DNA of 64,000 bases. It comes from Bacteroidota bacterium (GTDB taxonomy: Bacteria > Bacteroidota > Bacteroidia > Bacteroidales > FEN-979). A program made the position numbers and the translations under genes. The notes under the pieces were generated by a model. The model saw only the letters and a list, made by a program, of their open reading frames with translations. It searched no databases and was not told the origin of the DNA. This document shows positions 1 through 64,000 of the stretch, in pieces. Location: positions 1 to 64,000 of the forward strand of contig JAPLDH010000050.1 of the NCBI GenBank assembly GCA_026391355.1. Direction: 5' to 3'. Each line of letters begins with the position of its first letter. Position 1 is the stretch's first letter.

Positions 1-129
1 AATATAAAGGAAGAAGTCGATGCTTGGCAAACGAACAGGAATAACAAGAACAGTAAAATAAATTGGCAGTTCACAACTAAAGATGCTCGAATAAAATTGA
101 AGAAACTTTATCCGTCAATTCATGATTAA
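1..129 (+). pseudogene. IS630-family transposase, C-terminal end (cut by window edge)
   Basis: Reading frame 1 is open from the first base to a TAA at 127-129 and encodes about 42 residues. The segment WQFTTKDARIKLKKLYP is typical of the extreme C-terminus of IS630/Tc1-like transposases. The rest of the element lies to the left of the window, so I cannot say if the transposase is intact. The element end must lie shortly after the stop, roughly 130-170, and it runs into the opposite-strand P-loop gene, whose last codons lie inside the IS. Family assignment is by pattern recognition of this tail only. Confidence 0.7.
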
Positions 130-1899
130 CATAACACTAGCTGTAGAGTTTCTTTGCAAACTATAGTCAATAACAAAAAATATTGCTTTTCTATTAGTGT
201 TTTGCAAATAATCAATAGCACCGATTGATCTTGAATTAGTTCCTGGAGATATAACCGATTCAAAGGTTCTATTAAAATATTCCCCACTCATTTCAATAAT
301 TGATACGGGATGCCTCCGTCGGTTCTTTCCCAATAGATCTAAGGATAAATAGTTTACCTTTTCGGTATCAGTAGAAACCGGCACATAACCAATTTCAATG
401 CAATGTTGCAATTCATTTAAATAACGAAATCCATGTGGAGACTTAATATCAGGATCCTTGATCCCTCTATTATCGGCCTGATGGAGTAACCCCGCAAGAA
501 CACAAGATTTTCCTGAACCTGGTATTCCGAGAAAATATACATCAGTATTTCCTTGGGGTATGCGTGGCAGATCTTTCCAATCGGATTGGTTTTGAAAAAA
601 TGTTGGAGGATTAAGAAATAGTTCAAGTGCAGCTTCTGTAATAATCTGAGATTCTATCAAATCAAGCTTTGATATTTTCCTGGAATTAATAAGATCTTTG
701 ATTTTTTGTGCCGGGTAATTTTCGGGATTTAATTTGATATCAAGTAAGAGTAATTTCTTTTCAATATTTTTTTGTTGATTTTCTTCAATATAAATTTGCG
801 CCTGAGAAAAGTATTTACCATTTGGATATTTATGAATATATTGTTCACAACTTTCTTTTGTATGTTTTGATTGATTCCAAAATTTATCTTCTTCAATATC
901 TTTAACCTTTTTCTCTTGTTTTTCTTTACGAAATTTTTCTGTCATTTCTTGAAGGATTGACTCCTCTGGCCATGTTATGCCAACTTGTTGGCCATCCTTT
1001 CCATCAACATTCAGATTCGCTGCTCTATAACCAAAAATGTAAGGCCAAAGAATCATAAAATGAATGATTAAAAGAATAATCAACCCTAAAAACATACTTT
1101 GACCTCCTAATTGAAATTCTCGAAGCATAGAAGTAAGGTCTTCATTATTCTTGAATTCAAATGAAAATGGATCATTTTTGCCTTGCTGAGTTGCCTGTGA
1201 AAATGTAATAATTTGATTTTTCCATTCTTCTCTTTGCAGGCAGATATTTCTTAATATTTTTGGAATTTTAATCCAATTCCAAGCATTAACTGAGTTCAAT
1301 TCACTTGTAATAATAGAATTTGCATTAGACTTTAATAAATCATAAACCGGTGATTGCATTTTTTTATGAAGAACATCAACCATTATGCGTTTTTGGTCTT
1401 CATCCTTTCCACCATCTAATTTGAAGCCGAATTTTAAATAGGTCTGCAAATCCGATTTATTCTTTATTGCATTATCTAATTCAATTGAATAAGTATTGCA
1501 CTTTTTATCAACATATGCTTCAAAATTGTCAAATAATTGACTTCCTTCGTTTAGCTCTTTAACTGCAATATCCGTGATAGCGTTCTTTCTTTGCAACTCT
1601 ACATTAAGAAAATGGGTAAAAAAGAAGAATGTTATAATACAAAATACTCCATATCCAGCAATGAGAATTATTATCTCAACAAGTTGATATTTTTTTTGAT
1701 TGATCTCGACAGCTTTAATTTTTGTTAATAAAAATACTAACCCCAAAGCCACCCCCATGCTAAAAATGGTAATAGGAATACTTGTAACAAGGCTGCCAAG
1801 AAAGATGTAATTTAAGCCTAGAAATACTCCAATTCCTAAGAGAATGATTCCTACTAAACTTATTATGTCAGCAAATTTGAAATCTTCTAACTTTCCCAT
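115..1899 (-). pseudogene. Membrane-anchored P-loop NTPase (double-GTPase-like), 3' end removed by an IS element
   Basis: A 594-residue frame starts with ATG at 1897-1899. It has three N-terminal hydrophobic helices (about residues 10-95), a long polar region, another membrane helix near 265-290, a charged coiled-coil stretch, and then a Walker A motif GIPGSGKS at residues 458-465. The motif SIIEMSGEYF near 534-543 occupies the switch/Walker B position, followed by FFVIDYS. This order resembles the GTPase-like proteins of predicted NTP-driven conflict systems (family resemblance, inferred). The protein stops about 15 residues after FFVIDYS, within DNA that belongs to the adjacent IS630-type element, so the remainder of the nucleotide-binding domain is missing. 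I infer a truncated, probably inactive gene. Confidence 0.6.
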
Positions 1900-2311
1900 A
1901 ATAAAATAATTTATCTAAATGAGTTTTAAATTTACTATATTCACTCAATCGCAATGTTGTTATATGTAAAAAAAACATGTTAGTCCTATTATGAGGATTC
2001 TGTCGCTGATTTTACCTCGAGAATGAATATTGCTATCAATAATTTTTCTCAAGTATTGCATAAAACTGTCGATTCCTTGCCAAATGTTCTAAAATTTATG
2101 AAAAAGAGGGTTACAATTTATTTAGGATTGCAACTATATTTATGAATTTACAAGTTTTACATTGAACTTTTTTTTTATCTCCTAAAAGGAGGGTAACATT
2201 AAGCAATATTAGATATTTTTTTGATTATCACAATATGTTCTGAAGAAAATATTGCTAATCAACGTAAATAACAATATATAACAGTATATTACTTAGTTAC
2301 GACCAAAAAAA
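1900..2311. other. AT-rich intergenic stretch
   Basis: About 410 bases with no convincing reading frame on either strand. It holds the upstream region of the truncated P-loop gene and long A/T runs. A short inverted repeat CTCCT-AAA-AGGAG at about 2188-2200 is preceded by a T-run on the plus strand, which is the wrong order for a plus-strand terminator. I see nothing else. Confidence 0.5.
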
Positions 2312-2340
2312 AGCGTACAGGCCATTCTGGCCTGTACGCT
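2312..2340 (-). terminator. Strong intrinsic terminator
   Basis: A perfect 13-bp stem (AGCGTACAGGCCA pairing with TGGCCTGTACGCT) closes a 3-base loop. Eight A residues at 2304-2311 on the plus strand become the U-tract when read on the minus strand. It lies 24 bp beyond the stop of the 2365-2808 gene, so it ends that transcript. Confidence 0.85.
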
Positions 2341-2364
2341 GGAATCTTGACGCAAGGAAAAGGT

Positions 2365-2808
2365 TCAGAATGTGATCTTGTTTTCCACATCTGTGATGCT
2401 TGCATCGAAGGATAACTTGAGAAAATCAATGACTTTCTTGATTCCGGGTGTGAAATTGGTAGTGAAGACATTCCCGTCTGAATCGTTCAATCTCATGGAA
2501 CAGTTGAAATCATTGGAAGAGATCTGAAAGCGTTCCAGTTCTGATCGGGTCTGCACCAGCTTGGCTCTTTTCTCGACGATAAGCTGGAGATTTTCAACCT
2601 TTAGGATCTTCTCCAGCATGGTCATCTCTTTCTTCGGCTCGGGTGCAACGATGATAGCCTTTTCAGGTTCAATGGTCAGCAATGGCTTTCTTTCTTCTTC
2701 CGTTGCCGTGATAACTGTGATCCCTGCGGAAACAACTGCATTTTCTTCAGCAGTGTGAGCTTTTCCGTTTCCGCCATTCTTTGCAACCGGTGCTGTGATC
2801 TTTGTCAT
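2365..2808 (-). CDS. Conserved small hypothetical protein with coiled-coil centre
   Basis: A 147-residue protein starting MTKITAPVAKNGG. I prefer this ATG because the upstream codons in frame lack an ATG and look non-coding. It has a low-complexity, Pro/Glu-rich first half, a central helical region rich in Glu, Lys and Leu (LEKILKVENLQLIVEKRAKL), and a compact C-terminal part. I do not recognise the family; no function can be given. A strong terminator follows it. It probably travels with the next small gene (3204-3470) in the accessory region, in the same direction but separated by a degraded four-helix-bundle gene. Confidence 0.6.
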   Translation of the reverse strand: MTKITAPVAKNGGNGKAHTAEENAVVSAGITVITATEEERKPLLTIEPEKAIIVAPEPKKEMTMLEKILKVENLQLIVEKRAKLVQTRSELERFQISSNDFNCSMRLNDSDGNVFTTNFTPGIKKVIDFLKLSFDASITDVENKITF

Positions 2809-2881
2809 TTTGTTGTGCTCTTTGCCCAAGAGACTTTTTTAGGCATCTGGCTCGCCTGTTATCGTGGGTGGGGGAGGGATT

Positions 2882-2924
2882 ACGTGACGCGTGACACGTG
2901 ACGCGTGACAGGTGACACGTGACA
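2882..2924. repeat. GTGACRCGTGAC-type repeat cluster, left copy
   Basis: Four to five tandem variants of the words GTGACGC and GTGACAC. The reverse complement of its core (GCGTGACACGTGACGC) occurs at about 3186-3201 on the other side of the degraded four-helix-bundle gene, so the two clusters form an inverted pair. Confidence 0.75.
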
Positions 2925-2990
2925 AAAAAGTTATTAACAATAGTATTACCTTTTGCTTGTTTAACCGATAAAGCTGAAAATATCAAGGTA

Positions 2991-3185
2991 ATGCATGAAA
3001 TAAAATCACACAGGGATTTGGATGTATGGAAGGTTTCAATGGATTTTGTCATTGAGACACAGATGGAAATTGCCCAACGTTTGAAGTACATCAAATCTAT
3101 AGAACAATATAAAGATACTCTGGATAGGATCAGGAAGATGCTTTTAGGACTGATCAGGCGAGTGACGCACCACACTTCTTCATGA
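2991..3185 (+). pseudogene. Four-helix-bundle (23S rRNA IVP-like) protein with internal deletion
   Basis: From ATG 2991 the frame encodes 64 residues. The first 20 (HEIKSHRDLDVWKVSMDFV) match the usual start of four-helix-bundle/IVP proteins. The rest, from ETQMEIAQRLKYI to the end, matches the usual fourth helix. The middle two helices, normally about 55-60 residues with the conserved IPSNIAEG motif, are absent, and the two parts are joined in frame. I read this as an internal deletion rather than a short functional protein. It lies between inverted GTGAC-type repeat clusters. Confidence 0.65.
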
Positions 3186-3215
3186 TGCGTCACGTGTCAC
3201 GCGTTACGCGTTACG
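3183..3215. repeat. GTGACRCGTGAC-type repeat cluster, right copy (inverted)
   Basis: Tandem GCGTCACGTGTCACGCGTTACGCG-like words, inverse to the cluster at 2882-2924. The stop codon of the neighbouring minus-strand gene (3204-3206) lies inside this cluster, so the repeat abuts or has replaced the 3' end of that gene. Confidence 0.7.
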
Positions 3216-3470
3216 TTTTTTCCTTGGAGCCGATTTTAACTTCACTGTCTCAATGGTCTTGGTTTCTTCCAGGCGGTTGACATAAGCGGTGTAGTCATGT
3301 CCAAATTGGTCAGGGCTTTTCAGTTTTGCGATTTCAATGGAGATGTAATCCTCATCCTTGTATTTATGTGAGAACTTTACGAGATCTTCGATTTTGAAGT
3401 TGATCTTAATGATTTCAAGGCCTTCGATTTTCTTTCCTTTTCCGATGTAGTTTTTTACAAAATTTTTCAT
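3204..3470 (-). CDS. Conserved small hypothetical protein (MKNFxKNYIGKGK type)
   Basis: An 88-residue basic protein starting MKNFVKNYIGKGKKIEGLE. I chose ATG 3470 because the 16 upstream codons begin with a non-ATG triplet. The pattern (KNYIGKGK, a central aromatic/acidic part, and a basic Lys/Arg-rich tail) resembles small proteins I associate with Bacteroidota mobile regions, but I cannot name a domain. Its last two residues and stop are made from the GTGAC-type repeat, which hints that the original C-terminus has been altered. Confidence 0.6.
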   Translation of the reverse strand: MKNFVKNYIGKGKKIEGLEIIKINFKIEDLVKFSHKYKDEDYISIEIAKLKSPDQFGHDYTAYVNRLEETKTIETVKLKSAPRKKRNA

Positions 3471-3526
3471 GGCTGTGATTTTTAAGGTTAATTTATATGC
3501 AAGTGTAATTAAGACCATGGAGGGGT

Positions 3527-3571
3527 ACTCAAGTAGGAACTGGAATACCGAACACCTGCAGGATATGCCGG
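3527..3571 (+). repeat. 45-bp direct repeat, copy 1 (left border of the defence-like cassette)
   Basis: Begins ACTCAAGTAGGAACTGG and ends GCAGGATATGCCGG. It matches 6364-6408 at 44 of 45 positions in the same orientation, with starts 2,837 bp apart. The segment between holds the ArdC remnant and the HTH/ATPase/DUF4276 genes. Confidence 0.9.
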
Positions 3572-3807
3572 GAAAATTCTTGAATGAGTAGCACTTTCAC
3601 CCCGGAATGGGATAATAGCTTAGCATAGGAATTAAACAAAGAGCGCAGACATCAAATTTTTGCAATTGCATCAGGGAAAAGAAAATCAGGCGGCCTGAAT
3701 GATCAAAGAAAAAAATGCCGGAACGTGCCACAACCAGATGATAGTTATCCCGAAAGCGCATTACCCCTGGCAAATTATTGACTACACCTGTTAACGAGCA
3801 TGAAAAA

Positions 3808-3833
3808 AGCCACCCCGGTTACCCGGAATGGCT
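3808..3833 (-). terminator. Intrinsic terminator after the ArdC-like remnant
   Basis: AGCCA pairs with TGGCT and CCGG with CCGG, with a small internal mismatch and a 4-base loop. A run of A on the plus strand at 3803-3808 gives the U-tract for minus-strand transcripts. It sits 21 bp beyond the stop of the ArdC-like remnant. Confidence 0.6.
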
Positions 3834-3853
3834 CTATTGAAAGGATTTCTTGA

Positions 3854-4045
3854 CTAAAAGGATGTGTCTTCCAGGACAGGCTCAGGGACCGGAACTTCGC
3901 TGGTCACTTCAGCCGTGGTTTTTTCTTCTGAAGCAGCGTAGGAAGAGTCAATGCCCAGGATATAATCGGCAGACTTTTCAGCCCTGGCGGCAGCCCACAT
4001 GATCCATTTCTGGTTGTTACGAAGCGCAGATCTAACAATGGTAAT
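3854..4045 (-). pseudogene. C-terminal remnant, possibly of an ArdC-like antirestriction protein
   Basis: The minus strand encodes LRNNQKWIMWAAARAEKSA followed by DYILG, an acidic tail and a TAG at 3854-3856. This resembles the last helix of ArdC-type (DUF1738, zincin-like) antirestriction proteins, where an alanine-rich helix ends in ADYIL. The frame is closed by a stop near 4072, and no start codon or upstream domain is present. I therefore read it as a 3' stump with its terminator still in place. Family assignment rests on a short segment and is uncertain. Confidence 0.4.
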
Positions 4046-4108
4046 CCTTAAACTAGTTTGGTAATGAGAACGTTACTAATCACTCTCAACCACTCAAACG
4101 AATCGGCC

Positions 4109-4774
4109 TTATTTCAACTCTAATGACTCTAAATTCTTTAACCAGTTATTAAATCTTGGAGATTTTTCCCTAATTCGAGTTAGTCCTATAGCCTCAGCGA
4201 GAATTTCACCATAAACAATTTTATTGTATCCTTTTATGATACGTTCTAATCTGTGCGATGGAGAGGTAGCTTTATTATTGTTAATCATTTCTGGGTTAGG
4301 AAAGTCGGTTAAAGTTTTTTCCAATTCTTCGATTCCTACTAGATCAGTGGGCGGGATCTGACTTTTAATAACATCAATGTCGTTAAATAGTAGCCCTTCA
4401 AATTCATGTAATTGTAAGTAAGGAATAAAACGATGGTGTACTTGAGGGTCAAAACTCTGCAGCATGGCTTTTTCTATGAAATCAATTCGCTTAGATTTAT
4501 CCGTTATTGCGTCCGCCTCCTCCCATCCGGGGAATCCATGTTTTGAATACATCCCATAGTAATCGATAAATGTAGTTACATAAGCGTCGGATTCGGATTT
4601 TAAGTGTATATGAATTTGTTGCTTAAGTTTACTCCAATTCACAATGCCTCCATGCGAGGCTTTGATCAAAGGCGTTTGTATGAACATATTTTTACTTATA
4701 AACGTAGGCTGTAAAATAGCGTTAGCAAATGCCTGTTCCGTTGGCCCTTCGCAAATCATTATAATTCTCTTCAT
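4109..4774 (-). CDS. DUF4276 family protein (TOPRIM-like), partner of the AAA ATPase
   Basis: A 221-residue protein starting MKRIIMICEGPTEQAF; ATG 4774 is preferred over an in-frame TTG just upstream. The opening, with a hydrophobic strand then EGPTE, is the hallmark of DUF4276, which is regarded as a TOPRIM-type fold in which that Glu binds metal. YLQLHEFEGLLFND near the middle is also typical. It follows the ATPase stop by 9 bp, so the two are one operon. Families of this kind pair a separate TOPRIM nuclease with an SMC/ABC-like ATPase, as in OLD- and PARIS-type anti-phage systems. The defence role here is inferred from pairing and context. Confidence 0.8.
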   Translation of the reverse strand: MKRIIMICEGPTEQAFANAILQPTFISKNMFIQTPLIKASHGGIVNWSKLKQQIHIHLKSESDAYVTTFIDYYGMYSKHGFPGWEEADAITDKSKRIDFIEKAMLQSFDPQVHHRFIPYLQLHEFEGLLFNDIDVIKSQIPPTDLVGIEELEKTLTDFPNPEMINNNKATSPSHRLERIIKGYNKIVYGEILAEAIGLTRIREKSPRFNNWLKNLESLELK

Positions 4775-4783
4775 AAGCAACAA

Positions 4784-5854
4784 CTAGATATTAGGCTGGC
4801 CTGTCGTTATTATATTTCTTTTCCAAAGATCGTCAATAGTGTACTCTTCAAGCCAAATTTTTAACTTACCAGAATCAAGACGTTCAAAAATGCTTTCTCC
4901 ATTTTTTTGGTCTACAGTTATCACGTCTTCTGGTTCAAAATGGCTAATTAGATCGGTTGATTGAGTGGCAATAATTACCTGGCTATTTTTTGCCGCGGCT
5001 GATTTTATTAATCCAGCTAATTTTGCGATAGCAGTTGGATGCAACCCCAATTCAGGTTCATCAATAATTATTGTTTCAGGTAACTGCGGTTGTAAAAACA
5101 AAGTAGTTAACGAAATAAACCGAATCGTACCATCTGATAAATCATTTACACCATAAATGGATGAACTATATTTACTTTGCCATCTAATTTTAAGATTACC
5201 ATTATTTTCAGGTCTAAAAAAGAAGTCTGCAAAATATGGTGCGATACTTTGAATAGTTTTGATAATAAGGTTGTATACCACAGGGCTTTTCTTTTGAATA
5301 TTGAACAAATATGCCCCTAAATTACTCCCTGTTTCATATAGATAGTATTGATCATTATCTATGTTGGATTCTTTACTAAATGGAGAATTCTCCCCAGTAT
5401 CATGAAAATGATATTTGGCCAGCTGATTGAGGTATTTACGAATATATTCTGCTCGAGGCATTGACTGAAGCCTCAAAGCGGATTCGGGCCCAAATGAAGC
5501 GATTTCAATAGGATTATTATAATAGGGATTCTTACTATACCACATACCCTCCTTGGTAAAAACAAAACCATTATCACCTTTCTTAATAGTGAATGAATAT
5601 CCATTTGTACCTTGGAAATATAAATGGGTGGAAATTTCCTGAGTTAACTTTTCTCCTTTATGAAGGAATGTTTCAATCCCTTTTAATGCAGCAAATTCCT
5701 GTAAATTATGTTTGTTTATATGCTTGAGGAAATCGAAAAAGTGAAGAAAATTACTTTTTCCACTGCCATTAGCCCCTATCAGAATATTTATATCACGAAG
5801 CGGAAGGCTTAGCTCCTTTATGGACTTAAATCCACTTATGTCAATTCTTCTCAT
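4784..5854 (-). CDS. AAA family ATPase (AAA_21, OLD/SMC-like)
   Basis: With ATG 5854 the protein starts MRRIDISGFKSIKELSL, exactly the N-terminal strand of this family, followed by Walker A GANGSGKSNF about 30 residues in. Near the C-terminus are the signature-like region VNDLSDGTIRFISL, Walker B IIIDEPELGLHP and the D-loop/H-switch VIIATQSTDLISHF. This is an ABC-type ATPase head without a long coiled coil. The frame is open upstream to an ATG at 5965, which would add 37 residues and overlap the HTH gene by 32 bp. I favour the shorter form. It is the central gene of a three-gene HTH-ATPase-DUF4276 operon. Confidence 0.85.
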   Translation of the reverse strand: MRRIDISGFKSIKELSLPLRDINILIGANGSGKSNFLHFFDFLKHINKHNLQEFAALKGIETFLHKGEKLTQEISTHLYFQGTNGYSFTIKKGDNGFVFTKEGMWYSKNPYYNNPIEIASFGPESALRLQSMPRAEYIRKYLNQLAKYHFHDTGENSPFSKESNIDNDQYYLYETGSNLGAYLFNIQKKSPVVYNLIIKTIQSIAPYFADFFFRPENNGNLKIRWQSKYSSSIYGVNDLSDGTIRFISLTTLFLQPQLPETIIIDEPELGLHPTAIAKLAGLIKSAAAKNSQVIIATQSTDLISHFEPEDVITVDQKNGESIFERLDSGKLKIWLEEYTIDDLWKRNIITTGQPNI

Positions 5855-5933
5855 TTGACGCTGGTTAATTCTTTCTTCGTTAATAATCTCGTTAATAATC
5901 TTAGTGTGCTCTATCTTGTTCCCGTTTTGATCT

Positions 5934-6236
5934 TCAATGTTTTTTATTACGGATTTCGATTTCATTTTGTGCAAGTCGTATAGCCTTTAATGCCACTTCC
6001 TCACCTTTTGTTACATTAATAATCTGATCCGCCAGCCAAAGGGTAAGAAGTTCATTCTTATCTGCATGATAAATTTTGGCAATCATTGGAATTTGCTCTT
6101 TCTTAATTTGTCGTATGCCTTTTTCTATTTTACTCAATTGCGCAGTGTCCATGTCTAGTAAAGAAGCAACTTGACGGAGATAAAGTTTTTGCAACTCTCG
6201 GAGTATCCTTATTCTGCTACCAAACCGATTTTCCAT
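5934..6236 (-). CDS. XRE-family helix-turn-helix regulator
   Basis: A 100-residue protein starting MENRFGSRIRILRELQ; in-frame codons upstream lack an ATG. Residues 5-60 form a Cro/C1 HTH with the recognition region LRQVASLLDMDTAQLSKIEKG. A C-terminal helical tail carries WLADQIINVTKGEEVALKAI. This type is often found in front of restriction or other defence genes in Bacteroidota. It is the first gene of the operon and probably controls it. Confidence 0.8.
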   Translation of the reverse strand: MENRFGSRIRILRELQKLYLRQVASLLDMDTAQLSKIEKGIRQIKKEQIPMIAKIYHADKNELLTLWLADQIINVTKGEEVALKAIRLAQNEIEIRNKKH

Positions 6237-6363
6237 AGTCTGATTTTGACTTGTCAATAAATGGCAAATATATAAAAAAGTTTACCAGATGAATTAAAAG
6301 TCAACAATAATTCGTCAAAACTTCAATGACTATTTAGATAAGATCTGAGGACCTTCCACGGGC

Positions 6364-6408
6364 ACTCAAGTAGGAACTGGAATACCGGACACCTGCAGGA
6401 TATGCCGG
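6364..6408 (+). repeat. 45-bp direct repeat, copy 2 (right border of the defence-like cassette)
   Basis: Differs from 3527-3571 at one position (G for A at about base 25). It lies 128 bp upstream of the HTH gene start, outside the operon. The pair brackets the whole cassette. Confidence 0.9.
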
Positions 6409-6418
6409 AAAGCCGACG

Positions 6419-6470
6419 CTTTTCCACAGTTTCTTCCACAGCTTCTTCCACAGTTTCTTCCACAGTCTTC
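6419..6470. repeat. Tandem repeat of TTCTTCCACAG words
   Basis: About four tandem copies of a 12-bp CTTCTTCCACAG unit. On the minus strand they encode a VEETVEEAVEETVE stretch in a 62-codon open frame (6323-6511). I see no domain in that frame and do not call it a gene. Confidence 0.6.
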
Positions 6471-6768
6471 CCGGCTGGCAGTGGTGATGATAATAATTCT
6501 CCTCTCTTCACATTCTGATTTCAGTGATGGAGGTTGAAAATATAGAAACGAATAATCAATTGTAAATGATGCTTATAGCAGCCAAAACAATGGCAATAAG
6601 TGGTTATAAATGCCGAAGTATTGAATTATTAAATTTTGTTTGTATATTTCACTGACGCATCCACTATAAAGGAAAGATTGGTTTCTTGCTTGTCGTTCAT
6701 AAAATTTTACTGTTCCAACATGACATTACTTCAATTTTGAAAATCCTGAAAATCGAATTAATCCTATC

Positions 6769-7893
6769 TTATGTGAGAAAGTTTTTTCTAAACCAATACT
6801 CAAAGAATGGATCCAGGAATGAAGGATCTCCTGTATGAAAATCAAGAATATCCTTTTGTTCAAGAGTGGCTTTATTTTTACGAATATTGTTTGGGGTACC
6901 AATATTAAATTTTGACATTGCTTCAGCTGATGATAATTGTTTAGTACCATTAATAATTGCAATTAGTAAATTAATCTGAGTATTATTCAGATTATCGATG
7001 GCCTCCTGGTAGAATATGGTGTTGGTATCCATGACACGATTAATACATTCCAGAACAATTGCTCTGGTCGCCGTTTTTTCTGAAACTATCCAAACTTCAT
7101 TTGCCAGTTGTTGCACGTAATATGGATGATCCCTGGCCGTTTCAGCAATTAAGGAGGCCTCTTGAATGGCTATATGTTTACCGGTCTTATCAAAAGCTGT
7201 TTGAATGAATTGAATCCATTGATCCCTGTGAATTTTTTGCAAAAGGATCAAATCACCAAACCGGTAAAAAGGATTTGATTCGGTGTTAAATATTTCCAAC
7301 ATCATGTGGCGCTTGCTCCCATATAGACAATAAGATACTCTTTGATGTTGCATCCAGAAGGAGCGTAATTCTTGTAATAGGTTATTTGATGAATCAAGTT
7401 TGGTAATATTCTGAAATTCATCAATACACACGATAATCCGGATTTTCTTTTTTTGTGCAATTGTTTCAGCCAAATTGAGTATTTCTTCCTTAGCTTTTTT
7501 TACTTCCTGCCAGTCGAAGCTTACGGAAAAGTCATGCTGTGGATCTATGCCAAACGATATACGGGGCACCAGTTTTTTGAAGAAGTTTTTACCTGCTTCC
7601 AGGATTTCCTCTTTCTTCGTAATTGTCGCTCGGAATATTTCCAGGCAGAAGGATTGGTAAAAACTCTCTTCATTGCGGAAGGATTGCATATTTATAAAAG
7701 CAAAACGGATATTTTTATCAGTGATGCTCTCGGCGGATTGAGCCACAAGAGACGACTTTCCCCATCTTCTGGGTGAAATGAGAATTGTATTGTTTCCACT
7801 TTGAAAATTATTTCTGAGGCGGTTAATTTCCTCAGTCCGGTTTATAAAATAGGGCCCCGTAACCAGGTTACCAAATTTGAAAGGAGAGTTCAT
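6769..7893 (-). CDS. AAA ATPase of the archaeal-ATPase/MNS-STAND-like group
   Basis: A 374-residue protein. An N-terminal FGNLVTGPYFINRTEEINRL leads into Walker A SPRRWGKSSLV at about residues 40-50. IRIIVCIDEFQNI gives Walker B, and a sensor region YCLYGSKRHMM follows. The C-terminal part (NIRKNKATLEQKDIL then FLDPFFEYWFRKNF) looks like the winged helix and terminal segment of archaeal-type ATPases. No partner is adjacent, so the role (conflict system, partitioning or regulation) is unknown. Two tandem palindromes lie 31-59 bp upstream of its start, which suggests tight control. Confidence 0.75.
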   Translation of the reverse strand: MNSPFKFGNLVTGPYFINRTEEINRLRNNFQSGNNTILISPRRWGKSSLVAQSAESITDKNIRFAFINMQSFRNEESFYQSFCLEIFRATITKKEEILEAGKNFFKKLVPRISFGIDPQHDFSVSFDWQEVKKAKEEILNLAETIAQKKKIRIIVCIDEFQNITKLDSSNNLLQELRSFWMQHQRVSYCLYGSKRHMMLEIFNTESNPFYRFGDLILLQKIHRDQWIQFIQTAFDKTGKHIAIQEASLIAETARDHPYYVQQLANEVWIVSEKTATRAIVLECINRVMDTNTIFYQEAIDNLNNTQINLLIAIINGTKQLSSAEAMSKFNIGTPNNIRKNKATLEQKDILDFHTGDPSFLDPFFEYWFRKNFLT

Positions 7894-7923
7894 AATAATG
7901 AAAATTTATTACCTTTTAGTATG

Positions 7924-7952
7924 ATACCACATGGTATTATACCGTTTGGTAT
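7924..7952. promoter_or_regulatory. Double palindromic operator (ATACC-N4-GGTAT twice)
   Basis: Two 14-bp inverted repeats, ATACCACATGGTAT at 7924-7937 and ATACCGTTTGGTAT at 7939-7952, are set 15 bp apart centre to centre. They end 31 bp before the ATG of the AAA ATPase gene read on the minus strand. Identical half-sites and close regular spacing suggest binding of two repressor dimers. No regulator gene is adjacent, so the ATPase or a distant protein may be the binder. Confidence 0.65.
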
Positions 7953-8059
7953 AATTAACAAAAATACAAAAAAGTTGAAAGACTAGTCTCATGCGATTAA
8001 CCTCATGATATTCAAAGTGAGTTTTTATTTTTTAGGTTTTCATAATGAAGTAAACGAGT

Positions 8060-9272
8060 CTAAACCTTCCGCAGTTCATCCAAAAAAGCAGGTTTACGTG
8101 GATTGGCTGATTCAAGTTCTTTGATCAGGATAGTTACACGGGCCTTTTCGCCAAGTTTCCTCAAACGCCTCAACCAGCGGCAACACTCCGCGTAATCCTT
8201 TCTGCCTTTGTGCAATGTTAAGCAAGTATTCATTCCATTGGTGGACAATTCCCGGGAAAATTTTATCTGATATCAATCCCTGATTGCAAAGTTCTTTCGC
8301 CCTGGAATAATTTTTTGCTGAGATGGCTTTTTCGACGAATTGTCTACGGATTTCTGGCAATTGGATCATGGTTTCCAGATATTTTTCAGCTACTTCCTCT
8401 CCCTCAAATCGCTCAATCACATTTTTTCGTATTTCAACAATCCTCTCTTCATTGTAATGACCCGCATTTGATTTTTCCAAGCCATCAAGGATGGCAAAGA
8501 GACTCATCTTTTCGATATCGTCATTCAATAGATCACCGGCGATTTCTAATACAGCGAAATCCCAACCGTCAATTTCCATCCCGTCTTCGTTGTAGTACTT
8601 CATACAAAGATCAAATGTCTCTTTCCGGATGGGTTCCGGCATCTCTTTTTGACGAATAGCTGTATCCAATAGGTCCATGGCCTCCTCGATCAACCCGCTG
8701 AAGTCACCATCAGAATCATCCATATAGTTCAAAGCAGGCGCTATAACTTTAAAAATTGCAAAGCAGAGTGAAATGATCTCTGAGACGCTGGTCCTTGAAA
8801 AATTGGTCTCCATCTCATGCAGAAGTTCAAAAGCCTTGTCGGAATCCGGGCAATCGTATTCAATATCGTTGTGCCAACTATTGCTTCCTCTATGTCTCGG
8901 GACGTTTTCAAGAATCTGTGCATACCTCTCAACATCAATCCCATTGTTAGTTTTCGAATACCTGGCCAGGAACAGGCCTTTGAACAGGTCATCTTTTTTT
9001 GACCATTCTTTTATCCAGTCAGCCAGTTCCTCTTTTCCGAGACGGGTAAGAATGGTTTTGAGTTGTTTTTCCGCGGAATCTGCAGGTACCCGCATTTTGG
9101 CTGGCTTCACGATTTTCTTTGAATTTGTGGATTTACTCTTATTTCCCTCCCTGATTGCATAGAGTACAGCGACCACATGCTTGCAAATTGGTCCCCGGTC
9201 ATACGGGCAATTACAGTCAAAGTCAGTCACCGTATTGCCCACGTATATCAGACATGGGCATCGAATGCCCAC
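8060..9272 (-). pseudogene. SWIM zinc-finger protein, N-terminally shortened and frameshifted
   Basis: The frame from a GTG at 9272 carries a SWIM zinc finger (CNCPYDRGPICKH) within its first 40 residues and a long helical region. At about 8199-8201 an AAA run (minus strand) breaks the frame. The normal family ending, YAECCRWLRRLRKLGEKAR and then PRKPAFLDELRKV, continues in the next frame to a stop at 8060. Removing one A restores it. The segment that should precede the zinc finger, usually 60 or more residues, is missing. Both defects point to a decaying gene, although one base could also be an assembly error. SWIM domains bind nucleic acid or protein; the role here is unknown. Confidence 0.7.
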
Positions 9273-9313
9273 GTTATGGAAACATGGGTAAATGACAATA
9301 AAATTTACCCCTA

Positions 9314-10402
9314 TTAATTCTTGAGTAGATCATAGAGTTTCTTGTTGATATAAATTATTTCTTTACCTATTTTATGAGAATCAAGTATGCCAATCCTTGC
9401 CAGTTCTGCAAGATATTTCCCTGCTGTTTTACGTTTGGCAATACCTTTAAATTCCAGGTGTTCAATTTTCGAATACGGATGTTCAAAAAGCAATTCAATA
9501 AACTCTTTCGAATAGACCAAAGGCGCTTCTTCTTTGACTTTCTTGATGGTATCGAGCATTAGACCATTAATGTTCTTTATCTGAGTTATTGTTTCCAGAG
9601 CAGTCTCTTCGATACCATTTAGAATATAAAGTATCCATGGCTCCCATTTACCATAAAAATTTACATCTTCCAACAATCGGTAGTACTCGCCTTTATTGCG
9701 AATAATAAACCCACTTAAGTATAGTATCGGATTATCCAAAAGCCCTTTTAACATTAGGAATAACACATTGATGATCCTGCCGGTTCTGCCATTACCATCA
9801 TAAAACGGATGAATACTTTCAAATTGGAAATGCAAAACAGCCAGTTTTATAAGCAGTGAGACATCGTCTGTTTCTGTGTTATTTAGATATTGCTCAAAAT
9901 TGGCCATCAGTTTTTCAATGACAACTTTATCATCGGGTGGCGTATAGACCACTTTCCCGGAGGAATTTTTAAGAACGGTCCCCGGCATATTGCGAAGCCC
10001 CGCATCGTTCTCTTCAAGAATATTCTGAATTTGAATAATACCATTAACACTTAAAAAATCTTTTTTCCGGATGAAATCCGCGCCGGCGAATAGGGCCTCA
10101 CGGTAACGAAGAACTTCTTTTGTGGCCAGATCAGGTTTGTAAGCTTTTACGGTTAATGCCTGGTACAGGGAATCCTGTGTAGTAACAATATTTTCGATCT
10201 CTGAAGATGCTTTAGCTTCTTTTAAGACAATTGCATTGATTAGTATATTTTGATTTGGTAAAGTGAGTGCCATGCCTTTGAGCTCAGCCAATGCGACTGC
10301 AGCTTTGCTAACCTGCCTTAATATGACTTTGGTTTCAATTGCCTCTCTCTCAGGTGGCAAAGGTGGTAAATTGTTATTGGGTATTTCTGGTTTTACTTTC
10401 AT
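9314..10402 (-). CDS. Fic family protein (AMP-transferase), class II
   Basis: A 362-residue protein starting MKVKPEIPNNNLPPLPP. It carries an N-terminal Fic_N domain, then the catalytic Fic motif HPFYDGNGRTGRI with the general-base His, and a C-terminal winged-helix-like region (HLEFKGIAKRKTAGKYLAEL). The inhibitory motif SSEIEN in the N-terminal part fits (S/T)xxxE(G/N), which blocks ATP in class II Fic proteins. It therefore probably modifies its target by AMPylation, and in cis inhibition keeps it off until released. It sits alone between the SWIM pseudogene and the integrase stump. The target is unknown. Confidence 0.9.
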   Translation of the reverse strand: MKVKPEIPNNNLPPLPPEREAIETKVILRQVSKAAVALAELKGMALTLPNQNILINAIVLKEAKASSEIENIVTTQDSLYQALTVKAYKPDLATKEVLRYREALFAGADFIRKKDFLSVNGIIQIQNILEENDAGLRNMPGTVLKNSSGKVVYTPPDDKVVIEKLMANFEQYLNNTETDDVSLLIKLAVLHFQFESIHPFYDGNGRTGRIINVLFLMLKGLLDNPILYLSGFIIRNKGEYYRLLEDVNFYGKWEPWILYILNGIEETALETITQIKNINGLMLDTIKKVKEEAPLVYSKEFIELLFEHPYSKIEHLEFKGIAKRKTAGKYLAELARIGILDSHKIGKEIIYINKKLYDLLKN

Positions 10403-10480
10403 ATGTTGCAAAATTAACAAATGTGACTAATAAATATCATGCGTGAGTTTTACCAGATAATTGAATGAAACAAGGAATTT

Positions 10481-10830
10481 TCACACATCCTTCGATTTTT
10501 TTATTACCGGAGGACTTGGAATATTATCCCAGGTTCTCTCCATCTCCAGCTTTTTAAAGTCTTCTGATATTTTAATATACTTATTGAAAACGCTGTCTTT
10601 CTTATGGCCGGTAATATCTTTGATGGTTTTTGTATTCATACCCAGCATAATACTATTCGTAATGAAGGTCTTGCGGGCTGTATGGTTGGTGATCAATTTC
10701 CATTTTGGTTCTGAATGCTCCCGCGCCTTGCCTCCGGAATAGTCCACATAGTGGACCTGTGTATTAATCTCTGCTTCCTCGCAGCAGTCTTTTATATAGT
10801 CGTTTAATTTTTGTGAAGAAAGCTTTGGCT
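10481..10830 (-). pseudogene. Tyrosine recombinase/integrase, C-terminal stump
   Basis: The minus strand encodes PKLSSQKLNDYIKD, then HTARKTFITNSIMLGMN with the catalytic H-x-x-R, then TGHKKDSVFNKYIKIS with the second His and the nucleophilic Tyr. These are the last two thirds of a phage/ICE-type integrase catalytic domain. The first Arg and the DNA-arm and core-binding domains are missing. The 5' break falls exactly at the left end of the 126-bp repeat (10831), so the gene was cut by that element or by recombination through it. Confidence 0.8.
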
Positions 10831-10956
10831 GGGGAAACCGGAGTTATTGACTACCCTCCGCCGATTTTGATTGACCACCCTGCTTTCTTAAATATCAATG
10901 GGGTGAGGTGGTCAGGTTGCTTTGGCGAAGACTGCTCAAAGCGAGCGTTTTTTCCA
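10831..10956 (+). repeat. 126-bp direct repeat, copy 1 (IS-end-like)
   Basis: About 96% identical to 12475-12600 in the same orientation. It contains two staggered words, TTGACTACCCTCCG and TTGACCACCC, about 25 bp apart. This recalls the repeated subterminal motifs of IS21-type ends (inference). Its left edge cuts the integrase gene and its right edge cuts another gene after codon 25. Confidence 0.85.
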
Positions 10957-10958
10957 CT

Positions 10959-11033
10959 TTGATTTCCCAATCTCTTATAATCAAACACCCTGGCTGACTC
11001 ATGAAAGCTGGGGTAAGGTAAAAATGTCTGCAT
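10959..11033 (-). pseudogene. N-terminal stump of an MQTFLPYP-type (putative DNA glycosylase/endonuclease V-like) protein
   Basis: ATG 11033 starts MQTFLPYPSFHESARVF, continuing DYKRLGNQ. This is the characteristic opening of a conserved family often annotated as pyrimidine dimer DNA glycosylase/endonuclease V-like (MQTFLPY...LDxxRLGKQR). Homology stops after 25 codons, 3 bp from the edge of the 126-bp repeat. The remainder of the gene is absent. I use this stump mainly as a marker of the insertion junction. Confidence 0.5.
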
Positions 11034-11081
11034 ATTTTATGTCAAAGTTCTACTATTTCACTGAAGTTTGACAAGCTGTCA

Positions 11082-12380
11082 TTAAATACCAATGCAAAAA
11101 ACCGCATAAAGAGGGATAGATTTGATTTTATTCTCAAAACCAAAGTTCTTTGCAGAGATTCGGATTGAGAATTGAGGCGTGTACCTGGAAATAAACTGCA
11201 GCAAACTTTTCGATCTTACATTCTCTGCTGATTTCACTTCCACCGGAATAACCACACCACGTTGAGTTTGAATTAAAAAATCAATTTCAGCTTTCCCTTC
11301 CGACTCCCAGTAATACGGAGTATATCCGTTAGAAACTAAAGCCGATGCGACATAATTTTCTGTGAGTGCTCCTTTAATGGCCTGCCAGGCCGGAGATTCA
11401 CCCTGAAATACTACCGGAGAAATTCCATATCCCGCACACAAAAGTCCTGTATCTGCCATATATAATTTGAAAGAAGCAGTTTCTGCAAAAGCATTGAGTG
11501 GCACTCTTCCCTGGGATACTTTTATGCATTTATTTACCATTGCGGAAGCAGACAGCCAATCAATGGCCGATTCATAATGAACTGCCCTTGCACCGCTTTT
11601 AATGGTTTTATACTGAAACTTCCGGTTTTCCTTTGCCAGTTGAGACGGTACACTGTTAAAAGCAGCGATAATCTTCACGGTTTCTGATGGCCCGGCATAT
11701 TTTGCCATATCGGCGATGTAGGCATCTATGATATTCTTTTGCATTGCCATAACCATATTGTAGTCCCTGGTTATGATGAATTCATTGACCACCTGTGGCA
11801 TCCCTCCGACTCCGATAAAGACCCGGTAATCGTCCAGGAAGGTTTCATGAAGGCTGCATGCTTCATTACTTTCGTATGAATCCCGAATGATTGACACTGC
11901 TTTATCCTTTTCACGTGCAAGCATAAATTCTTCAAAATCCAAAGGATGCATTGTCAAAAACTGGATTTTACCTACCGGAAATGAATGACTCTTGCGGTTT
12001 ATCGATACTCCTAAAAGACTGCCGGCTGCAGCAAGATGGTATTCCGGAGCCTCTTCGGTGAAATATTTCAAGGAAGTCAAAGCTCTTTCACACGCTTGTA
12101 TTTCGTCAAAAATGATCAGGGAATCCCCGGGGATCATTGGTTCTGATGTAAAGGCAGAAAGTTCCCTCAGAATTCGTGATGGAGAGAGATCACGGTCAAA
12201 AATGTCATGTAATTCATTACTGCTTTCAAAATTGAAATAGGCAGTATTTTTATAGTACTTGCGCCCGAATTGAAGCAAACTGTATGTTTTACCGACTTGC
12301 CGCGCACCCTGTAAAATCAATGGCAAACGAGATGAACTATTTTTCCAGTCGACCAGCTTTTTTTCAATCTTACGTTCCAT
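11082..12380 (-). CDS. ATP-binding protein, AAA_14/DUF4143
   Basis: A 432-residue protein. Walker A GARQVGKTYSL lies near residues 25-35. Walker B is LIIFDEIQACE, with sensor region LAAAGSLLGVS. The C-terminal DUF4143 part ends in a PD-(D/E)xK-like arrangement (KAEIDFLIQTQRGVVIPVEVK). The length and order are normal for the family, whose role is unsettled although many members are carried by mobile regions. The gene is complete and is bracketed by the two 126-bp repeats, with no partner gene inside the bracket. Confidence 0.85.
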   Translation of the reverse strand: MERKIEKKLVDWKNSSSRLPLILQGARQVGKTYSLLQFGRKYYKNTAYFNFESSNELHDIFDRDLSPSRILRELSAFTSEPMIPGDSLIIFDEIQACERALTSLKYFTEEAPEYHLAAAGSLLGVSINRKSHSFPVGKIQFLTMHPLDFEEFMLAREKDKAVSIIRDSYESNEACSLHETFLDDYRVFIGVGGMPQVVNEFIITRDYNMVMAMQKNIIDAYIADMAKYAGPSETVKIIAAFNSVPSQLAKENRKFQYKTIKSGARAVHYESAIDWLSASAMVNKCIKVSQGRVPLNAFAETASFKLYMADTGLLCAGYGISPVVFQGESPAWQAIKGALTENYVASALVSNGYTPYYWESEGKAEIDFLIQTQRGVVIPVEVKSAENVRSKSLLQFISRYTPQFSIRISAKNFGFENKIKSIPLYAVFCIGI

Positions 12381-12474
12381 AAAATGTATTTTGTATCACA
12401 TAATTGGTTCCTAAAAATGCAAATATATTACATTTTTAAGTTTCACGTGCTCGTGAACAATCCAAAACAGTGAT

Positions 12475-12600
12475 GGGGAAACCGGAGTTATTGACTACCC
12501 TCCGCCGATTTTGATTGACCACCCTGCTTTCTTAAATATCAATGGAGTGAGGTGGTCAGGTTGCTCCGGCGAAGACTGGCCAAAGCGAGCGTTTTTTCCA
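12475..12600 (+). repeat. 126-bp direct repeat, copy 2 (IS-end-like)
   Basis: Differs from 10831-10956 at about five positions. It ends 2 bp before the stop codon of the aquaporin gene and lies 94 bp upstream of the DUF4143 gene. The pair brackets 1.5 kb holding one complete gene. Confidence 0.85.
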
Positions 12601-12602
12601 GT

Positions 12603-13307
12603 CTAACGGCTTTTTTCTTTTTCAAATCCGAATTTCCATAAGACAGCAGCCAGTATGGCACCGGTTATCGGGGCGACAAAAAACAACCAGAGCTGGGTAA
12701 GGGCTTTTCCTCCGGCAAAAATTGCAGGTCCAAGGCTCCTGGCAGGGTTAACCGATGTTCCGGTTACAGGAATGGTTACAAGGTGGATCAGCATCAAGGT
12801 GATTCCAATAGCCAATCCTGCCATAGCTCCGTTCCCGAATTTAGAGGTGGTTCCGAGAATCACGAAAATGAAAAGAAAAGTCATTACAACCTCAATAAGG
12901 AATGCACTCAGCATATTATAGCCACCAAGGTATCCCTCTCCCCATCCATTGGAGCCAAGTGCCCATTCACCCATTATGTAACCAGGTTTCCCCATTACAA
13001 TAAGATAGAGGATCCCTGCTCCGAGAATGGCGCCCAGGCATTGTGCTATGATATAACCGATGGCGTCTTTCAATTCAATTTTTCCGGCAACCAGGACCCC
13101 AATGGTAACGGCCGGATTGATATGGCAACCGGAAATTCCCCCGATGGCATAAGCCATTGCGACTACTGCAAAACCAAATGCGATGGAGATCCCCAACAAA
13201 CCTATCCCACTGGGACCGGTGCCTGTTATACTGGCGATCACTGCTGAACCACAGCCAAATAATACAAGGCTGAACGTTCCGATAAATTCTGCTGCATACT
13301 TTTTCAT
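12603..13307 (-). CDS. aqpZ: Aquaporin (MIP family)
   Basis: A 234-residue protein with six transmembrane helices. Both NPA half-helix motifs are present, HINPAVT near residue 63 and SVNPARS near 187. The selectivity filter residues His (TLMLIHLV), Thr and Arg (NPAR) are those of water-selective channels, so AqpZ rather than a glycerol facilitator is most likely. It sits in the inner membrane and balances water. Its stop codon is directly next to the 126-bp repeat; the last residues EKEKSR look native, so I think the repeat landed just beyond the gene. It is convergent with nothing and divergent from lpxD. Confidence 0.9.
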   Translation of the reverse strand: MKKYAAEFIGTFSLVLFGCGSAVIASITGTGPSGIGLLGISIAFGFAVVAMAYAIGGISGCHINPAVTIGVLVAGKIELKDAIGYIIAQCLGAILGAGILYLIVMGKPGYIMGEWALGSNGWGEGYLGGYNMLSAFLIEVVMTFLFIFVILGTTSKFGNGAMAGLAIGITLMLIHLVTIPVTGTSVNPARSLGPAIFAGGKALTQLWLFFVAPITGAILAAVLWKFGFEKEKSR

Positions 13308-13403
13308 GGTTTTTTATTTTAAGTTAATAACGTGTCAAATGAATTAACCTGAAATAAACAAAAATATAAAAATAATTCAAGATCAGAATATCCTTTGAGG
13401 TTA

Positions 13404-13437
13404 TTTAAAGTTAATTTAAAGAAAAACGATATTTTTG
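13404..13437 (+). promoter_or_regulatory. Predicted promoter of lpxD (-7 TATTTTTG)
   Basis: A TAnnTTTG element at 13430-13437 fits the Bacteroidota sigma-factor -7 consensus, with a T-rich TTTAAAG upstream near the expected -33 position. It places transcription start about 14 bp before the ATG at 13458 and argues against an in-frame start further upstream. Confidence 0.55.
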
Positions 13438-13457
13438 CTTTTCCAAAACCCCATTTT

Positions 13458-14486
13458 ATGAAATTTACTGCCGGACAAATCGCTCAAATGCTTAACGGGG
13501 TTGTTGAAGGCAACCCGGAAGTGACGGTAAATTCCCTCTCGAAAATCGAAGAGGGGAAACCCGGCTCTATTTCCTTCCTGTCAAATCCTCTTTATACACC
13601 CTACATCTATAAAACGGAGGCATCCATTGTCATCGTTAATAAATCATTCGTTCCCGAACATCCCATAACCAGTGTCCTGATCAGGGTGGAGAGTGCAGAA
13701 GTCGCCTTTGCCAAATTACTGGAACTATACAACCAGATTAAAAACGACCGGACCGGAATATCAAAACAGTGCTATATTGCAGGAACTGCGGCACTGGGAA
13801 GCAATATCTATGTAGGTGAATTTTCCTTTATCGGTGAAAATGTGGTCGTCGGGAATAATGTCAAGATCCATCCGCAGGTATTTATCGGTGACAATACCAC
13901 AATAGGCGACAATACGATACTTTATCCCGGGGTTAAGATCTATTCGGACAATGTTATAGGGAAGAACTGCATTTTTCATGCCGGCGTTGTTATCGGGAGT
14001 GACGGGTTCCGGTTTGCACCGCAGAATGAGGGAGAAAAAAAGATACCGCAGATCGGGAATGTCGTTGTAGAGGATGATGTGGAGATGGGCGCCAACTGTG
14101 CAGTCGACAGGGCAACGCTGGGTTCAACAATTATCCGCAAAGGAGTAAAGTTTGATAACCTCATTCACATTGCCCACAACTGTGAAATAGGGGAGAACAC
14201 GTACATCGCCGCCGGTACCGGGATCGCCGGATCAACAAAGGTGGGGAAAAACTGCATGATCAGCGGGCATGTTGCCATGACAGCGCACATAACCATTGCC
14301 GATGGTTCCTCATTCGGCGGGCAGACCGCAGTATCAAGAAGTCTCACAAAACCGGGTCTGGCGTACATCGGTTCCCCTGCAATGGAAGCCTCAAAGTTCA
14401 GAAGATCAAGTGCGGTATTCCGCAACCTGCCGGAACTGGCCGAACGGGTAAATAAACTGGAAAAAAACCAGAAAGGGAAAACATAG
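13458..14486 (+). CDS. lpxD: UDP-3-O-(3-hydroxyacyl)glucosamine N-acyltransferase
   Basis: A 342-residue protein starting MKFTAGQIAQMLNGVVEGNP. The N-terminal uridine-binding domain (residues 1-100) is followed by a left-handed beta helix of hexapeptide repeats (IGENVVVGNNVKIHPQVF and so on). The catalytic His lies in NLIHIAHNCEIG. A C-terminal helical tail is present. The enzyme adds the second acyl chain in lipid A synthesis, in the cytoplasm. The ATG at 13458 is chosen because a TAnnTTTG promoter lies just upstream and the family begins here. It is convergent with the DUF4251 gene. Confidence 0.95.
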   Translation: MKFTAGQIAQMLNGVVEGNPEVTVNSLSKIEEGKPGSISFLSNPLYTPYIYKTEASIVIVNKSFVPEHPITSVLIRVESAEVAFAKLLELYNQIKNDRTGISKQCYIAGTAALGSNIYVGEFSFIGENVVVGNNVKIHPQVFIGDNTTIGDNTILYPGVKIYSDNVIGKNCIFHAGVVIGSDGFRFAPQNEGEKKIPQIGNVVVEDDVEMGANCAVDRATLGSTIIRKGVKFDNLIHIAHNCEIGENTYIAAGTGIAGSTKVGKNCMISGHVAMTAHITIADGSSFGGQTAVSRSLTKPGLAYIGSPAMEASKFRRSSAVFRNLPELAERVNKLEKNQKGKT

Positions 14487-14513
14487 TTGCATTTTAATGA
14501 ATTGCCACAACTA

Positions 14514-15074
14514 TTAATAGGACCTGCCTTTATAGACCCCTGATTCTTCCAGGGACACGAGATTTCCATCGAAAATGAGCGTACTTGCAGTATTCCCGTT
14601 TATTGAAGCGCTTGCATAACCGGATGCGCTTACGGACATAATTACATCATATGTTCTGATCTTTGTTATGATCGTCATATACAGGTCGAAGGTTTTACCC
14701 TTATCATTTTTTTCGAGTTTCCAGGATGTGATCGTTCCGTCAAGGGTAATACCTCCGACATCATTCAACCCGACCCTTCCTGAAGATCCCACCTGCAGAA
14801 CGGCATGCACAGAATCAACCATGATAAAATTAAGATTTGAGGGGGAGGGTCTCCGGTCACCAAAACGGTTCCCGGTTGTTTGTGCTTCCAGCACGAAGCG
14901 TTGACTGATGAGCAGCGCTGCAGTGGCTTCAAATTCTTTTTCAAGTTTGGCTTTTCTTGCCTCCTTTTTCTTTTCGGCGGCTTCCTTCCTCAGCTCTTTT
15001 TCAGTTTTTACACTCTGAGCAAACATTCCTCCCATAAGAAATGTAAACAGAAGGATGAGATTGATCGTTTTCAT
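14514..15074 (-). CDS. Secreted DUF4251 protein
   Basis: A 186-residue protein with a signal peptide (MKTINLILLFTFLMGGMFAQ). After a Lys/Glu-rich helical segment (residues 22-50), a beta-rich domain includes RRPSPSNLNFIMVD and a DGTITSWKLEKNDKG core. This is the DUF4251 family, common in Bacteroidota and of unknown function. It is presumably periplasmic or at the outer membrane. The gene lies 23 bp downstream of the next minus-strand gene (15098-15775), so the two may be co-transcribed. Confidence 0.85.
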   Translation of the reverse strand: MKTINLILLFTFLMGGMFAQSVKTEKELRKEAAEKKKEARKAKLEKEFEATAALLISQRFVLEAQTTGNRFGDRRPSPSNLNFIMVDSVHAVLQVGSSGRVGLNDVGGITLDGTITSWKLEKNDKGKTFDLYMTIITKIRTYDVIMSVSASGYASASINGNTASTLIFDGNLVSLEESGVYKGRSY

Positions 15075-15097
15075 GACTATTCAAGTAAGCAAAACGG

Positions 15098-15775
15098 CTA
15101 ATGATGAAGATCAAAACCTTTCAGGCTGGCAAATACGATTGTAAGAATAATAAAAGAGATGATCAGGAAAATAGAAACGATCAATAAAGGAGAGAATCCC
15201 AGAACCAGGATGGATAACCCGGTTTTTTTTGCGTTATGAGAGATATTTGTGCTGTATGCAATTAATTGGTTTCTGTGCTGATCGACAAACATTTCAAGTA
15301 ATTTCTGATATTTCCGGAAACTGGGCCTGACGCTCTTCCTAAGGTATTGTTGAGAAGAATCACTTTTTCCGGTGGACAGGGTCTGAAAAAAAGTGAGGGT
15401 ATTATCAATATATACTTTTCGTGCGTCAATCAGGTTTTTGTAATTTGTATCATTGGAAATAGTGAGGTGTGTCCTCATCGATAAACTGTCGAGGAGCGTG
15501 CTGTTCTCCTCTGTTGTTTTTTTCACCTTCAATACCAGTTCTTCGATCTCTTTCGAATCATCATTCATAATAATTTCAAACAAGCGAAAAAAGTTCCTGT
15601 TCGATTCAGTGGTCAATTTTTGCAGGTTCTGTGCATTTTTTATCTCATCCCCGATAAAAGCGCTGTATTTATTATCTATGATATGAAGATAAATAAATAA
15701 CAGGACGGAAGTGATCCCCAATGTAAGGAAGGTTATGATAATTACCTGGTAGTAAGTTCTGCTGAATGGTTTCAT
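15098..15775 (-). CDS. Membrane protein with MCP-type four-helix-bundle sensor domain
   Basis: A 225-residue protein with one membrane helix near residues 10-31 and a second near 195-218. Between them is about 160 residues of helical periplasmic sequence (KLTTESNRNFFRLFEIIM and later HRNQLIAYSTNISHNAKK) like the ligand-binding bundle of chemoreceptors. No signalling domain follows the second helix, so it is either an accessory sensor or unrelated in function. It is upstream of the DUF4251 gene in the same direction. The role is unknown. Confidence 0.6.
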   Translation of the reverse strand: MKPFSRTYYQVIIITFLTLGITSVLLFIYLHIIDNKYSAFIGDEIKNAQNLQKLTTESNRNFFRLFEIIMNDDSKEIEELVLKVKKTTEENSTLLDSLSMRTHLTISNDTNYKNLIDARKVYIDNTLTFFQTLSTGKSDSSQQYLRKSVRPSFRKYQKLLEMFVDQHRNQLIAYSTNISHNAKKTGLSILVLGFSPLLIVSIFLIISFIILTIVFASLKGFDLHH

Positions 15776-15922
15776 GAGAAATTACACGGATTTCACAAAT
15801 TTGAAATGAACCGGAACAAAGATATACAAATTATTCAAGAAGGGTACCCTAACATCAGAATTTATTAAAATTCGTTGGATTACCGGGAAAAGAAACCGGA
15901 ATGGAATAACCTGTTTATTATG

Positions 15923-16852
15923 TTAATGAATGTCAAGGCCATGGAGCATCGATATGAGGTGCTTCAGAAGAGGGGTGATTTCAGTCATGTATTCTTCTAC
16001 TGCCCTGACACTACCGGGAAGTACGAAAACGAGGGAATGACCGATCACTCCTGCAATGCTTCTGCTTACCAATGCATTGGGTTTGGTTACACCATATTTC
16101 AACCGGATCATCTCCATGATTCCGGGAATTTCTTTGGTTAAAAGGGGTCTGATAACATCAGGTGTTATGTCACGGGGGCCGATTCCCGTACCACCCGTGG
16201 TTAAAATCAGGTCCGTTTTTTCCCGGGTTGATTCAACCAGTAAAGCAGTTAATTTCTCCGGTTCGTCAGGAAGAAGGGAGTACTTTATAGAAACCGGAAG
16301 ATGATCCTGGTCGAAAAAAGATTGAATCCTGCCAATAACTTCAGGACCACTTTTATCCTCATATTCTCCCCGGCTTGCGCGATCACTCAGGGTGATCACT
16401 TGTGCAGTATATTTTTTGGGAATATATTCAAGCATATCACCCGGCCGGAGGAACCCCGGCCGTATCACCCGACAGAATATTCCTTCTTTAGGCATCACAC
16501 AATTGCCGACCTCTTTGAAAATGGAGCAACCTGAACCATGACATTCCTTGCCGATCTGGGTGATCTCAAGCTCCAGTTCACCGCAAATGAACCTGTCGAG
16601 CGGATGAGTTTCAAATAAAACAATACCTCTGGTCGTAATGTTCTCGGCAAACTCGCCAAAACGGAACCTGCGGGCATTCTGCAGTTCGGATTTTTCAATA
16701 CTTTCGGCACCCAGCATGCTCACCTGGCGATTCCAGTCCCCTGCATGTGCATCCTCTTTAATTCCCCGTGAAGTCAATTCGATAACAGGGACCGGTGTTT
16801 TTACAGTACCTTTCTTTTCGGAAATATTTACTGAAAGAATTTCAACAGACAT
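15923..16852 (-). CDS. MOSC domain - MogA/MoaB fusion, molybdenum cofactor protein
   Basis: A 309-residue fusion. Residues 1-145 are a MOSC domain (LTSRGIKEDAHAGDW, then GKECHGSGCSIFKEVGNC and LRPGD), which uses a Cys to carry sulfur or bind cofactor. Residues 148-309 are a MogA/MoaB-type domain (ITLSDRASRGEYEDKSGP and LTTGGTGIGPRD), which adenylylates molybdopterin. It is the last gene in the moeA-moaA-moaC-MOSC/MogA order on the minus strand, with 46 bp to moaC. It acts in the cytoplasm and probably prepares molybdopterin for metal insertion by MoeA. Confidence 0.88.
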   Translation of the reverse strand: MSVEILSVNISEKKGTVKTPVPVIELTSRGIKEDAHAGDWNRQVSMLGAESIEKSELQNARRFRFGEFAENITTRGIVLFETHPLDRFICGELELEITQIGKECHGSGCSIFKEVGNCVMPKEGIFCRVIRPGFLRPGDMLEYIPKKYTAQVITLSDRASRGEYEDKSGPEVIGRIQSFFDQDHLPVSIKYSLLPDEPEKLTALLVESTREKTDLILTTGGTGIGPRDITPDVIRPLLTKEIPGIMEMIRLKYGVTKPNALVSRSIAGVIGHSLVFVLPGSVRAVEEYMTEITPLLKHLISMLHGLDIH

Positions 16853-16898
16853 ACAATGGTTTTAGATTAAGAAACTCAGCCCCAGGGGTTGGATTAAA

Positions 16899-17354
16899 CT
16901 ATATCAGGTCTTGTTTGGTTTTACTGACAAGTCTTATCTCATCAATTCTCAAGTCTTTATCAACGGCTTTCACCATATCCCAGATTGCCAGGAGCGTGAC
17001 CGAAACGGCAGTAAGTGCTTCCATTTCAACGCCGGTTTGACCAACACAACGGGTTTCACCAGTGACCAGCACTCCTGTTGGATCAAGTTCCGCCTTTACA
17101 TCAATTTTTGTGATCTTCAGCGGGTGACAAAGCGGGATCAGTTCACTCGTCCGTTTTGCCCCCTGGATACCTGCTATTTCCGAAACGGTCAGTACATCTC
17201 CCTTTTTAATCTCATTTTCCCTGATCAGCCGTATCGTTTCAGGATTTAAGGTAATATGACCCGTGGCTGCAGCAATCCTGAGCTGTTCCTTTTTCCCGCT
17301 GACATCAACCATATTGGCTTTGCCATCCGCATTCGTATGTGATAATTGTTCCAT
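16899..17354 (-). CDS. moaC: Cyclic pyranopterin monophosphate synthase
   Basis: A 151-residue protein with the MoaC motifs MVDVSGKKEQLRIA, GAKRTSELIPLCHPL (active-site region with KRTSELIPLCHP) and VGQTGVEMEALTAVSV. It converts the MoaA product to cyclic pyranopterin monophosphate, the first stable precursor of the molybdenum/tungsten cofactor. It follows moaA by 15 bp, so the two are one operon. Length is normal. Confidence 0.95.
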   Translation of the reverse strand: MEQLSHTNADGKANMVDVSGKKEQLRIAAATGHITLNPETIRLIRENEIKKGDVLTVSEIAGIQGAKRTSELIPLCHPLKITKIDVKAELDPTGVLVTGETRCVGQTGVEMEALTAVSVTLLAIWDMVKAVDKDLRIDEIRLVSKTKQDLI

Positions 17355-17369
17355 ATGCTGTCTCCTGTT

Positions 17370-18170
17370 TTATCCTCCGATAAAATGAAAAAGATCATTT
17401 GTGTTGGCCAATCCTTTTTCAGGCTTACTTTCTATGGCTTTTAGGAGCGCTTCCCTGATACCATATTCCCTGATACTGAAAGCAAGGTCATTGAAAAGGC
17501 ATGGTTTTATCCATCCATTTGCCGTTAACCTTAACCGGTTACATTTAACACAGTTGCCGCCATCACCGTTTTCGACCAGGGCAAAACACCCTGTCTCCAG
17601 GTTCATCTCATGGATGAACCTGGCTTCAAGGTCATTTTTCCTGCAGAAATCCCTGACCTCGGCGGCATCCGGTTCTGAGGAGGAGTTCCTTACCACGCAG
17701 TTTATTTTGACAGGGGTCAGTCCTGCTTTTTTCGCTGCATCGATACCTTCAAAGACGTCGTCAATGTTGCCTCCCCGTGTAATCTGGCTGAACTTATCAC
17801 GATCCACGGTATCAAGACTGATATTGATCCTGTGTAAACCCGCCTTAACAAGGTCTTTGGCATATTTTGCAAGCAGGGTGCCGTTCGTTGTAAGCCCAAG
17901 ATCGAGGATGCCATCTGTTTTCGCGAGCATTTCCACGAACTGCACAATACCTTTTCTGACCAACGGCTCACCTCCTGTTATCCGCACCCTGGATATCCCC
18001 AGTTTAACAGCTTCCTTCACTACCGCGATCATCTCCTCATAGGATAGAATCTCATTATGGCTGATCAACCGGATCCCCCCGGCAGGCATACAGTATAAAC
18101 ACCGGAGGTTGCAACGGTCCGTCACGGATATCCGCAGATAATTGATCTCCCTGTTAAACCTGTCGTACAT
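17370..18170 (-). CDS. moaA: GTP 3',8-cyclase, short form
   Basis: A 266-residue radical SAM protein. The N-terminal cluster motif is CNLRCLYC (Cx3Cx2C) with RITGGEPL following. The C-terminal cluster motif is CVKCNRLRLTANGWIKPC (Cx2Cx13C). The protein ends in a Gly-Gly dipeptide (FIGG), required for activity in MoaA. About 50-60 residues usually found between FIxFM and the second cluster are absent (FIHEMNLETGCFALVENGDG instead), so it is shorter than the usual 320-340. All catalytic elements remain, and I think it is functional. It overlaps moeA by 17 bp. Confidence 0.92.
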   Translation of the reverse strand: MYDRFNREINYLRISVTDRCNLRCLYCMPAGGIRLISHNEILSYEEMIAVVKEAVKLGISRVRITGGEPLVRKGIVQFVEMLAKTDGILDLGLTTNGTLLAKYAKDLVKAGLHRINISLDTVDRDKFSQITRGGNIDDVFEGIDAAKKAGLTPVKINCVVRNSSSEPDAAEVRDFCRKNDLEARFIHEMNLETGCFALVENGDGGNCVKCNRLRLTANGWIKPCLFNDLAFSIREYGIREALLKAIESKPEKGLANTNDLFHFIGG

Positions 18171-19326
18171 TGACCAATTCTCCTTTTTTCAGAACGGATT
18201 GTCCGATTGCCATAGAAACAATTCCATCGGCATTTGTATATGCATTGATATGTGCTGACCCATGGTATTCAACCGGGATTAATTCCCCTTTTACAATTTT
18301 TACCGGGAAAAAGGATTGACGTGTTGATTTTTTGCGGGAATAATCTGTGCCCATCGGGAGGAGAATATCCGGGGCTACGAAGCTGCCCCCCGTCAGTTTC
18401 AGGATGAACGGCCTGACCAGTATCTCAAATAAAACAAATGAAGATACCGGGTTTCCGGGGAGTCCGAAAATGTAATGATCATCCATCTTTCCAAAAACAG
18501 TAGGTTTTCCGGGTTGGATTGCAATGCGCTGAAATAATATCTCCACGCCGGCTTTTTTAAGAACATCCGGAACAAAGTCATAATCGCCCATAGAGACTCC
18601 ACCCGTCAGCAGAACAAGGTCATAAGCATGAATCGCATGATCAAGTATTTGATACAACGAATGCTGGTCATCGAGCGCAATGCCAAGGTATTGAGGTATT
18701 GCCCCCGCTTTTGTGACCTGGGCTATCAGTTGCCAGGCATTCGAATTCCTGATCTTTGAAGGAGCGGGTTTTGTATCCGGTTCCACCAATTCATCACCGG
18801 TTGAAATAATTCCGATGTTCACCTGCCTGTATATCAATGGGTTTGTTATTCCTGCAGTCGCCAGAACCGCAATATGTTGCGGCTGGATCCAGGTTCCCGG
18901 GGAAAGAAGTTTTTCTCCTTTTTTAATATCCTCACCCCGGTAACATATGTTTTTAAGGGATTTGTTCTTTGTGAAACGGATGAAATGATCGGGCATCTCA
19001 ACGATATCTTCGACCATCAGTACCCCATCTGCCCCTTCCGGAACCATGGCTCCGGTCATGATCTTTGAACATTCCCCTTTACCAATTTGCATTGAAGGAA
19101 CTACTCCTGCTGGAATTAACCCAATCACCCGGAGTGGATCGTGAATATCCAGCAACCGGCAGGCATATCCGTCAACAGCAGCTTTATCAAACGGGGGCAT
19201 CTCCATATCGGAAAAAATATCCTCTGCCAATACCCTGTTGAGGGAGGAGGAGAGGGGTACTCTTTCTGTTCCGGGGTTATATGCCTGGCTAAGGACAATG
19301 TTGGTTGCTTGTTCGAAAGAAAGCAT
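18154..19326 (-). CDS. moeA: Molybdopterin molybdotransferase
   Basis: A 390-residue protein with the MoeA order. The N-terminal part carries MPPFDKAAVDGYAC and KIMTGAMVPEGADGVLMVED. The central MoCF domain carries STGDELVEP, LTGGVSMGDYDFVPDVL and GLPGNPVSSFV. The C-terminal domain ends in ADGIVSMAIGQ. It inserts molybdate or tungstate into adenylylated molybdopterin. It is the first of the four-gene cofactor operon. A tract of ACTTACAACT-type repeats lies between it and the ABC transporter genes. Confidence 0.94.
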   Translation of the reverse strand: MLSFEQATNIVLSQAYNPGTERVPLSSSLNRVLAEDIFSDMEMPPFDKAAVDGYACRLLDIHDPLRVIGLIPAGVVPSMQIGKGECSKIMTGAMVPEGADGVLMVEDIVEMPDHFIRFTKNKSLKNICYRGEDIKKGEKLLSPGTWIQPQHIAVLATAGITNPLIYRQVNIGIISTGDELVEPDTKPAPSKIRNSNAWQLIAQVTKAGAIPQYLGIALDDQHSLYQILDHAIHAYDLVLLTGGVSMGDYDFVPDVLKKAGVEILFQRIAIQPGKPTVFGKMDDHYIFGLPGNPVSSFVLFEILVRPFILKLTGGSFVAPDILLPMGTDYSRKKSTRQSFFPVKIVKGELIPVEYHGSAHINAYTNADGIVSMAIGQSVLKKGELVNVRQV

Positions 19327-19396
19327 GAGGAATTAACAAATTACGATTTACGACTTACGACTTATAACTTACAACTTACAACTTACAACTTATTGA
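19327..19396. repeat. Tandem ACTTACAACT/ACTTACGACT words
   Basis: About six degenerate 10-11 bp copies between moeA and the ABC ATPase gene. It belongs to the same kind of word-like intergenic repeat seen at 21300-21385, 31110-31175, 51360-51455 and 62820-62900. There are no unique spacers, so it is not a CRISPR array. Confidence 0.7.
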
Positions 19397-19410
19397 TGCA
19401 AAGGTACAAA

Positions 19411-20463
19411 TTATGAGGGTATAAAGCGGAGTGAAGTGGCTTTGAAGCTGATCCAGATGGTTTTGCCCTCTTCAAGTGAGAGATGCACCATGGATTCGCG
19501 TGTAATCAAAGCATGAATGACCACCCCTATATCCACGAGGACTTCAATTCCTGACCTTGACGGGATCAGTTCCTTCACAACTCCTTCAAAATTATTAATG
19601 GCGCTTGAATCGAGTCTATGTAAAGATAGCAGAATATCCTCTGCCCGGATCATGAGGTAACCGGTACCGGACGTACATTCACCTGGAAGGCAGACGGATA
19701 TCCTGTTATTAATTAAAACGGTAGCCTGATTCTGTTCATTTGCAGCGGAAACGTTAAAGAAATTCTTAACCCCTGTAAAATGAGCAATAAATCCGGATTT
19801 GGGATTTTGAAAGATCTCTTCCGGAGTACCGGATTGCAGGATCTCTCCATCATGGATTACAGCAATCTTATTTCCCAGAGAGATCGCTTCTTCATAATCG
19901 TGTGTTACATGAATGATGGTTTGTCCATTTTTGTTCAATCCCCTTAATAATTTTCTGAGTTCTTCACGCAGGTGGGTATCCATGGAAGCCAGGGGTTCGT
20001 CAAGCAAAAGGATCAGGGGTTCCTGTATCAACGTACGGGCAAGGGCGATCCGTTGTAATTCGCCCCCTGACAGTGTAGCAGGTTTGCGGGATAACAGGGA
20101 TCCTATCCCCATTTTTTCCGCTATGTTTTTCACTTTCAGGTTTCTTTCTGAATGGGGAAAATGCTTTCCATGTAACGGGTAACCGACATTCTCGGCGACA
20201 GTCATGTGAGGAAATACAGCATGATCCTGGAAAACCAGTCCAATACGGCGGTGCTGGATCTTTTCGTGCGTGATATCCCGTTGGTTGAGCATTACCTGGC
20301 CGGAATCAGGAATGACGAGTCCGGCAATGGTTTCAAGAACCATCGATTTTCCGGCACCTGAAACACCGAGGAGAATAAAATAGTCGCCTTTTTCCACGGT
20401 AAAGTTGATGGATTTCAGGGAGAAGGCGCCTTTATTGACAGAAATATTTTTTAATTCAAGCAT
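19411..20463 (-). CDS. Tungstate/molybdate ABC transporter, ATP-binding protein
   Basis: A 350-residue ATPase. Walker A is GVSGAGKSM, the signature is LSGGELQRIALA, Walker B is LILLLDEPLASMD, and the H-loop is IHVTHDYEEA. Residues 285-350 form a TOBE domain, which binds oxyanion in ModC/WtpC proteins. The gene follows the permease by 46 bp on the minus strand. With the WtpA-like binding protein it makes an importer of tungstate or molybdate; the binding-protein type favours tungstate. Confidence 0.9.
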   Translation of the reverse strand: MLELKNISVNKGAFSLKSINFTVEKGDYFILLGVSGAGKSMVLETIAGLVIPDSGQVMLNQRDITHEKIQHRRIGLVFQDHAVFPHMTVAENVGYPLHGKHFPHSERNLKVKNIAEKMGIGSLLSRKPATLSGGELQRIALARTLIQEPLILLLDEPLASMDTHLREELRKLLRGLNKNGQTIIHVTHDYEEAISLGNKIAVIHDGEILQSGTPEEIFQNPKSGFIAHFTGVKNFFNVSAANEQNQATVLINNRISVCLPGECTSGTGYLMIRAEDILLSLHRLDSSAINNFEGVVKELIPSRSGIEVLVDIGVVIHALITRESMVHLSLEEGKTIWISFKATSLRFIPS

Positions 20464-20509
20464 CGTCAGCTATTGTGATAGGATCTTTTCCATATGATAT
20501 TTTTCTGAT

Positions 20510-21313
20510 CTATCGTTTTGAAGATTCACTGTTTTTTTCCTTGGCAAGATACCGTAAAAGAATAAAGAGGGTCAGTGTGATCAGGATGAACAGCACGGAA
20601 ACGGGCCTTGCATACTTAAGGCCAAATGCGCCAAAGCGTTCATAGATCAGCACAGGAGTAACCATTGGGTGATAGGCCACGATGGCAACGGCTCCGAATT
20701 CACTCATTCCCCTGGCGAACATCAGGATGAGTCCTGAAACAATGTTCCTCCAGGCAAGAGGTAAAGAGATGGTGAAAAATACCCTGACAGGGGAAGCACC
20801 CAACGTCAGGGCGGCCTTTTCCAACCGTTCAGGAACACCCAGAAAACCATCTCTGGCTGCATTTATCAGGTAGGGAATACTGACAAATGCCATGGCTACT
20901 GCAATTCCGGCAGGGGCTCCGACAAAATCAAGGCCTATTAGAGATCCCATCTTTCCGAGTATGGAATTCCTTGAAACAAAGCCAAGGATGGCAATCCCGG
21001 CTGCTGAATGGGGTATCACCACGGGAAGATCAATGATGCCGGTAATGAGCTTTTTTAATGGAAACGATTTCCGGGCCAGTAAATAAGAGAGAGGTACAGC
21101 AGCGATCGCAAAAAAGAGGGTTGTTGCCATCGATATCCATATTGTCAGCCAGATGCTTTGCCGCACTTCGGGTTCTTTCGCTGTATCAAACAGCGAAACA
21201 GGAGAGGTAGCCAGGAACATCCCCAGCAACGGGGAGAGGATGAAGAGCAGTACCAGGGCACCGAGCAGGAGGAAAATACTATGGAGAAGGGAGAACTTCA
21301 ATTCATTGACCAT
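20510..21313 (-). CDS. Tungstate/molybdate ABC transporter, permease
   Basis: A 267-residue inner-membrane protein with about six hydrophobic helices. The cytoplasmic EAA loop is AALTLGASPVRVFFTISLPLAWRN in essence (EKAALTLGA then LPLAWRN). IDLPVVIPHSAAGIAIL is the typical ModB/WtpB segment before it. It pairs with the ATPase downstream. An ACCATTTACC word-repeat tract separates it from the next gene upstream. Confidence 0.9.
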   Translation of the reverse strand: MVNELKFSLLHSIFLLLGALVLLFILSPLLGMFLATSPVSLFDTAKEPEVRQSIWLTIWISMATTLFFAIAAVPLSYLLARKSFPLKKLITGIIDLPVVIPHSAAGIAILGFVSRNSILGKMGSLIGLDFVGAPAGIAVAMAFVSIPYLINAARDGFLGVPERLEKAALTLGASPVRVFFTISLPLAWRNIVSGLILMFARGMSEFGAVAIVAYHPMVTPVLIYERFGAFGLKYARPVSVLFILITLTLFILLRYLAKEKNSESSKR

Positions 21314-21385
21314 TTACCATTTACCATTGACTATTGCATTTACCATTTACTATTGACCATTAACTCACCAGTTCACCAGCTCACC
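21300..21385. repeat. Tandem CATTTACCATT and CTCACCAGTT words
   Basis: Two kinds of short words (ATTGACCATTTACC and AACTCACCAG) are repeated several times in the gap before the permease gene and overlap its first codons. No structure or coding signal is evident. Confidence 0.6.
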
Positions 21386-21388
21386 AGT

Positions 21389-22477
21389 TTATAAAGTGCT
21401 AAACCTTATCTCAGCGACTGCCTTTACAGCCCTGTCGGAAAAGAAATCACCACCGGGAAAAAGCCGGAATTTTCCCCCATCCTTTTCATTATCCTTACAG
21501 GGAACCAGCAGGAGGTCCGATTGGTCATTCCTGTTCATCACCTCACTGAATGAGAATACTGAACGATAGCCATCCATCGCGATAATGGCAAACAACCCTG
21601 TTTTCAAATTTTTCTTATCCAAAGGGATATATTTTCCGAGGAGCTCTTTCATGTAAATGCCGGTAAAAGGCTCCGTACTGTGAATTCCGCGACCCCTGCC
21701 ATAAAAGATCGTATGGACGGTTTCCAACTGTTCTTCCTTGGGTAATTCTTTGATCGTGGCCAATGTTTTATCATCAGATAAAATGTTCATCGACGGTGAA
21801 TACAAAGGGGACATTCCGCGATTGACAGGAATCGACTTCTCATATGATTTAACTGTGATCTTTACAGGATTTGAGATATTCCTTTCGGTAATAAGGTCCT
21901 TTGCGGCAATCAGTTTCCTTTCACCAGGTAAGGGCCAATGATCCTTGGTTTTACTGGGAACGATGCAGGAAACATCAGTGGCAATGATAATGTTGTGAAG
22001 GTTGACCGGATAATAAATCTCTCCCCAGCTGATGATGACCTTTTCACCTTTATCGTTCTCGATTTCAACATAAAGATCAATGATTGACGGGAATGTTTCC
22101 CTGTTTTTCTTTTTAATGTACCTGTTATTTAAAATATCGAACAGGGAATAACCATCATACCGATACGCACCGATAAATTTATCTTTCCCATCCGCAGTCA
22201 GTAAGGTTTCCTTAATAATGACTGAATGTTTCGGCAGTAAAGTAAGGTCAACGAATCCCGGGTTCTCAACCTCTCCGGCGATTTCCAGTTGTCCGCCATT
22301 CAGGGGATAGGTTGGAGTGTTATCATAGAAGTTATTGTTTCTGTCGGAGGTATCCATTGTCATTTCAGGAATTTTCATGGGTTCTTTGCTTTCGGGTATC
22401 TTTTGTCCGAATGAGTTATGTGGTATGATCATACCAAAAAAAATAGTGATAAGGAGGATTCCGGATGATTTTCTCAT
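21389..22477 (-). CDS. Secreted protein with two sulfite-oxidase-fold-like domains
   Basis: A 362-residue protein with a signal peptide (LLITIFFGMIIPHNSFGQ). Two regions look alike: residues 65-215 (LEIAGEVENPGFVDLTLL, YRYDGYSLFDIL) and 235-362 (FTGIYMKELLGKY, AIIAMDGYRSVFSFSE). They have the layout of the molybdopterin-binding sulfite-oxidase-like domain, but the cofactor-ligating Cys is not at the expected place in either. It may bind oxyanion or ligand without cofactor. It lies between the binding protein (60 bp) and permease genes, so it is probably part of the tungstate uptake operon and acts in the periplasm. Function is unknown. Confidence 0.55.
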   Translation of the reverse strand: MRKSSGILLITIFFGMIIPHNSFGQKIPESKEPMKIPEMTMDTSDRNNNFYDNTPTYPLNGGQLEIAGEVENPGFVDLTLLPKHSVIIKETLLTADGKDKFIGAYRYDGYSLFDILNNRYIKKKNRETFPSIIDLYVEIENDKGEKVIISWGEIYYPVNLHNIIIATDVSCIVPSKTKDHWPLPGERKLIAAKDLITERNISNPVKITVKSYEKSIPVNRGMSPLYSPSMNILSDDKTLATIKELPKEEQLETVHTIFYGRGRGIHSTEPFTGIYMKELLGKYIPLDKKNLKTGLFAIIAMDGYRSVFSFSEVMNRNDQSDLLLVPCKDNEKDGGKFRLFPGGDFFSDRAVKAVAEIRFSTL

Positions 22478-22537
22478 GTCAGGAATAGTTAGACAACCGC
22501 CGGTTTAAGGTTCTTCCGGGTTATTTGAAAAAAAATG

Positions 22538-23506
22538 TTATTTCGATGGTTTTGCAAAAGGTTTCAGCTCTTTTGGCAGCTTTTCGTAATTCTTTGTTTC
22601 CATAGGGATTACCGATGGCTGACCATTTTGTTCAACAATTTTCATCCCTTTATCTTTGGAAAGGAAAAACTGAAGGAAAGCAATGGCTGCGGTTTTATTG
22701 GGCGCATCCCGGAGCATGGTGAGACTATATACCATCGGCTCGCCTTTCACCGTCTCCTTTTTCCCGGGCTCTTTCCCGGTGATCTCTGCCACTGCTGTTG
22801 CATACCGGCTTGCAAATGCAGGATTTTTAAGGTTGATCTCATCCGGAAGGAGCAGGTATTTCAGTTTGTGCTGGATAGCTACCGAACGGTAGAGGAAAAT
22901 ATAATCAACGCTGCCGGTTTCGAGTAACGCCAGCAGATCGACCTCTTTCGGACGGATTAAGTTCTTGTTTTTGTTACTGATTGAATTCGTCAATCCGGGT
23001 TTTTTATAATACTTCTCAGCAAGTTGCAGCATCATGACCGTTCGATATCCACAGGGATCCGCATTGGGGTCGGCCCGGCCAAAGGCGACGTCCTCTTTCA
23101 GCAGCAGATCAAACCAGTTTTTGTTGTTTATCTCCGTTGCATGGCGCGATTTTTCAGAGTAAACGATACAAAGCTCATTTGTGGCGAATTTGAGGTTCCA
23201 GTCAGCATATTCCGGGATAAGCATGTTATCAATCACTCCATAATCAGAAGAGGCAAGAATATCGCATGGTTTGTTCAGGTCAGTGATCTTGCGTGCAGAT
23301 GCCACGCTGCCTGCTGATTCCATGAGCACTTTCACGTCAGGATAAAGTTTATTGAATTCTGCCGCTGCTTCTTTCATGGGTACAGAAAGACTGCCGGCGT
23401 GGAATATGACCAGGTCACCCTGTATTCCTGTTGATTTATGTTGAGCCATCATTCCCGGATTATTCATAAAACCAAAGAGCAAAAATAGTATCAGTACCTT
23501 CTTCAT
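22538..23506 (-). CDS. wtpA: WtpA-like tungstate/molybdate-binding protein
   Basis: A 322-residue periplasmic protein with a signal peptide ending near MMAQ. The family motifs are LVIFHAGSLSVPMKE near the start, ILASSDYGVID, YADWNLKFATNELCIVY, and RADPNADPCGYRTVM with the metal-oxyanion ligand region. These are the motifs of the WtpA/archaeal type, which prefers tungstate, rather than of classical ModA. It is the first gene of the uptake operon. Specificity for tungstate is inferred from family type and from the AOR gene nearby. Confidence 0.88.
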   Translation of the reverse strand: MKKVLILFLLFGFMNNPGMMAQHKSTGIQGDLVIFHAGSLSVPMKEAAAEFNKLYPDVKVLMESAGSVASARKITDLNKPCDILASSDYGVIDNMLIPEYADWNLKFATNELCIVYSEKSRHATEINNKNWFDLLLKEDVAFGRADPNADPCGYRTVMMLQLAEKYYKKPGLTNSISNKNKNLIRPKEVDLLALLETGSVDYIFLYRSVAIQHKLKYLLLPDEINLKNPAFASRYATAVAEITGKEPGKKETVKGEPMVYSLTMLRDAPNKTAAIAFLQFFLSKDKGMKIVEQNGQPSVIPMETKNYEKLPKELKPFAKPSK

Positions 23507-23569
23507 AGCGTTGAACTTTTATTATTTATTGGGTTATCTCACCCCCCGGTAAGGAGGTTTTATCTTATC

Positions 23570-23944
23570 CTATTTCAGATCGGCAATAAATTGTTCGAAA
23601 CCTTCCTGTATCACGGAATCTACTGAAGCATGGAAGGTGTCGAATGCTTTCACCAGGCGTTTTCCTTCTGCTGTAAGGACTGTATTCCCCCCATCACTGC
23701 CGCCACGGTGTTTCTCAAGTAAAGGAAAGCCGAAAAACTGTTCGATCTTTCGAAGGTTCCCCCAGGTCCTGCGATAGGTGTAACCCAATTCGTCGCAAGC
23801 GGCTTTCAAGGAGCCTTTTTCTTCTATCAGTTTCAGCATTTGCCATTTACCATCTCCAAGGATCCCCTGTTCCCGGGCATCAGACATCCATATCTTATAA
23901 TGTAGTTGAATACTATCAAGCCTGCCGGTAAATTTTGTCCCCAT
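23570..23944 (-). CDS. modE: ModE-type molybdate/tungstate-responsive regulator
   Basis: A 124-residue protein starting MGTKFTGRLDSIQLHYKIW. It has the ModE N-terminal winged helix (GDGKWQMLKLIEEKGSLKA, GYTYRRTWGNLRKIE, then HRGGSDGGNTVLTAEG). No C-terminal molybdate-binding Di-Mop domain is present, so metal sensing may need another protein or a bound cofactor. I choose ATG 23944; the further upstream in-frame GTG at 23980 would lie inside the operator. A palindrome matching a ModE box lies 36 bp upstream. It is the first gene before wtpA, 63 bp away. Confidence 0.87.
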   Translation of the reverse strand: MGTKFTGRLDSIQLHYKIWMSDAREQGILGDGKWQMLKLIEEKGSLKAACDELGYTYRRTWGNLRKIEQFFGFPLLEKHRGGSDGGNTVLTAEGKRLVKAFDTFHASVDSVIQEGFEQFIADLK

Positions 23945-23961
23945 CGTTCTTCTCTTTACCG

Positions 23962-23969
23962 CAAAATTA
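23962..23969 (-). promoter_or_regulatory. Predicted -7 element of the modE promoter
   Basis: TAATTTTG on the minus strand fits TAnnTTTG. It places the start near 23956. The ModE box lies at 23980-24003, over the expected -33 region, as expected for repression. Confidence 0.5.
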
Positions 23970-23979
23970 GAATATTTCA

Positions 23980-24003
23980 CGATATGTTTAATTTTGCATA
24001 TCG
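23980..24003. promoter_or_regulatory. Putative ModE box 1 (modE/pruA intergenic)
   Basis: A perfect inverted repeat: CGATATG, ten bases (TTTAATTTTG), CATATCG. Size and AT-rich half-sites resemble the ModE operators of proteobacteria (a long inverted repeat around CGTTATAT). It lies in the divergent region between modE and pruA. An identical design occurs upstream of the AOR gene (28327-28350). Confidence 0.75.
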
Positions 24004-24041
24004 AAAAAAATATATATAATTTAGAATCAATCTAAAAAACG

Positions 24042-24049
24042 TACCTTTG
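24042..24049 (+). promoter_or_regulatory. Predicted -7 element of the pruA promoter
   Basis: TACCTTTG fits TAnnTTTG and lies 19 bp before the pruA ATG. Its -33 region would be near 24019, 16 bp from the ModE box. Confidence 0.5.
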
Positions 24050-24068
24050 TAAAATCAAAACAAGCACT

Positions 24069-25709
24069 ATGAACAATGCAATTTTTCAAATGGACCGGCC
24101 TGATAATGAACATGTTTATGATTATGCACCGGGTTGTAAGGAAAGAAAAGCGCTGAATGCTGAACTGGAGAGGCTGAGCAGCGTGATCACGGAGATACCA
24201 CTGATCATCGGAGGAAAAGAGATCAGGACGGGAAATACCGGTAATGTAGTGATGCCGCATGATCATGCCCATGTAGTTGCAACCTATCATAAGGCCGGGG
24301 AAAAAGAGGTGAAGATGGCCATTGATGAAGCCTTGAAAGCACACAGGGAATGGTCGGCGATCTCCTGGGTGGAGAGGGTTTCAATAAATCTTAAGATAGC
24401 TGAACTGATCGCAAAGAAGTACCGTTTTCTGATGAACGCTGCAACCATGGCGGGTCAGGGGAAAAATGCATACCAGGCAGAAATTGATGCTGCATGCGAG
24501 GTAATCGATTACCTCAGGTTCAATGCTTTTTTTGCATCAGAAATTTACAAGCTCCAGCCGGGTTCACAGCCCGGGATCATAAATCGTTTTGAATACCGGC
24601 CGCTGGAAGGTTTTGTTTTCACCGTTTCACCGTTTAATTTCACGGCGATCGGGTCGAACCTGAACATGGCGCCTGTACTCATGGGCAATACGGTTGTCTG
24701 GAAACCGTCAACAACCGCATTATTGTCGAATTATTTCCTGATGAAGATATACCAGGAAGCAGGTATTCCTGACGGTGTGATCAATTTTCTCCCGGGATCG
24801 GGAGGGATGATCGGAAATATTGTTTTCCGGCATCCTGAATTTGCAGGATTACATTTTACGGGATCTACAGCAACCTTTAATGAGATTTGGAAGAATATTG
24901 CGGATAATATAGGGAATTACAGGTCATATCCGAGAATAGTAGGAGAAACGGGGGGTAAGGATTTTATTTTTGTGCATCCTTCCGCTGATCCGCAGGAGGT
25001 GGCGGTTGCCATTGTCCGGGGTGCATTCGAATTTCAGGGACAGAAATGTTCTGCTGCCTCACGCGGCTATATACCGGAATCGCTGTGGGAAGATATCAAG
25101 GCCAGGATCAAAGAGATGATTTCGAGGATAACCGTGGGCGATGTCACCGAATTCAGCAATTTCATGAATGCAGTGATCGATGATAAATCGTATGAGAACA
25201 TCATGAATTATATCGGATATGCGAGGAATTCCAAGGATGCAGAAATTATTACCGGAGGGAAAGGAGATAAAACAAAAGGGTATTTCATTGAACCTACTAT
25301 TATCCAGGTGAAGGATCCTCATTTTAAAACCATGGAGGAGGAGATTTTTGGCCCGGTAATGTCGATTTATGTTTACAAGGACAAGGATCTAAAAGAGACA
25401 CTAAAGATATGTGATGCAACTTCGCCGTATGCATTGACCGGGTCGGTATTTTCGAAAGACCGCGAAGCGCTCGCTGAAGCCTGCAGAATTCTCCGGTATG
25501 CTGCAGGGAATATCTATTTCAATGATAAACCCTCGGGAGCAGTTGTAGGCCAGCAACCATTTGGGGGCGCCAGGGCATCGGGTACCAACGATAAATCCGG
25601 GTCTTACCTGAACCTTTTACGATGGACCAATCCGCGAACGATCAAGGAAACCCTGATCCCACCTACAGAGTTTACCTATCCTTTCATGAAGGAAGACCGG
25701 TGTCATTGA
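24069..25709 (+). CDS. pruA: L-glutamate gamma-semialdehyde dehydrogenase
   Basis: A 546-residue aldehyde dehydrogenase of the 1-pyrroline-5-carboxylate dehydrogenase type. The NAD-binding signatures VVWKPSTTALLSN and HFTGSTATFNEIW are present. The catalytic Glu is in GETGGKDFIF and the Cys in GQKCSAASRGYIP. It oxidises glutamate semialdehyde to glutamate in proline breakdown. A PutP-like symporter gene lies 5.5 kb to the right. It reads away from modE across a putative ModE box and ends directly before the DUF3795 stop codon. Confidence 0.95.
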   Translation: MNNAIFQMDRPDNEHVYDYAPGCKERKALNAELERLSSVITEIPLIIGGKEIRTGNTGNVVMPHDHAHVVATYHKAGEKEVKMAIDEALKAHREWSAISWVERVSINLKIAELIAKKYRFLMNAATMAGQGKNAYQAEIDAACEVIDYLRFNAFFASEIYKLQPGSQPGIINRFEYRPLEGFVFTVSPFNFTAIGSNLNMAPVLMGNTVVWKPSTTALLSNYFLMKIYQEAGIPDGVINFLPGSGGMIGNIVFRHPEFAGLHFTGSTATFNEIWKNIADNIGNYRSYPRIVGETGGKDFIFVHPSADPQEVAVAIVRGAFEFQGQKCSAASRGYIPESLWEDIKARIKEMISRITVGDVTEFSNFMNAVIDDKSYENIMNYIGYARNSKDAEIITGGKGDKTKGYFIEPTIIQVKDPHFKTMEEEIFGPVMSIYVYKDKDLKETLKICDATSPYALTGSVFSKDREALAEACRILRYAAGNIYFNDKPSGAVVGQQPFGGARASGTNDKSGSYLNLLRWTNPRTIKETLIPPTEFTYPFMKEDRCH

Positions 25710-26060
25710 TCAATTCCGCTTGATGGACTGGAGCTTGTTCTCCGCCATGAATCTGGCGAATCCCTCATAACCCGATTCCCTGATCATTGCGATGCAGGCC
25801 TTTCGATCGGATTTGAACAGCACGGCGAAGATTTTCGACATGAAATTATTGAATTTCTTACACTCCATGACATCCGTAAAATCCTTACAGTCTGCACAAC
25901 TCTGGTAACCATGTTCAATGTTGCATGCCCTGATTTTACACCAGCCTGCTTTATTATTTTCATGGCAACCCGGACATTTATCCTTTAAATAGGATTTACA
26001 GGATCCACAGTACAGTCCGCAATAAGCGATCAGGTTTTTGTCGGCAGTGATTTCTTTCAT
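25710..26060 (-). CDS. DUF3795 cysteine-rich protein
   Basis: A 116-residue protein starting MKEITADKNLIAYCGLYCG. Ten Cys residues are spread over the first 75 positions (CGLYCGSCKSYLKDKCPGC, then WCKIRAC and CADC), which fits the DUF3795 family and suggests metal or cluster binding. It follows the AOR stop by 25 bp on the same strand, so it is probably co-transcribed with AOR. This invites a role in electron transfer or maturation, but that is inference. Confidence 0.8.
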   Translation of the reverse strand: MKEITADKNLIAYCGLYCGSCKSYLKDKCPGCHENNKAGWCKIRACNIEHGYQSCADCKDFTDVMECKKFNNFMSKIFAVLFKSDRKACIAMIRESGYEGFARFMAENKLQSIKRN

Positions 26061-26085
26061 AAGGTTTGTATTTATTATTGGATTG

Positions 26086-28248
26086 TTAGTCCTGATAAGG
26101 AGCCACTGTTTCAATCAATTCGGGCAGGTCCATTCCGAGGGCTTTCAGGTGTTCAATCTTTGGAACGCCATTTTTAGTCCACCCACGGCGGGTATACACA
26201 GCATCGAGAAGTTGCTCGTATTGATTTTCGCGGTGTTTACGGAGAACGGACATTTTTTCTTCTGTTGATTTCCCGGCAGGGTCGAACCCGACTTTTTCAA
26301 TCAATTGCTTATCATAACGTTCTGCACGTGATTCGTATTCTTCCTTTGTTACAGGACCACAGGCACGATAGGGTTGTGCATCGTGTTTACGGGTGCCATA
26401 ACCACGGCGAAGGTTGAATATCCGCTGGAAGTTATATACTCTTTCCGATTGCCGCACCAGTTCTTTTTTGTCGATGTTTTGTCCCGTCACTGCATTAAAG
26501 ATGGTAACGTAATTGTCGACATGTTCCGGGACTTTTGCAGGTTCACCGGACTCTGCGTTGTTCTCGGGTTCAACATCGTTCCAGGGAAGCTTGCAGAATC
26601 CGGCCAGGCCGAACCAGGTGCGGAACATCGGGAAATAATGCAACGCTTCAGCTTTCTTCTCGAAAGTAGGGATCTGGTTATTCACCATGTCCATGAAAAT
26701 CAACCAGGCTTCGTCGTGTTGAGGACCTTTGTTAGTCATGGCATATCCGCCCTGCTGGGCAAGTGACTCCTTGGAAACGTATTGCGAATACTCAAGGCCT
26801 TTGTTTTCCATTCCGATATCCTGCATAAATTGTGCATCTCCCCACCCATTTTTGGCAAAGATCCCTTTCATTTTCCTGACACCCTGACCGGCAGTCAGTC
26901 CAAAACCTTCACCCCGTGAAACCTGGTGCAGCAATTCCATAGCGTCGTCGGCATTCCCAAAGTTGAGTTTTAAACCACCGGTCCGTTCCTCGTTAATGAT
27001 GCCATTTTCATAACATTCCATAACGAATCCGAGAATGGTTCCCCAGGAAATTGTACAGATGCCATAAGTATCACAATAGAAATTGGCCTCGATCGTGAAA
27101 TCAGGATTAAAGATACCCGCTATTGAACCGAGCGAGGAGGTAGTTTCATATTCAGGACCATCGACAATTACCTTTTGTCCTTTGTAAGGCCCTGAGCGGA
27201 GTTCATAGTTGTCTACACCTTTGGCACACGACATATTGCAGCCGATCCAGCATCCATCAGGTACATTCTGTGTAAAGAAGGATTTCCACACATCTCCCCG
27301 GATCTTGAATGCGTCCGGATGGCTTCCAAACTTAAAATTATTGACCGGTAAAAGATCATAGTCGTTCATGATAAGGGTGAGGTGAGCCGTTCCTTTGGAC
27401 CTCATCTCGCATTGTTTGTCGTCGAGTTCCCGCATCTCTTTATTGAACTTCCGTCCACGTTCCTGGATAGCTTCCATGTTCACGACATTGTTACGGTTAC
27501 CACCAATGTTTTTCACTTTTGCTACAAGGGCTTTGATCTTTTTATCCCTGAGAACGGTTCCAATACCACCGCGACCCGCCTGTTTCAAACGGACCAGCTT
27601 GCGTTTTGTATCATAAAAGGTAAAATTCAGCATGCCGATCAGTGAATGTTCGGCAGCAGTTCCTGCAGAAACAACAGCAACATTCATTTTATCTTTTTCA
27701 TTTCCATCTTTGGCAAAAGTTTCATGAAGAATCTCACCAAGTACATGACTATCCGACGGAAGGTCACCTGCTTCATAAACTTCAATGGTTTCACGTTCTT
27801 CATCCAAAAGGATCAGTATCTCCTGGTCTGATTTTCCCTGCACCTCGAGTGCATCAAACCCGCAAAACTTAAGGAATGGGCCAAAAAAGCCGCCGACATT
27901 CGAGTCGACGATGCAATCGGTTTGAGGGCTGATGGCACAACATATCGCTTTGCCTGAACCGGAATACTGGGTAATTCCGCAACAAGGACCACCTGAAATA
28001 ACAATCTCATTTTCAGGATCATTCCATTTTGTTTCAGGTTTTGTGGCATCCCATAAAAGCCGGAGATCGAATCCCTTGCCGCCAATGAATTTGTCCTTCA
28101 TCTGCTGACTTACCGGTTTCTCTTTGATGGAAAAATCAGAGACATTGATGTACAATGTCCTGTTGTTATATCCTTTATCAATCGGCGCCCAGGTGTACTT
28201 GTATGATTTTAACAGTTTGTGTTTTGCCTTAAATTCTTCGAAGTTCAT
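26086..28248 (-). CDS. aor: Aldehyde ferredoxin oxidoreductase-family tungstoenzyme
   Basis: A 720-residue protein of the AOR family. The N-terminal domain (residues about 35-240) contains FIGGKGFDLRLLWD and NEIVISGGPCCG, then AGRGGIGTVLRDKKIKALV. The C-terminal domain holds three cluster Cys at 333, 337 and 341 (CWIGCNMSC) and a likely fourth at 552 (GFCKLPW). The usual spacing is Cx2Cx3C; here it is Cx3Cx3C, so this is a side branch of the family. It oxidises aldehydes or carries out a related low-potential reaction with a bis-pterin tungsten cofactor and a [4Fe-4S] cluster. The substrate is not predictable. A ModE box lies 79 bp upstream. Confidence 0.88.
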   Translation of the reverse strand: MNFEEFKAKHKLLKSYKYTWAPIDKGYNNRTLYINVSDFSIKEKPVSQQMKDKFIGGKGFDLRLLWDATKPETKWNDPENEIVISGGPCCGITQYSGSGKAICCAISPQTDCIVDSNVGGFFGPFLKFCGFDALEVQGKSDQEILILLDEERETIEVYEAGDLPSDSHVLGEILHETFAKDGNEKDKMNVAVVSAGTAAEHSLIGMLNFTFYDTKRKLVRLKQAGRGGIGTVLRDKKIKALVAKVKNIGGNRNNVVNMEAIQERGRKFNKEMRELDDKQCEMRSKGTAHLTLIMNDYDLLPVNNFKFGSHPDAFKIRGDVWKSFFTQNVPDGCWIGCNMSCAKGVDNYELRSGPYKGQKVIVDGPEYETTSSLGSIAGIFNPDFTIEANFYCDTYGICTISWGTILGFVMECYENGIINEERTGGLKLNFGNADDAMELLHQVSRGEGFGLTAGQGVRKMKGIFAKNGWGDAQFMQDIGMENKGLEYSQYVSKESLAQQGGYAMTNKGPQHDEAWLIFMDMVNNQIPTFEKKAEALHYFPMFRTWFGLAGFCKLPWNDVEPENNAESGEPAKVPEHVDNYVTIFNAVTGQNIDKKELVRQSERVYNFQRIFNLRRGYGTRKHDAQPYRACGPVTKEEYESRAERYDKQLIEKVGFDPAGKSTEEKMSVLRKHRENQYEQLLDAVYTRRGWTKNGVPKIEHLKALGMDLPELIETVAPYQD

Positions 28249-28278
28249 AGTAAGTTTGTTTTGTGAGTTAATTCACAG

Positions 28279-28286
28279 CAAAAATA
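28279..28286 (-). promoter_or_regulatory. Predicted -7 element of the AOR promoter
   Basis: TATTTTTG on the minus strand, about 30 bp before the AOR ATG, fits TAnnTTTG. Transcription would start near 28272. The ModE box centre then lies about 66 bp upstream of the start. Confidence 0.45.
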
Positions 28287-28326
28287 TTGAAAAATTCTTA
28301 TATAAATGATGGATTTTCAAAAAGTT

Positions 28327-28350
28327 CGATATGTTTACCGGTGCATATCG
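28327..28350. promoter_or_regulatory. Putative ModE box 2 (upstream of AOR)
   Basis: A perfect inverted repeat: CGATATG, ten bases (TTTACCGGTG), CATATCG. Half-sites and spacer length equal those of the box at 23980-24003. It lies between the stop of the carboxyltransferase gene and the AOR promoter, upstream of the -33 region, a position compatible with activation. Confidence 0.75.
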
Positions 28351-28385
28351 CCTTTCGCTTTTTCAGTATCCCTGGAAATCAGGAT

Positions 28386-30119
28386 CTATGATCTTCCAAG
28401 GTCTTCATCAGGGTATGAAAGCCATTGGTAGTTATAAAGGCCTTCGAGTAAACGGTTTCTTTTTTCTTCCGGTGTCAGGCGTTCATAGGCTTCGCGTGCT
28501 TCCTGGTGTTTACGTCGTTTTTCTTCCTCGATGTGGTATATGTTTGTCAGATACCGTTCTTCTACACATTTGGTAAGGAAATCGCGTGCCACTGTCGGAA
28601 AGAGCTCCAGAAGCAATTCATCCTTCTCTGTTTCCGCAAGTTTCATGTCGCCATAATCTTCGAAAACAGTATTTTCCTGCTTTTTATAATTTTTTGTGTC
28701 ATAAGGGGTTTCTTCCCTGACACCGGTGAGCTCTTCGCGAAAATCAGGATCCACGGGAATGGGTGTTTTTCCATAGATCCCTTTCACGAGGTTGACAAAC
28801 TGAATGGATTTTGTTGTAAAGAAGGGCATGCCTTTATTTTCATCGATTACACAGTTTACGGCCTGAACACCAACGATCTGGCTGGTAGGGGTAACGAGCG
28901 GAGGGCATCCCGATTTTATTCTCACCAGTGGCACCAGTTCAAGCACACGGGGTAACAGATGATCCAACCTGAGTTGTTTCAGTTGTGCAAGCATATTGGT
29001 GTACATACCACCGGGAATTTCAGCTCTTTTCACGGTTTCGTCAGCTTCCGGAAAGTTAAAATATTTCTCAATTTCGTGGCATGCATCGAGGAGTTCTTCT
29101 TCCTTGTCGCGTTTTGCCATATAGATAGCTTTTGTGAAGAGACGGTTGATCTCACGTGACAGCTTATAATCAGAGATATCAAAGTCGATAGGGAACACTT
29201 TGTAGGAGTCGAATTCCGAGAGTTCTTCCCTAATGATTTTCAGCTCTTTATTGATCTTTGCAACAGCCTTAAGGTTAACGCCGGTATCAATTCCGAGGCG
29301 GTCAGCAAAGATCTGGACAATCTCAAAAGCGGGTGCAGCGGGTCCTCCTGCAAAGTTCAGGATGGAAGTATCGACAATGTCTACCCCATTGATCATTGCC
29401 ATCAGAACCGAAGCCAGTCCGAATCCCGGGGTGCAATGGGTATGAAAGTCAACCGGAACGTTTACCTCTTCTTTTAATTGCCGGATCATTTTCCCGGCTC
29501 TCAGGGGAGTGACAAGTCCGGCCATATCCTTGATACTGATCATATCCGCACCCAGGGATTCCATTTCTTTTGCCTTTTCAACAAAATACTCGATGGTGAA
29601 TATATTATGGGGCAACGATTTAAAATGGGCCCATGATTTTATCTTTTGTTTGGCTGAGAACTTGGGATCGACCGTATAACTGATGGCACAATCGGCAATA
29701 CCCCCGCTTTCCCTGACATACCGGATGGTGGATTTCATATTATCCACGTCATTCAGTGCATCAAAGATCCGCATAATCCCAATTCCGGATTTAATAGCAT
29801 TCCGGTTAAAACCTTCGATAACATCTTCAGGATATGGATTGTATCCAAACAGGTTCCTTCCCCTGGAGAGTGCGGTTAATAAAGAAATATCACCAATTGC
29901 AGTTTTAATTTTTTCAAGCCGGTCCCATGGGTTTTCTCCGAGATAACGCATTACCGAATCAGGTACGGCACCGCCCCAAACCTCCAGGGCATAAAAATTT
30001 GCTTCCTTGTAAAAAGGAAGAACACGGTCAACCTGATCCTGCGTCATTCGGGTTGCAAACAGCGATTGCTGGCCATCACGCAAGGTCAGATCCCGGATAA
30101 GTAGCTTTCCTCTCAGCAT
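28386..30119 (-). CDS. Carboxyltransferase, pyruvate carboxylase subunit B/oxaloacetate decarboxylase alpha type, no biotin domain
   Basis: A 577-residue protein. The TIM-barrel carboxyltransferase domain shows RDLTLRDGQQSLFATRM (metal-binding Asp and substrate Arg), LNDVDNM, IKDMAGLVTP with the active-site Lys, and the metal-binding DFHTHCTPG. It is followed by a PYC_OADA conserved domain (GGMYTNMLAQLKQL). The AMKM biotin-carrier domain found at the C-terminus of many relatives is absent; the tail is charged and helical. It therefore needs a separate biotin carrier. It moves carboxyl groups between pyruvate and oxaloacetate. It is upstream of AOR on the same strand, but the AOR promoter separates them. 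Confidence 0.88.
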   Translation of the reverse strand: MLRGKLLIRDLTLRDGQQSLFATRMTQDQVDRVLPFYKEANFYALEVWGGAVPDSVMRYLGENPWDRLEKIKTAIGDISLLTALSRGRNLFGYNPYPEDVIEGFNRNAIKSGIGIMRIFDALNDVDNMKSTIRYVRESGGIADCAISYTVDPKFSAKQKIKSWAHFKSLPHNIFTIEYFVEKAKEMESLGADMISIKDMAGLVTPLRAGKMIRQLKEEVNVPVDFHTHCTPGFGLASVLMAMINGVDIVDTSILNFAGGPAAPAFEIVQIFADRLGIDTGVNLKAVAKINKELKIIREELSEFDSYKVFPIDFDISDYKLSREINRLFTKAIYMAKRDKEEELLDACHEIEKYFNFPEADETVKRAEIPGGMYTNMLAQLKQLRLDHLLPRVLELVPLVRIKSGCPPLVTPTSQIVGVQAVNCVIDENKGMPFFTTKSIQFVNLVKGIYGKTPIPVDPDFREELTGVREETPYDTKNYKKQENTVFEDYGDMKLAETEKDELLLELFPTVARDFLTKCVEERYLTNIYHIEEEKRRKHQEAREAYERLTPEEKRNRLLEGLYNYQWLSYPDEDLGRS

Positions 30120-30244
30120 AGTAATTGTATAGTTGTTATTAGTTTCACAAAATTAGTGGTTTTTATATTACCCAAATTTATATTTTTGTAAGTGAAAGGG
30201 AGAGAATAATTGATGAATTGATGAATTATTGAGTTGTTGATTAA

Positions 30245-30826
30245 ATGACCTTCGAAGAGATAAAATTACGGTTGCAGAAGAAAACTGTGGGAATTGCCGG
30301 GGCAGGAGGGTTGGGATCCAATTGTGCCGTTGCATTGGTGCGGGTTGGTATTGGGACTATTGTTATTGCTGATTTTGATGTGGTAAGTGAAGGCAATCTC
30401 AACCGTCAGTATTATTTCTTCGACCAGATCGGGAAACCCAAAGTCAACGCAATAAAAGAAAACATTCAAAGGATCAATCCTATGGCAAATGTTATTACCT
30501 GGGATCTTAAACTTGACCCGCAAAACCTGAACAGGATTTTCAGGAATTGTGACGTGGTTGTTGAAGCTTTTGATAATGCTGACCAGAAGGAGATGCTGAT
30601 CGAGACAATACTTACTGCTTATCCGGAAAAACCGCTGATCGTTGGTCTTGGAATGGCAGGATGGGGAATGAATGATACAATACATGTCAGAAAGATCGAT
30701 AATATGTATATTTGCGGGGATGAGGTTTCAGAAATCCATAACGAGTTGCCTCCAATTGCTCCCAGGGTAGGTATTGTGGCCAATATCCAGGCGAATGTGG
30801 TTCTGGAGATATTGTTGAAAGATTAA
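30245..30826 (+). CDS. ThiF-family adenylyltransferase, short form
   Basis: A 193-residue E1-like protein. GIAGAGGLGSNCAVALVRVG is the ATP-binding glycine loop; DVVSEGNLNRQYYF holds the Arg finger and Asp; DADQ-like VVEAFDNADQKEML follows. The two CxxC zinc motifs of E. coli ThiF/MoeB are absent. Members of this short type activate a ThiS or MoaD-like carrier. The ThiS-like gene starts 50 bp downstream, so the pair may serve thiamine or molybdopterin/tungstopterin sulfur transfer; the AOR and cofactor genes nearby make the latter plausible (inference). Confidence 0.85.
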   Translation: MTFEEIKLRLQKKTVGIAGAGGLGSNCAVALVRVGIGTIVIADFDVVSEGNLNRQYYFFDQIGKPKVNAIKENIQRINPMANVITWDLKLDPQNLNRIFRNCDVVVEAFDNADQKEMLIETILTAYPEKPLIVGLGMAGWGMNDTIHVRKIDNMYICGDEVSEIHNELPPIAPRVGIVANIQANVVLEILLKD

Positions 30827-30876
30827 GAATGAACTGGTGAATTGGCCAGTGAAAAAAATAATTTATGTAAAGCAAG

Positions 30877-31080
30877 ATGAAGATAATATTAAATAATAAT
30901 CCGGAAACAGTTGATGTTGACCAGATTTCGATTACAGAATTGTTGAGAAGAAAGAATTATTCTTTTAAGATGTTGATTGTGAAGATTAATGGTAAACTGG
31001 TAAAGAAGGATGAATATGAGGCTTCATTTATCAAGGATGGAGATGATGTAATGGTGCTGCACCTGATCAGCGGAGGATAA
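30877..31080 (+). CDS. ThiS/MoaD-like sulfur carrier protein
   Basis: A 67-residue beta-grasp protein ending in VLHLISGG, with the C-terminal Gly-Gly that is adenylylated and thiocarboxylated. ISITELLRRKNY is the central helix. It follows the ThiF-like gene and probably is its substrate. It is assigned ThiS-like by sequence, but a MoaD role cannot be excluded since no moaD/moaE appears in the window. Confidence 0.82.
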   Translation: MKIILNNNPETVDVDQISITELLRRKNYSFKMLIVKINGKLVKKDEYEASFIKDGDDVMVLHLISGG

Positions 31081-31092
31081 AAGTGAATGACG

Positions 31093-31112
31093 CCTGCCTG
31101 CCGGCAGGCAGG
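31093..31112. repeat. 20-bp perfect palindrome CCTGCCTGCC/GGCAGGCAGG
   Basis: Two CCTG words facing two CAGG words with no loop. It lies between the thiS-like gene and the symporter, followed by AT-rich GAATATGCGAATGACG tandem words (31113-31175). This GC-rich palindrome is a widespread interspersed motif in environmental Bacteroidota and related genomes (from memory). Confidence 0.8.
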
Positions 31113-31175
31113 AATATGCGAATGACGAATATGTGAATGACGACTATGCGAATGACGAATATGCGAATAGCCAAT
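31113..31175. repeat. Tandem AATATGCGAATGACG words
   Basis: Four degenerate 15-bp copies downstream of the palindrome, in the gap before the symporter. No coding or hairpin signal is seen. Confidence 0.7.
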
Positions 31176-31215
31176 ATTTCCTTATTCATACTTCATAAAC
31201 CATAATTATTTTTCT

Positions 31216-32661
31216 ATGTTGTTTGTATTCATCCTTTATCTTATTGCCACGATGTTTATCGCGTGGTGGTATTCCCGTGGGGAAAAGACAAATGCCGAGT
31301 TTGTTCTTGGCGGGAAAAAGTTTTCCGGTACTGCCCTGGCATTATCGGAGAGGGCTACAGGGGAATCAGCCTGGCTGCTCCTGGGACTTACCGGTTATGC
31401 TTACTCTGACGGGTTGAGCGCTATTTGGGTAGCATTGGGATGCGTAATCGGGATCACTTTTATCTGGCTGGTGATGGCAAGCCGGTTAAGGAGAGAAACG
31501 GAGCGTTCAGGTGTAATGACCATTTCAAGCCTTCTTTCGAAAAGGTTTCCGGGAGCAGAAAAACCGATTGGGATGCTTTCTGCAATTATTGTGGTCTTCT
31601 TTTTTATCTTTTACATTGCTGCTCAATTCAGCGGTTCAGGAAAAGTGTTGAATAAAACCTTCGGGTTGGATCCATTCTGGGGCATCATCATCGGATCTTT
31701 TGTGGTGACGGTATATTGTGTGATGGGCGGCTTCATTGCTGTTGTCGTTACCGATGTTTTCCAGTCGATCCTGATGATCTTCACACTCGTGGCTTTTCCA
31801 ATAATTGCAATCGTTATCGCATCAACACAAAATATTCATATAGCACAGATCATTGAAAATGCGGATCCTGCTTATTTATCTTTTACCCACGGTAAAACCG
31901 GTTCGGCGGCGGTCATTCTGGTGATGAGCGGTTTGAGTTGGGCATTGGGGTATACCGGACAGCCACAGCTATTGACGAGGATGATGGCGATCAGGAATGA
32001 GAAAGAAGTGAAAACAGCCAAAAAAGTAGCGGTCACCTGGACCATCTTTGCATATATCGGGGCCATCCTGATCGGGTTGTTCGGGATTGCTTTTGTGAAA
32101 GGCGGACCCCTGACCGCAGAAGCTCCGAAACTATTGCAGGATGCAGAAAAGATTCTGCCTGTTATGGTAATTGCACTTGTAAATCCGATCCTTGCCGGGA
32201 TTCTGCTTTCGGGTGTAATCTCTGCAATGATGTCGACAGCCTCATCGGAAGTCACGGTTTCCTCTGCTTCCATCACAGAAGATATTTACAAAAATCTCAA
32301 AAAAAATTCCCCATCCCCGAAACGGATGCTGATGCTGAACCAGATTGTAACACTTGCGATTGGAATAGTGGCGATCATTCTTGCACTGACAATGGCAGAT
32401 ACAGTTTACGGTTTGGTCTCCTATGCCTGGTCAGGAATCGGTTCATCTTTTGGTCCCGCTTTACTTCTCCTGTTATTCTGGAAAAAGTTTTCAAGGGCAG
32501 GCATGTTTGCCTCCCTGATCACAGGGACGGTAGCAACCGTAATCTGGAAGAACCTGTTTGAGACTTCTACCGGGGTATCAGAGAGGCTTGCCAGTTTCAT
32601 CATTGCGTTCGTGATGGCTGTATTATTTTCTTTACTGATCCCTGAAAAGACGAAAGCCTGA
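31216..32661 (+). CDS. Sodium:solute symporter, SSS family (PutP-like)
   Basis: A 481-residue inner-membrane protein with about 13 helices. GGKKFSGTALALSERATGESAW is a family landmark (ALSERATGESAWLLLGL). The sodium/solute-binding segments GGFIAVVVTDVFQ and SGVISAMMSTASSEV are present. The closest usual relatives are sodium/proline symporters, and pruA in the window supports proline as substrate (inference). It is convergent with folC, sharing no space. Confidence 0.87.
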   Translation: MLFVFILYLIATMFIAWWYSRGEKTNAEFVLGGKKFSGTALALSERATGESAWLLLGLTGYAYSDGLSAIWVALGCVIGITFIWLVMASRLRRETERSGVMTISSLLSKRFPGAEKPIGMLSAIIVVFFFIFYIAAQFSGSGKVLNKTFGLDPFWGIIIGSFVVTVYCVMGGFIAVVVTDVFQSILMIFTLVAFPIIAIVIASTQNIHIAQIIENADPAYLSFTHGKTGSAAVILVMSGLSWALGYTGQPQLLTRMMAIRNEKEVKTAKKVAVTWTIFAYIGAILIGLFGIAFVKGGPLTAEAPKLLQDAEKILPVMVIALVNPILAGILLSGVISAMMSTASSEVTVSSASITEDIYKNLKKNSPSPKRMLMLNQIVTLAIGIVAIILALTMADTVYGLVSYAWSGIGSSFGPALLLLLFWKKFSRAGMFASLITGTVATVIWKNLFETSTGVSERLASFIIAFVMAVLFSLLIPEKTKA

Positions 32662-33975
32662 TCAAACTACTTCTGCCACTACGAACATGCTTCCTCCAAC
32701 GAAAACAAGATCTTCTCCGGTAGCATTTGCCCTGGCTGCTGCAAGGGCAGTTGCAACGGAAGGATAGGCATCTCCATGCAAACCTGCTTTGAATGCCACA
32801 TTTTGCAGGTTATGCTGATCGAGCCCTCTTGGGATATCTGCTTTACAGAAGTAATAAACAGCATCGCGCGGCAACAATTCAAGGATGGTGTGAATATCTT
32901 TATCATTGACCACTCCGAAAACAAAATGCAGTATTTTGTGAGGTGTGGCATCGATCTGCATCAAAACTTCTTTGATCCCTTCTTCATTATGTCCTGAATC
33001 ACAGATTGTTAAAGGTAAACGCGATAAGATCTGCCAGCGACCGGAAAGATGAGTGTTTTTTATCACGCGTTGGATCCCTCTCCGGATTTCTTCCCTTGTT
33101 ATGTCAATCCCGGTTTTTGAGAGCATCTCGAAGACCCCGGCCACGGTTACGATATTTTTTTTCTGGTATCTTCCCTGCAATGGTGACCTGAGGGAAGTTA
33201 AAAAGAGTTTGTTTATCCGGAAAACATCCAGAATCAGATAATGGTTGTCAGTTGATTTTACCGGAGGCTTTGGCATTTGTTTATGTTCAGCCACTGAATA
33301 GATACCATCAGCAAATAAAATTTCCGAACCGGTCGATTTTGCTTTCTCAATAAAGACAGATCTTGTACTTTCACCTGTTTCACCGATAACCACAGGTACA
33401 CCCGGTTTAATGATCCCTGCTTTTTCCGCTGCAATTTTTTCGAGTGTGTCGCCCAGAAATTGCATATGATCGAAGCTGATATTTGTGATGACGGAAACCA
33501 GGGGAGTGATCACGTTTGTGGAGTCGAGCCGTCCACCCATACCAACCTCGATCACGGCGATATCCACCTTCTCCTGCCTGAAATAATCAAAAGCAAGTCC
33601 GGCAGTCATCTCAAAAAAAGAGGGTTGGATCCTTTCAAACCCGGCTTTGTACCGGGCTACAAAATCCGTAATGAAACTTGTACGGATCTTTTTCCCATTG
33701 ACAAGGATACGTTCACGGAAATCTTTCAGGTGAGGCGATGTATATAATCCGGTTTTAAGGCCTTTTTCCTGAAGTACGGAAGCGATCATGTGCGAAGAAG
33801 ATCCTTTCCCGTTGGTTCCGGCTATGTGGATGCTCCTGAAGTGATCCTGGGGATTACCGAGCAGGTCACATATGGCAATGGTGTTGGTGAGGTCAGCACG
33901 GTAGGCAGCAACTCCGATACGCTGATACATCGGGAGCTGAGAAAACAGATAAGCAATAGTGTCGGCGTAATTCAT
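32662..33975 (-). CDS. folC: Folylpolyglutamate synthase/dihydrofolate synthase
   Basis: A 437-residue Mur-ligase-family enzyme. The P-loop is HIAGTNGKGSSSHM. VDIAVIEVGMGGRLDSTNV is the folate-binding/metal segment. The C-terminal domain carries VGGSMFVVAEV. It adds glutamate to folates and, in many bacteria, makes dihydrofolate. It is the last gene of the murF-anmK-folC operon, 11 bp after anmK. Confidence 0.93.
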   Translation of the reverse strand: MNYADTIAYLFSQLPMYQRIGVAAYRADLTNTIAICDLLGNPQDHFRSIHIAGTNGKGSSSHMIASVLQEKGLKTGLYTSPHLKDFRERILVNGKKIRTSFITDFVARYKAGFERIQPSFFEMTAGLAFDYFRQEKVDIAVIEVGMGGRLDSTNVITPLVSVITNISFDHMQFLGDTLEKIAAEKAGIIKPGVPVVIGETGESTRSVFIEKAKSTGSEILFADGIYSVAEHKQMPKPPVKSTDNHYLILDVFRINKLFLTSLRSPLQGRYQKKNIVTVAGVFEMLSKTGIDITREEIRRGIQRVIKNTHLSGRWQILSRLPLTICDSGHNEEGIKEVLMQIDATPHKILHFVFGVVNDKDIHTILELLPRDAVYYFCKADIPRGLDQHNLQNVAFKAGLHGDAYPSVATALAAARANATGEDLVFVGGSMFVVAEVV

Positions 33976-33986
33976 TATAAATAAGA

Positions 33987-35060
33987 CTATTGTGTAGCGA
34001 GGTAAATTGTCCCGCCAATGTTGTCATGGGAGGCACCGGTATATGATCTGAGGCAATTGACCTCATTCCGCCATCTCAGGACTCCAAGAAACGCAAAGAT
34101 CAAGGCTTCTTTAAAATTGATGATAGTCGTATCAGGTATGATCACATTCATTCCTGTTTGTTCCCGGATCTTCCCGACAAGAAACCGGTTAAATGATCCT
34201 CCGCCGGTTATCAACATTCCCTGACCTTTCCGGGAAGGGGCAGCCTGTTGGATCTGCTGGGCGATGTGTTCACTGATAGTCATTAACTTATCTTCAATAG
34301 GGATATCGGACATATTCAGTAAAGGAATGAAGTTGTTTAATAACCATTCTTTTCCCAGTGATTTTGGAAGCGGTTGACTGTAGTATTCGATGTTGTTAAG
34401 CCTGATCAATAAATCCTTGTTAAGGATGCCTTTTCCGGCCAGGGCACCATCCTCATCATAATTTTTGCCGGTTTCCTTAGCCAGGGAATTGAGAACAATA
34501 TTGCACGGGCAAACGTCAAATGCAATCCTTCGTCCATTTTGATCAAAGGAAATGTTAGCAAATCCCCCGAGGTTCAGGCAATAATCATATTCAGGGAACA
34601 GGATTTTATCTCCGATGGGAACCAGTGGTGCACCCTGACCACCTAATGCAACGTCGGAGGAACGGAAATCACAGATCACAGTAACCCCGGTCTCTGCTGC
34701 AATGGCTGCTCCTTTTCCGATCTGCCATGTGATCTTTTTCTCCGGTTGATGAAAAATTGTGTGCCCGTGAGAGGCAATAAAATCGGGGTTTACCTGGTGT
34801 TTGTCAATAAATTGCCTAGTAAGTTTTCCGAGAAAATGCCCATATTCGATATCGGTCAGTACCAGTTCAAATGCAGACCCTGACTCAACAGATGAGAGCC
34901 GGTGACGCCAGTTTTCGGGATACGGGATCGTTTCTGCATTGTTGATGCTGAATGACCATCGGTCGTTGATCTTTTCAAACCTGCAGAAGGCAATATCGAC
35001 GCCGTCAAGGGAGGTTCCCGACATTAAACCGATCACATTATAAAGCGTTTCCGATTGCAT
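33987..35060 (-). CDS. anmK: Anhydro-N-acetylmuramic acid kinase
   Basis: A 357-residue kinase starting MQSETLYNVIGLMSGTSLDG. ATG 35060 is chosen because further upstream codons overlap murF and lack an ATG. The motifs GLMSGTSLDGVD, RSSDVALGGQGAPLVP, NLGGFANIS and ITGGGSFN are all present. It phosphorylates anhydro-MurNAc during cell-wall recycling. It lies 19 bp after murF. Confidence 0.94.
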   Translation of the reverse strand: MQSETLYNVIGLMSGTSLDGVDIAFCRFEKINDRWSFSINNAETIPYPENWRHRLSSVESGSAFELVLTDIEYGHFLGKLTRQFIDKHQVNPDFIASHGHTIFHQPEKKITWQIGKGAAIAAETGVTVICDFRSSDVALGGQGAPLVPIGDKILFPEYDYCLNLGGFANISFDQNGRRIAFDVCPCNIVLNSLAKETGKNYDEDGALAGKGILNKDLLIRLNNIEYYSQPLPKSLGKEWLLNNFIPLLNMSDIPIEDKLMTISEHIAQQIQQAAPSRKGQGMLITGGGSFNRFLVGKIREQTGMNVIIPDTTIINFKEALIFAFLGVLRWRNEVNCLRSYTGASHDNIGGTIYLATQ

Positions 35061-35079
35061 ATTTCTCAATCCTGTCTTT

Positions 35080-36372
35080 TCAAAGCACTTCTGCAATTAT
35101 CTCCAGTTTTATACCACGGGAACCTTTCAAAAGAACTGTGGAATTTTCCAGCCTGTGAAATTCAAACCATAACCTGGCAAGATCGCTGTCCTGGAAGCAG
35201 ATCCAGTCAAGCCGGTCGCATAACGTTGTAAAAACGGGGCCTACAAGATATACTCCAATAAACTGCTTTAATTCCAGTAACCTAATGATATCAATATGTT
35301 CCTTTTCGGTTTCTTCACCCAGTTCCAGCATGTCGCCGATGATCACAACCTTATTCGGATCAGCCAGTTCACTGAAGTTCTCGATGGCGGTGGTCATGCT
35401 CCCGGGATTTGCATTATAGGCGTCAAGGATCAACCGGTTACTTCCGGTAGAAGATATCTGTGAACGATTGTTGGATGGAATATAGTTTTCCAGGGCGTTT
35501 TTGATCATATGGTTATCAGTTTTGAAAAAATGGCCGATGGCGGCAGCAGCCAGCAGGTTCTCAAAATTGTATTTGCCATAGATCTTTGAATGAACCGTGA
35601 CTTGTTCATTATCAATATTGAAGATAAAATCCACAAAAGGGTTGCTTCCCGTCAGGATGCCTTGAAAATCAGCAGATATCTCCTTTCCGTAACTATATTT
35701 CTGTAAGCCGGATGAATGTTCAACCAGGAGAGGGTTATCTGCATTAATGAAGATCGTTCCGTTGTTGTTTTTCAGAAACCTGTAAAGTTCCGTTTTCGTA
35801 CGGATCACCCCTTCAAAACCCCCGAAACCTTCCAAATGGGCTTTCCCGATGTTTGTAATGATCCCGAAATCAGGGCGGGCAATTGAGCAAAGGAAATCAA
35901 TCTCCCCGGGATGGTTTGCACCCATCTCAATGATGGCCATTTCGGTATCCCGGGATATTGAAAGGATCGTAAGGGGAACCCCGATATGGTTGTTCAGGTT
36001 TCCTTTTGTAGCTATGGTTCTGAATTTACAGGAGAGAATGGCATTGATCAGTTCCTTGGTTGTGGTTTTTCCATTGGTACCTGTTATTGCAATGAAAGGA
36101 ATATTCAATTTGCTGCGATGTAATGAAGCAAGTTCCTGCAATGTTCTCAAAACATCCTTAACCAGGATGTAATGTGTATTTATAACAGACGATTCATTGT
36201 CGGTAATTGCAAAAGCTGCTCCCTGGTTAAGTGCAGATTCCGCATATTGATTACCATCGAAATTTTCCCCTTTCAGGGCGAAGAAAAGGCAATTTTTGGC
36301 AATCCTGCGACTATCGGTGGAGATTTCAGGATATTTCAGGTAAACAGCATAGATTTCTTCGATCGACAGCAT
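35080..36372 (-). CDS. murF: UDP-N-acetylmuramoyl-tripeptide-D-alanyl-D-alanine ligase
   Basis: A 430-residue Mur ligase. The P-loop is ITGTNGKTTTKELI, the central region has EMGANHPGEID and NIGKAHLEGFGG, and the C-terminal domain has LDAYNANPGSMTTAI and IIGDMLELGEETEKEH. It joins D-Ala-D-Ala to the peptidoglycan precursor in the cytoplasm. First gene of the operon; the gldJ terminator lies 35 bp upstream. Confidence 0.95.
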   Translation of the reverse strand: MLSIEEIYAVYLKYPEISTDSRRIAKNCLFFALKGENFDGNQYAESALNQGAAFAITDNESSVINTHYILVKDVLRTLQELASLHRSKLNIPFIAITGTNGKTTTKELINAILSCKFRTIATKGNLNNHIGVPLTILSISRDTEMAIIEMGANHPGEIDFLCSIARPDFGIITNIGKAHLEGFGGFEGVIRTKTELYRFLKNNNGTIFINADNPLLVEHSSGLQKYSYGKEISADFQGILTGSNPFVDFIFNIDNEQVTVHSKIYGKYNFENLLAAAAIGHFFKTDNHMIKNALENYIPSNNRSQISSTGSNRLILDAYNANPGSMTTAIENFSELADPNKVVIIGDMLELGEETEKEHIDIIRLLELKQFIGVYLVGPVFTTLCDRLDWICFQDSDLARLWFEFHRLENSTVLLKGSRGIKLEIIAEVL

Positions 36373-36406
36373 GGCAGGTTATTTCCTTGAAATACAAAGT
36401 AAATAA

Positions 36407-36438
36407 AAAACCCCGTCTCCTTTACGGAACGGGGTTTT
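36407..36438 (-). terminator. Intrinsic terminator after gldJ
   Basis: AAAACCCCGT pairs with ACGGGGTTTT around a 12-base loop. It is followed on the minus strand by a T-rich run. It ends the PorP/SprF-gldJ transcript before murF. The near symmetry could let it work in both directions. Confidence 0.8.
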
Positions 36439-36455
36439 ATTCTTTTCAATATTTT

Positions 36456-37946
36456 TTATTTTCCGGATATTCCACCGCCGACCCTTGTCATGGCACAACG
36501 GAAACCAACTGCATCGGAAGCAGCATCCTGGTCAAGGAACCTGCGCGTTGCCGGGCTCAGGTAATAGGCAGGATCTTTCCAGTTGCCACCTTTATACACT
36601 CTTGCCTTATCACTGATCAGAGAGGTAACGCCAAACTGGTACATCAGGTTTGTGGAGCTGGTATCTTTGGAGACATTTTTCCAGAGTTCACCATCAATAT
36701 TGGAGGCATAATCTCCATCCTGGTTATTAATGTTATCGGCCGAACGATAATTGGTGCGGTTGGCGGCCTCTGCAGTGGTTACATCGCGGTATTTCAGGTG
36801 GCCGAGACTGTCTTTTTCAGCGACAAAACCTTCGGCATCTCTCACGGTAGTTTTATATACATTGCCCCTGAATGGTCTCAGGTCGGTCATATCCAGGGAA
36901 TTCATCGGACGGTAAACGTCAAGCACCCATTCACTCACGTTACCTGCCATGTTATAGAGGCCATAATCGTTGGGGAAATAGGAACCGCATGGCGCGGGAA
37001 TATCGGCAGCATCATTCAGGTTACCGGCAACCCCCATATAGTCGCCCCGTCCCCTGCGGAAGTTATCCATGAAACTGCCATAGTATTTGGATTCGCTTGT
37101 TCTTACAAAATTCCCGTTCCAGGGATAATTCTTCTTTTCAACCACCCTTTCAAGAAGTGTGTTCCCGATCAGGCCGAGCGCTGCGAATTCCCATTCTGCT
37201 TCGGTCGGGAGCCGGTATTTCGGGAGGAGGATACCATCTTCCATCTTCACTTTTCGGGTGCCTGTTCCGTTGGGATTCAGATCGGGCAGCGGTTTATTGA
37301 CAAGACCTTCATATTGGCCTGCCAGGTAGGCTTCGGTATTGAAGTTGTTTTCATTCTTTTGAGATGGATCCATTGAAAGGATGCCTTTTTTGATCAGGAG
37401 CATTTCATTGACCCGGTCCGTTCTCCAGGCACAATAGTCATTTGCCTGAACCCAGCTGACACCCACAACGGGATAATTCCTGTAGGCAGGGTGCCGGAAA
37501 TAATATTCTACCAATGGTTCGTTGTAGGCCAGTTTATCTCTCCATACCAGTGTATCGGGTAATGCTTTACGGAATACGCCCGGATAATCCGTACCATAAA
37601 CCCTGTATAACCAATACAGGTATTCCAGGTAATCGAGGTTCCTCAATTCAGTTTGATCCATGTAGAAGCTGGAAACAGTGACCGTGCGGGGTTGATTATT
37701 CCAGTCAAACAGAACATCATCCTGGGTGTTTCCCATGGTAAACCTGCCACCTTCAATAAATACAAGTCCCGGACCTGTTTGTTGTTCAGTGTACTGACGG
37801 ACTTCAAAACCACCGTTTTTGGGGTTGTTATAATCCCACCCAGTCGAACTGCTAGAACCTTTCTTAGTACAGGAACCAAGAAGTACAATGGCAGCGACGG
37901 CGGCGACCATTGTAACAGCGGGTAAAATCTTATGGAAATTCATCAT
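36456..37946 (-). CDS. gldJ: Gliding motility lipoprotein GldJ (SUMF1/FGE fold)
   Basis: A 496-residue lipoprotein; the signal peptide ends at the lipobox LLGSC. The formylglycine-enzyme-like domain shows GLVFIEGGRFTMGNTQDD, PVVGVSWVQANDYCAWR, YRLPTEAEWEFAALG, NMAGNVSEWVLDVY and VYKGGNWKDP near the end. This family holds GldJ and GldK. The neighbourhood of murF on one side and porU/porV on the other matches the gldJ location in Flavobacterium, so I call it GldJ. It stabilises T9SS/gliding proteins at the outer membrane. It follows the PorP/SprF gene by 22 bp. Confidence 0.88.
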   Translation of the reverse strand: MMNFHKILPAVTMVAAVAAIVLLGSCTKKGSSSSTGWDYNNPKNGGFEVRQYTEQQTGPGLVFIEGGRFTMGNTQDDVLFDWNNQPRTVTVSSFYMDQTELRNLDYLEYLYWLYRVYGTDYPGVFRKALPDTLVWRDKLAYNEPLVEYYFRHPAYRNYPVVGVSWVQANDYCAWRTDRVNEMLLIKKGILSMDPSQKNENNFNTEAYLAGQYEGLVNKPLPDLNPNGTGTRKVKMEDGILLPKYRLPTEAEWEFAALGLIGNTLLERVVEKKNYPWNGNFVRTSESKYYGSFMDNFRRGRGDYMGVAGNLNDAADIPAPCGSYFPNDYGLYNMAGNVSEWVLDVYRPMNSLDMTDLRPFRGNVYKTTVRDAEGFVAEKDSLGHLKYRDVTTAEAANRTNYRSADNINNQDGDYASNIDGELWKNVSKDTSSTNLMYQFGVTSLISDKARVYKGGNWKDPAYYLSPATRRFLDQDAASDAVGFRCAMTRVGGGISGK

Positions 37947-37968
37947 TGATAAAATTTTGAATGTATAA

Positions 37969-38958
37969 CTAAAATCTTGGGCATTTTATTGCCCTGATAT
38001 GCCTTCTTTTTTCAATGCAAGGGAACTGCCATGAAGCAGAAACCTCGTGTCCTCCTCCGGAAACAGCCATCAGCCGTGAGATTGTGAAATCATAACTGTA
38101 TCCGACGCGAAGGTTTTGATAATGAAATCCAATCATTGGAATCAACGCATCGGCATTCTCAAAATTGTATCTGAACCAAAGTCCCCCGATAAAAGGATCG
38201 ATCGTCAGGTACAAACCCAGGTTAAGCTGGTGAAATTTGAATTGCTGCTGGTAAAGAATATTCGGGGAGATGGAGAACTCGCGGCCTTCATCGGCTCCGT
38301 TTTCCCTCAGGTTTATTACAGATCCGGCATGGACTGTATATTTCATAAACAGCCGGGTGTTGTTGTCATTATAAAATCCCATCCGTGGCTGTGAAAGATG
38401 ACTGACAGAGAGGCCGCCATATAACAACTCATCATATCCCATCATAATGCCTGCTGAAAAATCAGGAGCGCTGATGGTATTGTTATCCGGTGGCTTTTCC
38501 AGTGTGGGCAGTACAAAACCCGTTTGCGGATCGATCATGTCCTCGAAAGTCAGCTTATCCCAGGCCAGATGGCGCTGATAATAACCGGCTTCCAATGCAG
38601 CACTGGCGAAAAGGTGACTTGTTATATTGAATTTGTAAGCATACATGAGGCTGATGGCAGTTGCATTCAGGTTTCCACCACCTGTGCGGTCGGCAGTGAC
38701 CAATAATCCAACACCTCCCCTGATAAAATTTACATATTGGTCATAAGAGGCATTATAAGTAACAAATGCTCCTCCAACCGATGGCCATTGATCACGGAAG
38801 TTGCCGATTGCTCTCGGACATACCATGGCTCCTGCCAAAGCCGGATTCAGATATAACGGGTTTGCATAAAACTGTGAAAACTCCGGATCCTGACTGTAGG
38901 TGCTTTGCATGAAAACTGATAAAGTAAAAATGGTAATAATGAATGCTTTATTCATCAT
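37969..38958 (-). CDS. PorP/SprF-family type IX secretion membrane protein
   Basis: A 329-residue outer-membrane beta-barrel protein with a signal peptide. The family opening DPEFSQFYANPLYLNPALAG directly follows it. Internal motifs include GGVGLLVTADRTGG and LFASAALEAGYYQR. PorP/SprF proteins help T9SS machinery or anchor particular secreted proteins (type B CTD cargo). Its place before gldJ suggests a housekeeping T9SS role. It is divergent from porU. Confidence 0.9.
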   Translation of the reverse strand: MMNKAFIITIFTLSVFMQSTYSQDPEFSQFYANPLYLNPALAGAMVCPRAIGNFRDQWPSVGGAFVTYNASYDQYVNFIRGGVGLLVTADRTGGGNLNATAISLMYAYKFNITSHLFASAALEAGYYQRHLAWDKLTFEDMIDPQTGFVLPTLEKPPDNNTISAPDFSAGIMMGYDELLYGGLSVSHLSQPRMGFYNDNNTRLFMKYTVHAGSVINLRENGADEGREFSISPNILYQQQFKFHQLNLGLYLTIDPFIGGLWFRYNFENADALIPMIGFHYQNLRVGYSYDFTISRLMAVSGGGHEVSASWQFPCIEKRRHIRAIKCPRF

Positions 38959-39199
38959 TGCTATTTATACACCCTAATTTATTTAGGGTTACAATATTAC
39001 TAATAAATTTTCAATTCATGCCACGATCTTTAAGAAATTAGAAAATTCCTGGTCATAAATAACAATATTCAAAACCTAATATCGTTTTTAACTCTCATGA
39101 TCAGGATTGTTGCTTTTATCTCCTTTTTAAAAATAGATTTCCCTGCTTCTGACATTCTGTGGCCTGATTGTGCGACCTTTGCAAATTAATACTTTGTAT
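38959..39199. other. Divergent control region between the PorP/SprF gene and porU
   Basis: About 240 bases without a gene. Close to porU lie CCTTTGCAAAT and TACTTTG segments (39175-39196) that resemble -7 elements. I see no clear inverted repeat operator. Confidence 0.5.
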
Positions 39200-42100
39200 A
39201 TGATAAATAAGACCTACAAACTACCGCGATATTTCTTCCTGCTTTTATTTTTTCTTGCAGGTGCAGTTCTGATTCCCTCTCATACTATTGGACAGGTTAA
39301 ACCAATGCATTTTGACATTCATTGGTTACCTTCCTCACACATCCATTTTTCCGCATCTGATTCAATAACCAAAATGAACTTTGAAGGTGCTATCGTTACA
39401 GATAATTACGGTCAGTTACCGGTGTTCTCTCATATCATAAGGGTATCATCAAAAGAAGATTCCATATGGATTTCGGATTTGCAGGATCTGAAATTTGAGG
39501 AGTTGGGAGAGGGTGACCTGAACGCATTAAGAGACACTGAGAAGATTCCTGCAGATTTCACCTTATCGCAAAACATCATTATTCAGCATAAAGTCCCTTA
39601 TCTTTCGCTTACCTTATTACCATTGAGAAAAAACACTGCAAATGGTAAAATTGAACGCCTCATTTCATTTGGCTTCCAGTTGAATTTTATCCCCAATCCT
39701 CACCCCACGGCACTGAAAACAACACGTACTTATGCCGATCATTCTGTTCTGGCTTCGGGTACCTGGTATAAGATGTCAGCCAAAAATACAGGTATTTACA
39801 GAATTACCTATGATGATCTGAAGAATATGGGGGTCAATGTTTCCGCTATTGATCCCAGGAATATCAGGATCTATGGTAATGGCGGAGGAATGTTACCTGA
39901 ACCGAATGCCACCAGAAGGATCGATGACCTGAGGGAAAATGCAATACAGGTTGTAGGGGAAGAGGACGGAAAATTTGATGCGGGTGATTATATTTTATTT
40001 TATGGAGAAGCGCCTGATATATGGAAATATGATTACACGAATCATATTTTCCATCACAGTAAAAATATTTATTCTGATGTAAACTATTATTTTCTGACCG
40101 TGGATCTGGGGCAGGGGAAGAGAGTTGGACTCACCCCATCCACCACACAGACCCCAAATTTTTATGTAACTACATTCAATGATTACCAGTTTTATGAAAA
40201 GGATGATATCAATCTGATCAAATCAGGGAAATTATGGTTAGATCAGCAATATTTTGATGTTACCACAACCCGTGATTATACATTCAATTTTCCGAATATC
40301 GATAATGTTCATTCTGTTACGGTCACCACAGATGTAGCAGCGAGAAGCACCACCACCAGCTCCTCCTTCGATATTTCAGCCAATAACCAGTACCTTCTGA
40401 ATGTAAACATTCCACCCGTCACCACGGTTTTTCTCGATACTTATGCCGTAGAAAGATCCGGCACGGGCGGTTTCAATACAGCAGATCCTGTCATAGATAT
40501 TAAACTGAAGTACAACAAACCGGATATTACGGCGACCGGATACCTGAACTATCTTGAATTGAATGTAACACGAAACCTGGTCATGAGCGGCTCCCAAATG
40601 AGTTTCAGGTCACCCCTGACGTCAGGATCAGGCAAAGTTTCAGATTTTTCACTGACCACGGGTAACCAGACTGTTACCATCTGGGATGTAACCAATGGCG
40701 GAACTATCAATAAAATAGTGACTTCACAAAATGGTTCAGCAACTGTATTCAGGTTGCCCACCGATACGTTGCAGGAATTTATTGCCTTTGACGGCACGTC
40801 ATTCTTATCCGCTACTTTCAGGGGGAAAGTTGATATTCAGGACCTTCATGGCGCCGGTCTTTTTGATTATGTAATAGTAACTTATCCCTTGTTCCTTCCC
40901 CAAGCCGAACGTCTGGCTACATTTCACAGAAATCATGATCAGATGTCAGTGTTCATTACTACCCCCGAAAAGATCTACAATGAGTTTTCCTCAGGGAAAC
41001 AGGATGTTACAGCCATCAGGGATTTTATGAAGATGATGTATGACCGGTCAGGAAACGGAGATTACCCAAAATATCTTCTTCTGTTTGGAGGTGCATCCTA
41101 TGATTTCAAAGACCGGGTTCAGAATAATATCAATTTTGTTCCCTCTTTTGAGTCAAATGAATCGTTGAGTCCGACGGGAACCTTTGTATCCGACGATTAC
41201 TTTGCCATCCTGGATGATTCGGAAGGGTTGGGATCCTATGGCCTGCTTGATCTTGGTATTGGACGTTTTCCGGTGATAACAGCGGATCAGGCGGATGAGG
41301 CAGTAGCTAAAATTGAGCACTATTGTGCACAAAGTGATTCGGTGAAAAATGACTGGAGAAATGTGGTCTGTTTCGTTGCGGATGACCCTGATGATGCGAA
41401 CTCCAATCTCCATATGGAACAGGCGGAATTATTGGCCGGCATGATCACTTCTGGTAATAAGGATTACAACGTGGATAAGATCTTTCTCGATGCCTATAAA
41501 CAGGCTTCAACTCCTGGTGGGGCTCGCTATCCTGATGTGAATGCAGCAATCAACGACAGGGTGGATAAAGGCGCTTTGATCATTAATTATACAGGTCACG
41601 GAGGAGTTTTGGGTTGGGCTCATGAACGCGTTCTTGAAATTGCAGATATCAAATCCTGGAAAAATTATGACCGGATGCCTGTTTTTATGACAGCTACCTG
41701 TGAATTCTCCTGGTTTGATGATCCTGCATGGATCTCTGCAGGTGAATGGGTATTTCTGAATTCCACCGGCGGAGGAATTGCATTATTTACAACAACAAGA
41801 CCAACCTTTGCAGGTGAGAATTTCTCCCTCTCCACCAATTTTTATTCCAATGTATTCAAAAAGTTCAATGGTAAGTTCTTGAAAATGGGAGACCTGGTCG
41901 AACGGGCGAAGAACTGGGACAGTACCGGTTCTTCTCTTAACTCACGGAAGTTTATTCTGCTTGGCGATCCCGGACTCCAACTGGCCTATCCGCAATTTAA
42001 TGTTGTAACCACGGCAATAAACGGACAAAATGTATCCTCCTCTCCGGATACATTAAAAGCATTGCAAACGGTAACAATTTCGGGAGAAGTACGTGATAAT

Positions 42101-43072
42101 GACGGGAATAGGATGTCTGCGTTTAACGGAACGGTTTTTACGACAGTCTTTGATAAAGCTGCTGAGATATATACACTTGGGAATGATGGAGGAAACCCGG
42201 TAAGCTTTTATCTGCAGAAAAACCCGCTCTACAGAGGAAAGGCCGATGTTACAGAGGGTTCATTCTCCTTCACTTTTATTGTACCGAAAGACATTGCATA
42301 TAACTATGGGATTGGAAAGATCAGTTATTATGCTCGTGACCCCGATTGTGATGCAAATGGGTATAATATGAATGTGATCGTAGGCGGAATGGACAATCGT
42401 TCTTCAACGGATGAGCAGGCCCCGGAAGTAAGGCTTTTTATGAACAATACCAATTTTGTCAGTGGAGGGATCACCGACCAGAACCCTGTGTTGCTGGCAA
42501 TTGTCAGCGACAGTTCCGGGATAAACACGGTAGGTAACGGGATCGGGCATGATATTACGGCTGTGGTAGATGACAACACCAAGGAGTCGAAAATACTCAA
42601 TGATTATTATGTCTCTGATATCAATACGTTTAAAACCGGTATTATTACTTATCCCTTTTATAAACTTTCCGACGGGTTACATCATCTCTCCCTGAAAGTG
42701 TGGGATGTTTATAACAACTCTTCGGATGCGACCATCGAGTTTATCGTAGCTTCCTCGGTAAATTTTGCACTTGAACATCTTATGACCTATCCTAACCCAT
42801 TCAGTGACCATACGACCTTTTCATTTGAGTCCAACCAGACAGATCCTTCCATGGATGTGAATATCAAGATATTTACGATCAACGGAAAATTAATTAAAAC
42901 CCTTCACCAGGTATTATCGAATACAGGTTACAGGGTGGATTCAATCACATGGGATGGCACCGATAACGATGGCAACCAGATAAGCGGGGGGTTGTATGTC
43001 TATGTTTTAGATGTTAAACTTACGGGGGGCGCTGCTGTTCAGAAATCTTCAAAATTGGTGTACATTCGTTGA
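39200..43072 (+). CDS. porU: T9SS sortase PorU (C25 peptidase), paralogue 1
   Basis: A 1290-residue secreted protein starting MINKTYKLPRYFF; an in-frame GTG 30 bp upstream is less likely. After the signal peptide, residues about 30-180 form a prodomain-like region absent from the two paralogues downstream. The LASGTWYKMSAKNTGIYRI domain follows. The gingipain-like (C25) catalytic domain has His 800 (YTGHGG) and Cys 834 (TATCEFS). About 85 C-terminal residues form a type-A T9SS CTD (NPFSDHTTFSF, then ISGGLYVYVL). PorU cuts the CTD of secreted cargo and attaches it to LPS at the outer membrane. Length fits PorU. Confidence 0.93.
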   Translation: MINKTYKLPRYFFLLLFFLAGAVLIPSHTIGQVKPMHFDIHWLPSSHIHFSASDSITKMNFEGAIVTDNYGQLPVFSHIIRVSSKEDSIWISDLQDLKFEELGEGDLNALRDTEKIPADFTLSQNIIIQHKVPYLSLTLLPLRKNTANGKIERLISFGFQLNFIPNPHPTALKTTRTYADHSVLASGTWYKMSAKNTGIYRITYDDLKNMGVNVSAIDPRNIRIYGNGGGMLPEPNATRRIDDLRENAIQVVGEEDGKFDAGDYILFYGEAPDIWKYDYTNHIFHHSKNIYSDVNYYFLTVDLGQGKRVGLTPSTTQTPNFYVTTFNDYQFYEKDDINLIKSGKLWLDQQYFDVTTTRDYTFNFPNIDNVHSVTVTTDVAARSTTTSSSFDISANNQYLLNVNIPPVTTVFLDTYAVERSGTGGFNTADPVIDIKLKYNKPDITATGYLNYLELNVTRNLVMSGSQMSFRSPLTSGSGKVSDFSLTTGNQTVTIWDVTNGGTINKIVTSQNGSATVFRLPTDTLQEFIAFDGTSFLSATFRGKVDIQDLHGAGLFDYVIVTYPLFLPQAERLATFHRNHDQMSVFITTPEKIYNEFSSGKQDVTAIRDFMKMMYDRSGNGDYPKYLLLFGGASYDFKDRVQNNINFVPSFESNESLSPTGTFVSDDYFAILDDSEGLGSYGLLDLGIGRFPVITADQADEAVAKIEHYCAQSDSVKNDWRNVVCFVADDPDDANSNLHMEQAELLAGMITSGNKDYNVDKIFLDAYKQASTPGGARYPDVNAAINDRVDKGALIINYTGHGGVLGWAHERVLEIADIKSWKNYDRMPVFMTATCEFSWFDDPAWISAGEWVFLNSTGGGIALFTTTRPTFAGENFSLSTNFYSNVFKKFNGKFLKMGDLVERAKNWDSTGSSLNSRKFILLGDPGLQLAYPQFNVVTTAINGQNVSSSPDTLKALQTVTISGEVRDNDGNRMSAFNGTVFTTVFDKAAEIYTLGNDGGNPVSFYLQKNPLYRGKADVTEGSFSFTFIVPKDIAYNYGIGKISYYARDPDCDANGYNMNVIVGGMDNRSSTDEQAPEVRLFMNNTNFVSGGITDQNPVLLAIVSDSSGINTVGNGIGHDITAVVDDNTKESKILNDYYVSDINTFKTGIITYPFYKLSDGLHHLSLKVWDVYNNSSDATIEFIVASSVNFALEHLMTYPNPFSDHTTFSFESNQTDPSMDVNIKIFTINGKLIKTLHQVLSNTGYRVDSITWDGTDNDGNQISGGLYVYVLDVKLTGGAAVQKSSKLVYIR

Positions 43073-43119
43073 TCGGATTCATCTTCGACGACAGAAATGA
43101 AATCGGGGAAACCTTGTGA

Positions 43120-46100
43120 ATGAAACATAAATCCTTAATATTTTTTTTACTCCTCTGTTTGTATTCGAGGGCAGGTACTCCGCATAAAACAGTATCTGTC
43201 CTGGCGACCGGGAAATGGTTCAGGATTGCTATTCATGCAACAGGGATCCATAAAATAAGCTATGCTGATTTTGTTTCAATGGGTATTGATTTTACCCAGG
43301 TGAATGATTCAGCCATCAGGATCTTTGGGAATGGAAGCGGTATGTTACCGGAAACCAATATCTCCCAAAGGGTCGATGATCTTCGGGAGGTTTGTATCCG
43401 CGTTGTGGATGGTGGTGATGGAAAAATGAACCCCGGTGATTATGTTTTGTTCTATGGTGAAGGCCCGGATAAATGGAGCCTTGATAAAACCACATATCAC
43501 TATATCCATTCAAAAAACCTTTATTCTGATTCGGTCTATTATTATATAAACATGGATACCGGGAAGGGAAAAAGAGTGCCGGTTCAAAATTCAGCAGATA
43601 CGATTCCTAACTATTATTCCGTCAGGTTCGACGATCATGTTTTTCATGAAATTGACCAGGAAAACCTTATTAAATCAGGGAAGAGCTGGTTCGGGGAGGT
43701 TTTTAATGAAACGTCGGATTCCTATGATTTTACATATGATTTTCCTTATATCGATTCGATCTCACCCATCAGGATAGTCACCAATGTTGCAGCCCAATCA
43801 ATAATCGACAGTTGGTTCTTCCTGTATGTAAACAACCATCTGCTGGATTCGATCAAAGTTCCCTTTGCAAATTATCCGGATGATCCTGAGGATTTTGCAA
43901 GGATTGCCCAGAAAGTTTCAAGGATCTATAATCCGCATACTCCCTTTACTTTGAATCTTATTTATCAGCTTCCGGATCCTTCCGCCAAAGGCTGGCTTGA
44001 CAATATCGAGTTCAACCTTTCCCGCAACCTGCACTGGGCCGGACCCCAGATGAATTTCAGGGATGCCAATTCCATTGGTACCGGGAAGATCACCCAATTT
44101 AAAATGACCGGTGCAGATCCTTCTGTAACTATATGGGATGTAACTGATCCGGGAAACATTACCGAGATGAAATCGCACCTGTCACATGATACGATGCGGT
44201 TTGTGATCAGAACCGATTCCCTGAAGGAATTCATTGCATTTGACGGATCAGTTTATAATACGGTCCATCTTGCCGGGCAGGTTGATAATCAGAATCTGCA
44301 TGCACTCGAACCGGCAACCCTGGTTATTGTCACGAATCCGTTATTTCTGCAGGAAGCCAACCGGCTTGCTGATTTCCACCGTCAGCATGACAAAATCCCG
44401 GTTGTTGTGGCCAAAACTACCGAAATATATCATGAATTCTCCTGCGGAGAACAGGATCCCACCGCCATCCGCGATTTTGTCAAGATGCTCTATGACAGAG
44501 GAAGCGGAAATGCAGATCAGCCAAAGTACCTTCTTCTGTTTGGTGATGGCTCATACGATCCCAAGAACCGTGTTCCGGGGAATAATAACCTTATACCAAC
44601 CTACCAATCTTTAGAATCAGTAAATACAGGTTTCTCCTATGTAACGGAGGATTATTACGGGATCATGGGTGATTTCCAGGGGCAAAACTCAAATGGCACC
44701 ATTAACCTGGGAATCGGACGGTTACCGGTTTCTACTTTGGACCAGGCAATAGGCCTGGTAGATAAGATCATTCATTATACGGATGTTTCCGATACTATCC
44801 TGGCCGACTGGAGAAACCAGATCTCCTTCATCGCAGATGATCAGGAGGGTAATCTCTTCCTTCAGCAAACAGAGCAACTCACAGCCGTCGTGGAGAATCA
44901 GTATCCCGTATTTAATGTCGAGAAGATTTACCTGGATGCTTATCCATTGATCTCTACACCCATTGGCCCCCGGTACCCGGCCGTCAATGAGGCCATCACC
45001 AAAGCAATGGAAGACGGTAAGTTACTGATCAATTATGTGGGACATGGGGGAGATGATGGATTGGCAGAAGAAAAAATACTATCTGTAAGTGATATTCAGA
45101 ATTGGAACAATCAGGATAAGTTCCCGGTTTTTGTTGTAGCCACCTGCGAATTCAGCCATTTTGATAACCCTGAACGTCTATCAGCCGGTGAAATGGTCAT
45201 TAATAAGAGCAATGCAGGCGCGATTGCACTTTTTACCACCACAAGAATAACTGCAGCTCCTTCGAACTATCCGCTGGATACATCCTTTTTCCACAACCTG
45301 GTAACTCCTGTTGGTGAACCTGTTCGCAGAATGGGCGACCTGATCAAAATCTCAAAGAATAACAATAACAATAATCCTGATATACGTAATTATGTTTTAT
45401 TGGGAGATCCGGCACTGGAAATGGCATTTCCTGAAAATAATGTGGTAACCACACAAATCGGTAACCTTCCTGTTGATAGTATTGCAGATACAGTGCGAGG
45501 ACTCAGCATCATTAATGTGAAAGGGGAGGTACGGAATCCACAGGGTGACAAATTGAGCGGTTTTGACGGGATCCTTTTCCCCAGGATTTTTGATAAACCC
45601 ACCATCTACAGTACAATTGGGAATAAAACAGGGGTTCAAGGAAGTTACCCTCAACCTTTCCACCTTCAGGATAACCTTCTGTCGTCCTTGAAAATCTCAG
45701 TTACACACGGGGAGTTTGAATTCTCATTCATTGTTCCCAAGGATATTGCGCTGCAATTTGGAAAAGGAAAGATCAGCTATTATGCGCAGAACGGAGTGAC
45801 AGATGCAAACGGGTACAGCAATGACATTGTAATCGGAGGGAGGGACCCAACCATTGATCCTATTAATAGTGGCCCCATCATCCGCCTGTTTATGAATGAT
45901 ACGACATTTGTGCCGGGGGGAATTACTTCTCCCGACCCGGTTTGCCTTGCTTACCTTAAAGATCCCGACGGAATCAATTATACCGGACTGGGAATCGGGC
46001 ATGAAATCATTGCCTGGCTTGACGAAGACCAGGCTCATCCGATTGTCCTGAATGATTATTTCAAAACGGATATGAATTCTTATCAGAGCGGAAGTCTGAA

Positions 46101-46524
46101 ATACCCCCTGGAGAATCTGTCTGTTGGGTTCCATCAGTTCAGACTCATGGCCTGGGATTTCTATAATAATCCTTCAGAAGCTAAGGTTGGGTTTTTTGTG
46201 GTTGATCCGAATAATATGACTGTCAGGGGCTTACTGAATTTTCCAAACCCGTTTAAGGATGCAACGACTTTCAGGTTTTACCCGGTGAAGTTAACGGGTA
46301 GCATGAATGTCAATATCCAGGTCACTTCTATGGCCGGCATCGTTTTAAAAACAATTCAAAAAAATATCACAGGATATGAAAGCGGAGCTGTGGATATAAT
46401 ATGGGATGGTACCGGGGATAATGGTTCAAAACTCGGAAACGGAATTTATCTATATAAGTTGATAGTGAAAGGAGATAATGATTCTTTCATGCAAACGGTA
46501 CGAAAACTTGCCATTCTGAAATAG
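43120..46524 (+). CDS. PorU-like C25 peptidase with T9SS CTD, paralogue 2
   Basis: A 1134-residue secreted protein; the signal peptide ends near SRAG. It lacks the 150-residue prodomain-like region of paralogue 1 and begins straight with VLATGKWFRIAIHATGIHKI. The C25 domain has His 642 (VGHGGDDG) and Cys 676 (VATCEFS), at the same 34-residue spacing as in paralogue 1. The type-A CTD ends the protein. It starts 48 bp after paralogue 1 and is probably in the same operon. It could be a sortase with other cargo, or a cell-surface peptidase. Confidence 0.88.
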   Translation: MKHKSLIFFLLLCLYSRAGTPHKTVSVLATGKWFRIAIHATGIHKISYADFVSMGIDFTQVNDSAIRIFGNGSGMLPETNISQRVDDLREVCIRVVDGGDGKMNPGDYVLFYGEGPDKWSLDKTTYHYIHSKNLYSDSVYYYINMDTGKGKRVPVQNSADTIPNYYSVRFDDHVFHEIDQENLIKSGKSWFGEVFNETSDSYDFTYDFPYIDSISPIRIVTNVAAQSIIDSWFFLYVNNHLLDSIKVPFANYPDDPEDFARIAQKVSRIYNPHTPFTLNLIYQLPDPSAKGWLDNIEFNLSRNLHWAGPQMNFRDANSIGTGKITQFKMTGADPSVTIWDVTDPGNITEMKSHLSHDTMRFVIRTDSLKEFIAFDGSVYNTVHLAGQVDNQNLHALEPATLVIVTNPLFLQEANRLADFHRQHDKIPVVVAKTTEIYHEFSCGEQDPTAIRDFVKMLYDRGSGNADQPKYLLLFGDGSYDPKNRVPGNNNLIPTYQSLESVNTGFSYVTEDYYGIMGDFQGQNSNGTINLGIGRLPVSTLDQAIGLVDKIIHYTDVSDTILADWRNQISFIADDQEGNLFLQQTEQLTAVVENQYPVFNVEKIYLDAYPLISTPIGPRYPAVNEAITKAMEDGKLLINYVGHGGDDGLAEEKILSVSDIQNWNNQDKFPVFVVATCEFSHFDNPERLSAGEMVINKSNAGAIALFTTTRITAAPSNYPLDTSFFHNLVTPVGEPVRRMGDLIKISKNNNNNNPDIRNYVLLGDPALEMAFPENNVVTTQIGNLPVDSIADTVRGLSIINVKGEVRNPQGDKLSGFDGILFPRIFDKPTIYSTIGNKTGVQGSYPQPFHLQDNLLSSLKISVTHGEFEFSFIVPKDIALQFGKGKISYYAQNGVTDANGYSNDIVIGGRDPTIDPINSGPIIRLFMNDTTFVPGGITSPDPVCLAYLKDPDGINYTGLGIGHEIIAWLDEDQAHPIVLNDYFKTDMNSYQSGSLKYPLENLSVGFHQFRLMAWDFYNNPSEAKVGFFVVDPNNMTVRGLLNFPNPFKDATTFRFYPVKLTGSMNVNIQVTSMAGIVLKTIQKNITGYESGAVDIIWDGTGDNGSKLGNGIYLYKLIVKGDNDSFMQTVRKLAILK

Positions 46525-46622
46525 TCATTTTCTGTAGTCGCATAATCATGATGAGGTTGTCAATAATTTCGTATTCACCGGAATACCTGTCACCAGGACA
46601 AAATCAGTGTGTGAATATTTCA

Positions 46623-46630
46623 TATCTTTG
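46623..46630 (+). promoter_or_regulatory. Predicted -7 element before paralogue 3
   Basis: TATCTTTG fits TAnnTTTG and lies 20 bp before the ATG at 46650. The third paralogue may therefore also be transcribed on its own. Confidence 0.5.
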
Positions 46631-46649
46631 CAAATAGATAATCCAGCAA

Positions 46650-49600
46650 ATGAGATATTACCTTTCCCTTCTGTTTTTATTATTATTGGTTCTTCCATCA
46701 AGAGGAACCACCCACAAAAGCAGTTCTGTTCTTGCAACAGGCAAGTGGTATAAGATAGCCATCACACAAACGGGTATTCATAAAATCACTTATGATGATT
46801 TCGTAGCGATGGGATTTAACCTCACCCTGACCGGTGATTCAACCATCCGGATCTTTGGAAACGGAGGAGGAATGCTTCCGGAAGCAAACAATGGAAGAAG
46901 GAACGATGACCTGCGGGAAATTCCTGTGCAGGTGGTTGACCAGGGTGACGGGAAACTTGATCAGGGAGATTATGTTCTGTTTTATGGAGAAGCGCCGGAT
47001 ACCTGGACTTACGATTACAAAACCACCCATACATTTTCTCATAACAGGAATCTGTATGCTGATTCTACCTTTTATTACATAAATGCAGACCAGGTGACTG
47101 GTAAAAGGGTTGCTTTGCAAGCACCACCGGATACACTTCCCAACATTTTTTCAAAGTCATTCGACGAGCATGTCTTTCATGATCTTGACCAACGGAATCT
47201 TATAAAGTCGGGAAAGATATGGTATGGCGAGGCGTTTGACAATTCGGTGAAGTCCTATGATTTTTCATTTGATTTTCCATACATAGACCCGCTTTCTCAC
47301 CTGAGAGTTGTGACAAATGTTGCAGCCAGGGCTTCTGTTGTCAGTAAATTTATCCTTTCCAATAACACACGACTTTCTGATACCATTTATGTTGATTATA
47401 CAGATCCCCAGAATCTTCAGAGTTATGCCCAGACAAAGCAAAAAGTAACAACATTGTCTAATCCGGCTTCAAGCATCAACCTGAATCTTACCTATGACCT
47501 GCCCGTGAGTAATGCCCTCGGCTGGCTTAACTTCATTGAGCTTACCTGCAGGAGGAATATACATTGGAATTCGCCTCAGATGCAGTTCAGGGATGCCACA
47601 ACCATCGAGCACTACAATACAACAGAATTCTCCATGTCGGATGCAGGTACCAATGTAACAATATGGAATGTGACCGATCCGGGAAACATTGTGAAATTAT
47701 CGGGCACAATGATAAATGACACCTTGAAATTTATTATTAAGACAGATACACTGGTTGAGTTTGCCGCTTTCGACGGAAGCAGCTTTTTCCCTGTACATCT
47801 GTCAGGAAATATTGATAATCAGAACCTCCATGGCCTTACCCCTTCAACACTCGTGATTGTTACAAATCCCTTGTTTACTTTTCAAGCCAACCGGCTGGCT
47901 GATTTTCATCGGGGTAAAGGGAAGATCTCTGTGGATGTCGTTACCACTACCCAGGTTTACAATGAATTTTCTTCAGGGATAAAGGATCTGACTGCCATCA
48001 GGGACCTTATGAAAATGTTGTATGATCGCGGGTATCCTGATAATTCACCGAAATATTTACTTTTATTCGGGGATGGGTCCTATGATCCGAAGAACAGGAT
48101 ACCGGGTAATAATAATATGGTACCAACCTATGAATCGCTGGAATCACTGAACATAGTTCAGTCGTATGTTACAGAAGACTATTTTGGTATCATGGGGGAT
48201 AATGAAGGGTTGTATTCAAATGGATCAATCGAAATAGGGATCGGGCGATTCCCGGTGTCCGATACGGCCCAGGCAAAAGCCGTCGTGGACAAGATCATCC
48301 ATTATTCCTCACGGTCGGATACCATCCTGTCGGATTGGCGGAATACCATGACTTTCGTTGCCGATGACGAGAATAGCAACCTGCATATGCAGCAAGCCGA
48401 GCAACTTACTGAAATCGTCCTTTCTAAATACCCTGCCTTTAATGTCAGGAAGATATATCTCGATGCCTACCCGTTGGTTAAAACCCCTGCCGGTGAAAGG
48501 TTCCCCCAGGTGAATGGGGAGATCGATAAAGCGGTCGCCGATGGTTCCCTGATCATCAATTATACAGGACATGGCGGAGAAGACGGTTGGTCAGGTGAGA
48601 AAGTACTGACAGTAGGTGATATTGAAAGCTGGACGAACAAGGACAAGCTTCCTGTTTTTATCACTGCTACATGTGAATTCAGCCGTTTTGATAACCCGGA
48701 GCGTTTCTCGGCAGGAGAGATGGTGATTGATCATCCTGACGGAGGCGCTATAGCCCTTTATTCAACTACACGGCAGGCGATGGCGACTTCGAATTTTAAA
48801 CTGGATACAAGCTTTTTTAACCATCTGCTTCCGCCTGATGGTCAACCTTTGCTTACCATGGGAGACCTATTGCGTATCTCAAAAAATAACAACGAAAATA
48901 ATTACAATATCAGAAATTTTGTCCTGCTCGGCGACCCTGCACAGGAAATTGCATTTCCAAGGTACCGTGTGGTGACAACGGAGATCAATAATAAACCGGC
49001 CGGTTCGACTCCGGATACGACTTACGGATTAACGATCCTGAATGTGAAAGGAGAGATCCGGAATATCCAGGGGAGTAAGATTGACACGTTCAACGGGACG
49101 CTGTACTCCCGGATCCTTGATAAACCGGTTACTTACAAAACCCTTGGAAACAAACCAGGAGTCAACGGCAGCTATCCGCAAACTTTCAAGGTTCAGAACT
49201 CATTAATCGGTTATGAGAAAACTTCGGTAAAGAATGGAGGTTTCGAATTCTCATGTGTTATTCCAAGGGACATCGGACTCCAATTCGGACAGGGGAAGAT
49301 AAGCTATTATTGCCAGGATGGGACTACCGATGCAAACGGCTATACCGATGAAATTGTCGTCGGTGGTTGCGACACATCGATTAACATGTTGAATAAAGGC
49401 CCTGATATTCATCTGTATATGGATAATACAGGTTTCATTTCCGGAGGAAGAACCGAAAGTAATACTGTTTTTCTTGCGTTCCTTTCCGATACGAATGGGA
49501 TTAACTCAACAGGTCTTGGGATCGGGCATGAGATTACAGCCATACTTGATAACAACTCAACCAACCCCATAGTACTCAATGATTACTTTAGCATCGATAC

Positions 49601-50051
49601 AGATACCTATGAGAAAGGTTCTGTAAGCTATCCGTTGACCGGTCTTTCAACCGGGCTTCACAAAATTACCTTGAAAGCCTGGGACTTGTATAATAACTCA
49701 TCACAGGGAGAGATCTTGTTTTTTGTACTTAATCAGCCCGTGCTGTCCATGAACCAGGTAATTAACTTTCCGAATCCTTTCAGTAGTTTCACAACCTTTC
49801 AATTCAACCCATTACAAAACGCAGGAACCCTGAAAATGATCATCGAGATTATTTCTATAAACGGGCAAAAGATGAAAACTATCGAAAGCACTGTTTCTGA
49901 TTATGGAAGTGTACCTGTTTTTGTGCATTGGGATGGAAGGGGTGATAATGGTAATAAACTCCAAAATGGAATTTACCTGTACAAACTTATATTGAAGGGA
50001 GCGAATGGCACATTTACGCAGGCATCACAAAAACTTATGATCCTGAATTGA
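46650..50051 (+). CDS. PorU-like C25 peptidase with T9SS CTD, paralogue 3
   Basis: A 1133-residue secreted protein with signal peptide and no prodomain-like region. It is visibly closest to paralogue 2 (VLATGKWYKIAITQTGIHKI; FDNPERFSAGEMVI in both). His 641 (YTGHGGEDG) and Cys 675 (TATCEFS) are retained. A type-A CTD ends the protein (NPFSSFTTFQF, then LQNGIYLYKL). A TAnnTTTG element upstream may give it its own promoter. porV follows 97 bp downstream. Confidence 0.88.
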   Translation: MRYYLSLLFLLLLVLPSRGTTHKSSSVLATGKWYKIAITQTGIHKITYDDFVAMGFNLTLTGDSTIRIFGNGGGMLPEANNGRRNDDLREIPVQVVDQGDGKLDQGDYVLFYGEAPDTWTYDYKTTHTFSHNRNLYADSTFYYINADQVTGKRVALQAPPDTLPNIFSKSFDEHVFHDLDQRNLIKSGKIWYGEAFDNSVKSYDFSFDFPYIDPLSHLRVVTNVAARASVVSKFILSNNTRLSDTIYVDYTDPQNLQSYAQTKQKVTTLSNPASSINLNLTYDLPVSNALGWLNFIELTCRRNIHWNSPQMQFRDATTIEHYNTTEFSMSDAGTNVTIWNVTDPGNIVKLSGTMINDTLKFIIKTDTLVEFAAFDGSSFFPVHLSGNIDNQNLHGLTPSTLVIVTNPLFTFQANRLADFHRGKGKISVDVVTTTQVYNEFSSGIKDLTAIRDLMKMLYDRGYPDNSPKYLLLFGDGSYDPKNRIPGNNNMVPTYESLESLNIVQSYVTEDYFGIMGDNEGLYSNGSIEIGIGRFPVSDTAQAKAVVDKIIHYSSRSDTILSDWRNTMTFVADDENSNLHMQQAEQLTEIVLSKYPAFNVRKIYLDAYPLVKTPAGERFPQVNGEIDKAVADGSLIINYTGHGGEDGWSGEKVLTVGDIESWTNKDKLPVFITATCEFSRFDNPERFSAGEMVIDHPDGGAIALYSTTRQAMATSNFKLDTSFFNHLLPPDGQPLLTMGDLLRISKNNNENNYNIRNFVLLGDPAQEIAFPRYRVVTTEINNKPAGSTPDTTYGLTILNVKGEIRNIQGSKIDTFNGTLYSRILDKPVTYKTLGNKPGVNGSYPQTFKVQNSLIGYEKTSVKNGGFEFSCVIPRDIGLQFGQGKISYYCQDGTTDANGYTDEIVVGGCDTSINMLNKGPDIHLYMDNTGFISGGRTESNTVFLAFLSDTNGINSTGLGIGHEITAILDNNSTNPIVLNDYFSIDTDTYEKGSVSYPLTGLSTGLHKITLKAWDLYNNSSQGEILFFVLNQPVLSMNQVINFPNPFSSFTTFQFNPLQNAGTLKMIIEIISINGQKMKTIESTVSDYGSVPVFVHWDGRGDNGNKLQNGIYLYKLILKGANGTFTQASQKLMILN

Positions 50052-50147
50052 TTTTGATGCATTGCTCCAAATTTCTCCAAAACAGGCAATATGTGAAAAT
50101 AATCTTCGTTAATGTTTGAATGTTGTTTGACTAAAACTTATTTCAGA

Positions 50148-51338
50148 ATGCAAAAAATTAAGATTTACGTTTTTTTCCTGCTGATTTGTGTAAGTGTTAC
50201 TGAAAGAAGCTATGCACAGGGGACGGTAATAAGTGATAGAATGGTAATTACTACCGCAGTCCCGTTTTTATTGATTGCACCCGATGCACGCTCCGGAGGA
50301 ATGGGTGATGGTGGTGTTGCTTCTTCACCGGATGTATATTCAATGTTTTGGAATCCTGCAAAATATGCTTTTGTAGATAAACAATTTGGTGTAGGTATTG
50401 GTTATGTTCCATGGCTTCATGGTTTGGTAAATGATATCGGCTTGTCATCGGTGGCAGGTTTCTGGAAGATTGGGGATAAGCAGGCTGTTGCTGCCTCATT
50501 ACGTTTTTTCTCCATGGGAAGTGTGACCTTTACTGACGAAAACGGGAAGGAATTGGGGGATGTAAAACCCAATGAATGGGCAATTGATGCCACATATTCC
50601 AGGAAGTTTTCAAAAGAATTTTCAGGTGCTGTTGCCGGACGTTTCATTTATTCAAACCTGGTCCCGGTAAAACTTGGATCTCAGACTGAAAATACCCGTG
50701 CAGGTACCTCTGTAGCTGCTGACGTAGCATTATATTATCATCATGATATGGAAATATCAGGATTGACAGGAGCGTCAATAAACTTTGGTCTTGACATTTC
50801 CAATATAGGGGCAAAAATTTCATACAGCACCACCTCAACCAAGAGGGATTTCCTTCCCACGAACTTACGTCTGGGCCCATCATTTATCATGGACATTGAT
50901 GATTACAACCGACTTATGCTGGAAGTCGACTTGAACAAACTCCTCGTTCCAACTCCTCCCATCAGGCAGGGGGATACCCTCATCGTCAAAGGAATGGATA
51001 ACAACGTTCAGGTTGTTCAGGGCATGATCCAATCCTTTTATGATGCTCCCGGCGGATTCTCAGAAGAAATTGCAGAGATCAACATCGCTGCATCTGTTGA
51101 ATACTGGTACAATAAGTTATTTTCGATCCGTGCCGGCTATTTCAATGAATCGAACAGCAAGGGAGGACGGAAATTCTTTACCCTCGGTACCGGTATCCGT
51201 TACAATGTATTCGGACTCGACTTCTCATACCTGATCCCTGTGGCAAGTAACAATCCTCTTCAGAATACCATGCAGTTTACCCTGATATTCAACTTCGATC
51301 AGGCTTCAAAACAGGATAAGGAGAAAAGTACAAAGTAG
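50148..51338 (+). CDS. porV: T9SS outer-membrane protein PorV
   Basis: A 396-residue beta-barrel protein starting MQKIKIYVFFLLICV with a signal peptide ending near SYAQ. The ATG at 50148 is chosen over one 36 bp upstream because the signal peptide begins here. The family landmark is TTAVPFLLIAPDARSGGMGD followed by GVASSPDVYSMFWNPAK. PorV is a FadL-like shuttle that takes secreted cargo from the translocon to PorU. Neighbourhood with PorU is conserved across the phylum. Confidence 0.93.
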   Translation: MQKIKIYVFFLLICVSVTERSYAQGTVISDRMVITTAVPFLLIAPDARSGGMGDGGVASSPDVYSMFWNPAKYAFVDKQFGVGIGYVPWLHGLVNDIGLSSVAGFWKIGDKQAVAASLRFFSMGSVTFTDENGKELGDVKPNEWAIDATYSRKFSKEFSGAVAGRFIYSNLVPVKLGSQTENTRAGTSVAADVALYYHHDMEISGLTGASINFGLDISNIGAKISYSTTSTKRDFLPTNLRLGPSFIMDIDDYNRLMLEVDLNKLLVPTPPIRQGDTLIVKGMDNNVQVVQGMIQSFYDAPGGFSEEIAEINIAASVEYWYNKLFSIRAGYFNESNSKGGRKFFTLGTGIRYNVFGLDFSYLIPVASNNPLQNTMQFTLIFNFDQASKQDKEKSTK

Positions 51339-51340
51339 GG

Positions 51341-51480
51341 ATAGAGGGATAGAGGGACAAAGTTTGCAGTTCCCAGTTCCCAGTTTGCAGTTTGCAGTTT
51401 CCAGTTTGCAGTTCCCATGGACTTATGACTTACGACTTATGACTTACGACTTTTATCCTTCTTTCAACTCCCCAGTTCAC
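51341..51480. repeat. Word-like repeats (GTTTGCAGTTCCCA and ACTTACGACTT)
   Basis: Five or so copies of CAGTTTGCAGT/CAGTTCCCAGT, then ACTTATGACTTACGACTT words. The reverse complement of the first word recurs after ispF (52028-52052), so the two tracts flank ispF in inverted orientation. Confidence 0.75.
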
Positions 51481-51497
51481 CAATTCACTAGTTTATC

Positions 51498-51974
51498 ATG
51501 ATTCGTATCGGTTTTGGCTTCGACACCCATAAACTGGAATCCGGAAGGAATTTCTGGCTCGGAGGAATTTGCATTCCCCACGTCAAAGGCGCTGTGGGAC
51601 ATTCTGATGCTGATGTCCTGATCCATGCCATCTGTGATGCTTTGCTGGGGGCAGCCGGATTACGCGACATCGGATTTCACTTTCCAGATACTTCACCTGA
51701 ATTCAAAGGGATCGACAGCAAAATACTCCTCCACAGGACCCACGACCTGGTAAAATCCAAATCCTATGTAATTCAGAATATCGATTCAACAATTGTTCTA
51801 CAAAATCCTAAAATCAGCGCTTATATCCCTGAAATGATCGCTTCACTTTCTGCTGTATTGGAAACCGGGGCAGACCAGATCTCCATTAAGGCCAAAACCA
51901 GCGAAAAGCTTGGCTTCATAGGCCGGGAAGAGGGGGTATCGGTGTATGCTGTTGTCCTGCTTGAAAAGGCCTAG
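51498..51974 (+). CDS. ispF: 2-C-methyl-D-erythritol 2,4-cyclodiphosphate synthase
   Basis: A 158-residue protein of normal length. Metal ligands lie in RIGFGFDTHKL and GAVGHSDADV; RDIGFHFPDTSPEFKG and KTSEKLGFIGREEG are typical. It forms the cyclodiphosphate in the MEP isoprenoid pathway. It stands alone between two word-repeat tracts. Confidence 0.96.
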   Translation: MIRIGFGFDTHKLESGRNFWLGGICIPHVKGAVGHSDADVLIHAICDALLGAAGLRDIGFHFPDTSPEFKGIDSKILLHRTHDLVKSKSYVIQNIDSTIVLQNPKISAYIPEMIASLSAVLETGADQISIKAKTSEKLGFIGREEGVSVYAVVLLEKA

Positions 51975-52060
51975 GATAAATGGTCATTAAGTCATTGGTC
52001 ATTGGTCATTGGGTCATTAGGTCATCAGGAACTGCAAACTGGGAACTGCAAACATTGTCA
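51975..52060. repeat. Word-like repeats (GGTCATTGGTCATT and GGGAACTGCAAAC)
   Basis: Four to five GTCATT words, then AACTGCAAACTGGGAACTGC, which is the inverse of the words at 51364-51415. Confidence 0.7.
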
Positions 52061-52090
52061 CGCGTTACTTTTAAATATCTTAGAATTCCC

Positions 52091-52121
52091 TTTGTTATCT
52101 CAACCCTTTTTCTTAATTTTG
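52091..52121 (+). promoter_or_regulatory. Consensus promoter of the rpsF operon
   Basis: TTTG at 52091-52094, exactly 19 bp, then TAATTTTG at 52114-52121. This equals the TTTG-N19-TAnnTTTG Bacteroidota consensus. Start would be near 52128, leaving a leader of about 48 bases. Confidence 0.75.
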
Positions 52122-52175
52122 TCGTCCCATTTTTGGGATGATGTATAAATATATTAATAATTAAAAATCACACAG

Positions 52176-52529
52176 ATGTTGCGACAGTATGAAACCGTTT
52201 TCATTATGACTCCCGTTTTGTCTGATGAACAGATGAAGGAAACGGTAGACAGATACCAGAAGTATCTTGTCAGCAAGGGCGCTGAAATTGTTTACGAGGA
52301 CAATTGGGGTTTACGTAAGCTTACCTATCCGATCCAGAAAAAATCGACAGGCTTCTATCATTTGGTTGAATTTAAAGCCGAGCCGGAAATTATCAAAGAT
52401 TGGGAGATCATGTTTAAGAGGGATGAAAAAATCCTTCGTTTTCTCACCGTCGCTTTGGAAAAACACGCCATAACTTACAATGAGAAGAAGCGTAATAAAG
52501 CCAAAGCAGAGAAAGTAAAAGAAGAATAA
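52176..52529 (+). CDS. rpsF: 30S ribosomal protein S6
   Basis: A 117-residue S6 protein ([17 protein letters not shown] at the start; [16 protein letters not shown] in the middle). It binds 16S rRNA with S18 in the small subunit. First gene of rpsF-rpsR-rplI. Confidence 0.96.
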
Positions 52530-52556
52530 CCCTGATTTTCAATTAAACAAAAAAAA

Positions 52557-52826
52557 ATGGCACAACAACAAGGAGAAATAAAGTATCTGACCCCGATCGC
52601 GGTAGATACCAAAAAGAAAAAATATTGCCGCTTCAAGAAAAGTGGTATTAAATACATCGACTATAAAGACGCTGACTTCCTGCTGAAATTTGTGAATGAG
52701 CAGGGGAAGATCCTTCCAAGAAGAATTACCGGTACTTCCACAAAATACCAGCGCAAAGTTTCACAGGCAGTTAAACGGGCACGACATCTTGCATTACTGC
52801 CCTATGTAGCAGATTTGTTAAAATAG
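52557..52826 (+). CDS. rpsR: 30S ribosomal protein S18
   Basis: An 89-residue S18 protein ([34 protein letters not shown] and RHLALLPYV). It partners S6. It lies 27 bp after rpsF. Confidence 0.96.
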
Positions 52827-52835
52827 GGAGAAACT

Positions 52836-53285
52836 ATGGAAATCATTTTAAAACAAGATGTTCCCAACCTGGGATACGCAAACGAAAAGATCAATGTCAA
52901 GCCGGGTTATGCACGTAATTTTCTGATCCCGAAAGGAATCGCAATTCTGGCTACAGAAACCAATAAAAAAATATTGGCAGAGAACCTGAAACAGAAGGCA
53001 CATAAGGAAGAAAAAGTAAGGACCCAAGCCGATGCACTTGCAAAACAACTGAAGAACATTACCGTAAAGATTGGCGCAAAAGCAGCAGAATCAGGAAAGA
53101 TCTTCGGTTCAGTAAATGCCATCCAGATCGCACAGGCTTTAAAAGACCAGTTCAACTTTGAGATCGACCGCAAAAGAATCCATGTCGACCATGAACATAT
53201 TAAAGAACTTGGTACCTATAAAGCAAAGATCAATCTCCACAAGGAGATTAACGTAGAGATCAACTTCGAGGTCTTTGGGGAATAA
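52836..53285 (+). CDS. rplI: 50S ribosomal protein L9
   Basis: A 149-residue L9 protein. It has the N-terminal domain (EIILKQDVPNLGYANE and GYARNFLIPKGIA), the long linking helix, and the C-terminal rRNA-binding domain (GKIFGSVNAIQIA). It lies 9 bp after rpsR with a GGGAG ribosome-binding site, unusual strength for this phylum. Confidence 0.96.
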   Translation: MEIILKQDVPNLGYANEKINVKPGYARNFLIPKGIAILATETNKKILAENLKQKAHKEEKVRTQADALAKQLKNITVKIGAKAAESGKIFGSVNAIQIAQALKDQFNFEIDRKRIHVDHEHIKELGTYKAKINLHKEINVEINFEVFGE

Positions 53286-53299
53286 CCGTTTTCAATCTC

Positions 53300-54106
53300 A
53301 TGCTTTCGAATGCTCAGGTTAAATTTATAACCTCACTGCAGGTTAAAAAATACCGTGAACTCCATAGCAGGTTCATTGCGGAAGGATCTAAGCTTGTGCT
53401 GGATTTCCTTGGAAGCGCTTATCATGTGGATACTATATATGCCATTCCTGAATGGATGCGGGAAAACCAGACTTTACTTGCTACCTTACAGCCAAACCTT
53501 CAGGAAGTTACACCATCAGAACTCAGCCGGATCACTGGACTTGCGACTTCAAGCCCTGTACTTGCAATCGTAAAGATCCCGGATATATCTGACAATACGG
53601 TAAATGTCAACAAAGGACTGACGCTCGTCCTTGATGATATCCGTGATCCCGGGAACCTGGGAACCATCATCCGCATTGCCGACTGGTTTGGGATCAGAAG
53701 GATTATCTGTTCTGAAACCACTGTCGATCTTTATAATCCGAAAGTTGTCCAGGGAACCATGGGGTCGATTGCCCGGGTTTCTGTCAAATATCTTCCACTG
53801 GTCTCTTTTCTCTCTTCTATTCCGGCGGATCTGCCCGTTTACGGCACATTCCTGAAGGGTGAAAATATATACAAATGCAACCTTCAACCCGATGCGATCG
53901 TCATTATCGGAAATGAATCGTACGGAATTTCTGATGACGTTGCCCTGTTCGTAACGCAACGGATATTCATCCCCGGAAATCATACACTTGATCCATCTTC
54001 CTCCTCCGCCGAATCACTGAATGCTGCGGTTGCGACTGCAATTGTTTGCTCCGAGTTCAGAAGAAATTTGCTTTCCCCACCCACCGGGAGGTTGACTAAT
54101 ATGTAA
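53300..54106 (+). CDS. SpoU/TrmH-family RNA 2'-O-methyltransferase
   Basis: A 268-residue protein. An N-terminal L30e-like substrate-binding domain (KYRELHSRFIAEGSKLV) is followed by the SPOUT domain with its three motifs: LDDIRDPGNLGTIIRIADWF, VIIGNESYGIS and IPGNHTLDPSSSSAESLNAA (SESLNAAVA type). It forms a trefoil knot and methylates ribose in rRNA or tRNA; the target cannot be told. It starts 14 bp after rplI, so it belongs to the ribosomal operon. Confidence 0.9.
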   Translation: MLSNAQVKFITSLQVKKYRELHSRFIAEGSKLVLDFLGSAYHVDTIYAIPEWMRENQTLLATLQPNLQEVTPSELSRITGLATSSPVLAIVKIPDISDNTVNVNKGLTLVLDDIRDPGNLGTIIRIADWFGIRRIICSETTVDLYNPKVVQGTMGSIARVSVKYLPLVSFLSSIPADLPVYGTFLKGENIYKCNLQPDAIVIIGNESYGISDDVALFVTQRIFIPGNHTLDPSSSSAESLNAAVATAIVCSEFRRNLLSPPTGRLTNM

Positions 54107-54122
54107 ACAAAAGATTTTTTCT

Positions 54123-54198
54123 CGCTGATTTTCGCAAATTTTGCACTGATTTACGGAAATTAAATTATCTGATAATCAATTATTTGCGAAAATCAGCG
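54123..54198. repeat. 17-bp inverted repeat with 42-bp loop
   Basis: CGCTGATTTTCGCAAAT at 54123-54139 and its exact reverse complement at 54182-54198. The AAATCAGCG/CATCTGCG words around it resemble a dispersed repeat found in many Bacteroidota genomes (from memory). It lies between the methyltransferase and the plug gene, so it could also act as a terminator-like hairpin, though no U-tract follows. Confidence 0.75.
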
Positions 54199-54317
54199 GA
54201 TCATCGGCGTTCATCTGCGAGACATAAAAGCAAACTTTTTAGTCGACCCCGTGAAGTTCAAATTAAGGTTTCATTCCCGAATTCGTCATTCCCTGATTCG
54301 TCAATACCTTAAATCCT

Positions 54318-54325
54318 TACTTTTG
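54318..54325 (+). promoter_or_regulatory. Predicted -7 element of the T9SS plug gene
   Basis: TACTTTTG fits TAnnTTTG and lies 18 bp before the GTG at 54344. It implies that in-frame codons upstream (from 54251) are not translated. Confidence 0.5.
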
Positions 54326-54343
54326 TTATGCCAATTTTTCCCC

Positions 54344-55648
54344 GTGAAAAAACCAAAACCAACATTCTTATTCTTCCTCTGCATCTTTGTATATGTTTTT
54401 ATCTCCGCAGGAGATGTCACTGCACAATCAACCTCGGATGATGTTGTCAACAACGATATTGTTTACAAACCCTTCATAAAAACCGTTCTGCTTTTCAAGG
54501 AGGGGTTTGAGATGTCGGCACCTGTCATACTCCTGAATTCTGAAGAAAAGCTGCACCTCTCGTTTGATGATATGGATTCTGACCTGAAGCGTTACAGATA
54601 TACCATTATCCATTGTGATGCAGACTGGAATACCTCGGTTGACCTCATGCAATCAGATTATATCAATGGCTTCACGGATGATGAAGTCGGGACATTTGAA
54701 TATTCATATAACACAACTGCTCATTACACCCACTTTACCCTTCTTTTTCCGAACCCGGATATGCAGCCCCGGCTATCGGGTAATTATTTGCTGAAGGTTT
54801 TTATTGATGATCAGCGGGATATTGCTTTTACCCGGAGATTCAGGGTTTATGAAAAGAGCGGGGCCGGGGTTACCGGGGAGGTTCGCCAGTCATCGGCCAT
54901 CCTTGAAAAATTCACCAGGCAGGAGGTTGATTTTACCATCCACATGAACGGGATGAGGGTTTCGGATCCTGTACGGGAATTCAGGGTCATGATCACGCAG
55001 AATGACAGGCAGGATAATGCATTGAGGAACATAAAACCGAAATTTACCAGGGGAAATGAACTCGACTTCATGTATGATGAAACAAATACTTTTAACGGTG
55101 GGAATGAGTTTCGTTCTTTTGATATCAAGAGCCTGGTATATCAAACCGAAAGGATCAGGAAGATCGCCTATGACTCAGCCGGGTATGAGGTTTACCTTCT
55201 CGATGACCAGAAAAGGCCCCGGAAAAATTATGTGAGCGACAAGGAGATCAACGGACGGAAGCTTATCAGGAATGAGGAACTTGCAAAAAACAGTGATATT
55301 GAAGCGGATTATGCCTGGGTGCATTTCTTCCTCGTTTCCGATCCGCTTTTGGATAACAATGAGGTTTATATCCTCGGGGCGCTGACCGACTGGCAGCTTG
55401 ACAATGGAAGCAAAATGAGATATGATCCTGTAAGGAAGGGATATGAAAAACAGTTATACCTGAAACAGGGATATTATAATTATATCTATGTGATCAAAGA
55501 TCCCGGAACAGGAAAATTTGATGAAACCCCGGTTGAAGGGAACCACTGGGAAACCGAAAATGTGTATACAATCTGGGTCTATTACAGGGAAACCGGAGGT
55601 TTGTATGACCGGCTAATTGCCTTACAGAACCTGAATTCCAACCATTAG
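54344..55648 (+). CDS. Type IX secretion system plug protein (DUF5103)
   Basis: A 434-residue secreted protein starting at GTG 54344 (V-KKPKPTFLFFLCIFVYVF), a good signal peptide ending near VTAQ. The frame extends 31 codons upstream, but a TAnnTTTG promoter element lies inside that part. N-terminal domain: IVYKPFIKTVLLFKEGFEM, then LSFDDMDSDLKRYRYTIIH with CDADW. This is the DUF5103 family, shown in Flavobacterium to plug the SprA translocon (established for the family). It adds a further T9SS part to the window. Convergent with tamL, overlapping by 4 bp. Confidence 0.87.
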   Translation: MKKPKPTFLFFLCIFVYVFISAGDVTAQSTSDDVVNNDIVYKPFIKTVLLFKEGFEMSAPVILLNSEEKLHLSFDDMDSDLKRYRYTIIHCDADWNTSVDLMQSDYINGFTDDEVGTFEYSYNTTAHYTHFTLLFPNPDMQPRLSGNYLLKVFIDDQRDIAFTRRFRVYEKSGAGVTGEVRQSSAILEKFTRQEVDFTIHMNGMRVSDPVREFRVMITQNDRQDNALRNIKPKFTRGNELDFMYDETNTFNGGNEFRSFDIKSLVYQTERIRKIAYDSAGYEVYLLDDQKRPRKNYVSDKEINGRKLIRNEELAKNSDIEADYAWVHFFLVSDPLLDNNEVYILGALTDWQLDNGSKMRYDPVRKGYEKQLYLKQGYYNYIYVIKDPGTGKFDETPVEGNHWETENVYTIWVYYRETGGLYDRLIALQNLNSNH

Positions 55649-57993
55649 AACGGGTAACCTATCCCGAAATTCCACATAATATCGGACAGATTCAGTTGGG
55701 TCAGGTACCAATGACCATAATTGGCATAATAAGGCACCCTTATGGGAACTGCAGGGTCGAGCCGGAAGATGAAGTAGTCGAAATCGAGACGTACCCCAAT
55801 GCCGAGATCAATAGCCACTTGTGACAAAACAGTTTTTGGGTCGAATTTTCCTCCCGGGAAGTCGGTTGCGCTTTGTCGCATCCAGACATTACCCATGTCA
55901 AGAAACACGGCGCTTTTAATCCATTTATAAACCGGGAAACGAAGTTCGATATTCCCCTGAAGCTGCAGATCACCACTCTGGTCATAAGTGGAGGGAAGAG
56001 TGTCATTGTGATAAGCACCCGGACCCAATGTTCCCAGTTTCCAACCCCTGATATCGTTTGAGCCCCCGGCAAAGAAAGCTTTTTCAAAAGGAAGTACATT
56101 CGAATTTCCGTAAGGGAAGCCGATACCACCATAGAATCGCAAAACAAGCGTTTGCTTGCTGTTGAACAGATGATAATACCTTAGATCCAGGTCAGGGCGG
56201 ACAAACTGTGCATACTGAATATTGAACAGGGTATAATTCCCATTTGCATTTTTCGGGGATTTTAATAATTCATTAACCCCATATATGAGGTTTCCACCGG
56301 TTTCAAAATTCGAGCGGATATAAAAGAAGTTCTGAATAGTGTTTACCATCTGGTTGCTGAAGGTGATCGAGTATTTCAGTCCAGCCACAAGATGGTCTGT
56401 ATATTGGTTTTTGTACCTTTTGTCGGAAAGTTTGTTTAGTTGCGCCGAGAAGGCGGAATCGACCACAGCCTTGACAAAGATGATCTCCATCGGATTGAGG
56501 ATATGCCTGATCTGGTTATTTTGAGTCCAGGTATATCCAAACGCGACATTGGAAATACTGCGGCTATATTCCGTACGTTGCTGGAAATCAAAGCCGATGT
56601 TGATCACTGTTTTTGGTTTAAAGCTTTTGGGAAGCTTCCATTGACGGATCGGGATCAGGAATTGCGGTAATGTAAGGCTTACATTACCACCGAGTTCAAG
56701 GGTATTGAAGAATTGATTATGGTTGGCAGAACCGATCGTTCCCTGTGCCTGTGCTGCAGCATTAAGGCTTAGTTTCAGGAACTGAGCGCCATGAAAGATA
56801 TTCCGGGTCGAATACGAAAAGTTGGCCTGGAGCCCAAGGGAACCGGCTGAATTGGTTACATCAGGACTTACCATAAAAGACTGGACCGAAGCAAGGGCAA
56901 GCTGAACATGACAATCGAGCAGGTTCTCATGATTAGGGCCGTTCCCGGGTACCTCATGGAGTTGAATGGAGATGTATTTGAATACATTCAGACTTGACAA
57001 TTGAGAGTATGTCTGATTGATATCAAGGAGATTGTAATATGAACCATTCCTGATAAAGATGCCCTGGGCTATTGTAGCAGGATGGATCTTCATTTTATTC
57101 ACGTACAGGAAATAATAGGTATTGGGAATGGTATCCGCACCGGAAACCTGGTAACTTAGTTTCAGGGTATCATAAACTACTGTATCCGACTGAAGAAGAT
57201 CAAAATCAGGATGGATAAATATTTTATTGATCAGGAAACGTTTATGTGGTAATTCAACCATCACCCCAAAATTCTCAATGGATGGAACCACCACATTGAT
57301 GATCTGAAGTGAAATATTAACCTGGTGAGCGTCGAGAGAACTGTCGATACGGTACTTAATAAAAGCAGTCGAGAACTTATAAAATCCTTGGTTCATGAGC
57401 GAATTGGTAATCCTTGATCTTTCATTGTCAAGGATATATGAGTCATATGGCGCACCTCTTTTTATCAATGATTTCGATGTATCCTGAAAAACAAAATGTG
57501 CAAGTTGTGTATCCGGGATGGAATAAACGAAATCATGAATCAGGTAGAGTTTCGAGGTTTCAACGAGATAGTACACTTTTGCCTTCTTCTTATGGTATAC
57601 TACAGAATCTCTGATATTGGAATGAAAGTATCCCTTGTTGTTCAGGTAAAGCTTCATTTGTTTTAATGAGATCGTGGTCAGGTTAGTATCCAGGATAACA
57701 GGAGGAGTACCGGCTTTTAGTCGCATCCATGTCTTGAACTTGCTGTCTTTCCCCTGATTGCCATAATTATAACAGGCAATATTGGTGCGGAAAAGGCCAA
57801 AAAGTTTGGAATTTGGCGTTTGCTGGATATAACCGCTCAGCTCATCGGAAGAAACCTGCCGGTTATTGATTTTGATCTTGTTTTTGGTCAGCAGGTATTC
57901 ATTGGCAGGAAAGTGTTTCGTAACATTACAGCCGCCCAGGAAAAGGAGCAAAACAAGAGGCAGGAGATATTTTGTAAAATCTTTCGGCTTCAA
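55645..57993 (-). CDS. tamL: TamL-type BamA/TamA-family outer-membrane lipoprotein
   Basis: About 782 residues. The lipobox is LFLGGC, after a signal peptide that starts at a TTG (57993) or at an in-frame TTG 21 bp upstream; no ATG is available. A TATTTTTG element at 58022-58029 fits the downstream TTG better. POTRA-like domains (LLTKNKIKINNRQVSSDEL and so on) precede a C-terminal Omp85 barrel with FFAGGSNDIRGWKLGTLGPG. The lipid anchor is the TamL feature of Bacteroidota. It helps outer-membrane protein or envelope assembly with TamB. Confidence 0.86.
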   Translation of the reverse strand: MKPKDFTKYLLPLVLLLFLGGCNVTKHFPANEYLLTKNKIKINNRQVSSDELSGYIQQTPNSKLFGLFRTNIACYNYGNQGKDSKFKTWMRLKAGTPPVILDTNLTTISLKQMKLYLNNKGYFHSNIRDSVVYHKKKAKVYYLVETSKLYLIHDFVYSIPDTQLAHFVFQDTSKSLIKRGAPYDSYILDNERSRITNSLMNQGFYKFSTAFIKYRIDSSLDAHQVNISLQIINVVVPSIENFGVMVELPHKRFLINKIFIHPDFDLLQSDTVVYDTLKLSYQVSGADTIPNTYYFLYVNKMKIHPATIAQGIFIRNGSYYNLLDINQTYSQLSSLNVFKYISIQLHEVPGNGPNHENLLDCHVQLALASVQSFMVSPDVTNSAGSLGLQANFSYSTRNIFHGAQFLKLSLNAAAQAQGTIGSANHNQFFNTLELGGNVSLTLPQFLIPIRQWKLPKSFKPKTVINIGFDFQQRTEYSRSISNVAFGYTWTQNNQIRHILNPMEIIFVKAVVDSAFSAQLNKLSDKRYKNQYTDHLVAGLKYSITFSNQMVNTIQNFFYIRSNFETGGNLIYGVNELLKSPKNANGNYTLFNIQYAQFVRPDLDLRYYHLFNSKQTLVLRFYGGIGFPYGNSNVLPFEKAFFAGGSNDIRGWKLGTLGPGAYHNDTLPSTYDQSGDLQLQGNIELRFPVYKWIKSAVFLDMGNVWMRQSATDFPGGKFDPKTVLSQVAIDLGIGVRLDFDYFIFRLDPAVPIRVPYYANYGHWYLTQLNLSDIMWNFGIGYPF

Positions 57994-58192
57994 TGACGCA
58001 AACTTAAAGGACAAACCCCTGCAAAAATAGTGATAAAAAACAAAAGGAGAGATTTTAACAATGTGCCATCTTATTTACTTAATATACTGAGTAAATTACA
58101 GACCTCCTGACCCGGCGGCAAATTAAAATGTCGCCCTTGTAGTATATGGCCGGTTCCTCCCCATTGATCCATTATTGGGCAAGATACGCATT

Positions 58193-58963
58193 TCATTCTG
58201 CTGATTTTTTCTGATCAGTTCCTTGCCTATAAAGACCTTTAGCAACCAATGATAGTTTGTCCTGACACTTCTTGCAAAACCACTTGCCTTCGGTGTCTAT
58301 CTTATCACCATAATCATCAGCTTCCATTAAACAACCTACTATAGAGCAATGATCTAAACCAAAATTATGTCCTAACTCATGCAGAACTGTCTTTGTCAAC
58401 CTGTCTTGCAATACTGTCTGATTTGTTGATTCATCGGATAAGCGATAAGTAGATACTACACATACATCTCCCGGCATATAACCCATCCCAAATATCCCCC
58501 AATCAGAGTACTTTCCCTTCTTTGTTGAAATATCTTTATTTGTTAAACCTACAATATAATTTACAGTGCTAGTTCTCACTGTTTCCAAATAGTCCAACAA
58601 GCTGTCTGCAATATATCTTTCCCTGTGACTGTTATAAGCAGATTCAGGCAGAGATTGATAGGCTAATCTAATACATCTTACATTATAGAATGATTCAATC
58701 TCTTCCTTTTCATTGTTAAGAAGGTTTGTATCAAAGTCACCGAAAGGAAGTAACCCAATAATCAATTTTCTGGTAGTATCTTTTATTGTTGCCTTTGGTG
58801 ATTTTGAGATTGCAATTTTCGTTTGTTTTTTATCTGGTGTCCAGAAGTTGCAGGAATTAAAACTGGAAATGACTACTGTCAATATGAGAACAAGGAGGCC
58901 ATTGGAAGTCCAACATAGTTTCCTATGGTGGAATGATTTTACTTTTTCACTTATACAAGGCAT
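58193..58963 (-). CDS. Archaemetzincin-like zinc metalloprotease
   Basis: A 256-residue protein from ATG 58963 (MPCISEKVKSFHHRKL), with a membrane helix at about 22-38 ending in FNSC, perhaps a weak lipobox. The frame is open to 59062. The catalytic core is HELGHNFGLDHCSIVGCLM, followed by FCKKCQ; this gives HExxHxxGxxH with the extra four-Cys zinc site (C, CxM, CxxC) of archaemetzincins. The domain begins at LIIGLLPFGDFD. Archaemetzincins cut peptides in an unsettled role. The 34 extra codons upstream are AT-rich and not family-like. Confidence 0.85.
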   Translation of the reverse strand: MPCISEKVKSFHHRKLCWTSNGLLVLILTVVISSFNSCNFWTPDKKQTKIAISKSPKATIKDTTRKLIIGLLPFGDFDTNLLNNEKEEIESFYNVRCIRLAYQSLPESAYNSHRERYIADSLLDYLETVRTSTVNYIVGLTNKDISTKKGKYSDWGIFGMGYMPGDVCVVSTYRLSDESTNQTVLQDRLTKTVLHELGHNFGLDHCSIVGCLMEADDYGDKIDTEGKWFCKKCQDKLSLVAKGLYRQGTDQKKSAE

Positions 58964-59081
58964 AGGCTGATAGTTGTCGAGGATAAAGATAGCCAGAAAA
59001 TCCATATCATTGATCAATTTTAATCGTCGGTAGGATCGACCGGAATATGCACTAACTTGCATAGATCTAATTAATATTCCT

Positions 59082-59384
59082 ATGCAATCAAATGAAAATA
59101 CTGAAAGTCTGATTCAATTTTGTCAGGAAAATCAACGAGTTTGTCCAATGCCAATATATTGGAATGATCTCTGGGGAAAGCTAAAAAATAGAAAACGTGT
59201 GGGAAATGGATGGGAACCATCTGCTCCTTTAATATTAGCGGGGTGGTGGGAAGCATCCGATTTATCAAAACGATTAAGACTTATAGATCATATTAAATGG
59301 GCTGAAAAACAAGGTCAACTGGAAGAAATATCAAATTTTCTCAAGAGCCTTAAAGAAGAAGAATGGTATCATTTTGGAGGTTAG
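59082..59384 (+). CDS. Small conserved hypothetical protein
   Basis: A 100-residue soluble protein, PMPIYWNDLWGKLKNRKRVG then NGWEPSAPLILAGWWEAS. It has many Trp and looks folded. I have a sense of close relatives in other genomes but know no function. A TAACTTGC element lies upstream at about 59053, close to TAnnTTTG. Divergent from archaemetzincin. Confidence 0.7.
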   Translation: MQSNENTESLIQFCQENQRVCPMPIYWNDLWGKLKNRKRVGNGWEPSAPLILAGWWEASDLSKRLRLIDHIKWAEKQGQLEEISNFLKSLKEEEWYHFGG

Positions 59385-59872
59385 ATGCGTGATTACATTT
59401 GATGTGCAAACTGTTTTTAAAATAAATTAACAGAACAATCAAATAAGTACTTTTCCTCGTGGAAACAACAACATTCGTTCTTAACAGGAAAAAATTCCCA
59501 GGAAAAATTAAGGATAAGGTTGACGGAAGCACTTATATTATTGGGCAATTACCATATAACATACACTGACTTGGAAAATTTGGTAATAAAAAAGTATAAA
59601 GCCTAAGCTGAATCTCGATATTTGACAGCGTTGTCCGTGGTTATTCATCTTTAAGTCATCGGTTGGCGCTGTATAAAATGGAACGAAAAGGAAAAAATAA
59701 GGGGCTGGTAGGGCACCAAATGGGATAATCGGAAATGAGCCAGCAATAATTCGTATAGGCACTGTCTATAAAACATTTGCGGGAGTGCTTATATTCAGTG
59801 ACTTAAAATTGGCTTGAATTTCAGCATTCTGTTTTTTCTTCCTAACTTGCAGGTGAATTAACCCCTTCGGAT
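59385..59872. other. Gene-poor stretch
   Basis: About 490 bases. The few open frames (such as minus 59350-59532 and 59538-59762) have no recognisable domain, start signal or coding bias. A TAACTTGC element at 59842-59849 probably serves the next gene. Confidence 0.5.
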
Positions 59873-60181
59873 ATGAAAACCTTTATTGCCGAAACCCTGA
59901 TAAAAATAGCCCTTGCTGTCCTTTTACTCCTATGCCTTTTTCATATGCCCTATGGCTATTACCAACTCTTCAGGTACATTGCTGTGGTGGGATTTGCAAT
60001 TCTTGCTTACTATGAATATGAGCGTAAGAATATTCCGATGGTGATCGTGTTTGTAGGCTTGATTATCTTGTTTCAGCCGCTCACCAAGTTTGCGTTGGGC
60101 AGGCAGGTTTGGAACATTATTGATGTGGTTGTAGCGGTGGGGTTGGTCGTGACGCTGTTTACGCATAAACGTAAAAGATAA
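59873..60181 (+). CDS. Small membrane protein, DUF6804-like
   Basis: A 102-residue protein of four hydrophobic helices (IALAVLLLLCLFHMPYGYYQ; YIAVVGFAILAYYEYERK; PMVIVFVGLIILFQP; IIDVVVAVGLVVTLF). The PYGYYQLFR segment and PLTKFALGRQVWN fit the DUF6804 family. It is an inner-membrane protein of unknown function. Confidence 0.75.
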   Translation: MKTFIAETLIKIALAVLLLLCLFHMPYGYYQLFRYIAVVGFAILAYYEYERKNIPMVIVFVGLIILFQPLTKFALGRQVWNIIDVVVAVGLVVTLFTHKRKR

Positions 60182-60373
60182 TGATAAATTAAAAGTGTTT
60201 CGCGAAGAAAGCAAAACTGAAAAGAACTTTGATTTCAAAGGTAAAATAATAGACGAGAAAACCTTTGAATATCCTTATTACAGGCCTAATCGTTTTTAAT
60301 GGAACACCATAAAAAAGTAAAATCAGACTGAATATTTTAAGAAATCCAGTTGAACATATTTTATCCGAACAAA

Positions 60374-61507
60374 ATGAAGAAGGTCATTTTTGTTTTGTTG
60401 TGGATCATAACGATACCTGTACAGTTCATTGCCCAACAGGAAAGTACTGCTCCTGACGGCAAGAAGGTTCTGCTAAACCCTGATGGTTCCTGGAAATCCG
60501 TTCCCGCAGAATCATCCCCTGCTATTCATCCCACTTTAATGTCCCATCCTGAGTTCCCAAAACCAAACCCACATGACGTGATCATTCATCACGTTGGCTA
60601 TACACTTTCCTACAATCCCACGTACCACATTGCCGATTGGGTTGCATACGAGCTTACAGCGGAAGAAACCGTTCCCGTTGTAAAACGTAATAATCATTTT
60701 GTTCCCGACCCGCTTCTTCATTCTGGTTCTGCATCCAACAATGACTACAAGGGTTCGGGCTATGACCGGGGTCATCTTGCCCCTTCCGCCGATATGTGCT
60801 ACTCATATCAGACGATGGTTGAATCTTTCTACCTTTCGAACATAACCCCTCAGACTCCCAGTTTTAATCGCGGCATATGGAAAAAACTGGAAGAGCAGGT
60901 GCGGCAATGGGCAGTTGATGACAAGGCAGTTCTGGTGGTTACAGGAACGATTTTGACCAAAGGGTTACTCACCATCGGCTATGACAGGATAACCGTTCCC
61001 GCGTATTTCTACAAGGTAATCTTGGACTATACCGAGCCTGACATCAAGGGAATCGGGTTTATTATGCCCAATCAAGGTTCGCAGGAACCATTGCAGCATT
61101 ATGCGGTCACTATCGACAGCGTTGAAAAGATAACGGGAACCGATTTCTTTTACCAACTGCCCGAAAACCAGCAACGGGTAATTGAAAGTACCTTCGATAT
61201 AAGCAAATGGAGCTGGACGGCTTCAAAAACCCGTTCAGCAAAGGAAGGAAACTCGCAGAGTGTGCAATGCAAGGGAATAACCAAAGCCGGGGCAAGGTGC
61301 AAGAATATGACCCTGAACCCCAATGGATATTGCCACCTGCATCAAAGCCAGGCAGGTGTAATTCAGCAACAAAACAATATTGTCAAACCTTCGAGCAGCA
61401 GGCGAACGGTACCTGTGCGTTGTTCTACCATCACCAAAAAGGGCACACAGTGCTCACGAATGACCTACAGCCCGAATGGGAAATGTTGGCAGCACGGGGG
61501 AGATTGA
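60374..61507 (+). CDS. Secreted DNA/RNA non-specific endonuclease with two C-terminal zinc-ribbon-like repeats
   Basis: A 377-residue protein starting MKKVIFVLLWIITIPVQF with a signal peptide ending at FIAQQ. The NUC1 domain has the catalytic YDRGHLAPSADM and the metal Asn region LSNITPQTPSFNRGIW. After it come two copies of a C-x7-C-x11-C-x-x-H pattern (VQCKGITKAGARCKNM...GYCHLH and VRCSTITKKGTQCSRM...GKCWQH), which look like small metal ribbons. The nuclease is probably released to the periplasm or outside and degrades nucleic acid. The repeats may bind DNA or metal. Confidence 0.88.
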   Translation: MKKVIFVLLWIITIPVQFIAQQESTAPDGKKVLLNPDGSWKSVPAESSPAIHPTLMSHPEFPKPNPHDVIIHHVGYTLSYNPTYHIADWVAYELTAEETVPVVKRNNHFVPDPLLHSGSASNNDYKGSGYDRGHLAPSADMCYSYQTMVESFYLSNITPQTPSFNRGIWKKLEEQVRQWAVDDKAVLVVTGTILTKGLLTIGYDRITVPAYFYKVILDYTEPDIKGIGFIMPNQGSQEPLQHYAVTIDSVEKITGTDFFYQLPENQQRVIESTFDISKWSWTASKTRSAKEGNSQSVQCKGITKAGARCKNMTLNPNGYCHLHQSQAGVIQQQNNIVKPSSSRRTVPVRCSTITKKGTQCSRMTYSPNGKCWQHGGD

Positions 61508-61620
61508 TTTTATTTGTAACAAAATGTGTTTATATGTTAGGTGCAAAAACCAGAACCTCTGACCATCTTGTACCGGTCCAGCGTAACCATCATATTAGTC
61601 TGATAATTATTCAGTTAAGA

Positions 61621-61665
61621 TGATCAATTTACTTTGGCTTTGGGTGGTCAATTTAACCGGTTCGT
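61621..61665 (+). repeat. Possible IS21-type end remnant
   Basis: TGATCAATTTACTTTGG then GGGTGGTCAATTTAACCGG resemble the GGGTGGTCAAT...CCGG words of the 126-bp repeat (10831 and 12475) read in reverse. Only short words match, so this is suggestive. Confidence 0.35.
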
Positions 61666-61702
61666 CCAGATGGCTAAAAAGCAAAAAAACGAGGCAGCGA
61701 AA

Positions 61703-61852
61703 TTAAGTTGATGGACAATCCATTTTTTGTTTAAGCTTTTTGCGGGTTGTGGAGAAAGTTCTTAGCAGCTGGTAAATCTCATCCTTTACTGTATGAACCT
61801 CAGGGTCGGAGAGGATATGGATACTGATCAGGAAGTTGACCCACTGGTCCAT
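61703..61852 (-). pseudogene. C-terminal stump of a four-helix-bundle (IVP-like) protein
   Basis: Forty-nine codons from an ATG at 61852 encode DQWVNFLISIHILSDPEVH, then VKDEIYQLLRTFSTTRKK. This matches the third-loop and fourth helix of IVP proteins; the first three helices are missing. The ATG is probably internal. Word repeats begin right at its upstream edge (61853). Confidence 0.5.
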
Positions 61853-61994
61853 TTCAACTGGCAAACTGGTAAAATAGCAAATTCATCTGGCAAACTGGTA
61901 AAATGGTAAAATGGAAAATTCAACTAGCAAACTGGTAAAAATGCAATATGGCAAAATGTTCCTTGCCAGTTTACCAGTTTACCATTTTGCCAGT
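61853..61994. repeat. AACTGGCAAACTGGTAAAATGG word repeats, left tract
   Basis: About six copies of AACTGGCAAACTGGTAAAATG words, then the inverse (CCAGTTTACCAGTTTACC) just before the IVP stop. A 151-bp part, 61917-62067, recurs at 62420-62570. Confidence 0.85.
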
Positions 61995-62067
61995 TTACTT
62001 CTTCGAATTCTCCAACCGGTCTCTGACCTTTTTCTTGATTGTCGTGAAAATCTTTATTAGTTCTTCG
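61917..62067 (+). repeat. 151-bp direct repeat, copy 1
   Basis: Word repeats plus the last 25 codons of the IVP gene. It matches 62420-62570 with one observed mismatch; starts are 503 bp apart. Confidence 0.88.
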
Positions 62068-62348
62068 ATGACTTTGATGTCAACATTAAAGTCAAGCCAG
62101 AATTGAGTTTCATCGCATTCCTCGGTCACGATACAGATTTTGGCATAATATTCACCGTCGGAACGGGCTCTGGTGGCGGCCCGGAAATTCGCTGCAACAG
62201 ATGAGGAACTGCGAAATAATTGGTTGACCGGGGACCTGTTCAGCAAAGCTATCTTCTTATCGTTAAACATGTCATGAATATCAATCGCGAACCGATAGGT
62301 TCGGTTGCGAAGTACCTCGTTGAAGGATGGAGTGCCGGATTTTTCCAT
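61995..62348 (-). CDS. Four-helix-bundle (23S rRNA IVP-like) protein
   Basis: A 117-residue helical protein, normal length for the family. VLRNRTYRFAIDIHDMFND starts the bundle; FRSSSSVAANFRAATRARSDGE is the variant of the IPSNIAEG...SEKE segment; CDETQFWLDFNVDI and IKIFTTIKKKVRDRLE give the third and fourth helices. Relatives sit in 23S rRNA intervening sequences or, as here, free in genomes with unknown function. The gene is framed by word repeats and its 3' end is duplicated to the right. Confidence 0.85.
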   Translation of the reverse strand: MEKSGTPSFNEVLRNRTYRFAIDIHDMFNDKKIALLNRSPVNQLFRSSSSVAANFRAATRARSDGEYYAKICIVTEECDETQFWLDFNVDIKVIEELIKIFTTIKKKVRDRLENSKK

Positions 62349-62419
62349 GATTTTTTACCATTAATCAGGAAAAATTGAAAAGGTCACAAGTTTTTAACTG
62401 GTAAAATGGTAAAATGGCA

Positions 62420-62570
62420 AATTCAACTGGCAAACTGGTAAAAATGCAATATGGCAAAATGTTCCTTGCCAGTTTACCAGTTTACCATTTTGCCAGTTTA
62501 CTTCTTCGAATTCTCCAACCGGTCTCTGACCTTTTTCTTGATTGTCGTGAAAATCTTTATTAGTTCTTCG
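62420..62570 (+). repeat. 151-bp direct repeat, copy 2
   Basis: See 61917-62067. It breaks off at TTCTTCG, after which the sequence is a different IVP-like continuation. Confidence 0.88.
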
Positions 62571-62632
62571 CGTGACTTAAGGGATTCCTTGGTTACGATG
62601 CAGATCAATTGTGAGATGAGAGGTGTTCAAAT
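62499..62632 (-). pseudogene. C-terminal stump of another IVP-like protein
   Basis: On the minus strand LICIVTKESLKSREELIKIF continues into TTIKKKVRDRLENSKK and a stop near 62499. The last 24 codons equal the intact gene at 61995. The upstream part has the CIVTKESLKSREEL pattern of a slightly different IVP protein. No start codon or first helices remain. Confidence 0.6.
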
Positions 62633-62718
62633 TTTAAAAAGAGAAATGGCTAAAAAGTGAAAAAGCGGGAAAGCGGAGTATTTCGCCATCTCGCTATTTC
62701 GTTACTTCGCTACTTTTG

Positions 62719-62789
62719 TTGTCCCGCCAGGATTCGAACCTAGACCAAGAGAACCAAAATCTCTGGTGCTGCCATTACACCACGGGACA
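62719..62789 (-). tRNA. tRNA-Gln (UUG)
   Basis: A cloverleaf on the minus strand: acceptor TGTCCCG/CGGGACA with U1-A72 typical of Gln, D-arm GTGT...GCAC, anticodon stem AGAGA/TCTCT with loop TTTTGGT (anticodon TTG), T-arm CTAGG-TTCGAAT-CCTGG, discriminator A. CCA is not encoded. Confidence 0.93.
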
Positions 62790-62819
62790 GTGCTGGAGGC
62801 TAAGGGAAAAACTTAGTTT

Positions 62820-62900
62820 ATGCAAGTTTGCAGTTCCCAGTTCCCATTTTCTTGTGACTCTCTGACTGTGTCACCGTGTCACTGTGTCACTGTGTTACTT
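62820..62900. repeat. Word-like repeats (GCAGTTCCCAGTTCCCA and GTGTCACTGTGTCAC)
   Basis: The first words equal those after porV (51364-51415). The second are three GTGTCAC copies. They lie between the tRNA and the DUF2723 gene. Confidence 0.65.
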
Positions 62901-63021
62901 TCTCTGCAATAACCGACAAGTATTAGCCATCCTCGATTTGCGCCGGCAAAAGTAGACAATTTTCTGAATAGATACAAATTTTGTACTTTCGCAAACTGAT
63001 GTTTCTTTCAAAGCATTTCCA

Positions 63022-64000
63022 ATGAACAAATACCAGAAGCTGAATAACATTTTTGGATGGGTGACATTTGCCATTGCAGCCATCACCTTCCTTCTCACGA
63101 TTGAGCCCACTGCCAGTTGGTGGGATCCGGGAGAATTTATTTCAACCACCTATAAACTACAGGTGGGTCATCCGCCGGGTGCGCCTACCATGCAGATGGT
63201 CGGACGGCTTTTTACGTTGCTGGCATTTGGTAATACCGCAAAAGTTGCCATGATGGTGAATGCCATGTCGGGACTTTGCAGCGCCTTTGCCGTTTTATTC
63301 CTGTTTTGGTCGATCACGATGTTTGCACGGAAGATCGTTGCTCCGAAAGGGGAGATGACCAGGGAACAAATGTACACCATCTTTGCAGCAGGATTTGTTG
63401 GGGCGCTGGCCTTCTGTTTCAGTGATTCATTCTGGTTCTCGGCCGTAGAAGGTGAGGTTTATGCCATGTCGGCAATGTTTACTGCCCTCGTTTTCTGGGC
63501 GATACTAAAATGGGAAACGGTAGCAGACCAGGGACATGCTTCCCGCTGGCTGATCTTTATCGCTTTTATGGTAGGCCTGGCTATTGGGGTGCACCTGCTG
63601 AACCTCCTGACAATACCGGCCCTTGCCTTTGTGATCTATTATAAAAAATATAAGCCTACCAAAACCGGGATACTTGTTACACTGATCCTTTCAGTCATCG
63701 TATTGGCATTTATCATGTACATCGTCATCCCCTGGATCCCGACAATGGCGGGGAAATTCGAGATGCTGTTCGTGAATGGTTTAGGGTTACGTTTTAATTC
63801 CGGCACAATCGCCTACTTCATCCTTCTGACCTGTTTGATTGGTTGGGGTCTGTATTATACAAGGAAAAATGGCAAACCATTGCTGAATACCATCATCCTC
63901 TCTTTTGTATTCCTGCTTTTTGGATACTCCAGTTTCATGATGCTGGTGATCCGGGCCAATGCCGGAACACCGATCAACGAAAATGCACCGAAGGATGCGG
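63022..64000 (+). CDS. DUF2723 membrane protein (protein O-mannosyltransferase-like), 5' part
   Basis: The first 326 residues of a gene that runs off the window, starting MNKYQKLNNIFGWVTFAIAA. Several membrane helices are seen. TASWWDPGEFISTTYKLQVGHPPGAP holds the acidic residue and PPG loop of the family, and FWFSAVEGEVYAMS is the second landmark. DUF2723 (GT-C fold) proteins are thought to be lipid-linked-sugar glycosyltransferases in Bacteroidota. A TACTTTCG element at about 62982-62989 is the likely -7 box. Confidence 0.88.
   Translation, partial: MNKYQKLNNIFGWVTFAIAAITFLLTIEPTASWWDPGEFISTTYKLQVGHPPGAPTMQMVGRLFTLLAFGNTAKVAMMVNAMSGLCSAFAVLFLFWSITMFARKIVAPKGEMTREQMYTIFAAGFVGALAFCFSDSFWFSAVEGEVYAMSAMFTALVFWAILKWETVADQGHASRWLIFIAFMVGLAIGVHLLNLLTIPALAFVIYYKKYKPTKTGILVTLILSVIVLAFIMYIVIPWIPTMAGKFEMLFVNGLGLRFNSGTIAYFILLTCLIGWGLYYTRKNGKPLLNTIILSFVFLLFGYSSFMMLVIRANAGTPINENAPKDA

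Follow-up and report, generated by a model that had tools for sequence, protein, structure and literature searches.

Why does a Bacteroidota genome carry the same long palindrome twice within a few kilobases, in the divergent gap between a modE gene and a pruA gene and again upstream of a gene for an aldehyde ferredoxin oxidoreductase (AOR)? The first-pass annotation of the 64,000-nucleotide stretch analysed here (the window) had described two copies of CGATATG-N10-CATATCG with identical half-sites and spacer length and different spacers. A scan of the window sequence confirmed this exactly, with no mismatch in either copy (Table 1). No third site had been seen by eye, and the scan likewise returned none at up to two mismatches; the single three-mismatch match, at position 2231, is within chance. 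In the whole genome (4,832,921 bases, spacers of 8 to 12) the pattern occurs at the two window sites only and the reversed control pattern nowhere. With up to two mismatches and a spacer of 10, six additional places appear versus three for the control, and since all six fall inside open frames of more than 110 codons, the genome holds just two intergenic sites. A pair of boxes 4.3 kb apart, both intergenic and unique in the genome, is beyond chance. Regulation through a structured RNA was considered and rejected, as Rfam at the gathering threshold gave no match in window positions 14000-33000.

Table 1. Features of the modE, pruA and AOR locus (positions in the window)
Feature	Position	Strand	Remark
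Box 1, CGATATG-N10-CATATCG	23980-24003	.	divergent modE/pruA gap; conserved in the family
Box 2, CGATATG-N10-CATATCG	28327-28350	.	upstream of AOR; 40 bp to AOR -7 box
modE, single-domain ModE-type winged-helix regulator, 124 aa	23570-23944	-	profile matches
Putative modE -7 promoter box TAATTTTG	23962-23969	-	motif TAnnTTTG
Putative pruA -7 promoter box TACCTTTG	24042-24049	+	motif TAnnTTTG
Putative AOR -7 promoter box TATTTTTG	28279-28286	-	motif TAnnTTTG
AACTTTTTGA element directly abutting box 2	28317-28326	-	conserved flank in AOR sites
pruA, NAD-dependent L-glutamate gamma-semialdehyde (P5C) dehydrogenase	24069-25709	+	TIGR01236
AOR, aldehyde ferredoxin oxidoreductase family (tungstoenzyme family), 720 aa	26086-28248	-	PF02730 and PF01314
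wtpA, tungstate-binding protein, next gene after modE	22538-23506	-	TIGR03730, 322.7 bits (cut-off 242.75)
wtpB and wtpC, ABC permease and ATPase	19411-21313	-	best NCBIfam matches, both below cut-offs
moeA, moaA, moaC and MOSC-MoCF fusion, cofactor synthesis	15923-19326	-	moeA and MOSC-MoCF by Pfam/NCBIfam
thiF-type E1 enzyme	30245-30826	+	in some relatives divergent from AOR, with a box common to both

The protein encoded beside box 1 matches TIGR00637 (ModE_repress) with 73.1 bits (E 1.5e-20), below the curated cut-off of 98.5, and a profile built from 31 of its relatives matches 2ijl (3.8e-17), 1b9m (1.2e-13) and 1o7l (1.7e-13). It possesses the ModE-type N-terminal winged-helix DNA-binding domain. 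By Pfam its 124 residues contain no C-terminal Mop (TOBE) domain, and it is consequently filed as a single-domain ModE-type regulator and not as an E. coli-type ModE. Of 100 genomes searched, counting that of the window, 54 have a ModE match; within the window's family the figure is 38 of 43 genomes. The flanking PruA scores 761.9 bits against the TIGR01236 equivalog model (cut-off 613.6) and matches solved P5C dehydrogenases; its next relative in the genome has 23% identity, and proline dehydrogenase is encoded elsewhere in the genome. The AOR, with both AFOR_N and AFOR_C domains and a match to 1aor (E 1e-50), is the only one in the genome at E ≤ 1e-30, and its family and the nearby WtpA point to tungsten-containing, ferredoxin-linked aldehyde oxidation. 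WtpC provides the sole TOBE match in the genome. Downstream of modE-wtp, the cofactor genes moeA-moaA-moaC-MOSC-MoCF possibly form one operon, judging from the short same-strand gaps; moaA and moaC are what we take these genes to be from inspection of their sequences.

Several other features of the genome deserve mention. A secreted-looking protein of 362 residues, with no Pfam or NCBIfam match, is encoded between wtpA and wtpB (21389-22477), and its homologue at one other locus (L294) has a box in common with a lipoprotein gene. The idea that AOR is the only molybdenum or tungsten enzyme of this genome was rejected on account of a molybdopterin oxidoreductase-like fusion on contig C9. The sole PF00384 match in the genome (L287) belongs to one long protein in which pyridine-nucleotide reductase, ferredoxin and molybdopterin domains are fused, and MoCoBD_1 has no match in the genome.

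We then counted boxes with up to two mismatches within 200 bp of the start codons of family copies, excluding regions shorter than 120 bases, matches starting far from the protein start and matches below the set identity. The box is found upstream of AOR in 34 of 40 copies, of modE in 27 of 38 and of pruA in 27 of 34, as well as within 200 bp of thiF in 9 of 21, while mononucleotide shuffles of the same regions reach it in 0-0.25%. By the same measure it is absent upstream of the family copies of wtpA (0/20), moeA (0/18), moaA (0/11), wtpC (0/9), oadA (0/8), wtpB (0/7), moaC (0/4) and three other genes (0/1 each). Of the orthologues for which the first-pass annotation had proposed such a scan, modE and AOR thus bear the box and wtpA in the family does not; a box at every transport and cofactor gene is rejected by the wtpA and moeA counts. 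The regulon of ModE and AOR suggested there is partly supported by the conserved sites. It was incomplete, as box 1 also lies at the divergent pruA promoter, which had been overlooked, and AOR and pruA are targets of roughly equal strength. Calling this regulon metal-responsive is a presumption, because this ModE is without the metal-binding Mop/TOBE domain.

A relaxed box, SGWTATG-N10-CATAWCS, gave a similar picture. It occurs in 40 of the 43 family genomes, at 77 forward sites versus 10 for the reversed control. We read 73 of the 77 (two sites of one genome, G007, were left out), assigning a target when a gene start lay within 300 bp, or by a looser rule for the lipoprotein set described below. 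Twelve sites lie at no target gene and 61 at one: modE and pruA together (16), AOR (13), pruA alone (11), the lipoprotein/TonB set (10), AOR and thiF together (8) and modE alone (3). This is neither lack of conservation nor random placement along the genome. The arms carry 1.7-1.9 bits per position and the spacers 0.4-0.6, so the sites look kept by selection and not copied.

These data bear on whether the palindromes might be a chance or mobile repeat. Both window copies have TTTA beside the left arm and TG beside the right arm; against such a repeat stand the two sites in 4.83 Mb with none for the control, arms that are kept while spacers diverge, and fixed positions at orthologous promoters in many genomes. 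Given the genome uniqueness, the conservation upstream of family genes and the fixed promoter positions, we reject this explanation, whose probability is close to nil. Comparison between genomes gives very strong support to a wiring of modE, AOR and pruA through a ModE-type box.

In some genomes the palindrome lies within a coding frame. At five loci (L108, L112, L113, L115 and L299) it is found inside the first codons of a lipoprotein frame, with the arms kept and the spacer varying; in the five genomes of genus g4 it overlaps the coding sequence at the 5' end of such a frame, and in G023 that of a TonB receptor-like frame.

The position of the box relative to the promoter differs between targets. 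We took TAnnTTTG, the -7 promoter motif of Bacteroidota, as the predicted -7 box. At modE, the gap between palindrome and this motif is 9-11 bp in 22 of 33 sites (10 bp in the window), which places the palindrome over the predicted -33 region; with ATG at 23944 taken as the start, as we did, the end of box 1 is 35 bp upstream of modE, the open-frame list giving a longer GTG start at 23980. At AOR, the gap is 39-42 bp in 41 of 44 sites with up to two mismatches, and the centre of the palindrome falls about 64 bp ahead of the predicted start of transcription. This gap is fixed even though the distance from box to AOR start codon varies from 70 to 175 bp (78 bp in the window). Such a contrast is as expected of a repressor site at modE and an upstream activator site at AOR, and the positions fit the roles, repression through box 1 and activation through box 2, that the first-pass annotation had assigned. 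The 3' flank of the box is also better conserved at AOR, with 1.21 bits per position versus 0.61 at modE and 0.52 at pruA. The AACTTTTTGA element found there, which is strongly kept in AOR promoters and not behind the boxes of modE or pruA, is neither a -7 box nor located at the usual -33 spacing.

The geometry at pruA is mixed. Among 38 sites, the gap to the -7 box is 6-12 bp in 17, 18 bp in one, 31 bp in one and 38-42 bp in four (the window, where it is 38 bp, and G003, G014 and G018), and 15 have no recognisable -7 box. Where a -7 box can be recognised at pruA (23 sites), the geometry is thus like that of modE in 17. The sign of regulation at pruA is, owing to this mixture, the weakest point of the interpretation.

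Taken together, we consider it probable that the single-domain ModE represses its own gene and activates AOR and that pruA, too, is occluded by it in the majority of relatives whose pruA promoter can be recognised. The palindromes would be the operators of the stand-alone ModE encoded beside box 1, which would bind them in dimeric form. With ample molybdate or tungstate, ModE would occlude its own promoter and activate the AOR gene from the upstream site; among relatives whose pruA promoter can be recognised, the box would in most (17/23) occlude pruA at the same time. If pruA is occluded in the presence of metal, the metal-free NAD-linked dehydrogenase would be made when metal is short, which amounts to an isozyme switch. 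In the window itself, where 38 bp separate the box from the -7 box of pruA, the effect on pruA may be of either sign.

The same operators could also work without any switch, AOR, pruA and the uptake genes being co-regulated in one direction, for example all made in the presence of tungsten so that both enzymes oxidise amino-acid-derived aldehydes. The four pruA sites with the box 38-42 bp before the -7 box, in an AOR-like arrangement, speak for this. One of them, in G014, has its box at 40 bp and keeps it despite an MFS-like gene that separates pruA from modE, so the AOR-like geometry at pruA is not only a by-product of the shared divergent gap. However, at 17 of the 38 pruA sites the distance from box to -7 box is 6-12 bp, as it is at modE, and at two loci (L267 and L276) 14-15 bp separate the end of the box from the start codon, which is hard to square with activation. 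Regulation in one direction is therefore unlikely, though a real contender, and we retain the isozyme switch as the working model.

Who binds the box is the next question. ModE is the likely binder, given the match of the frame to known ModE operators, the position of the box at the regulator's own gene and the occurrence of a variant box with a variant ModE. The operator adjoining E. coli modA reads CGTTATA-N10-CATAACG, and the E. coli ModE consensus is given as ATCGNTATATA-N6-TATATANCGAT in the available part of PMC545781; each of them comes down to a pair of 7-base arms separated by 10 bases, which is the frame of the window box. With two CGNTAT-type half-sites in the 7-10-7 frame, the window palindrome has the form of a ModE operator. 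At pruA in two genomes (L050, 4116-4139; L049, 4437-4460) the box reads CGAATTG-N10-CAAYTCG, and the neighbouring ModE carries a GDKKCELL motif; these two variant-ModE genomes suggest that box and protein change together.

A palindrome belonging to a different regulator, one sensing for example proline, P5C or aldehydes, with modE as a mere target or neighbour, was weighed against this assignment. It would account for pruA being the most frequent single gene at exact boxes outside the family (10/31). It would also agree with the lack of co-occurrence outside the family: among 57 non-family genomes of the order, an exact box is found in 1 of 16 with a ModE match and in 2 of 41 without, which is no association and weakens the case for ModE as the binder, as do three less complete family genomes (G022, G027 and G031, 80-90% complete) that have an AOR box and no ModE match. 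A second palindrome at pruA promoters points the same way: within the family, its TWAGAW...WTCYAAAT form is found upstream of pruA in 13 of 34 copies and in no AOR region, and is probably the site of another regulator. On the other side, the box agrees with the E. coli ModE operator in frame and half-sites, tungstate transport (two sites outside the family) is among its targets, as is the cofactor-dependent AOR, it is present at modE itself, and in two cases a box variant accompanies a ModE variant. A different regulator is thus quite improbable, and we keep ModE as the presumed binder. In the window, the second palindrome reads TTTAGA-N5-TCTAAA (24020-24036) and lies at the pruA promoter.

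To follow the box beyond the family we scanned named genomes for ModE and kept the best 80 of 215 relatives, nearly all of them from assemblies titled Bacteroidales or Bacteroidetes/Bacteroidota. The outside-family set comprises 43 of these 80, with a ModE identity of at most 64% (L243-L285). The gene order AOR, pruA, modE is found in 11 of the 43 loci, eight of the 11 with thiF before AOR and three titled Lentimicrobium. All 10 readable AOR upstream regions outside the family carry the box, two of them exactly and eight with two mismatches; each of these loci had been fetched via its ModE and not via the box, and matches below the set identity (60% for AOR) or with fewer than 100 bases upstream were excluded. 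The corresponding counts for modE (6/47), pruA (11/27) and wtpA (1/13) are biased upward, because some of these loci were fetched for an exact box. The small modE count, like the 12 family sites at no target gene, tells against the model.

Exact boxes were found in 31 of 393 genomes of the order. Outside the family there are 31 exact sites in 27 genomes versus 8 control matches, some of them on the same contigs as loci fetched via ModE (for example L307/L318 and L276), and one placed by its identity with L251. They lie at lipoprotein, TonB or secreted-protein genes (11), at pruA (10), which is the commonest single gene, at wtpA (2), at AOR (1), at thiF (1) and at an aldehyde dehydrogenase beside an AOR-like gene (1); of the five others, three are inside unrelated open frames. 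A second dehydrogenase gene comes after pruA in several of these genomes; for the one we tested, the best-scoring family is L-piperidine-6-carboxylate dehydrogenase, with 714.5 bits, below the cut-off of 730.

The lipoprotein sets were inspected at six loci (L126, L112, L251, L262, L330 and L334), where a lipoprotein would be controlled by the box, in some with a secreted protein and in most with a TonB-dependent receptor; the lipoprotein has no Pfam match in the four tested. These sets are candidate outer-membrane importers of molybdate or tungstate. Adding them to the isozyme switch leads to a wider reading, which we offer tentatively and consider rather less than probable: a tungsten economy run through a sensor-less ModE, in which AOR, acting on amino-acid semialdehydes, would replace NAD-linked semialdehyde dehydrogenases when metal is at hand, and in which, when it is not, ModE would come off its sites and the NAD enzymes and a ModE-controlled lipoprotein/TonB importer of molybdate or tungstate would be made. 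The NAD-linked dehydrogenases meant here are PruA and, in relatives, the adjoining piperideine-6-carboxylate dehydrogenase-like gene product.

ModE regulons are familiar above all from molybdate transport and molybdoenzymes. The present regulator resembles E. coli ModE in its winged-helix domain (1b9m, E 1.2e-13) and in an operator of the 7-10-7 frame, but differs in having no C-terminal Mop domains, in the innermost base of the half-sites, which is G/C on both sides of the window box, and in its Bacteroidales targets, namely AOR, P5C dehydrogenase and outer-membrane genes. A single-domain ModE without a sensor domain has been described in Desulfovibrio, where metal sensing is left unexplained in the available part of the source (PMC545781). 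The two proteins are alike in combining the ModE DNA-binding domain with the lack of a sensor; however, the Desulfovibrio boxes, given there as CGGTCACG-N14-CGTGACCG, depart from the E. coli frame that the window box keeps, and in the window genome no TOBE/Mop match is found other than WtpC. A ModE without a sensor domain poses a clear question, that of how metal is detected.

Isozyme switches controlled by cofactors offer a second comparison, as PMC545781 also describes cofactor-free enzymes predicted to be repressed when B12, nickel or iron is available. The proposed system is similar in that an alternative enzyme without the cofactor need would be repressed when the cofactor is present; it differs in the enzyme pair, a tungsten AOR and NAD-linked semialdehyde dehydrogenases, and in its ModE-type regulator. 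For the biochemistry, the closest case is Aromatoleum aromaticum, in which a tungsten AOR and phenylacetaldehyde dehydrogenase oxidise the same amino-acid-derived aldehyde, and deletion of the dehydrogenase raises AOR activity five-fold (PMC6365974, in the part available). As proposed here, AOR and another dehydrogenase would share one aldehyde; that AOR, in contrast, has three subunits, and no ModE box is reported in the available part of the paper. Genes for MoaD and often MoeB have been linked to AOR clusters (PMC1779556, in the part available), which fits the thiF gene having the AOR box in some relatives.

By term search of the main text, neither a 2026 paper classifying tungsten oxidoreductases (PMC13328260) nor a review from 2025 (PMC12096430) has a word starting with Bacteroid or proline. 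Among the matches listed for open papers, titles and abstract openings contained no Bacteroidota ModE regulon, no link of ModE or tungsten to P5C dehydrogenase and no TonB-dependent importer of molybdate or tungstate, which is weak evidence of absence. A conserved ModE-type regulon on a tungsten AOR and proline-pathway dehydrogenases would make semialdehydes a physiological lead for AOR, and would suggest an entry route for the oxyanions at the Bacteroidota outer membrane. The same box wiring recurs across many uncultured Bacteroidales, which suggests a metal-economy switch. Many of the assemblies among the best 80 of the 215 ModE relatives carry lake or sediment names. One further ModE (L214, 75% identity) groups with the window's Bacteroidales family although its record is titled Alphaproteobacteria, and probably comes from a mislabelled assembly.
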